From: an uncultured Bacteroidales bacterium
Lineage (GTDB): Bacteria; Bacteroidota; Bacteroidia; Bacteroidales; WCHB1-69
Length of the DNA stretch: 40,047 nt
NCBI GenBank assembly: GCA_900316305.1
Contig: ONCM01000005.1
Span: 129,295-169,341, forward strand
Reading direction: 5' to 3'
Shown piece by piece: positions 1 to 40,047 of the stretch (position 1 is its first letter; every line of letters begins with the position of its first letter). Made by a program: the position numbers and the translations under genes. Under the pieces are notes generated by a model, which was not told the origin of the DNA, did not search any database, and saw nothing but the letters and a program-made list of their open reading frames with translations.

Positions 1-2
1 TC

Positions 3-584
3 CTCTCCGACTATCCCGTCAACAAGCTCTCCTTCTGCGCCGCCGATGCCGACCGACTGGTGGTGCGCAACGACGGAAAGCCTTTCTCCTGGGAGGACTT
101 CACGGCGAACCCCAACGAGTATCGAAGCGACTTTATGCGCTGGGGCAGACACGCGGACATCCTGATTTCGGCCCATTTCTGGAATCCGGAAGCCCCTGTC
201 TATCTGACCCGTGCGGATCTGGCTTCCCCTGACCTCAACATCCGCCTCATCGGCGACATCACCTGCGACATCCAGGGTAGCATCCAATCCACGCTACGTT
301 CCTCCACCCACGAAAATCCCTACTACGACTACAATCCGGAGACAGGCGCCGAAGAACCAGCCTTCTCCTCCGAACGCAATATCACCGTCATGGCGGTGGA
401 CACCTGTCCCAACGCCCTGGCCGCCGACACCAGCAACTACTTTGGTGAAATGCTCATCGAACATGTGCTCACCCCATTACTGGAACGGCGCGAATCGAAG
501 GTCATCCAGCGCTCCACCATTCTGGACAAAGGGAAGCTGACTCCGCGATTCCAATATCTCACTGCCTTCGCCGAAGGGAAATAA
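3..584 (+). CDS. Saccharopine/alanine dehydrogenase-like oxidoreductase, C-terminal part (partial)
   Basis: The reading frame is already open at the left edge, so the N-terminal part lies outside the window; about 193 residues are visible. The segment around DILISAHFWNPEAPVYLT followed by IRLIGDITCDIQGSIQST resembles the C-terminal half of NAD-dependent saccharopine dehydrogenases (lysine-forming) and related alanine-dehydrogenase/transhydrogenase-fold enzymes, where an acidic loop and the IxCDxxGSI stretch lie near the substrate and cofactor cleft. The protein ends FQYLTAFAEGK. It is followed after 21 bp by the flippase gene on the same strand, so it may be cotranscribed, although no functional link is obvious. 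The exact substrate cannot be assigned from this fragment; Bacteroidetes homologues are usually named only as saccharopine dehydrogenase-like. Confidence 0.7.
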   Translation, partial: LSDYPVNKLSFCAADADRLVVRNDGKPFSWEDFTANPNEYRSDFMRWGRHADILISAHFWNPEAPVYLTRADLASPDLNIRLIGDITCDIQGSIQSTLRSSTHENPYYDYNPETGAEEPAFSSERNITVMAVDTCPNALAADTSNYFGEMLIEHVLTPLLERRESKVIQRSTILDKGKLTPRFQYLTAFAEGK

Positions 585-605
585 CGACGAAACACCCCAA
601 AAAAG

Positions 606-2060
606 ATGGCTACAGGAGACAATTTGAAGAACAAAACGATTTCCGGCATGATGTGGAGTGCTGTGGGAAAGGTGGGGACCCTCACCATCAATTTCCTCTC
701 CAACCTCGTGCTGGCGCGTCTGCTGATGCCGGCGGATTTCGACTGCATCGGAATGCTCGCCATCTTCCTCGCCGTCTCCAACATCTTCATCCAAGGTGGG
801 TTGGGTGCCGCCCTCATCCAGAAAAAGGAACCTACCGAGCTTGACTATTCGACTGTATTTTATTGGAATCTGGTTTTCGCCAGTCTGTTCTACGGACTGC
901 TTTTTGCCATCGCTCCAGCTGTCGCACACTTTTACGAACTGCCAATCCTGCAGCCCATGCTGCGAGTACAAGGCATCGTTTTGATCATCCAATCTTTCGC
1001 CATTGTGCAGATTACAAAACTGCAGAAAGAGATGAATTTCAAGGCTTTAGCCATTCGAAACATGGCTGCTGCCTTTGCAGGCACCCTCATCGCTATTCCG
1101 ATGGCCTTGCGCGGGTACGGAGCTTGGAGCTTAGTGGCCTCTGCCATCACGGCTGCCATCATCAATGTACTGTTACTCTGGAAGATGAGCTCTTGGAGAC
1201 CTTCCTGGGAATTCAGCCTCACCTCCCTCAAACAACTCTTCAGCTTCGGCGGACTCATGCTTCTCTCCTCTTTGGCCGAAACCCTCTACACCAATCTTCA
1301 GGGGCTGATCATCGGCAAACGGTTCCCTTCCGGCAACCTCGGTTACTACATGCAGGCGAAAAAGCTGGAGGAAGTGCCGGTCACCGGACTCTCTTCCATC
1401 GTCAACGAAGTAACCTTCCCGGCCTTCGCCTCTCTCCAGAACGACCCCGATCGATTGCTGACCGGCGTTCGCAAAAGCACGAAAGCGCTCTCTTTCCTCA
1501 ATTTTCCGATGATGATACTGCTGATTATCATCGCCCAGCCGCTCATCACCCTGCTTTACGGCAGCAAATGGGGCACCTCCGTCCCCTACTTCCAAATCCT
1601 CTGCATCTCTGGATTAATTTATACGATAAATACCCTTAACTCTAATGTAATCAAATCATTAGGGAAAGGAAAAATCTTTTTTGTCATCCAAATCACTAAA
1701 CGAGTGATCGGCATCGGATTAATCCTCTTTGGTATGCGTTATGGCATCTACGGACTGCTTTGGGCCACCGCTGCTACCGCATACATCAGCTTTTTTATCA
1801 ACGCATCCGTTAATAGAAAACTCATCAACTACGGTATATTCAGACAGTTAGGCGATGTCGGCATCTTTCTGCTGCTCGCCGTCTTCTCCGGAATCATCAC
1901 TTACGGCATCGGCCGGTTACTGCCCTGCCATATCTATCTCATTATGCTAATCCAAATTCTACTCTATCCCTCCGTGTATCTTCTTTTAGCTAAATTACTG
2001 AAAATGGAAGAATTAGCTATTTACACGGGCATTATCACCAAATCTTTTCACAGAAAATAA
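606..2060 (+). CDS. Wzx-like polysaccharide flippase (MOP superfamily)
   Basis: A 484-residue, almost wholly hydrophobic protein with roughly 12-14 membrane segments and no signal peptide. The N-terminus (SGMMWSAVGKVGTLTINF, then LVLARLLMPADFDCIGML) is the typical opening of the WzxC/Polysacc_synt_3 group of the MOP exporter superfamily. Such proteins move undecaprenyl-linked oligosaccharide repeat units across the inner membrane during O-antigen, capsule or exopolysaccharide assembly. Downstream on the same strand are a TupA-like protein, a polymerase-like/GT4 fusion and a GT2 enzyme, which supports a role in a surface-polysaccharide locus. It ends 7 bp before the next gene, consistent with cotranscription. 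The role is inferred from family and context; the sugar substrate is unknown. Confidence 0.88.
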   Translation: MATGDNLKNKTISGMMWSAVGKVGTLTINFLSNLVLARLLMPADFDCIGMLAIFLAVSNIFIQGGLGAALIQKKEPTELDYSTVFYWNLVFASLFYGLLFAIAPAVAHFYELPILQPMLRVQGIVLIIQSFAIVQITKLQKEMNFKALAIRNMAAAFAGTLIAIPMALRGYGAWSLVASAITAAIINVLLLWKMSSWRPSWEFSLTSLKQLFSFGGLMLLSSLAETLYTNLQGLIIGKRFPSGNLGYYMQAKKLEEVPVTGLSSIVNEVTFPAFASLQNDPDRLLTGVRKSTKALSFLNFPMMILLIIIAQPLITLLYGSKWGTSVPYFQILCISGLIYTINTLNSNVIKSLGKGKIFFVIQITKRVIGIGLILFGMRYGIYGLLWATAATAYISFFINASVNRKLINYGIFRQLGDVGIFLLLAVFSGIITYGIGRLLPCHIYLIMLIQILLYPSVYLLLAKLLKMEELAIYTGIITKSFHRK

Positions 2061-2067
2061 TTGCAAT

Positions 2068-2955
2068 ATGGAAATACGCTCTAATCCGAACATCTGGCTC
2101 CGTTACCTCATGACGACCATCTCTCCCAAGTGGACCATCAATTTGCTGTTCCGGATGTGCCACCATCGGAAACCAGATTTGGAAAATCCACAGACATTGG
2201 ACGAAAAAATCCAATGGATGAAGTTGCACTACTACAACGATAATCCTCTGGTAAAACAATGCGCAGACAAATGGCAAGTCCGCAACTATGTTAGAGACAA
2301 TGGATTGGAAGACATTCTTACAGAAGTCATTACAACCTATCACCATCCTGAAGAGATAGACTGGGACGCGCTGCCCGAAAAGTTCGTACTGAAATGGAAC
2401 TTTGGGAACGGAGGCAACGTGGTCTGCACCGATAAAAGCAATTTGGATAAGGAACGGGCAATCCGAGACCTGAAACGCTTCGAAAAGCTCAAATTCCACC
2501 TGTTGGCTGCCGAACCACAGTACAATGTGGCAGAAAAGATGCTGATTTGCGAAAAATTCATCGAACCTGAGCACGGAAAATCCCCTGTGGATTACAAATT
2601 TTACTGTTTCAACGGAGAAGCGAAATACGTATTGTGCTGCATAGGGCGCGAAGAAGGACAAAAACCGTCATTCTATTTCTTCGACCGCAACTGGGAACTG
2701 CAACGACTTAACCGTCAGGGAAAAATGGCACCGGAAGGGTTCAGCGTGCCTAAACCCGACGGCATTGACCAACTGTTCGATATTGCCGAAAAACTCTCCG
2801 CCCCGTTTCCATTTGTGCGCGCCGACTTCTATCTGGAGTTCGGAAAACCCTGGTTCGGCGAACTCACTTTCACCCCAGGAGGCGGCTTCGACTACGGACG
2901 ATTGCCGGAAAGCGACTTGTTGTTTGGAAATATGGTGCAATTACCTGAGAAATAA
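2068..2955 (+). CDS. TupA-like ATP-grasp protein
   Basis: A 295-residue soluble protein. The opening (TLDEKIQWMKLHYYND), the middle block FVLKWNFGNGGNVVCTDKS and the later ICEKFIEP ... DYKFYCFNGEAKYV and FVRADFYLEF ... FGELTFTPGGGFD match the TupA-like ATP-grasp family (named after a teichuronopeptide synthesis protein). ATP-grasp enzymes join a carboxylate to an amine using ATP; in capsule and LPS loci members of this family are thought to attach amino acids or similar groups to sugars. Acidic residues of the RADFYLEF and GELTFTPGGG segments would be the metal-binding ones. It lies 7 bp after the flippase gene. The acceptor is unknown, and these proteins are often annotated loosely as glycosyltransferases. 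Confidence 0.85.
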   Translation: MEIRSNPNIWLRYLMTTISPKWTINLLFRMCHHRKPDLENPQTLDEKIQWMKLHYYNDNPLVKQCADKWQVRNYVRDNGLEDILTEVITTYHHPEEIDWDALPEKFVLKWNFGNGGNVVCTDKSNLDKERAIRDLKRFEKLKFHLLAAEPQYNVAEKMLICEKFIEPEHGKSPVDYKFYCFNGEAKYVLCCIGREEGQKPSFYFFDRNWELQRLNRQGKMAPEGFSVPKPDGIDQLFDIAEKLSAPFPFVRADFYLEFGKPWFGELTFTPGGGFDYGRLPESDLLFGNMVQLPEK

Positions 2956-2969
2956 TCAATTATTCTTAA

Positions 2970-2989
2970 GGGCGAATGATTATTCGCCC
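2970..2989. repeat. Perfect 8-bp hairpin GGGCGAAT/ATTCGCCC
   Basis: A perfect 8-bp inverted repeat with a 4-base loop lies between the TupA-like gene and the polymerase/GT4 gene. It is not followed by a T run on either strand, so it is a poor intrinsic terminator candidate. It may be an RNA hairpin between cistrons or a remnant of a dispersed palindromic element. No second copy is visible in this window. Confidence 0.6.
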
Positions 2990-3015
2990 CTACCATAAAT
3001 CGTAAACTAGTTATA

Positions 3016-5304
3016 ATGAAAAAACAGAAAATCGCCAAGATACTGGTATTGATAATATTAGGATTGTCCACGCTGATGTTCCTGCCATGGATATACCTGA
3101 CACCCATCTACTATATCATGCGTTACATCGTCATGGCTATGACCGCCGTGGCTTTTGTGCTGACATTCTCCCTCACCCGGTTTATGTCCATGCGATTTGT
3201 GCGGCTCCTCCTCCTGACTGTCACCTGTATGGTACTGATTTTCTTTATCATACCGGTCCGACCATCAGATATCTCGCAATTGGTTATCGCCATGATCACC
3301 CTCTCCATCGGAGCTGGGCTGGACTGGAACGCCCGAGAGTGGGCGAACGTCAGCTATGGCTACACCATGTTGATGATTGCGGTCACCATCTGCAACTGCC
3401 TCTATTTCACAGGAGGGCTGTATGTGCCTGAGCATTACATGTTTGACGAAGGGAAAAACCAAGTCGGGGCGATGGTGGCCATCGGCGCAACCGCCTGTTT
3501 CTATTTCGGAATGAAGTTCAAGGAAGATAGGATTCCTTTCCTCTCTACCGCTATTCTCTCCCTCATCTGCCTAGTACTAATCCGGTCCCGCGCCGACTGT
3601 TTTGCATTGATAATCTGCATGTTGATGATTACAATAAAAGAAGCCGACTTCAACATCAAATGGAACGTGAAAACCATACTGGCTATCATCACCATTCTCC
3701 TGATTGGAGTCATCATTTACACCGGATTTATTAACAACGAGTTACACACATTCATGCACGGCGGCAAAAGCGGAAACGGGATCAATGACCTTACCACCCG
3801 CCGATGGGCCCGCAACCAAAAGGGTATGGACATCATCATGCACCACCATTCCATGGAGGATCTGAAGAATCCTATGAAAATCCCGTTTATCCACAATTAT
3901 CCGCTACTACGGTTGGCCCGCTACAGCTTCTTCTCCTTACCTTTGTTGTTTTTCTATATCTATTTTGGTGTCAGCACATTAATTGAGTTGTTCAAATCAC
4001 GGAAGACGGAGCTCAAACAAGCGGGTTGGGTGGTGTGCTGCATTCCGTTGCTCATCAGTTTCGCCGAGCCCAACTTCCCTTACGGTCCCGGTCTGGTGCA
4101 AATGCTGGCATTCCTGCTGTTGGGCTACTCCTTGCGTCCTTCCGACCCGCCCACACGTACTCCTGATGAAAAGACAGATACGGTACTACACATCTGTAAC
4201 GACATGTTTTACAGCAAAGTACACTCAAATCTATACCAAGAATTAGACCGCCAAGGAGTAAAGCAAGTGGTGTTCTCTCCGGTGCATAAATCCACTCCCG
4301 AAAACCACCTTTTTGAGGGCGAACACACGAAAATCATCTATGCTCATATTCTGAAACCGCTGCATAAACTCTTCTTTTTCCACAAGATAGAACGCACTGT
4401 TTCTGAAATCGAGAAGCAGGTTGATCTGAGCACCATTTCCTGCATCCACGCCACCACCCTCTTCAGCGACGGCATGGTGGCCATGGAATTGTACCGAAAA
4501 TACGGCATTCCTTACATCGTGGCGGTCCGGAACTGCGACATCAACGCCTTCATGCGCTACATGCCACACCTATGGTGGGTGCACCGCGCTGTATTGGAAG
4601 CCACTGAAAAAGTAATCTTTATAGCACCGGCATTACAACAACGACTACTCAAGCATCCGACCTTGGCGGGAATACGGGACTCCGTTTCTAAAAGAGTCGA
4701 GGTGATTCCAAACGGCATCAACGAGTATTGGATCAACCATTTGCAAACCACCAATACCGCGAATCCACATCATGTGCTGTATGTTGGCAACTTCACTAGT
4801 AACAAAAACCTTACCCGTCTAATCTATTCCATACTCGCATTATACTCGGAATTCCCCGAAATCCATCTGGATGTGGCGGGCGCAGGTGGCAACAATGAAC
4901 GCTATGTGTTATCTCTCATTGAAAAACATCCTGAATGCATCACATACCACGGTAAAATCACTGATTTAGAACGACTTCAGGAACTTTACCGCGCTAACAG
5001 CATCATGGCCATGCCTTCCAAGTCGGAAACCTTCGGGCTGGTCTATATTGAAGCGCTCTCCCAAGGGGTGAAAGTGCTCTGGAGTCGCGGCGAAGCCATT
5101 GATGGCATGTTCCACGAACATATCGGCGAACACGTTATCCCACTGAATAACTACGACATAACCAATGCCTTAGACAAAATGATGCGCCATCCCGAAAACT
5201 ACGAAACCCTTTCCGCAGACACTTTTGAAAAGTTCCGCTGGTCTTCCGTTGCCCAACGATACCTGTCCATCTACTCCCAATTGCATAACCCCGAAAACTC
5301 CTAA
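3016..5304 (+). CDS. O-antigen polymerase-like membrane protein fused to a GT4 glycosyltransferase
   Basis: One uninterrupted 762-residue frame contains two normally separate proteins. Residues about 1-375 are a membrane protein with about ten or more hydrophobic segments and a periplasmic-looking loop (GGKSGNGINDLTTRRWARN), as in Wzy/WaaL-type polymerases or ligases. After a short linker (SLRPSDPPTRTPDEKTD), residues about 390-755 form a GT-B glycosyltransferase: VLHICNDMFYSKVHSNLY looks like a native GT4 N-terminus, followed by VIPNGINEYW, LYVGNFTSNKNLTRLI and AMPSKSETFGLVYIEALSQG, the E-x7-E type donor-binding region of family GT4. The domain order suggests coupling of cytoplasmic sugar transfer to repeat-unit polymerisation at the inner membrane. 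The frame ends in an octamer repeat that supplies its TAA stop. Confidence 0.82.
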   Translation: MKKQKIAKILVLIILGLSTLMFLPWIYLTPIYYIMRYIVMAMTAVAFVLTFSLTRFMSMRFVRLLLLTVTCMVLIFFIIPVRPSDISQLVIAMITLSIGAGLDWNAREWANVSYGYTMLMIAVTICNCLYFTGGLYVPEHYMFDEGKNQVGAMVAIGATACFYFGMKFKEDRIPFLSTAILSLICLVLIRSRADCFALIICMLMITIKEADFNIKWNVKTILAIITILLIGVIIYTGFINNELHTFMHGGKSGNGINDLTTRRWARNQKGMDIIMHHHSMEDLKNPMKIPFIHNYPLLRLARYSFFSLPLLFFYIYFGVSTLIELFKSRKTELKQAGWVVCCIPLLISFAEPNFPYGPGLVQMLAFLLLGYSLRPSDPPTRTPDEKTDTVLHICNDMFYSKVHSNLYQELDRQGVKQVVFSPVHKSTPENHLFEGEHTKIIYAHILKPLHKLFFFHKIERTVSEIEKQVDLSTISCIHATTLFSDGMVAMELYRKYGIPYIVAVRNCDINAFMRYMPHLWWVHRAVLEATEKVIFIAPALQQRLLKHPTLAGIRDSVSKRVEVIPNGINEYWINHLQTTNTANPHHVLYVGNFTSNKNLTRLIYSILALYSEFPEIHLDVAGAGGNNERYVLSLIEKHPECITYHGKITDLERLQELYRANSIMAMPSKSETFGLVYIEALSQGVKVLWSRGEAIDGMFHEHIGEHVIPLNNYDITNALDKMMRHPENYETLSADTFEKFRWSSVAQRYLSIYSQLHNPENS

Positions 5305-5333
5305 CCGTGTAACCCTGTAACCGTGTAACCGTA
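5302..5333. repeat. Octamer array, 4 units of TAACC(G/C)TG type
   Basis: Four consecutive 8-bp units read TAACCGTG, TAACCCTG, TAACCGTG and TAACCGTA. The first TAA is the stop codon of the polymerase/GT4 fusion, and the array fills most of the gap before the GT2 gene. It resembles the 7-bp arrays elsewhere in the window but has an 8-bp period. Confidence 0.85.
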
Positions 5334-5344
5334 TAAATGAACGT

Positions 5345-6346
5345 ATGATAAGTGTCATTTGTCCCATTTACAACGAAGAGAACCGCATTGACAGCTGCAT
5401 CCGGTCCATCCTCGCGCAAGATTTCCCGAAGGAGGATTTGGAAGTGCTGTTTGTGGACGGCATGAGTGACGACCGCACGCGGGACATCATCGGAAACTAC
5501 ATTCAGCAGTATCCGTTCATCCGACTATTGGATAATCCGAAGCGCATCGCACCGACCGCGTTGAACATCGGAATACGGGCGGCAAAAGGCGAGATCATCC
5601 TGCGCTTAGATGCGCACGCGAAATACCCCAGCGATTATTTTACCGTATTAGTCAATAAGTTACAAAGCACTGATGCCGACAATGTAGGAGGTGTTTGTAA
5701 CACGTTGCCCGCCAAGGACACCCCTATGTGCAGGGCTATCGCCCACGCCATGAGCTCCTCTTTCGGGATGGGGAATTCCCATTTCCGCATCGGTGCCGAC
5801 CACGAAATGGAGGTCGATACCGTGCCTTTTGGTTGCTTCCGTCGGGAAATTTTCGATAAAATCGGACTCTTTGACGAAGAGCTGGTGCGCAATCAAGACG
5901 ACGAATACAATGGAAGAATCATCCGAAATGGCGGCAAGATTCTGTTGCTTCCGCAAGTGGTGATCGACTATTTCGCACGCGACTCCATCAGCAAGACTGC
6001 GAAAATGTTCTACCAATACGGACTATTCAAACCTCTCGTAAACAAGAAGTTGCAGAAACCATCAACCCTCCGGCAATTCTTCCCGCCCTTGTTTTTGGCC
6101 GGAATTGTCATCGGAGGGTTGCTCAGCATATTCAGCCCAACAATCAGGCTGATCTATTTTGGTGTATTGGCCGTGTACCTATTATTAGGTCTTTTTTCCG
6201 GCATCAAGTGTACCCGACGGGGCATTGACATTCTCTGTATGCCCATCATTTACGCCACCATCCACCTCAGTTACGGATGCGGCTACTGGGCCGGGCTGTT
6301 CAAATTGGCCGTGCATGGAAAAATCTCCGTGCAGTCGAATCATTAG
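5345..6346 (+). CDS. Family 2 glycosyltransferase, ExoA-like
   Basis: A 333-residue protein with a GT-A domain followed by membrane segments. The start ISVICPIYNEENRIDSCIRS, the early acidic site LFVDGMSDDRT and the central RLDAHAKYPSDYF (in place of the classic DxD) match succinoglycan ExoA-like GT2 enzymes. The later QDDEYNGRIIRNGGKI corresponds to the ED acceptor-side region. Hydrophobic segments at about 235-260, 262-285 and 300-320 would anchor it to the cytoplasmic face of the inner membrane. It is the last plus-strand gene of the polysaccharide block and overlaps the end of the convergent outer-membrane protein gene by 4 bp. The ATG at 5345 was chosen over the ATG at 5337, which is followed two codons later by a stop. 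Confidence 0.9.
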   Translation: MISVICPIYNEENRIDSCIRSILAQDFPKEDLEVLFVDGMSDDRTRDIIGNYIQQYPFIRLLDNPKRIAPTALNIGIRAAKGEIILRLDAHAKYPSDYFTVLVNKLQSTDADNVGGVCNTLPAKDTPMCRAIAHAMSSSFGMGNSHFRIGADHEMEVDTVPFGCFRREIFDKIGLFDEELVRNQDDEYNGRIIRNGGKILLLPQVVIDYFARDSISKTAKMFYQYGLFKPLVNKKLQKPSTLRQFFPPLFLAGIVIGGLLSIFSPTIRLIYFGVLAVYLLLGLFSGIKCTRRGIDILCMPIIYATIHLSYGCGYWAGLFKLAVHGKISVQSNH

Positions 6347-6903
6347 AAAGTGTAACCGACTTTAGCCTCGATACCGCCATTGAAACCAGGTTGGCTCGGG
6401 AAGGTTCTGAAGAAGAAACCTCCTGTGAATGAGAGAGCCTTTACACGGAAACCGCCAGAAAGAGTGGCGTAAAGTCCCACTCCGGATCTGCTTTCTTCCA
6501 CGTAGTCATAATAATCCGTATAACCGTACTGGTTTTGAACAGGAACCATGACTTCCTCCGTCCAGAAATGGAATCCGACACCTGCCGCCACGTTGATGAG
6601 GGGTTTCAGTTTTTTGCCCATGTCAAAATAGTGACGATAGTTGATATAAAGCGGAACCTCCTGGAAAGAGGCAGTGTTCAGACCGTAACCGATACCCAAA
6701 CCCAACAAATCATTCTGTTTGAAGGCAATACTGTTGACAAATACACCTGTCCAACCAACATTCTTGCCGAGGAAGAAACCATACTCATTGATGAAGTTGT
6801 AAGCAATCTTTTTCTCTTGTTGCTCTTGTGCATGCAGGGTGCTGATCCCGCAAATTGCGGCAATGCACAACACCATAATCGTTCTTAAAACTCTGTTTTT
6901 CAT
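6343..6903 (-). CDS. Small outer-membrane beta-barrel protein
   Basis: Translation from the ATG at 6903 gives 186 residues beginning MKNRVLRTIMVLCIAAI and a signal peptide probably cleaved after LHAQ. The mature part is rich in alternating aromatic/small-residue strands (for example LLGLGIGYGLNTA, VPLYINYRHYF, GLYATLSGGFRV) and ends in GGIEAKVGYTF; a C-terminal phenylalanine is typical of outer-membrane barrels recognised by BamA. A GTG seven codons upstream is possible but would displace the signal peptide. A TATTTTTGC element lies 35 bp upstream. The gene is alone on its strand and ends convergently on the GT2 gene. The function is unknown; it looks like an eight-strand porin-like or adhesion-type barrel. 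Confidence 0.8.
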   Translation of the reverse strand: MKNRVLRTIMVLCIAAICGISTLHAQEQQEKKIAYNFINEYGFFLGKNVGWTGVFVNSIAFKQNDLLGLGIGYGLNTASFQEVPLYINYRHYFDMGKKLKPLINVAAGVGFHFWTEEVMVPVQNQYGYTDYYDYVEESRSGVGLYATLSGGFRVKALSFTGGFFFRTFPSQPGFNGGIEAKVGYTF

Positions 6904-6937
6904 AATCTTACAATTTAGTGACACAAAATTTAAGGGC

Positions 6938-6946
6938 GCAAAAATA
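6938..6946 (-). promoter_or_regulatory. Bacteroidetes -7 element for the outer-membrane barrel gene
   Basis: TATTTTTGC on the minus strand, fitting the TAnnTTTG consensus of Bacteroidetes sigma factor, about 35 bp before the ATG at 6903. No convincing -33 box was identified. Confidence 0.65.
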
Positions 6947-6998
6947 CATTTTTTTCACCTTATTGTTCCAAAAACCAAAACCTATAGGACAAAAAGTG

Positions 6999-7007
6999 TA
7001 TTTTTGC
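6999..7007 (+). promoter_or_regulatory. Bacteroidetes -7 element for corA
   Basis: TATTTTTGC, fitting TAnnTTTG, about 70 bp upstream of the corA start and divergent from the promoter of the outer-membrane barrel gene. Confidence 0.65.
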
Positions 7008-7077
7008 AGGCTATAAAAATATTGCGCAAAGATGTAGTATAGAGTTTCTAACCAATTAAAAGAAAGGAGGTTATCTT

Positions 7078-7989
7078 ATGGTTGACACCATTAATTTCGG
7101 TGCATACAAGTGGCATCATATCACCAATCCTACCGTTGAAGATTTGGATTTCTTACGAGATAACTTCCATTTCCACCCTTTGGACATAGAAGACTGTTCT
7201 AGCTTTGTACAACGCCCCAAAATAGATATTTACGACGACTATTTCTTCTTGGTGCTGCATTTCCCATTGCTTGACCAACGTACTAATCTGGTCAAAACAG
7301 AGGAAACCAAGATTTTCTGGGGTCAGGATTACCTGATCACTGTCGGAAATTCCCATTATGTGGTACAAGATCTCTTCAACCTGAAGAAAATCGACCCGGA
7401 ACCTGAGGACGAGGACGAAATCAGCGGCACTTCCGACGCCATGCTCTACCATATCCTCTATAGGATGATGAAGGAGACCTTCCTCATCGTGGAGCGTCTT
7501 GGTACGCAAATTGATTTCATCAGCCGCGAACTGTTTAGCAGCAAGGCAGAGAAGATCATCGAACAGATCTCCATCATCCGTAAAAACATCATCCAGATGA
7601 ACACCATGTTCAAACCGCAACTCCGTCTGTTCAAGATGTTTGAAAGCGGCGAAGTGAAAGGGTTCGCCGATGACATGGAAGAATACTGGGGCAACATTTT
7701 GGACTTCTACCAGAAAATGTGGGATATGGTCGATGACTATGGCGAATTGGTGGCCGGTCTGTCGAGTACGTTCGATTCGTTGCAGGCCAACAAGACCAAC
7801 GAGATCATGCGTATGCTTACGATTATTTCCACTATTGTACTTCCATTGACCTTTATATCAGGACTTTACGGCATGAATGTCGGACTTCCTATGGCGAATT
7901 CCCCATTCGCATTCCTCATTGTAATCGGAATTTGTTTATTCATTTCGGTGGTGCTAATCATTTTCTTCATGAAAAAGCACTGGCTATAA
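7078..7989 (+). CDS. corA: CorA-family divalent cation (Mg2+/Co2+) transporter
   Basis: A 303-residue protein with the CorA layout: a long cytoplasmic N-terminal domain (from WHHITNPTVEDLDFLRDNF), a long helix (about 150-240), and two C-terminal membrane segments. The family signature is present as YGMNVG at the end of the first membrane segment (LPLTFISGLYGMNVG), with the second segment FLIVIGICLFISVVLIIFF and a basic KKHWL tail. CorA pentamers carry magnesium, cobalt or nickel across the inner membrane down the gradient, gated by cytoplasmic Mg2+. The start ATG is preceded at 7065-7070 by AGGAGG, an unusually strong Shine-Dalgarno for this organism group. It has its own -7 element and appears monocistronic. 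Confidence 0.92.
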   Translation: MVDTINFGAYKWHHITNPTVEDLDFLRDNFHFHPLDIEDCSSFVQRPKIDIYDDYFFLVLHFPLLDQRTNLVKTEETKIFWGQDYLITVGNSHYVVQDLFNLKKIDPEPEDEDEISGTSDAMLYHILYRMMKETFLIVERLGTQIDFISRELFSSKAEKIIEQISIIRKNIIQMNTMFKPQLRLFKMFESGEVKGFADDMEEYWGNILDFYQKMWDMVDDYGELVAGLSSTFDSLQANKTNEIMRMLTIISTIVLPLTFISGLYGMNVGLPMANSPFAFLIVIGICLFISVVLIIFFMKKHWL

Positions 7990-7993
7990 CTTA

Positions 7994-8042
7994 GTTAGAA
8001 GTTAGCAGTTAGTAGTTAGCAATTAATGGTCAACGGTCAATG
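7994..8042. repeat. Heptamer array, 7 units (GTTAGCA to GTCAATG)
   Basis: Seven consecutive 7-bp units: GTTAGAA, GTTAGCA, GTTAGTA, GTTAGCA, ATTAATG, GTCAACG, GTCAATG. The ATG at the end of the last unit is the start codon of the retropepsin-like gene. The array begins a few bases after the corA stop. Confidence 0.9.
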
Positions 8043-8468
8043 TACAAATCCTCATTAAAAATAGCAGAATTAGAGCAGGGCGACTACCACACGTTATTGA
8101 ACGGGTCGGTGGCGGGTGAAAGAATTCGTATCGTCCTTGACACAGGTGCGTCCCACAGTTGTATTGACAAACAGTTTGTCAATCAGTTATTTCCGGATAG
8201 AGAAATGGAAAAAAATGATGGCGTGAATGCAGGCATTGGCGGGACAGACTTTGAAGTGCTGGTAACGGATCTGCCGGACTTCAAAATCGGCCACTACCAT
8301 CAGAAACTCCTGGAGAACATCGCGGTAATCGACTTCACCCACATCAATATGGCATACGAGGCCCTGCACCTCAAGCCCGTCCAAATGATATTAGGCAACG
8401 ACTTCTGTGTCAACCACAAAGCCATAATCGATTACGAACAAAAGTTAATCACATTCCAAAAGGGCTGA
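8040..8468 (+). CDS. Small retropepsin-like aspartic protease
   Basis: A 142-residue protein without a signal peptide or membrane segment. IRIVLDTGASHSCID (residues about 26-40) is the clan AA aspartic protease motif, with the catalytic Asp in DTGAS, and MILGNDFCVNHKAIIDY near the C-terminus matches the conserved hydrophobic-Gly strand that follows in retropepsins. With a single D-T/S-G site it should act, if at all, as a homodimer, in the cytoplasm. The start ATG lies in the last unit of a heptamer array, and the last codons plus TGA stop come from a 55-bp repeat, so both ends of the gene border repeats. Target unknown; the catalytic motif is clear, but activity is inferred. Confidence 0.8.
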   Translation: MYKSSLKIAELEQGDYHTLLNGSVAGERIRIVLDTGASHSCIDKQFVNQLFPDREMEKNDGVNAGIGGTDFEVLVTDLPDFKIGHYHQKLLENIAVIDFTHINMAYEALHLKPVQMILGNDFCVNHKAIIDYEQKLITFQKG

Positions 8469-8515
8469 AAGCCCGACGTATGTTAGCCTAGGGTGAGACG
8501 AAGTCGAGCCCTAGG
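8461..8515 (+). repeat. 55-bp two-hairpin repeat, copy A
   Basis: This 55-bp stretch matches the reverse complement of 24715-24769 with 4 mismatches. It contains two inverted repeats: GGGCT/AGCCC with a GAA loop at the left end and CCTAGGG/CCCTAGG at the right end. It supplies the TGA stop of the protease gene (8466-8468) and ends a few bases before a heptamer run that leads into ruvC. Confidence 0.9.
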
Positions 8516-8523
8516 AATCAATG

Positions 8524-8544
8524 GTCAACAGTCAAAATCAAATG
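8524..8544. repeat. Short heptamer array, 3 units
   Basis: Units GTCAACA, GTCAAAA and TCAAATG run directly into the preferred ruvC start codon, which is the ATG of the last unit. This parallels the array before the protease gene. Confidence 0.65.
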
Positions 8545-9105
8545 GAAAACCAACCGACACAACAGAAAATTTTAGGCGTGGACCCAGGTACCAACATTAT
8601 GGGTTATGCCCTATTGAACACGAACCTGAACAAGTCAGACGTGGAAGTGCTCAGCGTGTTGAAGATGACCAAACTCGTAGATCCGTACGCTAAGTTGAAA
8701 TATATTTACGAAAGAATTAATGGGTTAATCGAACAATATCATCCTGATATTCTGGCTATTGAAGCTCCGTTTTACGGCAAAAATGTGCAATCAATGCTGA
8801 AACTGGGTCGTGCGCAGGGCATTGTAATCGCCGCCTCATTGCATGCCGGCATGGAAGTGTATGAATACTCGCCACGTAAGATCAAGCAGTCCATCACCGG
8901 TAACGGCAATGCCTCCAAGGAACAGGTGTCCGCCATGCTCTGTCGGATGTATCCCATTTCGGAAAGCATTGAATATCTGGATGCTACGGATGCCTTGGCG
9001 GTAGCTGTCTGCCATCATTTGCAACACAAAGTGGTGTTCGGAAAATCGAAGGCCACGGACTGGAAAAGCTTCATTTCTCAAAATTCCGACCGGATTGTGA
9101 AATAG
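8542..9105 (+). CDS. ruvC: Crossover junction endodeoxyribonuclease RuvC
   Basis: RuvC resolves Holliday junctions as a dimer in the RuvABC complex. The protein starts near KILGVDPGTNIMGYALL with the first catalytic Asp, continues with ILAIEAPFYGKNVQSMLKLGRAQG carrying the catalytic Glu, and ends with the third acidic cluster in YLDATDALAVAVCHH, the canonical RuvC order. Starting at 8542 gives 187 residues, the usual length. An in-frame ATG at 8521 would add seven residues encoded by a heptamer repeat and is less likely. The gene follows the 55-bp repeat and no clear -7 element is visible directly upstream, so it may be read from the protease transcript. Confidence 0.93.
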   Translation: MENQPTQQKILGVDPGTNIMGYALLNTNLNKSDVEVLSVLKMTKLVDPYAKLKYIYERINGLIEQYHPDILAIEAPFYGKNVQSMLKLGRAQGIVIAASLHAGMEVYEYSPRKIKQSITGNGNASKEQVSAMLCRMYPISESIEYLDATDALAVAVCHHLQHKVVFGKSKATDWKSFISQNSDRIVK

Positions 9106-9128
9106 TCGGTGCGTATTCGTAATTTATG

Positions 9129-9137
9129 TACATTTGC
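9129..9137 (+). promoter_or_regulatory. Bacteroidetes -7 element for the transketolase gene
   Basis: TACATTTGC fits TAnnTTTG and lies 60 bp upstream of the transketolase subunit start. Confidence 0.65.
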
Positions 9138-9196
9138 CGCTCAATTATATTAAGGTAAAAAATATTAAAGAACAAAACCGCTAACAATATATCATT

Positions 9197-10039
9197 ATGG
9201 AAATCAAAGAATTACAAGATGTTGCTGCACAAGTTCGCAGAGATATTATCCGCATGGTTCACAGTGCCAAATCCGGACATCCGGGCGGTTCGCTGGGTTG
9301 CGCTGATTTTCTGACAGCTCTCTATTTCAATGTGATGGAGATTGATCCTGAGCATTTTACCCGTGAGGGCAAGGATGAGGACATGTTTTTCCTCTCCAAC
9401 GGCCATATCAGCCCCGTGTTCTACAGTGTGATGGCTCGCCGCGGCTATTTCCCGATCTCTGAACTGACCACCTTCCGCAAACTGGGCACACGTCTGCAAG
9501 GACACCCCACTCCAGTGGAAGGTCTTCCCGGCGTACGCATCGCTTCCGGTTCTCTCGGACAAGGTCTCTCTGTCGCCATCGGCGCCGCCTTGGCGAAGAA
9601 GGCCAACCAAGACAAACACCTTGTATTTGCACTCACCGGCGACGGCGAACTCGAAGAGGGACAAAACTGGGAAGCCCTGATGTTCGCAGGTTCCAAACAT
9701 GTTGACAACCTTATCATTACCGTTGACTACAACAAAAAACAGATTGACGGCAGCACCGATGCCGTGATGAGCCTCGGCAACCTCCGAGCCAAAATCCAAG
9801 CCTTCCAATGGATGGTCCTTGAAATGAACGGCAACGATATGAAAAGCTGCATCCAAACCCTGAAACTCGCCAAAACATTGGCTGGAAATCAGAAACCGAT
9901 CGCCATCCTGATGAAAACGGAGATGGGACAGGGCGTGGATTTCATGATGGGCACGCACAAATGGCACGGCACGCCTCCTAACGACGAACAAGCCGCAGCC
10001 GCTTTGGCTCAACTCCCTGAGACTTTGGGAGATTACTAA
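9197..10039 (+). CDS. Transketolase, N-terminal subunit
   Basis: A 280-residue protein corresponding to the thiamine-diphosphate PP half of transketolase, which moves two-carbon ketol units between sugar phosphates in the pentose phosphate pathway. Visible signatures are SAKSGHPGGSLGCADFLTAL near the N-terminus, SGSLGQGLSVAIGAAL, and the ThDP/Mg binding motif LTGDGELEEGQNWEALMFAG followed by VDYNKKQIDGS. Length is normal for the N-terminal subunit of split transketolases. The C-terminal (Pyr domain) partner is usually the next gene, but here an LptF/G permease gene follows after 11 bp and no partner occurs in the window. The catalytic partner must be elsewhere, or this subunit has another role. 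Confidence 0.88.
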   Translation: MEIKELQDVAAQVRRDIIRMVHSAKSGHPGGSLGCADFLTALYFNVMEIDPEHFTREGKDEDMFFLSNGHISPVFYSVMARRGYFPISELTTFRKLGTRLQGHPTPVEGLPGVRIASGSLGQGLSVAIGAALAKKANQDKHLVFALTGDGELEEGQNWEALMFAGSKHVDNLIITVDYNKKQIDGSTDAVMSLGNLRAKIQAFQWMVLEMNGNDMKSCIQTLKLAKTLAGNQKPIAILMKTEMGQGVDFMMGTHKWHGTPPNDEQAAAALAQLPETLGDY

Positions 10040-10050
10040 TACTTGCCCGC

Positions 10051-11535
10051 GTGAAGATCGTCAACAAATACCTCTGCAAAAACTTCCTCGGTCCCTTTTT
10101 CCTCACCTTCTTCGTGGCACTGTTTGTTTTGCTCATGCAGTTCGTCTGGAAATGGGTGGATGAGCTTGTGGGCAAAGGTTTGGAGCTGACCGTAATGCTG
10201 AAACTGTTGTTTTACGCGGCTATCTCCCTCTCTTCCATGGCATTCCCGTTGGCGGTTATGCTTGCTTCCCTGATGACTTTCGGCAACATGGGCGAACGTT
10301 ACGAAATCGTCGCCCTGAAGTCCGCCGGCATCTCCACACGCAAGATGATGACCCCGCTGGCTTGCCTGACAGTCATCATCACCATTGTCTCCTTCCTTTT
10401 CTCCGACCAAGTTATTCCCCGCGCCACATTGAAACTCAGGATGTTACTATACGACATCCAAGAGCAGAAACCCGCCCTCAATATCGAAGAGGGTGTCTTC
10501 TATGATGGTTTCGACAACTACTCCATCATGATAGGCAAAAAGATGCCTGACGGGGAAACGGTAAAAGACATCCTGATTTACGACCACTCCAGACGACAAG
10601 GCAACACCTGCGTAACGTACGCTGAATCAGGGAAAATGACCATCACCCCAGACAAACACTACCTCATTTTCGTCCTGAACAACGGCTCTTATTGGGACGA
10701 GACCTCCTCCATGGGCGTGAGTCGCGGAAAGCGCGTCCAGATGCCCCTGATGCGCGCCTCCTTCGACAAGCAATACAAACGGTTCGACATGTCCGACTTC
10801 TCCCTCAACCAGGCGGATGCACAGCTCTTCGAAGGCCACTCCTCCTCCATGACCAACAAGCAACTCAGCGAAGAAATCGACACCATGAAGAAGCAAATCC
10901 GTGAAATTGAGGAAAATACGGCAAATGTCTTCTTTAGCAACCTCTACTTTTACAACAATTTCGTACGGGGCAACGAACAATTCGCCACCCAGGAGGTTTC
11001 TTGTCCGTTGGACATCTCCGAGCTTTCACCCGACCTGAGGAGCCGAGTGTTGAATCATGCGGAAAACTCCTCCCGCTCCTTTATCTACTCCATGCAGTTT
11101 AACTACACAGATGCCTCTTACAGAACATCTTACATGTGGAATTTTCAGATTGAGCTTCAGCGCAAATACCGTTTGGCCGTTGCGTGTCTGCTCTTCTTCT
11201 TCATCGGAGCGCCTTTGGGATCCATCATCCGCAAAGGCGGCATTGCCGTGCCGCTGGTCCTTACGGTCTTATTCTTCGTCATCTACTTCGCACTCTCCGT
11301 CATCGGGGAGAAAATCGCAAAAGGCAGCACCATGCCGGTTTGGTTCGGTACTTGGCTTTCCTCATTCATACTCCTTCCCCTGTGCGTCTTCCTGACTTAT
11401 CATGCCACCATGGACACCGCCGTACTGTCACCCGACACCTACGCCAAATGGATGGATAAAATCAAGAACATCAAACTCAAAAATATAAAACTGTTTTCGA
11501 AAAAAAGACATGAAGATTCTTCAACTTTGTCATAA
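10051..11535 (+). CDS. LptF/LptG-family lipopolysaccharide transport permease
   Basis: A 494-residue protein with the YjgP/YjgQ layout: three N-terminal membrane segments (from FLGPFFLTFFVALFVLLMQFVW and FPLAVMLASLMTFGNMGERYE, with the conserved ALKSAGIS coupling segment), a long periplasmic domain (about 110-360), and three C-terminal membrane segments ending before the basic tail. LptF and LptG with LptB form the inner-membrane ABC exporter that pushes LPS toward the outer membrane; Bacteroidetes often encode several such permeases apart from one another. The start is GTG at 10051. The gene overlaps the following glycosyltransferase by 26 bp, so the two are translationally linked. Whether it is LptF or LptG cannot be decided here. 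Confidence 0.85.
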   Translation: MKIVNKYLCKNFLGPFFLTFFVALFVLLMQFVWKWVDELVGKGLELTVMLKLLFYAAISLSSMAFPLAVMLASLMTFGNMGERYEIVALKSAGISTRKMMTPLACLTVIITIVSFLFSDQVIPRATLKLRMLLYDIQEQKPALNIEEGVFYDGFDNYSIMIGKKMPDGETVKDILIYDHSRRQGNTCVTYAESGKMTITPDKHYLIFVLNNGSYWDETSSMGVSRGKRVQMPLMRASFDKQYKRFDMSDFSLNQADAQLFEGHSSSMTNKQLSEEIDTMKKQIREIEENTANVFFSNLYFYNNFVRGNEQFATQEVSCPLDISELSPDLRSRVLNHAENSSRSFIYSMQFNYTDASYRTSYMWNFQIELQRKYRLAVACLLFFFIGAPLGSIIRKGGIAVPLVLTVLFFVIYFALSVIGEKIAKGSTMPVWFGTWLSSFILLPLCVFLTYHATMDTAVLSPDTYAKWMDKIKNIKLKNIKLFSKKRHEDSSTLS

Positions 11536-12724
11536 AACGCCCTTGCCCGCCATCGATGGTGGATGCATTGCCATTCACAACATCACGCAGTGCCTGCTGA
11601 ACAGCGGCGCCGATGTGAAGGTACTCGCAGTGGCCACTCCCAAACACCCCTACGTGGTTTCAGCCTACTCCAAATCCTATCTGGAGAAAACCCGCTTCGA
11701 ATCGGTCTATATTGACACGACCCCTCACAAAATCGAAGCACTGAAAACACTATTTACGGGCAATTCCTACCAAATTAGCCGGTTTTATAGCAAAAACATG
11801 GCGACGAAACTGAGCGAAACACTCAAAAAGGAAGATTTCGACATCGTCCATATCGAATCCATTTACATGGCACCCTATATACCGTTGATTCGGAAACTCT
11901 CCAAAGCAAAAATCCTGATGCGTCTGCACAATATCGAGCATCAGATTTGGGAACGGCTCTCCGAAAACGAACGGAACCCCATCATGAAGCTGGCTTACCG
12001 TGTTAACGCCCACCAACTCAAACGAGTGGAACGGAAAATCCTGCATGGGGTGGACGGCTACATGTCTATCTCGGAACCCGATTACAACTACTTCCACGAA
12101 GCTTTCCCCAATGTTCCCGGCACCGTAATCCCATTCGGTATCAATCTGGACAACTATGAGTTAGAGGAGGATGACTACATCGCCACCGACCATCCGGAAC
12201 TGTTCCATATCGGTAGCATGAACTGGTCTCCCAACGTGGAAGGCATCCTGTGGTTTTTGGAAGAAGTGTGGCCCGACATTCTGGCCGCACACCCCGATCT
12301 GACCTTTACGTTGGCCGGCCATGACATTCCGGAGAGCATTCGCTCCCGCCACGATCGGAACGTGAACGTCGTCGGCTCTGTACCGAATGCCAACGAATTT
12401 ATGGCGGAACATGACATTATGATCGTACCCTTGCTTTCGGGTAGCGGTATCCGTATCAAAATAGTGGAAGCCATGGCGTTGGGTAAAGTGGTGATTACTA
12501 CCTCCATCGGTGCAGAAGGACTGGATGTTCAAGATGGTAAGCATCTGTTCATCGCCGACACTCCGGAAGAGTTTGTGGCAGTCATCAACAAATGCGTGGC
12601 TATGCCCGACATCTGCTCCATTATCAGCGAAAACGCCCAGCATTACATCTCCGTTCACCACAATAATGCCGTTATCGCGCAACAAATCATGGACTTTTAT
12701 CAAAAAGTGACCAATAAACAATGA
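11510..12724 (+). CDS. Family 4 glycosyltransferase
   Basis: A 404-residue GT-B fold enzyme. The N-terminal domain opens with MKILQLCHKTPLPAIDGGCI, where the GG loop is typical of GT4. The C-terminal donor domain shows VIPFGINLDNYE, HIGSMNWSPNVEGILWFLE and VPLLSGSGIRIKIVEAMALG, with the Glu of KIVEAMA as the usual nucleotide-sugar contact. No signal peptide is visible, so it is probably cytoplasmic or membrane-peripheral and acts in LPS or polysaccharide synthesis, which fits its overlap with the LptF/G gene upstream. Its TGA stop overlaps the dxs ATG (ATGA), indicating translational coupling. The sugar donor and acceptor are not predictable. Confidence 0.9.
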   Translation: MKILQLCHKTPLPAIDGGCIAIHNITQCLLNSGADVKVLAVATPKHPYVVSAYSKSYLEKTRFESVYIDTTPHKIEALKTLFTGNSYQISRFYSKNMATKLSETLKKEDFDIVHIESIYMAPYIPLIRKLSKAKILMRLHNIEHQIWERLSENERNPIMKLAYRVNAHQLKRVERKILHGVDGYMSISEPDYNYFHEAFPNVPGTVIPFGINLDNYELEEDDYIATDHPELFHIGSMNWSPNVEGILWFLEEVWPDILAAHPDLTFTLAGHDIPESIRSRHDRNVNVVGSVPNANEFMAEHDIMIVPLLSGSGIRIKIVEAMALGKVVITTSIGAEGLDVQDGKHLFIADTPEEFVAVINKCVAMPDICSIISENAQHYISVHHNNAVIAQQIMDFYQKVTNKQ

Positions 12725-14658
12725 AAAAACTTTTGTCAGATATAGAAACGGTTGAAGATCTGCGCAAACTTCCTGTCAATCAGCTGCCACAGTTGTGCGA
12801 AGAGTTGCGTCAGTACATCATCGAGCAAACCGCCCAGCATCCTGGCCATCTCGGATCCAGTCTCGGCGTAGTGGAGCTCACCGTGGCCATCCATTATGTC
12901 TTCGACACCCCTGATGACAAATTGATTTGGGATGTGGGACACCAGGCCTACTGCCATAAAATCTTGACGGGACGTAAGGAACAGTTCTGCACCAACCGCT
13001 GTTATGGCGGCATCAGTGGTTTTCCCCGTCGCGACGAAAGCGAATATGACGCATTCGGCACTGGACACTCCTCCACCTCCATTTCCGCAGTTCTTGGCAT
13101 GGCATTGGCCGCAAAGATGGAAGGCAACATGAAGCGCAACCATATTGCCGTCATCGGCGATGGCGCTATCGGTGGCGGCATGGCCTTCGAAGCCATGAAC
13201 CAAGCGCCCTACCGCGATGTCAACATGCTGGTGATCCTCAATGACAACAAGATTTCCATCGACAAAAGTACTGGTGCGATGAGCAAGTACCTGCTCTCTA
13301 TTACCGCCTCCCCGACTTACAATCGGATGAAAAACCGTTTGTGGAACTTCTTCACCTTCCGCACCAACCATCCCAACCGCGTCACCAACTTCTTCAGCAA
13401 GATGGGCAACTCCATGAAAGGCTGGCTGTTCGGTGGCAGCAACTGGTTTCAGAGCCTCGGCTACCGCTATTTCGGGCCCGCCGACGGCCACGATGTCATC
13501 AATCTGGTGAAGGCTCTCAAAGGGCTCAAAAAATTGCCCGGACAGAAAGTTCTCCATGTGCTGACCATAAAGGGTAAGGGATTGGAAGCGGCAGAACAGA
13601 ACCAGACGAAGTATCATGCACCTGGCAAGTTCGACCCTGACACGGGCGAGATTATTGCTGCCGAAACCAAGCAACAACCGCCTAAATATCAAGATGTTTT
13701 CGGTAATACTATTTTAGAACTGGCACGAGAAGATGAGAAAATAGTTGGCATTACGCCCGCCATGGCCACCGGATGCTCACTCACCATTATGGATGCCGTT
13801 TATCCTGAACGCGTCTTCGATGTAGGCATTGCCGAACAACATGCCGTAACTTTCTCGGCTGGTTTGGCCACCGAAGGCTACATTCCTTTCTGCAATATAT
13901 ACTCCTCATTCCTGCAGCGCGGCTACGATCAGGTAATCCATGACGTGGCATTACAGAAACTGCCAGTTATTTTCTGCATAGACCGTGCAGGACTGGTCGG
14001 CGAGGACGGCTCCACGCACCAAGGCGCTTTCGATTTGGCCTTCCTGCGCTGCATCCCCGACCTGATCATCGCCTCCCCTCTGAACGAACACGAGTTGCGC
14101 AACATGATGGTCACCGCCTATCAAAACGCAAAGAATCAAGGACTTCCGTTCGTCATCCGTTACCCGCGCGGTAGAGGCGTACTCCTTGACTGGCACAATG
14201 AACCTCAAGTGCTGCCTATTGGGAAAGGGCAACTCCTGCAAAAGGGTGAAAAAGTATTGTTGCTGACCCTCGGACCCTTGGGCAATGCCGTCAGCCATGT
14301 GCTGGAGACGTTGGCAAAAGAAGGTATCCATCCGGGACATTTTGACGTGAAGTTCCTTAAACCGCTGGACGAAAGCGCTTTGGAAGAATTTACAAAACAA
14401 TATTCAGTGTGGATTACGGTGGAGGATGGTACCGAAAAAGGAGGATTATTCTCCGAAATTGCGGAATTCCTCGCCTGTAGAGACGCGCTGCAGCACGTCT
14501 CTACGAATGGTTCAGATTTCCATCATCCCCAACTGCTGCATATTGCCATCCCCGACGAGTTCATCACCCATGGTGACATCCCGAATCTGTACAAAAAGGT
14601 CGGTTTCGACAACGATTCTATAGAAAAAACCATCCGCCAAGCCTGGGAGATGGCGTAA
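12721..14658 (+). CDS. dxs: 1-deoxy-D-xylulose-5-phosphate synthase
   Basis: Dxs condenses pyruvate and glyceraldehyde 3-phosphate with thiamine diphosphate, the first step of the MEP isoprenoid pathway. The 645-residue protein shows HPGHLGSSLGVVELTVAI, WDVGHQAYCHKILTGRK, FGTGHSSTSISAVLGMA, the ThDP motif IGDGAIGGGMAFEAMN with LNDNKISIDKS, DVGIAEQHAVTFSAGLA with the catalytic Glu, and a C-terminal transketolase-C domain ending near IAIPDEFITHG. Residues 586-595 (CRDALQHVST) are encoded by a copy of the 28-bp palindromic repeat, inserted in frame in the C-terminal domain; without it the segment FLA-NGSDF would be of ordinary length. The frame remains open and all catalytic motifs are intact, so the enzyme is probably functional. 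Confidence 0.95.
   Translation: MKKLLSDIETVEDLRKLPVNQLPQLCEELRQYIIEQTAQHPGHLGSSLGVVELTVAIHYVFDTPDDKLIWDVGHQAYCHKILTGRKEQFCTNRCYGGISGFPRRDESEYDAFGTGHSSTSISAVLGMALAAKMEGNMKRNHIAVIGDGAIGGGMAFEAMNQAPYRDVNMLVILNDNKISIDKSTGAMSKYLLSITASPTYNRMKNRLWNFFTFRTNHPNRVTNFFSKMGNSMKGWLFGGSNWFQSLGYRYFGPADGHDVINLVKALKGLKKLPGQKVLHVLTIKGKGLEAAEQNQTKYHAPGKFDPDTGEIIAAETKQQPPKYQDVFGNTILELAREDEKIVGITPAMATGCSLTIMDAVYPERVFDVGIAEQHAVTFSAGLATEGYIPFCNIYSSFLQRGYDQVIHDVALQKLPVIFCIDRAGLVGEDGSTHQGAFDLAFLRCIPDLIIASPLNEHELRNMMVTAYQNAKNQGLPFVIRYPRGRGVLLDWHNEPQVLPIGKGQLLQKGEKVLLLTLGPLGNAVSHVLETLAKEGIHPGHFDVKFLKPLDESALEEFTKQYSVWITVEDGTEKGGLFSEIAEFLACRDALQHVSTNGSDFHHPQLLHIAIPDEFITHGDIPNLYKKVGFDNDSIEKTIRQAWEMA
14477..14504. repeat. 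28-bp palindrome (GTAGAGACG family), copy inside dxs
   Basis: GTAGAGACGCGCTG followed by CAGCACGTCTCTAC, an inverted repeat with one mismatch in the arms. It lies entirely within the dxs reading frame and contributes to ten codons. It is identical to the copy at 14690-14717. Confidence 0.95.
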
Positions 14659-14689
14659 GGTGAATTTCGGAACCCCGCAACATCCCGTT

Positions 14690-14717
14690 GTAGAGACGCG
14701 CTGCAGCACGTCTCTAC
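14690..14717. repeat. 28-bp palindrome, copy between dxs and trmH-like gene
   Basis: Identical in all 28 bases to the copy inside dxs, 186 bp away. It lies between two convergent genes. Its right arm is followed by two further direct copies of the arm sequence (see 14718-14749). Confidence 0.95.
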
Positions 14718-14749
14718 TGTAACGCGTCTCTACTGCATTGCGTCTCTAC
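14718..14749. repeat. Tandem half-palindromes CGTCTCTAC
   Basis: After the full palindrome the arm CGTCTCTAC occurs twice more (14724-14732 and 14741-14749), giving three direct copies of the arm at about 16-bp spacing. The last copy includes the TAG/TGT region at the end of the convergent methyltransferase gene, whose stop is at 14746-14748. Confidence 0.8.
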
Positions 14750-15450
14750 AAATGGGTCAAACCATTATTTTTCATGTAATACGCAATCAAACCATCCGGA
14801 TCTTTAACGCTCTTTTGTAACCATTCGAAATAGAGCTCGTTACGCTCATCTTCCGAGAGTTTCCACTGTACATCCGAACGGCGCATCCGCTCGCTAAAAT
14901 GGGATAAAATAATAGCTGCAGAATTGGAGATATTGAAACTTTCCGTAAATCCGTACATCGGAATCAGCACATTACCGTCCGCATAGCGAATCGCATCTTC
15001 CGAAAGCCCAGTCAGCTCCGTCCCGAACAAGAACGCGGTCTTCTGCTCCACTGGTAAATCAAAAATGGTACGTCTTCGCTCATCTGGCAGCGTGGCAGCA
15101 ACCCAATAGCCTTGCTCATGCAACCGGTCAATACAATCCTTGACATTATGATCGCTGTGCGGATAGTCCTGAATGGTGAGCCATTTGTCGGCCCCCATGC
15201 TGATATCCTTGTGTATTTCGAACGCGTTCCGGTGTTGAATAACATGAACATCTTGGATTCCGTAACAGTCGCAGGTGCGCAACACCGCACTGATATTCTG
15301 AGTCTGGAAAAGATCTTCCAACACTACCGTAATGTGACGAGTGCGGTTTTCCAACACTTCTGCCAAACGCTCCTGACGCGTTTCCGACACGAACTGTTGG
15401 AGATATTCAACCAATTGGTCTCTAAGTTGTTTATCCTCGATTTTTCTCAT
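14746..15450 (-). CDS. TrmH-like tRNA 2'-O-methyltransferase (SpoU family)
   Basis: A 234-residue SPOUT-fold methyltransferase. Visible motifs are ITVVLEDLFQTQNISAVLRT (motif 1, with N and R), FLFGTELTGLSEDAI (motif 2) and VLIPMYGFTESFNISNSAAI (motif 3), which form the knotted SAM-binding site. The short N-terminal helix region and the C-terminal extension match TrmH, which methylates the 2'-hydroxyl of G18 in tRNA. Substrate assignment is by family resemblance; a TrmL- or RlmB-like specificity is less likely but not excluded. The stop codon lies in the half-palindrome array at its 3' side. It is downstream of HU on the same strand, separated by an intrinsic terminator. Confidence 0.87.
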   Translation of the reverse strand: MRKIEDKQLRDQLVEYLQQFVSETRQERLAEVLENRTRHITVVLEDLFQTQNISAVLRTCDCYGIQDVHVIQHRNAFEIHKDISMGADKWLTIQDYPHSDHNVKDCIDRLHEQGYWVAATLPDERRRTIFDLPVEQKTAFLFGTELTGLSEDAIRYADGNVLIPMYGFTESFNISNSAAIILSHFSERMRRSDVQWKLSEDERNELYFEWLQKSVKDPDGLIAYYMKNNGLTHL

Positions 15451-15462
15451 CTCTATATAAAC

Positions 15463-15487
15463 AAAAAAGCCCTTAATAAGGGCTTTT
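15463..15487 (-). terminator. Intrinsic terminator after the HU gene
   Basis: AAAAAAGCCCTTA and ATAAGGGCTTTTT form an inverted repeat with A and T tracts at the two sides, so it can work in both directions. It lies 22 bp beyond the stop of the HU gene and just ahead of the TrmH-like gene. Confidence 0.85.
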
Positions 15488-15508
15488 TAAGGTTAAACGA
15501 AATATTTA

Positions 15509-15778
15509 CTATTTCATTTTTGCAAATGCAGAACCGGGTTTGAATTTAACAACCTTCTTAGCGGGGATGTTGATCTTTTTGCCCGTTGCAGGATTGTGAC
15601 CTGTTCTAGCTTTGCGATCGGCAACATAAAATGTGCCAAAGCCAATCAAAGCAAGTCTTTCGCCTTTTTTCAAAGCTTTCTCAGTTGCACCTACTAATGC
15701 CTCCAAGGCAATTTTAGCTTGAACTTTTGTCAAACCGGCTTCTTCTGCCATTACATTGATTAATTCGCTCTTGTTCAT
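15509..15778 (-). CDS. HU-family DNA-binding protein
   Basis: An 89-residue HU/IHF-fold protein, the normal length of the family. MNKSELINVMAEEAGLTKVQA is the N-terminal helical region, LIGFGTFYVADRKARTGHNPATGKK contains the conserved GFGxF and the RxGxNPxTG DNA-binding arm with the intercalating proline, and the protein ends in VKFKPGSAFAKMK. It acts as a dimer that bends DNA and compacts the nucleoid. It has its own -7-like element upstream and a strong terminator downstream, which suggests a separate, abundant transcript. Whether it forms homodimers or pairs with another HU-like subunit cannot be told. Confidence 0.95.
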   Translation of the reverse strand: MNKSELINVMAEEAGLTKVQAKIALEALVGATEKALKKGERLALIGFGTFYVADRKARTGHNPATGKKINIPAKKVVKFKPGSAFAKMK

Positions 15779-15822
15779 GTTTACTAATTTATGGGGTTAA
15801 TAATGATAATAAGTTTGAGCCA

Positions 15823-15830
15823 CAAATTTA
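15823..15830 (-). promoter_or_regulatory. Bacteroidetes -7 element for the HU gene
   Basis: TAAATTTG on the minus strand, fitting TAnnTTTG, about 45 bp before the HU start codon. Confidence 0.55.
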
Positions 15831-15922
15831 ATAAAAATTGTAAAAAACAGCCCCAGATATCAGAATGTTGGTAATTATTTTAGTTGGTTGATAAAGCGGT
15901 CAATATCAGGCTATAATATATA

Positions 15923-16894
15923 CTAATATAAATAATCAGTATAGTTAATAAATCTGAATCCCGCCATAAAATCTTCAATTTTCATTTTGGACTTTCCCTG
16001 AATTTGGAGAATTTTGACAGAAATGTCATAATTTTGCGTAGAAATCAGCATTTCCTTACTCGCAATAAGCATGATTTTTCCCGGTATTTCAGTACTTTTC
16101 CGATCTGTAATCCGAATATCAAATAGCTTCAACACGCAAGGGGTGGGTTCCGTCCCATCAGGGTTAAGACGACCGATATAGGAAAACGCAGTCGGATAGG
16201 GAGACAATCCCCGAACATGGTTGTAGATATGCTCGGCAGTCTCATCCCAGCAAATGTGCATGTCCTCCTTGAAAATCTTGGGTGCCGGCTTCAACGTGGC
16301 AACTTCCGGTTGCGCCATCGGAGTTACATTCCCTGTAGCCAGCAGGGCGAGCGTCTCAACGGCCACTTCTGCACCTAAAGACATCAATTTGTCGTGCAAG
16401 GTACCAGCATTGTCATCATGGGTAATTTCTACCGACTTCTGCAGCAAAAGGGCACCTGTGTCCGTATGCTCATCCAGTAAAAAAGTGGTCACACCCGTCT
16501 CCGTTTCGCCGTTCATAATAGCCCGTTGAATTGGAGCCGCACCGCGATATTGCGGTAAAAGTGAGGCATGTACGTTGAACGTTCCAAGCGGTGGAATGGT
16601 ATAAACGGACTGAGGCAACATACGGAAAGCCACGACGACAAAAACATCGGCAGCATAGCCACGAAGTGCCTCCACAAAAGACTCTTCCTTAAGTTTTTCA
16701 GGCTGCAAGACCGGTAATTGATTTGCCACCGCATAGTTCTTCACATCAGAACAATGCATCTGCTGTCCACGTCCCGCAGGTTTATCGGGCGTGGTGACCA
16801 CACACACCACCTCATGTCCGGCCTGACGGATAGCATCCAGCGTTGCCACCGCAAACTCAGGCGTACCCATGAAAACCACTCGTAATTGTTTCAT
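15923..16894 (-). CDS. fmt: Methionyl-tRNA formyltransferase
   Basis: Fmt formylates the initiator Met-tRNA with 10-formyltetrahydrofolate. The 323-residue protein starts MKQLRVVFMGTPEFAVATLD, a canonical N-terminus; the frame can be extended upstream but only by codons lying across the palindrome repeat, so the ATG at 16894 is chosen. Motifs visible are VVTTPDKPAGRG, FNVHASLLPQYRGAAPIQRAI (with the catalytic Asn-His and the SLLPxYRGAAPI signature), HTDTGALLL and the C-terminal OB-fold domain from about residue 210. It follows ribH on the same strand with about 67 bp between, in which a palindrome repeat sits. FolD, encoded elsewhere in the window, supplies the folate pool it uses. Confidence 0.95.
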   Translation of the reverse strand: MKQLRVVFMGTPEFAVATLDAIRQAGHEVVCVVTTPDKPAGRGQQMHCSDVKNYAVANQLPVLQPEKLKEESFVEALRGYAADVFVVVAFRMLPQSVYTIPPLGTFNVHASLLPQYRGAAPIQRAIMNGETETGVTTFLLDEHTDTGALLLQKSVEITHDDNAGTLHDKLMSLGAEVAVETLALLATGNVTPMAQPEVATLKPAPKIFKEDMHICWDETAEHIYNHVRGLSPYPTAFSYIGRLNPDGTEPTPCVLKLFDIRITDRKSTEIPGKIMLIASKEMLISTQNYDISVKILQIQGKSKMKIEDFMAGFRFINYTDYLY

Positions 16895-16925
16895 AGCATA
16901 TTTGTTATTTCTTTTATACCCTATT

Positions 16926-16953
16926 GTAGAGACGCGCCACGGCACGTCTCTAC
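16926..16953. repeat. 28-bp palindrome, copy between ribH and fmt
   Basis: GTAGAGACGCGCCA followed by CGGCACGTCTCTAC, an imperfect palindrome of the same family, in the intercistronic gap of the ribH-fmt pair. No T run follows on the minus strand. Confidence 0.93.
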
Positions 16954-16961
16954 GGGAAACA

Positions 16962-17453
16962 TCAACCAAGATCGTGTGACAATTCCAACATCTTCAGCGC
17001 AGTAACCGCCCCTTCAACTCCCTTATTGCCGTGTTTACCGCCCGCACGGTCTTCTGCCTGTTCCATCGTGTTGCAAGTCAGCACACTGAAAATCACCGGC
17101 TTAGAAAACTTCAACCCCACATTCATGATACCGTCAGCAACGGCTTGCGAGATAAAGTCGAAATGGCGGGTTTCGCCTTGTATGACACACCCGATGCAGA
17201 TGACCGCATCCACGAAAGCCTCTTTAAGCATCCACTGGGCACCCATGGGCAGCTCAAAACTGCCTGGAACGTGCTTCACGAGGATGTTCTCTTGAGGTAC
17301 GCCGTGTTCGAGCAGGCATTCTTCCGCACCTTTTAAAAGCGAATCGGTAATGCGGTCATTCCATTCGCTGACCACAATACCGATTTTCTTTTTACTGGCG
17401 GAAGAAAACTCAAAGGGCTTGAATTCCGATAAGTTTTTCTTCTTTTCCGTCAT
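16962..17453 (-). CDS. ribH: 6,7-dimethyl-8-ribityllumazine synthase
   Basis: RibH joins 5-amino-6-ribitylaminouracil with dihydroxybutanone phosphate in the penultimate step of riboflavin synthesis and forms pentamers or icosahedral shells. The 163-residue sequence contains VVSEWNDRITDSLLKGA, VKHVPGSFELPMGAQ, ICIGCVIQGETRHFDFIS with the catalytic His of TRHFD, and VLTCNTMEQAEDRAGGKHGN, all typical. The N-terminal stretch before KKKIGIVVSEWN is somewhat longer than in the shortest homologues. It starts 6 bp after the stop of the TPR protein gene, so the two are probably cotranscribed. The other rib genes are not nearby. Confidence 0.95.
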   Translation of the reverse strand: MTEKKKNLSEFKPFEFSSASKKKIGIVVSEWNDRITDSLLKGAEECLLEHGVPQENILVKHVPGSFELPMGAQWMLKEAFVDAVICIGCVIQGETRHFDFISQAVADGIMNVGLKFSKPVIFSVLTCNTMEQAEDRAGGKHGNKGVEGAVTALKMLELSHDLG

Positions 17454-17459
17454 TGTTTA

Positions 17460-18164
17460 TTATTTAGAAGCGTTCGCTTTCGCTCTTTCAGCGTATTGGG
17501 CAACGCTCATTTTATTGTATTCCAAATAGAAATCTTTCTCAATAGTTTCGTAAGCGGCAGCTGCTTTCTTCCAATCACCTTGTCTCTCATACATTTGGCC
17601 GAGTTTGAAGAGTGCGATAGGCGTGAAATAAGGATCCGTGCCCTTCACAGCTTTCTCATAATACTTAATAGCCTGAGCTTCATCACCTTGCTCATCATAG
17701 AGGTCTCCAATCGTGGCCTGACAAGCATACCACAGCACATCCTCTTTCTTTTTGAACTTTTTGAGATAATCCATAGCTTCATCTTTCTGACCCAGCTTCA
17801 TGTAAGTCAGACCGGCATAATAGTTGGCCGTGTTGGCGGTCTTCGTAATCTTATAACCGCTGGCGATATCCAGGAAACCATCGTTTTCGCCGTCACCTTC
17901 AAGAGCCAGCTTCAAAGAAGCGGTATCACCTTGAATGAACCAATGGATAGGTTGCACGATTTGGGCGGAAGCCTCAGCGTTTTTCTTCTGCAAGTAGAAG
18001 CGGTTGAAGGCCAAAATTGCAAGAATGATGACGAGGATGCCAATAATGACACCATAAATAATGTTCTGATATTTGCTGAAGAAAGCAAAGAATCTTGTCA
18101 AAAAGCTCTCATTTTCAGCCGTTTGTTCCATCTTCTTGGAACCCAGATTTTCTGTATTTGCCAT
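17460..18164 (-). CDS. Membrane-anchored tetratricopeptide-repeat protein
   Basis: A 234-residue protein with a cytoplasmic N-terminus, one membrane segment (IIYGVIIGILVIILAILAF, residues about 35-55) and a periplasmic or extracytoplasmic helical region with TPR-like pairs (for example YAGLTYMKLGQKDEAMDYLKK, TIGDLYDEQGDEAQAIKYYEK and LGQMYERQGDWKKAAAAYE). The layout resembles YfgM/BamD-like ancillary proteins. TPR domains mediate protein contacts; the partner is unknown. A clear -7 element lies upstream, and ribH follows after 6 bp. An internal ATG at codon 12 is an alternative start. Confidence 0.8.
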   Translation of the reverse strand: MANTENLGSKKMEQTAENESFLTRFFAFFSKYQNIIYGVIIGILVIILAILAFNRFYLQKKNAEASAQIVQPIHWFIQGDTASLKLALEGDGENDGFLDIASGYKITKTANTANYYAGLTYMKLGQKDEAMDYLKKFKKKEDVLWYACQATIGDLYDEQGDEAQAIKYYEKAVKGTDPYFTPIALFKLGQMYERQGDWKKAAAAYETIEKDFYLEYNKMSVAQYAERAKANASK

Positions 18165-18190
18165 AATTATACGTCTAATTTTTCAAGGGT

Positions 18191-18199
18191 GCAAAAATA
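18191..18199 (-). promoter_or_regulatory. Bacteroidetes -7 element for the TPR-ribH unit
   Basis: TATTTTTGC on the minus strand, 26 bp before the start codon of the TPR protein gene. Confidence 0.7.
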
Positions 18200-18263
18200 C
18201 ACTTTTTTTGTTAAAAATCAGCATGAAAAATGCTCTGTTTAAAATTATGTACGAACCACGCCT

Positions 18264-18298
18264 AACAGTCAATAGTCAATGGTCAACGGTCAAAGCTC
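18264..18298. repeat. Heptamer array, 5 units (AACAGTC/AATGGTC)
   Basis: Units AACAGTC, AATAGTC, AATGGTC, AACGGTC and AAAGCTC. The array contains the TGA stop of fabD (18290-18292, minus strand) and the codons just before it. Confidence 0.88.
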
Positions 18299-19186
18299 GC
18301 TCGCGTCGGCTCCCAGACATTCTGTCCCGACTTCCGGAACAATTCGCTTCACAAGATTGACGAGTGTGGGGCCGGGGCCGAACTCTGTAAACGCATCTGC
18401 ACCGTCGCGCACCATGTTCAGAACCGTCTGCGTCCAAAGCACAGGCGAGGTGAGTTGCGAGACCAGGTTCTTCCGAATCAATTCGGGATCAGTCGTAGGG
18501 AAAGCAGTAACATTTTGATATACAGGACAAACGGGTGCTGCAAATGGACTTTTTTGAATAGCGTCTGCCAATTCGTCCTGCGCACTCTGCATCAGCGGGG
18601 AGTGGAAAGCACCACCCACCTTCAGCATCATAATACGCTTAGCACCAGCCTCTTTCAACTTCTCTGTAGCCAGTTCCAGTCCTTTGATGCTGCCAGAAAT
18701 CACCAACTGTTGCTGGGAGTTGTAGTTGGCCGGTACCACCACCTCATCCGTAATAGAGGCGCACACCTCTTCAATGATAGCGCTGTCGAATTTCAAAACA
18801 ACGGCCATACCAGAAGGCTCTGTTTCACAAGCTTTTTGCATGGCATTAGCTCGTTTCTCAACCAACTGAAGGGCATCCTCAAACGCCAAACAGCCGGCGG
18901 CAGCCAAAGCGGTGTATTCGCCTAACGAATGCCCAGCGGTCATATCGGGAATAGCTTTCTTAAAACACTGGTATGAGATATATCCATGCAGGAACATTGC
19001 CAACTGCGTATATTGGGTCTGTTTCAACTGTTCCTCCGTCCCATGGAACATAATTTCCGACATCGAATAGCCCAACACCTCGTCCGCGCGACGGAAAAGC
19101 TCCTTTGCTTGTAGGAAATCGTTGTACATCTGCAGCCCCATGCCGGGATGCTGTGAACCTTGACCGGGAAAAATGTATGCGTTCAT
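18290..19186 (-). CDS. fabD: Malonyl-CoA:ACP transacylase
   Basis: FabD moves malonyl groups from CoA to acyl carrier protein at the entry to fatty-acid elongation. The 298-residue protein starts MNAYIFPGQGSQHPGMGLQ with the GQGSQ oxyanion motif, and has the nucleophile elbow TAGHSLGEYTALAAAG with the catalytic Ser, followed by the later GGAFHSPLM with the catalytic His and the C-terminal FGPGPTLVNLVKR. Heptamer arrays lie at both borders: one directly upstream of the start and one that contains the stop codon. The last residues (GADASEL) may therefore be repeat-derived. No other fab genes are adjacent. Confidence 0.95.
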   Translation of the reverse strand: MNAYIFPGQGSQHPGMGLQMYNDFLQAKELFRRADEVLGYSMSEIMFHGTEEQLKQTQYTQLAMFLHGYISYQCFKKAIPDMTAGHSLGEYTALAAAGCLAFEDALQLVEKRANAMQKACETEPSGMAVVLKFDSAIIEEVCASITDEVVVPANYNSQQQLVISGSIKGLELATEKLKEAGAKRIMMLKVGGAFHSPLMQSAQDELADAIQKSPFAAPVCPVYQNVTAFPTTDPELIRKNLVSQLTSPVLWTQTVLNMVRDGADAFTEFGPGPTLVNLVKRIVPEVGTECLGADASEL

Positions 19187-19190
19187 TCTT

Positions 19191-19225
19191 TAATGGTTAT
19201 TGGTTATAGGTTATGGGTTATTGAC
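19191..19225. repeat. Heptamer array, 5 units (TAATGGT/TATTGGT)
   Basis: Units TAATGGT, TATTGGT, TATAGGT, TATGGGT and TATTGAC, directly upstream of the fabD start and directly abutting the palindrome at 19226. Confidence 0.88.
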
Positions 19226-19253
19226 GTAGAGACGTGCCATGGCGCGTCTCTAC
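19226..19253. repeat. 28-bp palindrome, copy between metK and fabD
   Basis: GTAGAGACGTGCCA followed by TGGCGCGTCTCTAC, an imperfect palindrome of the same family. It lies 9 bp after the metK stop and touches the heptamer array. Confidence 0.93.
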
Positions 19254-19262
19254 GAAAACAAT

Positions 19263-20501
19263 TTACAATCCAAATTCTTTTTTAATGACGTCCACGTAAT
19301 CGAGTCTTTCCCATGGGAAGAAAGTGACTTTGCGGGGACCTTGTGCCGTCTGGACCTCCGCTTCGTAGGTGTCACGTCCGAAATGACCGTATGAAGCGGT
19401 GGGCTCGTAAATCGGGTTCTTGAGCTGGAAGCGGGTGATGATGTCGTACGGACGCATCGGGAAGATGTCGCGGATGTGCATAGCAATCTCGCTATCGTGC
19501 ATTTTCACCTTGGCGGTACCGTAAGTGTTGACATAAAGGCCCACGGGCTCTGCCTTGCCAATGGCGTAGGCCACTTGGATCAGCACTTGGTCGCACAAAC
19601 CAGCAGCCACCATGTTTTTGGCAATATGGCGGGTGGCGTAAGCTGCTGAACGATCAACCTTTGAGGGATCCTTGCCGGAGAAGGCACCTCCGCCGTGCGC
19701 ACCGCGACCACCGTAGGTGTCCACGATAATTTTACGGCCCGTGAGACCCGTGTCCCCGTGCGGTCCGCCAATGACGAACTTACCGGTTGGGTTCACAAAG
19801 AGCTGAAAATCCGTATTGAAAAGGCGTTGCACCTTCTTCGGACAGCTTTTCTTGACGCGAGGAATCAAAATTTTCTCCACATCGCGACGAATGGTCTCCA
19901 ACATGGTAGCTTCGTCAGCGAAGTCGTCATGCTGCGTGGAGACAACGATGCTGTCAATGCGTTCAGGTCTGTGTCGCTCCGAATACTGTACAGTAACCTG
20001 CGATTTGGAATCGGGGCGCAGGTAGGTCATCTTTTTGCCTTCCTTGCGGATGGCGGCCAATTCCTGCACAAAACGATGAGCCAGTTCGATAGGCAGCGGC
20101 ATGTAGTTGTCCATCTCATTGCAAGCATACCCGAACATCATGCCTTGGTCGCCAGCTCCTTGTTCTTCCAATGCCGCACGCTCCACCCCTTGGTTAATAT
20201 CCGGTGACTGACTGTGAATGGTGGAAATCACGCCACAAGACTTATAGTCAAATTGATAGTCGCTTTTATTGTAACCGATATTCCGAATGACGCGGCGAGC
20301 CACATCGTCCACGGAAACATAACCTTCGGTCTTCACCTCGCCGGCGCACACCACCAATCCGGTGGTCACCAGTGTCTCACATGCCACTTTTGATTCAGCG
20401 TCCTGCGCCAAAAAACTATCCAACAATGCGTCCGAAATCTGGTCGCAAATCTTATCCGGGTGCCCTTCTGACACGGATTCTGATGTGAATAAATAACTCA
20501 T
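19263..20501 (-). CDS. metK: S-adenosylmethionine synthetase
   Basis: MetK makes S-adenosylmethionine from methionine and ATP. The 412-residue protein begins [20 protein letters not shown] with the methionine/ATP-site His, and carries [34 protein letters not shown] and [19 protein letters not shown], which bind the phosphates and metal ions. Length and the insert pattern match the Bacteroidetes group. The leader between the -7 element at 20614-20622 and the ATG contains a SAM-II-like riboswitch candidate (20552-20604), so expression is probably repressed by the product. It is divergent from lgt. Confidence 0.96.
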
Positions 20502-20551
20502 ATTCAGTATTTTAAATCGTTAATTTTTAAAAACCGAAAAGCGCGGAGATA

Positions 20552-20604
20552 GATGGTTTAGCATTTTTTTCTGTGGTTGCAATCATTACAAATCTGTCCA
20601 CGCG
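20552..20604 (-). ncRNA. SAM-II-like riboswitch candidate in the metK leader
   Basis: On the minus strand the leader has a 5' stem arm GUGG (20598-20601), a loop containing GAUUU and GAUUGCAA, the matching arm CCAC (20573-20576), an A-rich linker ending AAAU, then GCUAAA and CAU. This reproduces the SAM-II (SAM-alpha) H-type pseudoknot as I know it: the 17-base block from GAUUU to UUGCA, loop AUUU pairing with AAAU, AUG pairing with CAU, and the conserved GCUAAA. SAM-II is known from alphaproteobacteria and Bacteroidetes upstream of methionine and SAM genes. An additional 11-bp helix (20601-20611 with 20534-20545) encloses it and is followed by five U residues. P1 is short (4 bp) and has extra unpaired bases. 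Confidence 0.7.
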
Positions 20605-20613
20605 TTTTCGGCG

Positions 20614-20622
20614 GCAAAGATA
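20614..20622 (-). promoter_or_regulatory. Bacteroidetes -7 element for metK
   Basis: TATCTTTGC on the minus strand, placing the transcript start only a few bases before the SAM-II-like aptamer. Confidence 0.7.
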
Positions 20623-20635
20623 CACTTTTTTTATG

Positions 20636-20644
20636 TACTTTTGC
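20636..20644 (+). promoter_or_regulatory. Bacteroidetes -7 element for lgt
   Basis: TACTTTTGC, fitting TAnnTTTG, 26 bp upstream of the chosen lgt start and divergent from the metK promoter. Confidence 0.7.
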
Positions 20645-20669
20645 CCCGCATTTTAAAAACCGAATAACT

Positions 20670-21545
20670 ATGTTTTTGAATACGTTAGGCTACATTACTT
20701 GGAAGGTGAATCCAGTGGCATTCCATCTCGGTTCCGTTGAGGTCAGATGGTATGGTATCTTCCTGGCATTGGGCTTTTTACTGGCTTACTACACCCTGCA
20801 ACAAATATTCAAGACGGAGCACCTTTCGCAAAAATTACTGGATAAAATCTCCATTTGGACCATTGTGTGGACGATTATCGGTTTGCGGCTGGGGCACTTC
20901 CTGTTTTACGAACCGGAAATGTTCGTGAAAGCCCCGCTACAGATTCTATTACCAGTAGATGAAAATTGGCATTTTATTGGTTACCAAGGGCTTGCGAGCC
21001 ATGGCGGTGTTCTCGGCATCATCGGGTTCTTGATTTACTACTGCTGGCGCCACAAAATCAACTTCTTATGGATTTTGGACCGTTTGGGCATTGCAGTGCC
21101 CATCGCAGCTTCTTTCGTGCGCATCGGCAACCTGATGAACCACGAGATTGTGGGCAGCATCACGGATGTGCCGTGGGCATTCGATTTCATCTATGGCGGT
21201 TTTGGCATCGCAGGTACCTATCGGCATCCGGCACAACTCTACGAATCCATCGTCTATCTTTTGGTCTTTATCGGTTTGACCATATACTATTTTAAATATG
21301 CCAAAGGGAAAGTTGCCGCAGGGCGCACCTCCGGCATCACGCTGACCGTCATTTTCACGGCACGTTTTATTATCGAATTTTTCAAAGAAGTACAGGTGCT
21401 AAGCGAAGCCGGTCACGTGCTCAACAACGGTCAATTGCTCAGTATCCCGCTCATTATCATGGGATTATCACTATTAATCTACTCTTTCGTGAAACCCTCT
21501 TATCCGGAATGCCCTTACAAAGAAGAGGAGCCCGCAAAAAAATAA
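20670..21545 (+). CDS. lgt: Prolipoprotein diacylglyceryl transferase
   Basis: Lgt transfers diacylglycerol from phosphatidylglycerol to the lipobox cysteine of prolipoproteins at the inner membrane. Translation from the ATG at 20670 gives 291 residues with about seven membrane segments. Typical features are VRWYGIFLALGFLLAYYT, GLASHGGVLGIIGF with the essential His-Gly region, FVRIGNLMNHEIVG (the Lgt signature with Arg and Asn), YRHPAQLYES and ARFIIEFFKE. The frame is open further upstream to 20577 but that would include the promoter, so it is rejected. Several lipoproteins in this window are its likely substrates. The stop is directly adjacent to the stop of the convergent lipoprotein gene. 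Confidence 0.95.
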   Translation: MFLNTLGYITWKVNPVAFHLGSVEVRWYGIFLALGFLLAYYTLQQIFKTEHLSQKLLDKISIWTIVWTIIGLRLGHFLFYEPEMFVKAPLQILLPVDENWHFIGYQGLASHGGVLGIIGFLIYYCWRHKINFLWILDRLGIAVPIAASFVRIGNLMNHEIVGSITDVPWAFDFIYGGFGIAGTYRHPAQLYESIVYLLVFIGLTIYYFKYAKGKVAAGRTSGITLTVIFTARFIIEFFKEVQVLSEAGHVLNNGQLLSIPLIIMGLSLLIYSFVKPSYPECPYKEEEPAKK

Positions 21546-21974
21546 TTATTCCAGTCCTCCGATAAATTCTACCGTCACGACATTGTCGTTCGTGGTGGTG
21601 AAAATCAGGTTGGATTTGACGGAATTGCCTTTGAATTCCGCATCCACCGTCAACGATCTAACCGCTTCCGTGGAGTCGCATACCTGTACGCCGTCGATGG
21701 CGGGCATGGTCTTCAGCAAGTCTCTGAGCATGTTGCCCTCCAAACTCCCTTCGAATCTCTTCTCTGCAACTTGGCCCAAGGGCAGGATTCCGTTCATCAG
21801 GAAATAGGTTTCGCCCCCTTTATTGGTGTATTTGAAACTAAGATCACCTGCTTCCAACTTGCCGTTATTCAAGTTGTTGAACGTTCCAAAATAGCGGCCT
21901 CCAATGATACTTCCACTGTCACAGGAAGTCAAAAACAGGATTAAAACAGCGATTATTGCAACAATTTTTTTCAT
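21546..21974 (-). CDS. Hypothetical lipoprotein
   Basis: A 142-residue protein with a lipoprotein signal peptide: MKKIVAIIAVLILFLTSC, with Cys18 as the predicted lipidation site, followed by Asp. The mature part is short, soluble and rich in predicted beta strands (GRYFGTFNNLNNGKLEAGDLS, ETYFLMNGILPLG, SLTVDAEFKGN, NLIFTTTNDNVVTVEFIG), compatible with a small lipocalin-like or beta-sandwich fold. No family could be recognised. It follows folD on the minus strand after 18 bp and may be cotranscribed with it. It should be exported and anchored in the inner or outer membrane. Confidence 0.75.
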   Translation of the reverse strand: MKKIVAIIAVLILFLTSCDSGSIIGGRYFGTFNNLNNGKLEAGDLSFKYTNKGGETYFLMNGILPLGQVAEKRFEGSLEGNMLRDLLKTMPAIDGVQVCDSTEAVRSLTVDAEFKGNSVKSNLIFTTTNDNVVTVEFIGGLE

Positions 21975-21992
21975 TATTTCAAATTTTCTGTA

Positions 21993-22850
21993 TTATTTAA
22001 CTCTTAACTTATAGATATCCAACACGTTCTGCATCAACATGGCGATAGTCATGGGACCCACGCCGCCGGGCACGGGCGTGCAGGCCCTGAGCCGTTTCTC
22101 CAATTCCGGACGGGTCTCCTCACTATAGACATCGCCCTGCAACTTGCCATTTACGCGGTTCATGGCCACATCAATCAGAACAGCGCCTTGTTTAAAATCG
22201 TAAGGCTGGAGCAAATTCGGACAACCGACGGCCGTGATCACAATATCACCGATATGGGCAATCTCCGCCAAGTTTTTCGTACGGGAGTGGCACAGCGTGA
22301 CCGTGGCATTACTATGGATTAACAATTGCGCGGTCGGCTCACCCACTAACTGACTGCGACCGATCATCACCACATGCTCACCAGCTACCTCTATATTGTT
22401 GGTTTCCAGCAATGTGATGATACCCTTTGGTGTGCAAGGCATCACGTATGGCTCACCCAAATGCAGAAGTCCGACGTTCATGAGGTGCAATCCATCGGCA
22501 TCCTTGCGATAGTCAATAAAATCGAGAACGCGCGCAGAATTGTAGTGATCGGGCAGAGGCAACTGGATAAGTATGGCATCGACCTCATCGTTGCGGTTAC
22601 ATTCGTCAATCATGACCATCAGCTCACTTTCAGTGGTGGTGTCAGGCAAAAGATGCAGCTGGCAATCCATGCCTAACGATCTGCAGGTCTTGTCCTTACT
22701 GTGCACGTAGGAGAGGCTGTCAGGGCGCTCGCCGACGAGGAAAATGTCGAGCCTGGGAGGCCGTTGCCCCTTCGCTTTGATCTCCGCCACTTCCTTGGCT
22801 ATCTGATCCTTAACTTGTTGTGCGCAAATTTTTCCGTCGATGATTCTCAT
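21993..22850 (-). CDS. folD: Bifunctional methylenetetrahydrofolate dehydrogenase/cyclohydrolase
   Basis: FolD interconverts methylene-, methenyl- and 10-formyl-tetrahydrofolate, supplying one-carbon units for purines and for Fmt. The 285-residue protein shows SLSYVHSKDKTCRSLGM with the Tyr and Lys of the YxxxK active site, ILIQLPLPDH, DGLHLMNVGLL, the NADP-binding VMIGRSQLVGEPTAQLL, and the C-terminal TPVPGGVGPMTIAMLMQN signature. Length is normal. A TATTTTTGC element lies 23 bp upstream of the start. A lipoprotein gene follows on the same strand. Confidence 0.96.
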   Translation of the reverse strand: MRIIDGKICAQQVKDQIAKEVAEIKAKGQRPPRLDIFLVGERPDSLSYVHSKDKTCRSLGMDCQLHLLPDTTTESELMVMIDECNRNDEVDAILIQLPLPDHYNSARVLDFIDYRKDADGLHLMNVGLLHLGEPYVMPCTPKGIITLLETNNIEVAGEHVVMIGRSQLVGEPTAQLLIHSNATVTLCHSRTKNLAEIAHIGDIVITAVGCPNLLQPYDFKQGAVLIDVAMNRVNGKLQGDVYSEETRPELEKRLRACTPVPGGVGPMTIAMLMQNVLDIYKLRVK

Positions 22851-22872
22851 ATTGGTGAGTTTGAATTTGGGT

Positions 22873-22881
22873 GCAAAAATA
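22873..22881 (-). promoter_or_regulatory. Bacteroidetes -7 element for folD
   Basis: TATTTTTGC on the minus strand, 22 bp before the folD start and just beyond the 3' end of the M64 peptidase gene. Confidence 0.65.
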
Positions 22882-22898
22882 GGAAAAAAACAGCTAAC

Positions 22899-24191
22899 TT
22901 ACTTACTATAATATTGTATCACCTTCTCCAGTGCCTCGCGACAGACAGGGCAGAAGTCGTTGTAGCTGATGCTATTCATGGTGCAGTGCATCGTCGGACG
23001 ATAGACACCTTTCGCTACGTAACCGCCTCCCTCATAGACACCTACGCGATCGTAGTCGGGGTGGTTCTTGCTGACGGGCGGCGTGGGAATCGGAGTACCG
23101 CTCGGCACCTTGTCCACCCACTTGGAACTGAAGTCCACCAACGTGGTGAGGTTGGGTTCGGTGGGCTCCACTCCAGCTGGATAAAAGTCCTGCACGGAAA
23201 CCTCCGACGTGTAGTACTCGTCGGCCAGACCTCCAATGAGGTGTCCCATTTCATGAACAATCACATAATCAGGATATTGACCGTGATTATAAACCGTGCA
23301 ATAGAAATTGTAGATACCACCACCACCGTACTTTTCACTGTTGCAGATGATGATGATAACGTCGTAAGGCGCATCGTCGGCCACCTCGTGGAGGTTCCAC
23401 ACACCCAGACACATCAGATATCGATCAAGGTCGAGAGCATTGTACGTACAGTTCAACAACGTCTTGACATACAGATTGTTCTGCGGTTGGGTAATGCCTG
23501 ACTCTTCGGAATAGCCCTCAATAGCGCGGATATTCACGTGACGGCGGTTTTCCTTGTAGGGCGTACAGTTCATCACGTACTTGGCGAAACGCTTCATGTC
23601 GTATTTGAGCGCCTTGGCATCGCTTTTGGCATAACCGTCAGGAATAAAGAGGATGTCAATAGCGTCATCCGACGAACTGCCTTTGTGCAGGTTCATGACG
23701 GCGTACTCTTTCTTGGCCATTTGTACAGGTAGATTGGCGGGGTTCAACACCGTGTCTTTCAGCACGGTAGCCTCGCGTTTACGATTGAAGGAGGTGAACC
23801 GCACACGCACGGGCTCTTTCGGCATCGGCATGTTGACACACTCCTCCATGCTGGCAATTTCTGTCTCCCCACGCTCGGTGGTGCGGTACTCCGTAAAAAG
23901 ACAGGAATAGCTGCGACTGAAAATCAGCTTCTGCGAAGCTTGGTCGAGCACTTCGATGAGAATGTCACCATAATGGTAGGGTTCCACCAGCTGCGAACGC
24001 GTACCGTTCCAATGGTTCACCATCGTGAAATGGTCGATCTGCAACTTCTCCACATCTTTGTTTCCAATATGCAGATAATTGATTCTTAAGGTTTTGTCAA
24101 CGAAGTAATCGTTGAAATGCTGCGCTTGGGCAAAACCAAATCCGCAGAGGATAACGAACAATGTTGCGAATAATTTTTTATGGGAATTCAT
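22899..24191 (-). CDS. M64-family metallopeptidase, secreted
   Basis: A 430-residue protein with a signal peptide (MNSHKKLFATLFVILCGFGFAQAQ). An N-terminal beta-rich domain (about 25-160) is followed by the peptidase domain that starts around AIDILFIPDGYAKSDAKALK. VIVHEMGHLIGGLADEYYTS carries the zinc motif HExxHxxGxxDEY characteristic of family M64, named after an IgA-cleaving peptidase of gut bacteria. The C-terminal TMHCTMNSISYNDFCPVCRE has a conserved Cys pair. The enzyme is probably periplasmic or secreted. Substrate cannot be inferred; most family members have not been shown to cut IgA. Downstream is folD, upstream is the RseC-like gene. Confidence 0.9.
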   Translation of the reverse strand: MNSHKKLFATLFVILCGFGFAQAQHFNDYFVDKTLRINYLHIGNKDVEKLQIDHFTMVNHWNGTRSQLVEPYHYGDILIEVLDQASQKLIFSRSYSCLFTEYRTTERGETEIASMEECVNMPMPKEPVRVRFTSFNRKREATVLKDTVLNPANLPVQMAKKEYAVMNLHKGSSSDDAIDILFIPDGYAKSDAKALKYDMKRFAKYVMNCTPYKENRRHVNIRAIEGYSEESGITQPQNNLYVKTLLNCTYNALDLDRYLMCLGVWNLHEVADDAPYDVIIIICNSEKYGGGGIYNFYCTVYNHGQYPDYVIVHEMGHLIGGLADEYYTSEVSVQDFYPAGVEPTEPNLTTLVDFSSKWVDKVPSGTPIPTPPVSKNHPDYDRVGVYEGGGYVAKGVYRPTMHCTMNSISYNDFCPVCREALEKVIQYYSK

Positions 24192-24248
24192 ATCTATAAT
24201 TTTGATTATTTCAAGTTCAATCCGCCATAATATGATGGCTCTACCGCC

Positions 24249-24283
24249 AACTGCTAACTACTAACTGTTAACTGCTAACATTT
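24249..24283. repeat. Heptamer array, 5 units (AACTGCT/AACTACT)
   Basis: Units AACTGCT, AACTACT, AACTGTT, AACTGCT and AACATTT. The array contains the TAA stop of the RseC-like gene (24268-24270, minus strand) and extends into its last codons. Confidence 0.88.
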
Positions 24284-24699
24284 TTACGTATCCCAAACTC
24301 CATCCCCTTCTCCACAGATTTCCCTGCAGACTTGAGAATGAGGTAGTAGATGACGACCCCGAAGACACCGACTCCGACGCTGAGCAACTCCTTGTGGGTG
24401 AGGGCGTAGCAGCCGAAGAGGAGAACAAGCAGGACAAGAAGCGGCAGCACATAGGCCAACAGCACGGCCTTGTTGCCGGCGGAGGTCTCCAACAGGAGCT
24501 CTACAGTCTCCCCCACCTGATAGTTCTCGTGGCGGGTGTTCTTGACGGTGATGATCTCCTGCCGATGGTCGGAGGGGATGCAAATGCTCTTGGCATGGCA
24601 GCCACTGCACGCGGAGCTCACGATGACCTCCACGCTGATGTCGTCGCCGTTGACGGCGCGCACGATGCCTTCTCGGCAGATGTTATGTTCTTCGTTCAT
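24268..24699 (-). CDS. RseC/MucC-family (SoxR-reducing system) membrane protein
   Basis: A 143-residue protein with an N-terminal cysteine cluster (SSACSGCHAKSICIPSD, CxxCxxxxxC spacing), a small beta domain (IITVKNTRHENYQVGETVEL), two membrane segments (LLAYVLPLLVLLVLLFGCYAL and VGVGVFGVVIYYLI) and a short cytoplasmic tail. This is the RseC/MucC layout. In Bacteroides-type genomes the gene normally precedes rnfB and the other rnf genes of the ion-pumping ferredoxin:NAD oxidoreductase; none are nearby here. Its last codons and stop overlap a heptamer array, so the C-terminus (RKNVSS) may be repeat-shaped. The exact function is not established; a redox role is plausible from the cysteines. Confidence 0.85.
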   Translation of the reverse strand: MNEEHNICREGIVRAVNGDDISVEVIVSSACSGCHAKSICIPSDHRQEIITVKNTRHENYQVGETVELLLETSAGNKAVLLAYVLPLLVLLVLLFGCYALTHKELLSVGVGVFGVVIYYLILKSAGKSVEKGMEFGIRKNVSS

Positions 24700-24714
24700 A
24701 TTTGTTCGTTTTGT

Positions 24715-24769
24715 CCTAGGGCTCGGCTCCGCCTCACTCTAGGCTAACATACGTCGGGCTTTCAGCCCT
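24715..24769 (-). repeat. 55-bp two-hairpin repeat, copy B
   Basis: Reverse-complement copy of 8461-8515 with 4 mismatches in 55 bases. The left-hand hairpin GGGCT/AGCCC is conserved; the other (CCTAGGG/CCCTAGG in copy A) has one mismatch here. It lies directly upstream of the RseC-like gene and directly abuts the heptamer array at 24770. Confidence 0.9.
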
Positions 24770-24804
24770 AACTGCTAACTTCTAACTGCTAACTACTAAC
24801 TAAA
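24770..24804. repeat. Heptamer array, 5 units (AACTGCT/AACTTCT)
   Basis: Units AACTGCT, AACTTCT, AACTGCT, AACTACT and AACTAAA, starting at the edge of the 55-bp repeat and running across the TAG stop of radA (24796-24798, minus strand). Confidence 0.88.
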
Positions 24805-26166
24805 CAATAGTTTCGCCATCTCCTCTACTTTCGTAATCGGCACAATCTTCAGCTTATAATCCGACGGGCGAATACCTTTGAGGTTGTATTTGGAGACGAA
24901 CATTCGGGTGAAACCGAGCTTGTCGGCCTCGGCGATGCGTTGGGCGATGCGGGTCACAGGACGCACCTCGCCGCTGAGTCCCATCTCGCCAGCGAAGCAG
25001 GTCTTGTTGTCTAGAGCGATGTCGGTGGCCGAAGACAAAATGGCGGCCACAATGGCGACGTTGATGGCGGGATCCTCCACTCGAAGTCCGCCAGCGATGT
25101 TCAGGAAGACATCCTTAGCGCCAAGCTTGAACCGACAGCGCTTCTCCAGCACGGCTAACAGCATGTTCATACGGCGAATGTCGTATCCCGTGGCGGAGCG
25201 TTGCGGCGTGCCATAGACCGCCGTGCTCACTAACGCCTGCGTCTCAATCATCATAGGACGGTTGCCCTCCAAGATGCAAGCGATGGCGTTGCCGCTGTAG
25301 TCCTCCTCGCGCTGGGAGACCAAGATCTCAGACGGGTTCTGCACCTCGCGCAGCCCGTCCTGCAGCATCTCGAAGATGCCCAACTCAGAGGTGGATCCGA
25401 AACGGTTCTTGATGCAGCGCACCATGCGGTAGCCGTAATGTTGGTCGCCTTCGAACTGCAGTACCGTATCCACGATGTGCTCCAGCAACTTGGGACCGGC
25501 CAAGGAACCGTCCTTGGTAATGTGGCCGATGAGGAAAACGGGGCAGGCGGTGCGCTTGGCAAAATGCTGGAACTCGGCCGCGCACTCCTTGAGCTGCGAA
25601 ATAGAGCCCGCCGCCGACTCTATCAAGTTGCTCTGCATCGTCTGGATGGAATCCACGATAAGAATGTCGGGCTGTAAATCTTCTATATGCTTGAAAATCT
25701 GCTGGGTGTTAGTTTCGGTGAGGACATAGCAGTGGGGCGCGGGCGCATCCGAGAGGCGGGCGGCGCGCATCTTGAGTTGCGCCTCGCTCTCTTCGCCGGA
25801 GACGTAGAGCACCTTCTGTCCATGTAAGTGGAGAGCCATCTGCAGCAGCAGGGTCGATTTGCCGATGCCCGGCTCGCCACCCAACAGCACGATGGAGCCC
25901 TTCACGATGCCGCCGCCGAGTACGCGGTCGAACTCCGCAAAGCCGGTCGCCGTGCGCGGAAAACGGGTCAGTTCGATATCGTCGATCACCTTGGGGGTAC
26001 TCTGCGCCACCACGGGCGAGAAATGCCCTTTCGGGGCAGCAGTTTCTTGCAGGATCACCTCCTCCTCAAAAGTGTTCCACTCGTTACATTCGGGGCAGCG
26101 ACCCAGCCATTTCGCCGACTGCGCCCCGCAGTTTTTGCAATAGTACATCGTTTTGCTCTTCGCCAT
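24796..26166 (-). CDS. radA: DNA repair protein RadA (Sms)
   Basis: RadA is a RecA-related, DnaB-like helicase that promotes branch migration during recombination. The 456-residue protein has an N-terminal zinc finger (YYCKNCGAQSAKWLGRCPEC), a Walker A motif in LLGGEPGIGKSTLLLQMA, Walker B around DILIVDSIQTM, the RadA-specific KNRFG motif (CIKNRFGSTSELGIFEM) and a C-terminal Lon-protease-like domain without a protease dyad (DVFLNIAGGLRVEDPAINVA). Length is normal. A -7 element lies about 20 bp upstream. The palindrome at 26204-26229 precedes its promoter. The 3' end borders a heptamer array. Confidence 0.96.
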   Translation of the reverse strand: MAKSKTMYYCKNCGAQSAKWLGRCPECNEWNTFEEEVILQETAAPKGHFSPVVAQSTPKVIDDIELTRFPRTATGFAEFDRVLGGGIVKGSIVLLGGEPGIGKSTLLLQMALHLHGQKVLYVSGEESEAQLKMRAARLSDAPAPHCYVLTETNTQQIFKHIEDLQPDILIVDSIQTMQSNLIESAAGSISQLKECAAEFQHFAKRTACPVFLIGHITKDGSLAGPKLLEHIVDTVLQFEGDQHYGYRMVRCIKNRFGSTSELGIFEMLQDGLREVQNPSEILVSQREEDYSGNAIACILEGNRPMMIETQALVSTAVYGTPQRSATGYDIRRMNMLLAVLEKRCRFKLGAKDVFLNIAGGLRVEDPAINVAIVAAILSSATDIALDNKTCFAGEMGLSGEVRPVTRIAQRIAEADKLGFTRMFVSKYNLKGIRPSDYKLKIVPITKVEEMAKLLFS

Positions 26167-26185
26167 AGGTCATTTAGTTTAGGCG

Positions 26186-26194
26186 GCAAAGGTA
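26186..26194 (-). promoter_or_regulatory. Bacteroidetes -7 element for radA
   Basis: TACCTTTGC on the minus strand, 20 bp before the radA start codon, directly after the T run of the preceding palindrome terminator. Confidence 0.65.
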
Positions 26195-26195
26195 C

Positions 26196-26229
26196 AAAAA
26201 AAATAGAGACGCAAAATTTTGCGTCTCTA
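26196..26229 (-). terminator. Palindrome repeat copy acting as a terminator after the PepSY cluster
   Basis: TAGAGACGCAAAA and TTTTGCGTCTCTA form a perfect 26-bp palindrome (26204-26229), a member of the GTAGAGACG family. On the minus strand it is followed by eight T residues (26196-26203), so it has the form of an intrinsic terminator for the PepSY-like gene that ends at 26250, just ahead of the radA promoter. Confidence 0.8.
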
Positions 26230-26249
26230 CTAGTTTTTAATACATCGTT

Positions 26250-26690
26250 TTAATCATCTAAACCGATGAAATTACCATTCTTGTCGAATATCAGGTCAAC
26301 ATCGGTGTCAACCCCTAACACGGACAAGCCGACTTTATAGCGATTATTCTCAAATTCGATTTCCTCAATAAATGCACCAGGATAATTGTCGGTCACATAC
26401 GTGGATATGCTGGCGGGGAAGAAACCAACGGGAACGGGTCTGTCTTCGCAATCAACCTTCTTCCAATCACCATTGGATCTGAAGTCCACATCCGTTCCAT
26501 CAATGAGATCCACATCGTAGTCACCGTCTTGCTCTTTGATAACGGACACAATATCAATGCCCGGGAAATAGGAGCTCAAAAACGTCTTAGCCTTAGCAGG
26601 CAATTTGTCGGCAGGAACCGGTTTGTCACTACAAGACACGAAAGCGGTCAAAGCGACCACGCTCATTATAATCACAAATAATTTTTTCAT
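26250..26690 (-). CDS. PepSY-like lipoprotein 1
   Basis: A 146-residue exported protein with a lipoprotein signal peptide (IIMSVVALTAFVSC, lipid Cys then Ser). The mature part has two related halves, each with a helix (DKLPAKAKTFLSSYFPG; FPASISTYVTDNYPG) followed by strands (IVSVIKEQDGDYDVDLIDGT; FIEEIEFENNRYKVGL). This is the layout of the PepSY-like/beta-lactamase-inhibitor-like family common in Bacteroidetes. It ends FDKNGNFIGLDD like its two neighbours. It is the last of three tandem paralogues on the minus strand. The function of such proteins is not established; peptidase inhibition is suggested by PepSY relatives. The +1/+2 residues suggest membrane anchoring. Confidence 0.85.
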   Translation of the reverse strand: MKKLFVIIMSVVALTAFVSCSDKPVPADKLPAKAKTFLSSYFPGIDIVSVIKEQDGDYDVDLIDGTDVDFRSNGDWKKVDCEDRPVPVGFFPASISTYVTDNYPGAFIEEIEFENNRYKVGLSVLGVDTDVDLIFDKNGNFIGLDD

Positions 26691-26731
26691 TGCTTAAATT
26701 TTTAGTTATTAATAATTTGGGTTGTTTGTTT

Positions 26732-26759
26732 GACTATTAACCATTAACCGTTATTAATC
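26732..26759. repeat. Heptamer array, 4 units (GACTATT/AACCATT)
   Basis: Units GACTATT, AACCATT, AACCGTT and ATTAATC, between PepSY-like genes 1 and 2. It contains the TAA stop of the second gene (26754-26756, minus strand). Confidence 0.82.
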
Positions 26760-27173
26760 ATCCGCTCCCATGAAGCCGCCATTTTTGTCGAAGACCAAAT
26801 CAAGGTCATTGTCCATCTCCACTTCATAGCGCTTGTGCTCATATTTGACGTGGGTGGGGAAATTCATGGGAAACTTGGCGGAAAGATATTTGGCAGTGTT
26901 GGGAAGAAGAATACCAGCGGGCAGCGGATTCAGGCCGCAATCAACCTCTTTCCACTGGCCGTTGGATTTGAACTCCATCTCCGTACCATCAAACAAAATG
27001 ACATCATACTTGAGGCCATCCCGGCGCACGGAAAGGACTTCCGCACCTTGAAAATTGGCAGAGATAAACTGTTTTGCCTTGTTGGGCAACTTGTCAGGGG
27101 AAACGGTTCTGTCACACGACACAAACGCTCCTAACATAAAAACGCCCATTATAATTGCAATTAATTTTTTCAT
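26754..27173 (-). CDS. PepSY-like lipoprotein 2
   Basis: A 139-residue paralogue of the neighbouring genes, with a lipoprotein signal peptide (IIMGVFMLGAFVSC). The mature part repeats the two-half pattern: DKLPNKAKQFISANFQGAEV with LSVRRDGLKYDVILFDGTEM, then LLPNTAKYLSAKFPMNFPTH with KRYEVEMDNDLDLVFDKNGG. It lacks about seven residues relative to paralogue 1 in the second half. The start is separated from the upstream paralogue by an eight-unit heptamer array, and the end lies in another, so the spacing between these genes is filled by repeats. Probably periplasmic and lipid-anchored; function unknown. Confidence 0.83.
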   Translation of the reverse strand: MKKLIAIIMGVFMLGAFVSCDRTVSPDKLPNKAKQFISANFQGAEVLSVRRDGLKYDVILFDGTEMEFKSNGQWKEVDCGLNPLPAGILLPNTAKYLSAKFPMNFPTHVKYEHKRYEVEMDNDLDLVFDKNGGFMGADD

Positions 27174-27204
27174 ATTTTAGAATTATTCGTAATACTTTGA
27201 TATT

Positions 27205-27253
27205 GACCATTGACTATTAACCAATAACCTATAACCAATAACCTATAACCATT
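27205..27253. repeat. Heptamer array, 7 units (AACCAAT/AACCTAT)
   Basis: Units GACCATT, GACTATT, AACCAAT, AACCTAT, AACCAAT, AACCTAT and AACCATT, the longest regular array in the window together with 7994-8042. It lies between PepSY-like genes 2 and 3 and ends 4 bp before the stop of gene 3. Confidence 0.9.
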
Positions 27254-27257
27254 ATAA

Positions 27258-27677
27258 TCAATCGTCGGCATAGAGGAATTTGCCGCTCTTGTCGAACTTC
27301 AACTCCAAATCGGTTTCGAGCTCGATGTCGTAACCGTTGTATTTTTTCTCAATCTTAGTGATGATATTGTTCGGAAAATTGGTCTTCACGTATTGCGCAA
27401 TGGCCGTAGGAATAAGGGCTGCCGGAACCGCAGTCACGTGGCAATCTACCTCTTTCCAGTCACCTTGGAGGGTGAAATCGATCTTGGTACCATCCTTCAA
27501 CATCACCTCATATTCGCCGTCATCCTGTTTGGCAGAAAGGAAACCAACATTGCTGAAGTGCTTATTAATAAACTGTTGCGCTTTTTGCGGCAGTTGTGCA
27601 AACGTGACAGGTATGTCTGCGAAAGCGTGCACATTGAGCGCTATCACACTCAATAATAACAAAAATACTTTTTTCAT
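27258..27677 (-). CDS. PepSY-like exported protein 3
   Basis: A 139-residue protein counted from the ATG at 27677; the open frame extends upstream but only across the promoter. The signal peptide (MKKVFLLLLSVIALNVHAFA) lacks a lipobox Cys, unlike its two neighbours, so this paralogue is probably free in the periplasm or secreted. Its mature part shows the same two halves: FAQLPQKAQQFINKHFSNVG with FLSAKQDDGEYEVMLKDGTK, and LIPTAIAQYVKTNFPNNIIT with KIEKKYNGYDIELETDLELK, ending FDKSGKFLYADD. It is the first gene of the trio, with a -7 element 38 bp upstream, divergent from glnA. Confidence 0.85.
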   Translation of the reverse strand: MKKVFLLLLSVIALNVHAFADIPVTFAQLPQKAQQFINKHFSNVGFLSAKQDDGEYEVMLKDGTKIDFTLQGDWKEVDCHVTAVPAALIPTAIAQYVKTNFPNNIITKIEKKYNGYDIELETDLELKFDKSGKFLYADD

Positions 27678-27714
27678 CTTTTCTGTTTTTAATACGACAA
27701 AGATTATTCTGACG

Positions 27715-27723
27715 GCAAAAATA
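27715..27723 (-). promoter_or_regulatory. Bacteroidetes -7 element for the PepSY-like trio
   Basis: TATTTTTGC on the minus strand, 37 bp before the start of PepSY-like gene 3. Confidence 0.65.
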
Positions 27724-27760
27724 CAAAAATAATCATTGCATATACTATTCGAAAAATATG

Positions 27761-27769
27761 TATATTTGC
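27761..27769 (+). promoter_or_regulatory. Bacteroidetes -7 element for glnA
   Basis: TATATTTGC, fitting TAnnTTTG, 48 bp before the glnA start and divergent from the PepSY-like promoter. Confidence 0.7.
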
Positions 27770-27816
27770 CCCCGCATAAAAAAGCAATTTCAAACCTATA
27801 AAAAATACCGAAAAGT

Positions 27817-29325
27817 ATGAAAGACAACATCACGATGAGCTTGAATCCGCTCGTGAACTATTTCAAGAAAAGCCCGAAAGAATTCACCAAGGCGGACATG
27901 ATCAAATACGTGGAGGAGAACAACATCCCCATGGTCAATTTTCACTATGTGGCAGGCGACGGGCGCATCAAGACCCTCGGTTTCGTGCTGCACAGCCGCG
28001 ATTACCTCGAACAGATCCTCTCCAACGGCGAACGCGTCGATGGCTCCAATATTTTCCCGGCCTTCATCCATGCCGGCTCCAGCGACCTGTATGTAATCCC
28101 GCGCTTCTCCACCGCTTTCCTGAACCCCTTCACCGAGATCCCCACCCTCTCCTTCCTCTGCTCCTACTATAACAACGAAGGCAAACCGCTGGAAAACTCT
28201 CCTGAATACATCCTGCGCAAGGCTGCCAAATCGTTCACCGAAGTCACCGGCAACTACTTCCAAGCCATGGGCGAGCTCGAATATTACGTTATCGGCGATG
28301 AAGACGACCTCTTCACCATCCCGGATCAGAGAGGCTATCACGAGTCTTCTCCGTTCACCAAGTTCGAGCACTTCCGCGCTGAATGTATGCTCAACATCGC
28401 CAAGATGGGCGGTCTAATCAAATACGGTCACTCCGAAGTGGGCAACTTCACCATGGACGGCAAGATCTACGAGCAGAACGAAATCGAATTCCTCGTTACG
28501 GATGTGCAAGATGCTGCAGACCAGCTGATTCTGGCCAAGTGGATTATCCGCAACCTCGCTTACGAATACGGCTTCGACGTGACCTTCTCCCCGAAGATCA
28601 CCGCCGGCAAGGCAGGCAGCGGTCTCCACATCCACACCTGCATCGTCGATGGCAAGGGCAAGAACCAGATGGTGACCAAGGGCAAGCTCAACAGCATCGC
28701 CAAGACCGCCATCGCCGGCTATATGACCTGCGCCGGCTCCCTCACCGCCTTCGGCAACACCAACCCGACCTCCTACTTCCGCCTCGTGCCGCATCAGGAA
28801 GCTCCCACGTCTGTATGCTGGGGCGATCGCAACCGTTCCGTGCTCGTGCGCGTGCCGCTGGGTTGGACTCATAAGAACGACATCGTGGCTGAGCTGAACC
28901 CGCTGGAGAAGGCCGTCAACAAAGACCGTTCCCAGAAACAGACTGTAGAATTCCGCTGTCCGGATGGCTCCGCCGACATCTACCTCCTGCTCGCCGGTCT
29001 CGTCTGCGCTGCCCGTCACGGCTTCGAAATGGAGAACGCCCTCGAATTCGCCGAGAAGACTTACGTCGATGTGGATATCCACCGTCCGGAGAACAAGGCT
29101 CTCGTGGAAAGACTGGCACAGCTGCCCGCCTCCTGCTGGGAGTCCGCCGATGAGCTCAGCGCACACCGCGCTATATTCGAGGCTCACGGCGTCTTCGACC
29201 GCTCCATGATTGACGACATCATCAAACAGCTCAAATCCTTCGACGACCGCAAAATCCGCGAACAAATCGCCAAGAAACCCGAGCTGATGACCAAAATGGT
29301 GAAGGAATATTTCTATTGCGGATAA
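27817..29325 (+). CDS. glnA: Glutamine synthetase
   Basis: Glutamine synthetase joins ammonia to glutamate using ATP. The 502-residue protein contains the metal and glutamate site AMGELEYYVIGDEDD, the ATP/glutamate strand KITAGKAGSGLHIHTCIV with the conserved His, and NPTSYFRLVPHQEAPTSVCW followed by GDRNRSVLVRVPLGW, the arginine-rich active-site segment. The C-terminal region from about residue 395 is helical. The length lies above classical GSI (about 445-470) and well below GSIII (about 700), and matches a Bacteroidetes GSI-like group. The usual adenylylation-site context is not obvious. Codon use is visibly more GC-rich and regular (ATC, CTC, AAG) than in neighbours, consistent with high expression. 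A palindrome-type terminator follows. Confidence 0.92.
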   Translation: MKDNITMSLNPLVNYFKKSPKEFTKADMIKYVEENNIPMVNFHYVAGDGRIKTLGFVLHSRDYLEQILSNGERVDGSNIFPAFIHAGSSDLYVIPRFSTAFLNPFTEIPTLSFLCSYYNNEGKPLENSPEYILRKAAKSFTEVTGNYFQAMGELEYYVIGDEDDLFTIPDQRGYHESSPFTKFEHFRAECMLNIAKMGGLIKYGHSEVGNFTMDGKIYEQNEIEFLVTDVQDAADQLILAKWIIRNLAYEYGFDVTFSPKITAGKAGSGLHIHTCIVDGKGKNQMVTKGKLNSIAKTAIAGYMTCAGSLTAFGNTNPTSYFRLVPHQEAPTSVCWGDRNRSVLVRVPLGWTHKNDIVAELNPLEKAVNKDRSQKQTVEFRCPDGSADIYLLLAGLVCAARHGFEMENALEFAEKTYVDVDIHRPENKALVERLAQLPASCWESADELSAHRAIFEAHGVFDRSMIDDIIKQLKSFDDRKIREQIAKKPELMTKMVKEYFYCG

Positions 29326-29356
29326 TCTAATTTTATTTTATAAACAAAACACCCTT

Positions 29357-29391
29357 GTAGAGACGCGCTGCTGCACGTCTCTACTTTTTTT
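29357..29391 (+). terminator. Palindrome repeat copy acting as glnA terminator
   Basis: GTAGAGACGCGCTG followed by CTGCACGTCTCTAC (29357-29384) is a GTAGAGACG-family palindrome with a mismatched centre. It is followed on the plus strand by seven T residues, so it has intrinsic-terminator form 31 bp after the glnA stop. Confidence 0.82.
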
Positions 29392-29482
29392 ACCCCTTGT
29401 TGTAACGAAACAGGTGTTTTTTTCGTCATATTATATGAAAGAAAAAAAAATTTAGGATTACTGGTTTGTAAAATAAAAAATG

Positions 29483-29491
29483 TAATTTTGC
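29483..29491 (+). promoter_or_regulatory. Bacteroidetes -7 element for the T9SS cargo gene
   Basis: TAATTTTGC, fitting TAnnTTTG, 39 bp before the start of the secreted protein gene. Confidence 0.65.
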
Positions 29492-29529
29492 CATCTTGAA
29501 TCTGGTTTGTCATCATCAATTCGTAGAGT

Positions 29530-31734
29530 ATGAAAAAACATATACTTTTATTGGCTCTTTTGATAGTAGGTTTTCAGGTAATGTTGTTTGCCCAAAACAA
29601 CGTGACCGTGCAGTCCTTGTTAGGCACCCACATCGACACCATCCTGAAATACCACTTGGCCGGCGAGGCGGTTGAACTCTCCAATGGAAAATTCAACAAC
29701 ATTGCTGGTAATGTCACCTATAACCAGATTGGATCTTTCAACCGGAACAATTACACGCAGTTTCCGTTTGCAACAGGTCTGGTGATGACCACCGGCGAAG
29801 TATCCGTGGCAGCAGGTCCTAACAGCTCCGCAAGTGCCTCCAGTCCTATCTCTAATTACTATACAGACCAGGTTCTTCAAAATTCCGGCCTCGCCACCGC
29901 CACCCTGAACGGCTGTGCCGCACTGGATTTCGACTTCCTCGCCTACGCTGACACATTCGCCTTCAACTATGTATTCGGTTCGGAGGAGTATCCGTCATTC
30001 GTCTGCGCCACCTACAACGACATTTTCATCTTCATGCTTACGGGTCCCGACCCAGTAACCGGCACTACCGTGACCCGCAATGTGGCTACCATCCCCAATA
30101 CGATATCCGCCGCCAACCCGAACGGGCTGCCCGTTTCCATCAGCACCATCAACGGGGGTGCCTCCAGTGGTTATGCTGGCAATCCCGGATGTTATAGCGG
30201 GACCTACTCCAACTACTTCATCGCCAGTAATACCGGCAACAACGGCGTGGAATACAATGGCCGTACGATTGGTATGAGCGCCGAAGGTAATATTCTGGCC
30301 TGTGAGACCTACCACATGCACCTGGCCATCGGAAATGTGGGCGACAACTCCTACGACTCCGGCGTGTTCCTCGAAGGAAAGAGTTTCCAAAGTAGCATCA
30401 CCACCAGACTGATGATGCGCAACACCTACTGCCTGCACGAAGACATCGTTTTCGACTATGTTTCTGATGAGGTGGACACCGTCTTCGTGCTCACCCCCCA
30501 TGGCGACACCCTCTGGCAGCAACCCTTCATGCTGACTGACGCCGACATTTCGGACAGCGGGCTCTACTACCTCTATGCCCATGCCGCCCTAAACTGCGTG
30601 GACCTTTGGACCTACGACAGCATCTTCATCAATGTGGTCAACACCTTCAAACCCAACCTCGGCGAAGACCAATGGCTTTGCACCGGTGAGGTGGCTGTTT
30701 TGGACCCCCATTACAACGACACCACCGCCCTTTATTTCTGGAATACGGGTGACCAGACCGAATCCATTGATGTGATCACTTCTGGAGAATATGTCCTTGA
30801 AGTGGTGATGCCAAATCCCGAAACGCACACCAACTGCCGCAGCTCCGACACTATAGTGGTGAACTTCTGGGACCTGCCAAAACCCGATTTCGAGGCAGAT
30901 GTGACCTCCGGCTGCACGCCTGTTGTTTCCCAGTTCACCAATCTTACCACCACTGGTTCCGACACCATCTATTGCCAATGGTATGTTTTCGATGAAAACT
31001 TCAATATCATCTATTACTCATCGGATTACGCCCCTTCCTTCCACTTTGAATCGGCCGGCACCTACTCTGTCAAACTGGTGACCACCACCGAAGAAGGGTG
31101 CAAGGATTCCCTTACCAAATGGAATTACATCATCACCTCCCCACAACCGACCATCGACTTTGCCTCCACACCGGAAAGCTGCATGATGAGCGAAACCAAT
31201 GGCGAAATCGCCTTTACCGTCTTCCTTTCCGAAAACGTGATGGACAACCCCACCAACCAACTCACCTGGAATTTCGGCGACGGCCAGTCAACCCAAAACG
31301 AATTGAACACGTCGCACGTTTATTCCACATGGGGTGACTATATCGTCACACTGTCCTTGATTACGGATTCGGGTTGCGGTGACTCGGTTAGCCACGTCGT
31401 AGTCATCGAAGACGACCTAATCTTCCCGAACGTCATCACTCCTAACGGTGACGGCATCAACGATGTATGGGCCATCGGCAACCTGAACACGGACATCAAT
31501 TTCGAGGATCCTGACGGTTACCGCACCAACGAACTGCGCATCAGCGACCGCTATGGTAAAGTGGTATTCAAGGCCAAAAACTACGACACATACTCCAAAG
31601 ACGGCCAAATCTACGTCGGCACGAACCCATTCTCCGGTCAAGACCTCTCCGATGGTGTCTATTTCTACACTTTCAGTTACAAGGGCAAGGCCAAAACCAC
31701 CCAATGGCACGGTTCCATCACAATTGTAAGATAA
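29530..31734 (+). CDS. Secreted choice-of-anchor L / PKD protein with type B T9SS C-terminal domain
   Basis: A 734-residue protein. Residues 1-22 are a signal peptide (ending MLFAQ). About 45-285 is a choice-of-anchor L domain, recognisable by FATGLVMTTGEVSVAAGPN, LDFDFLAYADTFAFNYVFGS and EEYPSFVCATYNDIFIFML. Two Ig- or sandwich-like segments follow, then two PKD-like domains (about 460-540 and 545-635; LTWNFGDGQSTQNELNTSHV is typical PKD). The last about 90 residues (FPNVITPNGDGINDVWAIGN to QWHGSITIVR) are the gliding-motility-associated type B domain that directs cargo through the type IX secretion system to the cell surface. It is probably an adhesin or surface-structure protein. No T9SS genes are nearby. 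Some coding stretches are strongly GC-rich. Confidence 0.92.
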   Translation: MKKHILLLALLIVGFQVMLFAQNNVTVQSLLGTHIDTILKYHLAGEAVELSNGKFNNIAGNVTYNQIGSFNRNNYTQFPFATGLVMTTGEVSVAAGPNSSASASSPISNYYTDQVLQNSGLATATLNGCAALDFDFLAYADTFAFNYVFGSEEYPSFVCATYNDIFIFMLTGPDPVTGTTVTRNVATIPNTISAANPNGLPVSISTINGGASSGYAGNPGCYSGTYSNYFIASNTGNNGVEYNGRTIGMSAEGNILACETYHMHLAIGNVGDNSYDSGVFLEGKSFQSSITTRLMMRNTYCLHEDIVFDYVSDEVDTVFVLTPHGDTLWQQPFMLTDADISDSGLYYLYAHAALNCVDLWTYDSIFINVVNTFKPNLGEDQWLCTGEVAVLDPHYNDTTALYFWNTGDQTESIDVITSGEYVLEVVMPNPETHTNCRSSDTIVVNFWDLPKPDFEADVTSGCTPVVSQFTNLTTTGSDTIYCQWYVFDENFNIIYYSSDYAPSFHFESAGTYSVKLVTTTEEGCKDSLTKWNYIITSPQPTIDFASTPESCMMSETNGEIAFTVFLSENVMDNPTNQLTWNFGDGQSTQNELNTSHVYSTWGDYIVTLSLITDSGCGDSVSHVVVIEDDLIFPNVITPNGDGINDVWAIGNLNTDINFEDPDGYRTNELRISDRYGKVVFKAKNYDTYSKDGQIYVGTNPFSGQDLSDGVYFYTFSYKGKAKTTQWHGSITIVR

Positions 31735-31759
31735 ATTAAGAATATATCTATAAAAAACG

Positions 31760-31787
31760 AAAGGTGACCAATTTTTTGGCCACCTTT
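31760..31787. terminator. Bidirectional intrinsic terminator between the T9SS cargo gene and hutI
   Basis: Arms AAAGGTG and CACCTTT plus the inner CCAA/TTGG pairing (one mismatch) close a short T-rich loop, followed by TT on the plus strand and A/T tracts on the other side. It lies between two convergent genes. Confidence 0.8.
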
Positions 31788-31808
31788 TCTGTTTATAGGA
31801 GATTAAGT

Positions 31809-33062
31809 CTATTGCCGTTTACCATTCAGGAAGTACTGCTCCACCTTATTCGATCCAAAGGCGTAGTTCATGTAGTAGAGCGTATCCATCGGCTTGGTGA
31901 TGAAGAAGTTGGCGATTTTTCCTTTGGTGATGGTTCCCAACTCACGCCATACGTCCATAGCGTAAGCCGTGTTGATGGTCGTGGCGTTCACCGTCTCCTC
32001 GGGCAACATCTTGTACATGACGGAACCCATGGCGAAGACCAGCTGCATGTTGCCGGACGGACAGGAACCGGGGTTGAAGTCGGAGGCCAGCGCAACGGGC
32101 AGACCGCCCTCGATCATCTTGCGGATGGGCGCGCAAACCATGCCGAGGAAAAAGGCGGCACCGGGCAACACCGTAGGCATCGTCTCACTCTTGTAGAGAG
32201 CTTTAATTTCCTCATCACCAGTGTATTCCAGATGGTCAACTGACAACGCATTGTATTTTACACCCACTTGGATACCGCCAGAGCAGGCCATCTCGTTGGC
32301 GTGAATCTTTGGCCGCAAACCGTACTTGATGCCCTGCATCAAGATGCGCTCGGTCTGCTCAGGAGTGAAGAATCCCTTGTCGCAGAAAACATCGACGAAA
32401 TCGGCGAGTTCCTCAGCGGCCACCATCGGAATCATCTCATTGATGATGAGATCCACATAGCCGTCGGGGTTGTCCTTGTAGAGCAACGGTACCGCATGAG
32501 CTCCCAAAAAGTTGGCCTTGATGGTCATCGGGGAGTTCTCTTTTAACTTCCTGATTACGCGCAACATCTTGAGTTCGTCCTCGGTGGTGAGGCCGTAGCC
32601 GCTCTTGATTTCGCACGCGCCAGTACCAAAGGAGGCCATCTCCTCCAAGCGCTGCCAAGCTTGGTCGTAAAGTTCCTCCTCAGAGGTTTCATGCAACCGT
32701 TTCGCAGAGTTGAGAATGCCGCCACCGCGTTTGAAAATCTCCTCGTAGCTCAAGCCTTTGATTTTGTCAATGTATTCGACCTCGCGACTACCCGCATACA
32801 CGATGTGCGTGTGTGAATCGCAGAAGGAGGGGAACACGAACTTGCCTGTAGCGTCGATTTCCTCAATCGGTTCCTTGATTTTCTTCAAAATGTCGGGGTT
32901 GAAATCCTCCATCTTGCCGAAATCCTTGATTTTGTCGCCCTCCGTAAGCAAGTACGCGTTATCAATGAGGGGAAGATTCTGCATCTCCTTGCCAGCGCGG
33001 AACTTCACTGCTTTCGGCTCCGCTTGCACCAGTTGCTTTATATTCTTTACTAATATGGCCAT
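31809..33062 (-). CDS. hutI: Imidazolonepropionase
   Basis: HutI hydrolyses imidazolone-5-propionate to formiminoglutamate, the third step of histidine degradation. The 417-residue protein is an amidohydrolase: FPSFCDSHTHIVYAGSREVE carries the metal-binding HxH, ACEIKSGYGLTTEDELKMLR is a family signature, and the later FLGAHAVPLLYKD, KIHANEMACSGG and VDHLEYTGDEEIK supply the remaining metal ligands. ALASDFNPGSCPSGNMQLV holds the catalytic Asp. Length is normal. The hutH, hutU and formimidoyltransferase genes are not in the window. A TAATTTTGC element lies 25 bp upstream, divergent from the MORN gene. Confidence 0.94.
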   Translation of the reverse strand: MAILVKNIKQLVQAEPKAVKFRAGKEMQNLPLIDNAYLLTEGDKIKDFGKMEDFNPDILKKIKEPIEEIDATGKFVFPSFCDSHTHIVYAGSREVEYIDKIKGLSYEEIFKRGGGILNSAKRLHETSEEELYDQAWQRLEEMASFGTGACEIKSGYGLTTEDELKMLRVIRKLKENSPMTIKANFLGAHAVPLLYKDNPDGYVDLIINEMIPMVAAEELADFVDVFCDKGFFTPEQTERILMQGIKYGLRPKIHANEMACSGGIQVGVKYNALSVDHLEYTGDEEIKALYKSETMPTVLPGAAFFLGMVCAPIRKMIEGGLPVALASDFNPGSCPSGNMQLVFAMGSVMYKMLPEETVNATTINTAYAMDVWRELGTITKGKIANFFITKPMDTLYYMNYAFGSNKVEQYFLNGKRQ

Positions 33063-33086
33063 AATTACTAAGTTTAAATTTGAGCG

Positions 33087-33095
33087 GCAAAATTA
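33087..33095 (-). promoter_or_regulatory. Bacteroidetes -7 element for hutI
   Basis: TAATTTTGC on the minus strand, 25 bp before the hutI start codon. Confidence 0.65.
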
Positions 33096-33124
33096 TATAA
33101 TTTTCAAATATGACCTAAAAATTG

Positions 33125-33133
33125 TATTTTTGC
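33125..33133 (+). promoter_or_regulatory. Bacteroidetes -7 element for the MORN-repeat gene
   Basis: TATTTTTGC, 18 bp before the start codon at 33151 and divergent from the hutI promoter. It supports the internal ATG over the long upstream extension of the frame. Confidence 0.7.
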
Positions 33134-33150
33134 CCCGTAATTTTTTAAGG

Positions 33151-34470
33151 ATGAAAAAGATACTTTTGTTATGGCTGTGTGTGGCACTGGCATCAGGAAT
33201 GTCGGCGCAAGACACTACTAAGACCTATTGGAAAAATAACGGCAAACTGATGTCCATTGGCGTGGAGAAAAAAGGTGTCCAACAAGGACATTGGATCTAT
33301 TACCACAACAACGGCACCAAATGGACTGAGGGCGACTACCGCGACGGCATCAAGGTGGGCATCTGGAAAGTGTGGTATGATAACGGCAAACTCGGACAGG
33401 AATACCACGCTGACAACGGTCCGTTCAAAAGCTGGTTCCAGTCGGGCAAGGTGGAGTCAGAAGGCCAGTTCAAAGAGGGACAACGCGATGGACAATGGAC
33501 ATTCTATCATCCTAATGGACAGTTATATAAGAGTGTGACGTATATTGGCGACAGCGTCCACGGACACGTCATTGAGTATTTCGACAACGGTGATAAATAC
33601 TTTGAAGGTACCTACGACATGGGGCTGCTGGAGGGTGACGCCTACTGGTGGAACCGCGGCGGCAAAAAGGATATGGAGGGCAAGCTTGTGCATGGACTGC
33701 AACAGGGCCACTGGAAATTTTATGACAACGAAGGCCGTCTCGGCAGCGAAGGCGACTTCGACAAGGGTCTGCAAAACGGTACATGGATCTACTATTATGA
33801 AAATGGAAACACTTGGCGCAAAGGCGATTATGTAAACGGAAAACGCGAAGGCATCTGGAAAGCTTGGTTCGAGGACGGCAAACTGCAACGCGAAGGCTCA
33901 TTCAAAAATGATAAGGAAAACGGTCTTTGGATCGCCTATTTCCCGAACGGAAAAGTCAAGGACAAAGGCACTTTCAAGGACGGCATCATGGATGGTTTTT
34001 GGGAAGGATGGTTCGAGAACGGATACAAGAAGTACGAAAACAATTACAAAGGCGGCCAGCTGAACGGTCTCTGCACCATGTATTGGGAGGAGACAGGCAA
34101 GATGCACCGCCAAGGCAAATACACTGAAAACCAGAAAAATGGCGTATGGAACGAATATGCGCAAAACGGCCATATCCTCTCCACAGGCAAATACGCCAAA
34201 GACATGAAAGAGGGCAAATGGGTTTTCTACAACATGTACGAGAAAGTGGCGAGAGAGCAAAACTTCGTACACGATGTGCCCGAAGGCACCTTCACCGAAT
34301 ATTACGACAACGGCGTGAAACACACGCAGGGCGCATTCCATAACCGTGTCCGTCACGGCAAATGGTCCAGCTGGAACCCGCAAGGGCAATTACAATACTG
34401 CGCCATCTTCGAAAATGGTCACAAAGTGAAAGAAGTGTATGTCTCGGATCCAAAGAAAACTCCCTTTTAA
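33151..34470 (+). CDS. Secreted protein made of about 17 MORN-type repeats
   Basis: Counting from the ATG at 33151 gives 439 residues; the frame is open further upstream but that part is the shadow of hutI and lies before the promoter. Residues 1-20 form a signal peptide (MKKILLLWLCVALASGMSAQ). The entire mature part is about 17 tandem units of 23-24 residues with the pattern (W/Y)-x-NG-x-x-x-x-x-G-x-(Y/F)-x-x-G-x-x-x-G-x-W, as in IYYHNNGTKWTEGDYRDG and AWFEDGKLQREGSFKNDKE. This is the MORN_2/YwqK-type repeat, expected to fold as an elongated beta-hairpin stack. No catalytic domain is attached. It is probably a periplasmic or surface binding protein; in Bacteroidetes such proteins are abundant but poorly understood. 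Confidence 0.85.
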   Translation: MKKILLLWLCVALASGMSAQDTTKTYWKNNGKLMSIGVEKKGVQQGHWIYYHNNGTKWTEGDYRDGIKVGIWKVWYDNGKLGQEYHADNGPFKSWFQSGKVESEGQFKEGQRDGQWTFYHPNGQLYKSVTYIGDSVHGHVIEYFDNGDKYFEGTYDMGLLEGDAYWWNRGGKKDMEGKLVHGLQQGHWKFYDNEGRLGSEGDFDKGLQNGTWIYYYENGNTWRKGDYVNGKREGIWKAWFEDGKLQREGSFKNDKENGLWIAYFPNGKVKDKGTFKDGIMDGFWEGWFENGYKKYENNYKGGQLNGLCTMYWEETGKMHRQGKYTENQKNGVWNEYAQNGHILSTGKYAKDMKEGKWVFYNMYEKVAREQNFVHDVPEGTFTEYYDNGVKHTQGAFHNRVRHGKWSSWNPQGQLQYCAIFENGHKVKEVYVSDPKKTPF

Positions 34471-34534
34471 CCTGTTAAAAAAACACAAATCCCTGCGTGA
34501 AATAATGGAGGAATCCAAGTTAAAATTTGTGAAT

Positions 34535-35173
34535 ATGGATATTAAGACGTTTCATTTCAATCCGATTATGGTCAACACCTATATCTTATCGGATGAAACG
34601 GGCGAGGCGGTGATTGTGGATCCGGGCAACTGCCAGTCGTACGAGGACGCACAGATCCGCGATTATGTTGCCAGCAAGAATTTGAAAATCAAATATATCA
34701 TCAACACCCATCCGCACATCGACCATATTGCGGGCAATCCGTGGTGCGTGTCGGAATACCATCCGGAACTGCTGATGCATGAGGCTGGTATGCCCATTTA
34801 CAACAAGGCATTCGCTTACGCTGTCGCTTTCGGGCTGGAAATCGAGAAAATGCCCGACCCCGACAGGTTCCTGAAAGAGGGCGATGTGGTGACGTTCGGC
34901 AACCAACAGCTCAGCGTGAGCTACACCCCCGGTCACTGTGACGGAAGTATCTGTCTGTACAGTGCTGACAACAAGGTAATTATCACTGGTGATCTGATCT
35001 TCGAGCAATGTGTCGGCCGCAGCGACCTGCCCTCCGGCAATGAAGCATTGCTGCAACAAAGCATCCGAGAGAAAATCCTCACCCTTGATGACGATGTCAC
35101 CATCCTTTCTGGCCACGGCGATTCCACCACTGTGGGGCGCGAACGGCGTTCGAATCCCTACATCACCATGTAA
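34535..35173 (+). CDS. Metallo-beta-lactamase-fold hydrolase (glyoxalase II-like)
   Basis: A 212-residue MBL-fold protein. Zinc ligands are visible in YIINTHPHIDHIAGNPW (HxHxDH), SYTPGHCDGSICLYS (His), VIITGDLIFEQCVGRSDLP (Asp) and the C-terminal TILSGHGDSTTVGRERRSNP (His), so both metal sites are complete. The overall form is that of the small hydroxyacylglutathione-hydrolase-like group, whose substrates in Bacteroidetes are mostly unknown. The start at 34535 gives the usual N-terminus (MDIKTFHFNPIMVNTYIL); ATG codons at 34505 and 34439 are alternatives, the latter overlapping the MORN gene. The gene is closely followed by folE. A truncated palindrome repeat lies right after the stop. Confidence 0.88.
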   Translation: MDIKTFHFNPIMVNTYILSDETGEAVIVDPGNCQSYEDAQIRDYVASKNLKIKYIINTHPHIDHIAGNPWCVSEYHPELLMHEAGMPIYNKAFAYAVAFGLEIEKMPDPDRFLKEGDVVTFGNQQLSVSYTPGHCDGSICLYSADNKVIITGDLIFEQCVGRSDLPSGNEALLQQSIREKILTLDDDVTILSGHGDSTTVGRERRSNPYITM

Positions 35174-35175
35174 AA

Positions 35176-35196
35176 ACGTGCCATGGCGCGTCTCTA
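35176..35196. repeat. Truncated palindrome repeat (right arm and centre)
   Basis: ACGTGCCATGGCGCGTCTCTA matches the centre and right arm of the GTAGAGACG palindrome family, closest to the copy at 19226; the left end (GTAGAG) is missing. It starts 2 bp after the stop of the MBL-fold gene. Confidence 0.85.
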
Positions 35197-35234
35197 TGAC
35201 AATCTATAATTTAGAAAAATTAACAGCATAAAAT

Positions 35235-35828
35235 ATGAGTCAAATTCCGAAATTTTCAGAGGAAACATTATCACAGTTAGCCTATCATTATAAAGAGATA
35301 TTAAACCTTCTTGGCGAAGATCCGAATCGCGAGGGTTTGGTGAAAACGCCGATCCGCGTCGCTAAAGCCATGGATTTCTTGACCCACGGATACCGCCAAG
35401 ACCCCAAAGCTATCCTGGAAAGCGCCCTTTTCCATGAAGATTACAAACAAATCGTCGTGGTGAAAGACATTGAGATTTACTCCCTTTGCGAACACCACAT
35501 GCTGCCATTCCTCGGCAAAGCACACATCGGCTACATTCCGAACGGCACCATCGTGGGACTGAGCAAGATCCCACGGGTGGTGGAGTGCTTCGCCCGTCGT
35601 CTGCAACTTCAAGAAAGGCTCACCTCCCAAATCAAGGATTGCTTGCAGGAAGTGCTGAACCCGCTCGGCGTGGCCGTCGTCATCGAAGCACAGCACCTTT
35701 GCATGTCCATGCGCGGCATTCAGAAACAGAATTCCGTGACCACCACATCAGAGTTTACCGGCGCCTTCCTCAAAAACGAGAACACACGCCAAGAGTTCAT
35801 GCACCTTATCGGTGCCAATCTCCACTGA
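35235..35828 (+). CDS. folE: GTP cyclohydrolase I
   Basis: FolE converts GTP to dihydroneopterin triphosphate, the first step of tetrahydrofolate synthesis. The 197-residue protein contains the zinc and active-site segments [20 protein letters not shown] (Cys and His ligands), [19 protein letters not shown] and [20 protein letters not shown] with the second Cys ligand. It ends [11 protein letters not shown] ... HLIGANLH, the normal C-terminus. The start is ATG at 35235. It is the zinc-type FolE1, not the metal-flexible FolE2. FolD in this window acts in the same cofactor pathway. Confidence 0.96.
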
Positions 35829-35847
35829 TTCAGACAGTTCCGTTGAC

Positions 35848-36099
35848 CTACAAGAACTGGTTCTTGTATCTCCTCGTTCTTCTCAAACGCTTCTTCCTCG
35901 GTTTTCGAACTTGGCGGTAGCGTTTTATACTGTAACCTATACTTTCCTCCCGAATTTCGGAAATATACTCCGACTCGACAGGATATGCGCCTTTTTCCGA
36001 CGGATGGCGCAAAATGCACACCAATGGCTTGCCAATCCATTCCTGCGGCAAACAGATGGTGACGGTGTCTTTTTGGGGTGTCAGAATCAACTTTTTCAT
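35848..36099 (-). CDS. Small basic hypothetical protein
   Basis: An 83-residue frame whose first half (MKKLILTPQKDTVTICLPQE followed by WIGKPLVCILRHP) resembles short Bacteroidetes proteins with a swapped-hairpin or antitoxin-like N-terminal strand. The second half is unusually basic (IKRYRQVRKPRKKRLRRTRR), suggesting contact with nucleic acid. It lies 19 bp from the convergent end of folE, in a gap otherwise free of genes. It has no partner toxin next to it. The assignment of any function would be guesswork; the coding call rests on the family-like N-terminus and on the lack of other explanation for the frame. Confidence 0.5.
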   Translation of the reverse strand: MKKLILTPQKDTVTICLPQEWIGKPLVCILRHPSEKGAYPVESEYISEIREESIGYSIKRYRQVRKPRKKRLRRTRRYKNQFL

Positions 36100-36380
36100 C
36101 TTTTCGTGATTTGGTGAGAATTCGCACGATGGATATCATTTTGAACAAAAATGACATCTAATTCCATTATTTCTGCAAAATGAAGCATATATTTGCATTT
36201 GGTCAAATATCTTTTTAACATATTATGAATCAATAAGATACATTGCAAATATATACAATTTCAATCAAAAAAGACGAAAAATGCAATTATTTTCGAAAAA
36301 CACGCAAAGTATTGATCAACAATACGATATGACAAAAAAATTATTTTTAAAAGAATGATGCCGCCATATTAAAAAAAGTG
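36100..36380. other. AT-rich gene-free stretch before tRNA-Lys
   Basis: Very AT-rich DNA with long A and T runs and no open frame of note. It may include the promoter of the small basic protein gene and upstream promoter contacts for the tRNA gene. No repeat of the three families found elsewhere in the window is present here. Confidence 0.6.
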
Positions 36381-36389
36381 TATTTTTGC
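36381..36389 (+). promoter_or_regulatory. Bacteroidetes -7 element for tRNA-Lys
   Basis: TATTTTTGC, 18 bp before the first base of the tRNA. Confidence 0.75.
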
Positions 36390-36407
36390 AGCCTCAAAAC
36401 GAAAGGA

Positions 36408-36480
36408 GTTTCAGTAGCTCAGCAGGTAGAGCACATCCCTTTTAAGGATGGGGTCCTGGGTTCGAGCCCCAGCTGGAACA
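36408..36480 (+). tRNA. tRNA-Lys (anticodon UUU)
   Basis: A complete 73-base cloverleaf. The acceptor arms GTTTCAG and CTGGAAC pair with one G-U, the D arm contains AGCTCAGCAGGTAGAGC, the anticodon stem CATCC/GGATG encloses the loop CTTTTAA with anticodon TTT at 36441-36443, and the T arm reads CTGGG-TTCGAGC-CCCAG. The discriminator base is A and the CCA end is not encoded. A -7 element precedes it and a strong intrinsic terminator follows six bases later. Confidence 0.97.
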
Positions 36481-36485
36481 CAAAC

Positions 36486-36517
36486 AAAAAAAGGATGCTT
36501 TTCAGCATCCTTTTTTT
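36486..36517. terminator. Bidirectional intrinsic terminator between tRNA-Lys and ilvE
   Basis: AAAAAAAGGATGC and GCATCCTTTTTTT pair over a short loop (TTTTCA), giving a stem with T runs in both directions. It serves the tRNA on the plus strand and ilvE on the minus strand. Confidence 0.9.
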
Positions 36518-36537
36518 GTTGTGGTGGAACAAGCGGT

Positions 36538-37560
36538 TTAGCAGTCCACGATGGTGCACCAACCGAATTTGTCTTCGATTTCGCCGTATTGGATGCCCAT
36601 GAGCATCTCACGCATCTTGATAGACCAAGGACCAGGTTTGCCGTCTTTGGAGATGACATATTCCTTGCCGGTCTCTCTGTCCTGAATCTTGTGGATGGGG
36701 GAAATGACAGCTGCGGTACCGCAAGCACCAGCTTCCTCAAAGGTGTCGATTTCGTCGAGTCTGACGTGGCGTCTCTCAACGACGAGACCAAGGTCTTCAG
36801 CAATGGTGCGGAGGCTCATGTTGGTGATAGAAGGCAGGATGGAGCCGGAATCCGGGGTTACATACTTGCCGTCCTTGATACCGAAGAAGTTAGCGGGGCC
36901 AGCTTCATCGATGAAGGTCTTCGTCTTGGCATCAGCGAAGATAGAAGCGCTGAAGCCTTCCTTGTGGGCGCGTTCGCCGGCGCGGAGAGAAGCGGCGTAG
37001 TTACCACCAACCTTCACGTGACCGGTACCCAGGGGAGCTGCGCGGTCGTAATCCTTAGCGATCTGCATGTCAGTGGGTTTGAAACCTTCCTTGAAATAAG
37101 GTCCGACGGGCATCACGAAGACGATGAAGAGGTATTCGTCAGCGGGTTTCACACCAATGGTGGCGCCGGTACCGATGAGCAACGGACGGATATAGAGGGA
37201 ACCCTCGGTGCCGTAAGGCGGGATATATTCGGCGTTGGCCTTGATCACCATCTCCAAAGCGTCGAAGAACAGCTTTTCAGGGATGGGTGCCAGCATGATG
37301 GTGTCGGCAGAGCTGTTGAGACGTTTCCAGTTCTCTTCCCAACGGAACAAACGCACCTTACCGTCTTTGCCGCGGAAGGCTTTCATACCTTCGAAAGCCT
37401 CTTGACCATAGTGCAAGCAAGAAGCTGCCATGTGCATCGGAATGTATTCGTCAGAAGACAATTCCAGTTTTCCCCACTCGCCGTTTCTGAAATAGCAGCG
37501 GACATTGTAGTCGGTCTTCATGTAACCGAAAGACAGATTTTTCCAATCGATGTTCTTCAT
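36538..37560 (-). CDS. ilvE: Branched-chain amino acid aminotransferase
   Basis: IlvE carries out the last step of leucine, isoleucine and valine synthesis, with pyridoxal phosphate. The 340-residue class IV aminotransferase shows ASCLHYGQEAFEGMKAFR, SLYIRPLLIGTGATIGVKP, TGHVKVGGNYAASLRAGERA with the PLP-binding Lys, and the later FEEAGACGTAAVISPIHKI. The longer type (about 340 residues) matches the eukaryote-like BCAT II group frequent in Bacteroidetes. No ilv or leu genes are adjacent. It ends at the shared terminator with the tRNA gene; apt lies upstream on the same strand after 24 bp, so the two may be cotranscribed. Confidence 0.95.
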   Translation of the reverse strand: MKNIDWKNLSFGYMKTDYNVRCYFRNGEWGKLELSSDEYIPMHMAASCLHYGQEAFEGMKAFRGKDGKVRLFRWEENWKRLNSSADTIMLAPIPEKLFFDALEMVIKANAEYIPPYGTEGSLYIRPLLIGTGATIGVKPADEYLFIVFVMPVGPYFKEGFKPTDMQIAKDYDRAAPLGTGHVKVGGNYAASLRAGERAHKEGFSASIFADAKTKTFIDEAGPANFFGIKDGKYVTPDSGSILPSITNMSLRTIAEDLGLVVERRHVRLDEIDTFEEAGACGTAAVISPIHKIQDRETGKEYVISKDGKPGPWSIKMREMLMGIQYGEIEDKFGWCTIVDC

Positions 37561-37584
37561 AAAAAATTTATTTGATTAGTTTTT

Positions 37585-38100
37585 TTATACTGTTATTAAG
37601 CTGTCAATAGAATATTGGGATAATTTTTCGCGACCTTTGAGCGCCTCAAGCTCCATCAAGAAGAGCAGATGTATCTCTTTGGGGTTGAAATGATTCACTA
37701 AGTTGATGGCTGCGGCCATGGAACCGCCAGTGGCCAGTACATCGTCCACGATGAGCACCTTTTGGTCTTTAGGGTAGTTGTCATTGTGGATTTCCATAGT
37801 CGCACTGCCGTATTCGAGCAGGTAAGTCTCCTTGTAAGTCTTGTAGGGGAGCTTGCCTTCCTTACGTATCGGCACGAAAGGAAGACCCAGTTGGTAGGCG
37901 ATGGCAGGTCCAAAGAAAAAGCCGCGCGACTCAAGAGCGACAACTAAATCGGGGTTATACTTCCGCGAAATCTGCACCATGACATCGATGGTTTCGCGAA
38001 AAGCTTGCCCATCACTCAGCAAAGTGGTAATGTCATAGAACTGGATTCCGGGTTTCGGAAAGTCAGGAATCACACGTATTTTCTCCTTGATATTCATCAT
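37585..38100 (-). CDS. apt: Adenine phosphoribosyltransferase
   Basis: Apt salvages adenine with PRPP to make AMP. Translation from the ATG at 38100 gives 171 residues starting MMNIKEKIRVIPDFPKPGIQ, a typical N-terminus; a second ATG at 38097 is equally possible, and the longer frame from 38127 is less likely. The catalytic and PRPP regions are VVALESRGFFFGPAIAYQLG, FVPIRKEGKLPYKT, LEYGSATMEIH and the PRPP motif VLIVDDVLATGGSMAAAI. The C-terminus is of normal length. A TACTTTTG element lies about 25 bp upstream. Confidence 0.95.
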   Translation of the reverse strand: MMNIKEKIRVIPDFPKPGIQFYDITTLLSDGQAFRETIDVMVQISRKYNPDLVVALESRGFFFGPAIAYQLGLPFVPIRKEGKLPYKTYKETYLLEYGSATMEIHNDNYPKDQKVLIVDDVLATGGSMAAAINLVNHFNPKEIHLLFLMELEALKGREKLSQYSIDSLITV

Positions 38101-38124
38101 TTTATTATCCAAAAAAAAGGTGCA

Positions 38125-38132
38125 CAAAAGTA
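38125..38132 (-). promoter_or_regulatory. Bacteroidetes -7 element for apt
   Basis: TACTTTTG on the minus strand, fitting TAnnTTTG, about 25 bp before the apt start. Confidence 0.65.
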
Positions 38133-38148
38133 CACTTTTTTTTAAAAC

Positions 38149-38182
38149 AAAAAAGGTGTTCTTGAACGAACACCTTTTTTTT
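38149..38182 (-). terminator. Intrinsic terminator after the Ala/Lys-rich lipoprotein gene
   Basis: AAAAAAGGTGTTC and GAACACCTTTTTTTT pair over a six-base loop. On the minus strand it follows the lipoprotein gene ending at 38201; the sequence on both sides allows termination in both directions. Confidence 0.85.
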
Positions 38183-38200
38183 CAGATATTTTAGAAAAGA

Positions 38201-38575
38201 TTATCTTTTCTTTTTACCGCTGTTGACGATAGCATTGGTGGTTTCTTTCTCAGCTTTGTCGATAGCGGTGTTGGCAACCTTATTAGCGGCGCTCTTAGCG
38301 TGGTCCTCGACAGAAGGAGCTTCGTTGGTCTTACCAGCCGTCATGCCACTGTTGTTGTTTTTCGTAGTTTTCTTGGCGGGAGTAGCGGTTTTCTTAGCGG
38401 GAGCAGCTTCAGCAACGGGCTCTTCAGCGACGGGCTCAGCCTCTTCGGTGATTTCCGCAACAGTTTGCTCCACAACAGGAGTGTCAACTAAGGTCTCGGG
38501 TTGTTCGGCTTGTTTCTTGTTACCACAGGCAAAGAAAAGACCTGCGCACAATACTGCTAAAAATACTTTTTTCAT
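38201..38575 (-). CDS. Low-complexity Ala/Glu/Lys-rich lipoprotein
   Basis: A 124-residue protein with a lipoprotein signal peptide (MKKVFLAVLCAGLFFAC, lipid Cys then Gly). After it come an acidic Pro/Val/Glu/Ala tract (EITEEAEPVAEEPVAEAAPA), a basic PAKKT-rich tract (AKKTATPAKKTTK) and a helical C-terminus with several Lys/Ala/Asn residues ending GKKKR. No folded domain is recognised; it looks like a flexible linker or cell-wall-contacting lipoprotein. No obvious operon partner: the hypothetical lipoprotein lies upstream after 35 bp and may be cotranscribed. Function unknown. Confidence 0.75.
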   Translation of the reverse strand: MKKVFLAVLCAGLFFACGNKKQAEQPETLVDTPVVEQTVAEITEEAEPVAEEPVAEAAPAKKTATPAKKTTKNNNSGMTAGKTNEAPSVEDHAKSAANKVANTAIDKAEKETTNAIVNSGKKKR

Positions 38576-38610
38576 TTTATTCTAATTTTAAGTGATGATT
38601 TCTGATGAAA

Positions 38611-39141
38611 TTATTTGGCAGGAACGTAGGTGATGGTGAATGTGTTCTGAGACTTGGTGGGATTGCTGTCATCGTTTCTGGTGTATTTGATGACCAGCTG
38701 GTTCTTGTCGTATGATTGGACCGAGCATTTTTCGATTGCGTCATCATATTCCCAAGGCATTTGGAATGAAAGTTCTTCCGTAGCTTCATTCACCGTGTAA
38801 GTAGCGACGGTAGCGACTTGATAAGGCTCGGTCGGATCATCAGGAAGAAGGGTACCGGGATCGATGGTCTGAACGCCATTTTCGCCAAAGATAATGGCAT
38901 CGTCTTTTTCAGCAGCAGTGAAGAAGCCCGTGTTGTGCTCATAGTCACCGTCAGCATAAAGTTCTTCGAGGGCAACGCCGGATTCGAGGACGTATGCGGG
39001 AACGGATTTAACGGAGGTCATCACCCAACCTTTCTTAGCGGATTTCAAAATATCCGTGATAGGGGTCTCGGATTGTTGGGGAGTACATGCGGTTAACATA
39101 ACCATGGCTGCAATAGCCAGCACGCTTAATGTTTTTTTCAT
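38611..39141 (-). CDS. Hypothetical lipoprotein
   Basis: A 176-residue protein with a lipoprotein signal peptide (IAAMVMLTAC, lipid Cys then Thr). The mature part begins with a short helix (ITDILKSAKKGWVMTSVKSV) and continues with beta strands such as NTGFFTAAEKDDAIIFGENG, VATVATYTVNEATEELSFQM and QLVIKYTRNDDSN, ending NTFTITYVPAK. This resembles the small lipocalin-like/DUF lipoproteins common in Bacteroidetes, in which a stress- or ligand-related role is often guessed. No family is named with confidence. A -7 element lies 70 bp upstream. Confidence 0.75.
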   Translation of the reverse strand: MKKTLSVLAIAAMVMLTACTPQQSETPITDILKSAKKGWVMTSVKSVPAYVLESGVALEELYADGDYEHNTGFFTAAEKDDAIIFGENGVQTIDPGTLLPDDPTEPYQVATVATYTVNEATEELSFQMPWEYDDAIEKCSVQSYDKNQLVIKYTRNDDSNPTKSQNTFTITYVPAK

Positions 39142-39210
39142 TTCTTTGAATTTTTTTGGGTTAATAATTATTGATTTTGATAAACTAATTTTCGCCTTTT
39201 ATTCCAAGGC

Positions 39211-39219
39211 GCAAAAATA
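39211..39219 (-). promoter_or_regulatory. Bacteroidetes -7 element for the lipoprotein pair
   Basis: TATTTTTGC on the minus strand, about 70 bp before the hypothetical lipoprotein start. Confidence 0.65.
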
Positions 39220-39294
39220 TACTTTTTTCAAACCGTGGTGTCTTAAAAATTCTTAAAAATGACATTTTGCCGAGATCGAACCAGATGCCGTTAT

Positions 39295-39322
39295 GTAGAG
39301 ACGTTTCATGAAACGTCTCTAC
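39295..39322. repeat. 28-bp perfect palindrome at the end of the GH2 gene
   Basis: GTAGAGACGTTTCA followed by TGAAACGTCTCTAC is a perfect palindrome of the same family. The TAG at 39319-39321 (minus strand) is the stop codon of the GH2 gene, so the repeat supplies that stop. Confidence 0.95.
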
Positions 39323-40047
39323 CACCCTACCCGGATCTCATCGGTCATAATCCACGCCTTCTCCCCTGCTGCCGCGTGCCATTCGGGCAGTTTCTCTACC
39401 GGCTCGGTCTCGATGCGGATGTATTTCACCCCTTTGCCCGGGATTTTGTGACGCAGGATGCAGACCCGCGGCTTGCTGTTGGCCTCTAAGGTTGGGTCAA
39501 AGGGCAGCGCGACCTCCTCGGGCTTGCTGTACTTCTTGCCGTTCTTGGAGTATGACACCAACACCTTCTGCGGCATAAAGACCCACTGCGACGGGTGGTG
39601 GGCGAAACTGAGGGTGACCGTCAAGGAGTCGCCGTTGAGGGGCAAGGTCTCCAAGCGCAACTCCATCGGCTTCCCGAAATAGCCGACCCAACCTTCGCGA
39701 TAGTTGGCAGGGTTGCCGATGTACTCGTCAATGAGGACGGAATCCGCGTGCTTGTCGTAAGGGGCATCGGGCTTGGACAGCAAGGTGACGGGGTCGAAAT
39801 CGCCTGTTTTTCTGGAAACCCGAAAATTGACATCGGGATGGAAATAGAGAAAGTATTTGGACTTGTCGACGAAAAGATCCTCGAAAAATGCATTCTCGCC
39901 CACTTGCAGAAGCAAATCAAAGGACATCATCCGGCTGGTCTCCACCAGGTCGCGGTCTGCGATGCCGGGACCGCAAGTGGCCGTGCCTAACCCGGCCTGC
40001 AGGTAGTCTATATTCAGGGTATAGTAATTCTCCTTTCTCAGCTCGTT
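39319..40047 (-). CDS. Glycoside hydrolase family 2 beta-galactosidase-like, C-terminal part (partial)
   Basis: The frame is open at the right edge of the window; about 242 residues are visible and the N-terminal catalytic part is missing. The first visible segment, ELRKENYYTLNIDYLQAGLG followed by TATCGPGI, matches the end of the GH2 beta-galactosidase small-chain domain, where a GxGxxxCGP-type loop is typical. After it comes a beta-sandwich (about 70-240) with VLVSYSKNGKKYSKPEEVAL and KYIRIETEPVEKLPEWHAAA, resembling the chitobiase/F5-8-like module added to many Bacteroidetes glycosidases. It ends ... DEIRVGW at a palindrome repeat that provides its TAG stop. The likely role is extracytoplasmic hydrolysis of galactosides; specificity cannot be judged from this end. 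Confidence 0.7.
   Translation of the reverse strand, partial: NELRKENYYTLNIDYLQAGLGTATCGPGIADRDLVETSRMMSFDLLLQVGENAFFEDLFVDKSKYFLYFHPDVNFRVSRKTGDFDPVTLLSKPDAPYDKHADSVLIDEYIGNPANYREGWVGYFGKPMELRLETLPLNGDSLTVTLSFAHHPSQWVFMPQKVLVSYSKNGKKYSKPEEVALPFDPTLEANSKPRVCILRHKIPGKGVKYIRIETEPVEKLPEWHAAAGEKAWIMTDEIRVGW

Follow-up and report, generated by a model that had tools for sequence, protein, structure and literature searches.

The dxs locus

The window analysed here is a 40,047-nucleotide stretch of DNA from an uncultured Bacteroidales bacterium (WCHB1-69 lineage; contig ONCM01000005.1, positions 129,295 to 169,341). Its dxs gene contains a short palindromic element in frame. A second copy and two partial units follow the stop codon.

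12721..14658, plus strand: dxs, 1-deoxy-D-xylulose-5-phosphate synthase, 645 amino acids, with the Pfam domains DXP_synthase_N, Transket_pyr and Transketolase_C
14477..14504, plus strand: 28-bp element GTAGAGACG-CGCTGCAGCA-CGTCTCTAC, in frame within dxs
14690..14717, unstranded: identical second copy of the dxs 28-mer, starting 32 bases past the dxs stop
14718..14749, plus strand: two tandem 16-bp half-elements, TGTAACG-CGTCTCTAC and TGCATTG-CGTCTCTAC, each with 7 variable bases and the right arm

The general layout of the element is GTAGAGACG-N10-CGTCTCTAC, that is, two 9-bp arms around a 10-bp centre. With one additional base per side, the dxs copy fills the codons 14476-14505, which are translated into CRDALQHVST, residues 586-595 of Dxs. 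An earlier note on this DNA had given this place and frame correctly. It had also described a full palindrome. The 28-mer is indeed present, but its pairing is not perfect: the centre CGCTGCAGCA has one C.A mismatch pair on the coding strand, which becomes G.T on the opposite strand. The element folds as DNA with -8.4 kcal/mol on the coding strand and -10.7 kcal/mol on the other strand, and the better strand forms a 12-bp stem with a 4-nt loop. The identical copy reported beyond the gene is an exact 28-mer at 14690-14717, 185 bases on. Removal of the ten codons was expected to leave a continuous domain. It yields FLA-NGSDFHHPQLLH as predicted, but this segment is two residues longer than the empty FLE-KHVFSNRLLH of relatives.

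An ordinary coding sequence that resembles a palindrome by chance is refuted for this site. The arm GTAGAGACG has 15 matches in the window against 0.11 expected from 100 dinucleotide shuffles, and the exact 28-mer recurs at the distance given above. The segment is absent from the displayed alignment with a solved Dxs (2o1s) and from 29 of the 39 scorable Dxs rows. No point in favour of chance was found.

The Transketolase_C match of the window Dxs (Pfam) spans residues 501-634 and has the insert inside. In one alignment to the solved Dxs 2o1s, 12 residues at the insert are unpartnered. An AlphaFold model of middling quality (34 sequences, mean pLDDT 69.7, pTM 0.72) places residues 586-595 in the C-terminal domain, where helix 576-590 ends and a loop begins that leads to strand 604-610. 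The loop residues 594-599 have a confidence under 50. The insert would lengthen the helix end and the loop of the C-terminal domain, probably with little effect. That the protein tolerates the insertion, as had been suggested, is borne out insofar as dxs is intact.

Copies in the window and the genome

The family is dispersed over the genome (3,275,704 bases in 99 contigs) with 177 elements of the form GTAGAGACG-N6..16-CGTCTCTAC, both arms being exact. The spacer is N10 in 172 of them, and a reversed-pattern control yielded 0. A sample of 427,341 bases of the genome, in which up to two arm mismatches were accepted, contained 41 elements, all of 28 bp. The centre is itself palindromic and belongs to few discrete types: CGCCATGGCA in 8, TTTCATGAAA in 7, CAAAATTTTG in 6 and CGCTGCAGCA in 5 of the 41 elements.

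Copies lie mostly downstream of stop codons and sometimes in frame within genes. On a simple ATG-ORF map, as opposed to that of a trained gene caller, 11 of the 41 copies are inside ORFs, compared to 3,777 of 4,273 random positions. Genes are thus avoided, not forbidden. Among the intergenic copies, 25 of 30 are located at most 50 bp downstream of a stop on the same map, compared to 39% of 496 random intergenic positions. The window contains the following further copies, all unstranded:

16926..16953: copy with centre CGCCACGGCA, immediately after the stop of ORF 16962-17453 (minus)
19226..19253: copy with centre TGCCATGGCG, immediately after the stop of ORF 19263-20501 (minus)
26203..26230: copy with centre CAAAATTTTG and one arm mismatch, beyond the stop of ORF 26250-26690 (minus)
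29357..29384: copy with centre CGCTGCTGCA, past the stop of ORF 27817-29325 (plus)
35170..35197: degenerate copy with centre TGCCATGGCG and 3 arm mismatches; its GTAA gives the TAA stop of ORF 34439-35173 (plus)
39295..39322: copy with centre TTTCATGAAA, its end overlapping the stop of ORF 39319-39945 (minus)

The degenerate copy stands outside the 41 counted elements because of its three arm mismatches.

Further coding copies, for which the earlier note had proposed a search, are present: the sampled copies inside ORFs involve dxs and seven other identifiable genes. Pfam matches revealed an alpha-2-macroglobulin, a Por secretion tail and a molybdopterin-oxidoreductase-like protein. In an M28 peptidase the copy appears, by eye, to be within the signal peptide, and in HydF it forms the last residues, beyond the final Pfam domain. 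Two neighbouring sigma-70 genes (L157 10295-11875, plus; 7725-8828, minus) have three and two in-frame palindromes, mostly outside the Pfam domains. Copies in ORFs are read in the two frames that avoid the TAG of GTAG; a copy in the remaining frame brings a stop with it. This is how dxs ends in L024 (5917), L025 (5896) and L027 (5896), three relatives in which its stop codon is the TAG from the GTAG of the palindrome.

Partial and variant forms accompany the full copies. Among 24 lone right arms, five are 16-bp units of 7 variable bases and CGTCTCTAC located directly behind another right arm. Three of the five are in L143 and the other two at window 14718-14749. Sibling palindromes have compensated arms, namely GTAGGGGCG...CGCCCCTAC and GTAGAGCCG...CGGCTCTAC (L361 2444-2471, L369 1521-1548, L128 850-877; L146 11243, L159 13490). 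No Rfam family at the gathering threshold matches the element in the window. A search of the open-access literature for the arm sequence GTAGAGACG gave unrelated titles among the matches listed. Searches for palindromic repeats in Bacteroidetes or Bacteroidales and for RAYT found no description of the family in titles and the beginnings of abstracts.

Age of the dxs site

For the dxs comparison, 67 loci from the genus and its near relatives gave 40 distinct genes. A supported subclade (100/99) comprises 18 rows. Outside this subclade, a short empty segment is present in 22 of 22 rows. Inside, 17 rows can be scored: 10 filled ones, including the window, L104 and L133, and 7 empty ones. Row L118 ends before the site and was counted as unknown. 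Genome G003 has both arms perfect at the same site with the centre ATGTACACAT. Six relatives have decayed copies at the same base, in a segment of equal length and with varying decay. L104 retains a shortened remnant and L133 a doubtful one.

A recent insertion unique to this lineage, which the earlier note had proposed to check by alignment with close relatives, does not agree with these alleles: up to nine other species still have the element at this dxs site, be it intact, decayed or shortened. A similar-length segment of unrelated DNA in all homologues, which that note had considered as well, was looked for among the relatives and did not occur. The dxs site predates the species; the sequence that the copy has now may be recent.

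On the Dxs tree, the filled and the empty state are scattered, with 5 changes. L118 is labelled empty on this tree, so that 5 is perhaps one too many. This scatter implies that the site's history includes repeated loss or a recombination of the C-terminal part. The net length in comparison to empty alleles, none of which is a clean empty site, is +21 bp for the decayed dxs copies, +36 bp for the window dxs and +21 or +24 bp in the molybdopterin gene.

Fixed arms and changing centres at shared sites

Orthologues of three further in-gene copies were aligned from 40 genomes of the genus, mostly fragmented, MAG-type assemblies, with up to 30 loci per gene. At these sites, the same base is filled in many species with differing centres, and in other species the copy is decayed or the site empty. 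Centres at the alpha-2-macroglobulin site are CGCCATGGCA, TTGCGCGCAA, CGGCGCGCCG and CAAAATTTTG; those at the M28 site are TTTCATGAAA, CAATGCATTG/A, CTATGCATAG and ATGTGCAC-types. As at the dxs site, which is filled at the same base in several species, the arms are kept and the centres differ.

A systematic pairing of 159 elements by their flanks resulted in 11 orthologous sites. Ninety ortholog pairs from nine sites, each member with at most one arm mismatch, were compared. The arms have 0.47 mismatches in 18 positions and the centres 3.9 in 10, with the caveat that pairs of the same site depend on one another and that the alpha-2-macroglobulin rows include some paralogues. Centres are identical in 31 of the 90 pairs and differ at four or more positions in 47; seven of the nine sites show differences of this size. 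Three genome pairs (G000/G013, G014/G020 and G001/G005) have flanks of about 92% identity (BLAST, aligned parts), the best value among those of the 90 pairs with at least four centre differences. Here, at least 4 centre mismatches compare to about 1 in 10 expected.

With near-variants lumped, the 13 labelled rows of the M28 gene tree cannot be explained by fewer than 6 centre changes; 7 of the tree's 20 inner branches are well supported and 13 are not. The alpha-2-macroglobulin and the molybdopterin trees require 3 centre changes each, which is the minimum for 4 classes.

Centre usage differs strongly between species. In a genome-wide count that covers TTTCATGAAA alone, exact elements with this centre were 57 of 124 in G006, 35 of 95 in G014, 36 of 172 in the genome of the window and 5 of 37 in G021, compared to 2 of 237 in G013, 1 of 184 in G017 and 0 of 145 in G003. 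The close relatives G006 and G021 share five sites. At three of them, G006 has TTTCATGAAA and G021 has GCCATGGC- or GCCGACGGC-types; at the two others, both have the GCCATGGC-type. Fourteen recurring centres account for 96 of 115 intact copies, out of 1,024 possible perfect 10-bp palindromes, and the same types recur at different sites. The dxs centre of the window is found in 5 of the 41 sampled copies of its genome, the dxs copy and its neighbour included. The dxs centre of G003 is a ATGTGCAC-type, which is also present in two others of five sampled G003 copies.

The surroundings of changed centres vary. In the molybdopterin gene of G047 and G062, the closest pair observed, with flanks of 98-99% identity, extra substitutions are clustered beside the element. 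In G014/G020, the 17 bases to the right of the element are identical and the only changes lie immediately to its left, and G000/G013 has an indel left and several changes right. The close pair G006/G021 yielded shared sites and messy indels only, without clean empty sites. The related phage contigs L172 and L178 have the same flanks with different centres, and a clean junction was not found between them. A clean strain pair of empty and filled or of old and new state was sought for a rewriting event and not found, and no target duplication could be made out.

Search for a mobilising enzyme

The genus has 87 matches to the Y1 transposase family PF01797, of which 33 loci were examined (4 of 4 in the genome of the window and 29 of 83 in the others). 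A resident flanking REPtron or RAYT was rejected for these 33 loci, as none is flanked by copies. In six of them, a copy or an arm variant lies within about 1.5 kb, never on both sides, and some loci are cut by contig ends. No dedicated enzyme for the element was found among the Y1 loci examined. Across 36 genomes, the copy number correlates with the number of Y1 genes (rho 0.68; 0.48 after genome size) and with genome size alone (rho 0.70). The three Y1-less genomes among them have 0, 2 and 3 copies; one Y1-bearing genome also has 0. A Y1 enzyme may act in trans.

Copies at a spacing of 1,857 bases in viral contigs raised a flanking transposon as a candidate. It was rejected because the contigs are near-identical stretches of one phage. 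The genes between these copies look, by eye, like phage structural genes.

The window contains other repeats and RNA features. Copies of Acido-Lenti-1 (RF01687) are dispersed in the genome, in the window at 8461-8515 (minus) and 24715-24769 (plus) and further at L143 17286-17340 and L129 1744-1798. The two window copies are complementary to each other at 93%. A partial match to a Y1 transposase is found at a distance of about 50 bases from the L129 copy; the Acido-Lenti-1 'sRNA' may therefore be a REP-like mobile repeat. A SAM-II riboswitch is located at 20548-20607 (minus) and a tRNA gene at 36408-36480 (plus). A repeat family, D4, occurs three times in 26250-27833 at intervals of 504 bases, each copy at the end of a minus-strand ORF; the three ORFs are perhaps tandem paralogues.

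Occurrence beyond the genus

In a sample of 60 genomes, exact elements were present in 34 of 36 genomes of the genus, the genome of the window included, and in 8 of 24 others of the order. Among 296 genomes drawn across the phylum, 37 had exact elements, again with the genome of the window included. Viral contigs gave 109 matching stretches, of which 80 were taken as loci with 101 copies, partly from the same phages. The centres of these viral copies are fully symmetric in 37 and symmetric at 8 of 10 positions in 50. The TGCCATGGCG form had no match among annotated phages.

A collection of 72,556 plasmids was searched with five forms. The CGATTAATCG form had 13 matches, all cyanobacterial; 3 of them reach at least 99%, and the others are imperfect or partial. 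The TGCCATGGCG form matched once, in Planktothrix, and the CAAAATTTTG form four times, in Nostoc, two Tenacibaculum and Aureibacter. Neither the dxs form nor the CACGGCCGTG form had a match in these plasmids. Non-ribosomal peptide synthetases on cyanobacterial plasmids contain in-frame copies (L515 601-630, L518 601-629). The copy of Halotia is somewhat decayed (VQTRLIASLH) and that of Nostoc nearly intact (IETQNFTSLL). Copies in frame are therefore not restricted to the genus of the window.

Proposed rewriting of placed copies and alternative histories

On balance, the dxs insert is probably a copy of a non-autonomous, REP- or RPE-like 28-bp repeat whose old sites are rewritten with other palindromes. 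A placed copy would either decay as ordinary coding sequence or be rewritten, the source being another palindrome of the same genome or the allele of a relative. Such rewriting would shift the centre usage within a species and make old copies in genes look new. Taking place lineage by lineage, it would fit the dxs centres of the window and of G003, both judged from small samples. We infer an exchange of palindromes at occupied sites, which would yield fixed arms, discrete centres and shifts in usage between species. The rewriting would most likely proceed via the hairpin form in single-stranded DNA, either by template switching in replication or by a Y1/HUH enzyme in trans. The constancy of the arms suggests that the acting factor sees the arms or the foot of the hairpin. 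The 16-bp half-elements beside full copies could be joints that connect the foot of one hairpin to the tip, or nearly the tip, of another.

Several observations speak against this reading: the fruitless searches for a rewriting event and, among the Y1 loci examined, for a dedicated enzyme, the 31 of 90 pairs with identical centres, the same type at two of the five G006/G021 sites, the only 3 changes on two of the trees and the 13 inner branches of the M28 tree that are not well supported. The clustered substitutions of G047/G062 look like the trace of a short allelic tract import and argue against a pure element-to-element mechanism. They also speak for a history in which old, differing centres were shuffled by patchy homologous recombination among related Bacteroidales, with no palindrome exchange today: in this pair, the centre change lies inside the substitution cluster while the surrounding DNA is 98-99% identical. 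The patchy dxs alleles on the Dxs tree (5 changes, one row mislabelled) agree with such shuffling as well. We regard this history as rather unlikely. It accounts neither for the origin of different palindromes at one site nor for the strong species differences in centre usage, and the changes in G014/G020 are confined to the immediate left of the element, with 17 identical bases right, although G000/G013 has changed on both sides.

The empty alleles inside the filled dxs subclade could instead stem from independent insertions, with different family members hitting the same preferred base in several species. A precedent exists in two Xanthomonas species with different REPs at about the same recB site, according to the available parts of the source (PMC3733652). 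In the dxs, M28 and molybdopterin genes, decayed copies occupy exactly the same base, which argues for a single old occupation and makes repeated insertion quite improbable. Even less can be said for a compensatory drift, in which selection maintains the hairpin as an RNA or a protein-binding site, the bound arms stay constant and the centre varies within the limits of pairing, with help from quasi-palindrome correction. Near-variants of one centre (TTTCATGAAA, TTTCAGGAAA, TTTCCCGAAA) and compensated arm variants (GTAGGGGCG with CGCCCCTAC) would suit it. Discrete centres that recur across sites, 14 types making up 96 of 115 intact copies despite 1,024 possible palindromes, argue against slow drift, and within genes a selection for the hairpin would compete with the protein. 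We therefore give drift a very low probability.

The rewriting of occupied sites may have a wider form, which we put forward tentatively and hold to be somewhat doubtful. In this form, the arms are a cassette address, and whole palindromes or their centres are exchanged at occupied sites by a process that detects the GTAGAGACG/CGTCTCTAC hairpins. A species' favoured palindrome would sweep many fixed sites, including ten-residue windows of core proteins, with the frame kept. The address would be common to Bacteroidota, phages and Cyanobacteria.

Comparison with known repeat systems

Whether REPs persist by selection, transposition or gene conversion is an old question; the title of Higgins et al. 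1988 reportedly asks 'evolution by gene conversion?' of them. Coding sites suit this question because their flanks can be aligned. The sites in dxs and other genes are traceable across 40 genomes of the genus with fixed arms and changed centres. Such sites offer a direct test of exchange in a Bacteroidota strain that can be cultured, and they point to a way in which a core protein could have ten residues replaced in a single step. Cyanobacteria are said to contain very short small mobile repeats (SDR, Elhai et al. 2008, as cited in PMC4390886). The present family resembles them in its shortness and also occurs in cyanobacteria.

GTAG-tagged REPs (Di Nocera et al. 2013, PMC3733652) are the closest counterpart between genes. 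As far as the accessible sections of that paper describe them, they are palindromes of 20-40 bp that start with GTAG and reach high copy numbers; the present element has 28 bp in 172 of 177 copies. They too are located mainly downstream of genes and sometimes inside, and have subfamilies with changed stem pairs as well as G.T pairs. The different REPs at about the same recB site of two Xanthomonas species, in these sections, are the closest precedent for a change at the same site. In contrast to a GTAG left unpaired at one end, GTAG here pairs with a terminal CTAC, so that both ends are alike and the tag is on both strands. A flanking RAYT is missing from the loci examined here. The same sections assign GTAG families to Proteobacteria, Cyanobacteria, Chloroflexi and PVC, and mention Bacteroidetes only under CGTC repeats. 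The present element differs from CGTC-tagged REPs in that CGTC is internal (in CGTCTCTAC) and the ends are GTAG and CTAC.

Rickettsia palindromic elements (RPE) share the in-frame insertion inside genes, and RPE-4 and RPE-6 are CGTC families in the portions seen of the same source (PMC3733652). The likeness is one of description, as RPEs were compared by their partial published description; the element here ends in GTAG/CTAC with CGTC only internal. Some REPs of the REPtron/TnpA-REP system have perfect stems and GTAG, and the C|T cleavage of single-stranded hairpins by TnpA-REP is a conceivable route for the present family, judging from extracts of three papers (PMC8266576, PMC2817692, PMC6006769). 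The Y1 subclasses 1.2 and 2.4 are found in both Cyanobacteria and Bacteroidetes, as stated in the extract of PMC6006769. The difference from a REPtron is that 0 of the 33 Y1 loci examined here are flanked by the element. Perfect coding palindromes with arms that change in concert, for which template switching was proposed, are described for the mitochondria of Nematomorpha in the accessible text of PMC6649704. There, long repeats (up to 284 bp) of mitochondrial genes are concerned, whereas the present family is a dispersed one of 28 bp with fixed arms and changing centres.

Membership in the GTAG REPs or the RPEs is assigned only with reserve, since GTAG is paired at both ends, RAYT flanks are absent from the examined loci and RPEs are known here by description. 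In its behaviour, the family works like RPEs in genes and like GTAG REPs between genes.
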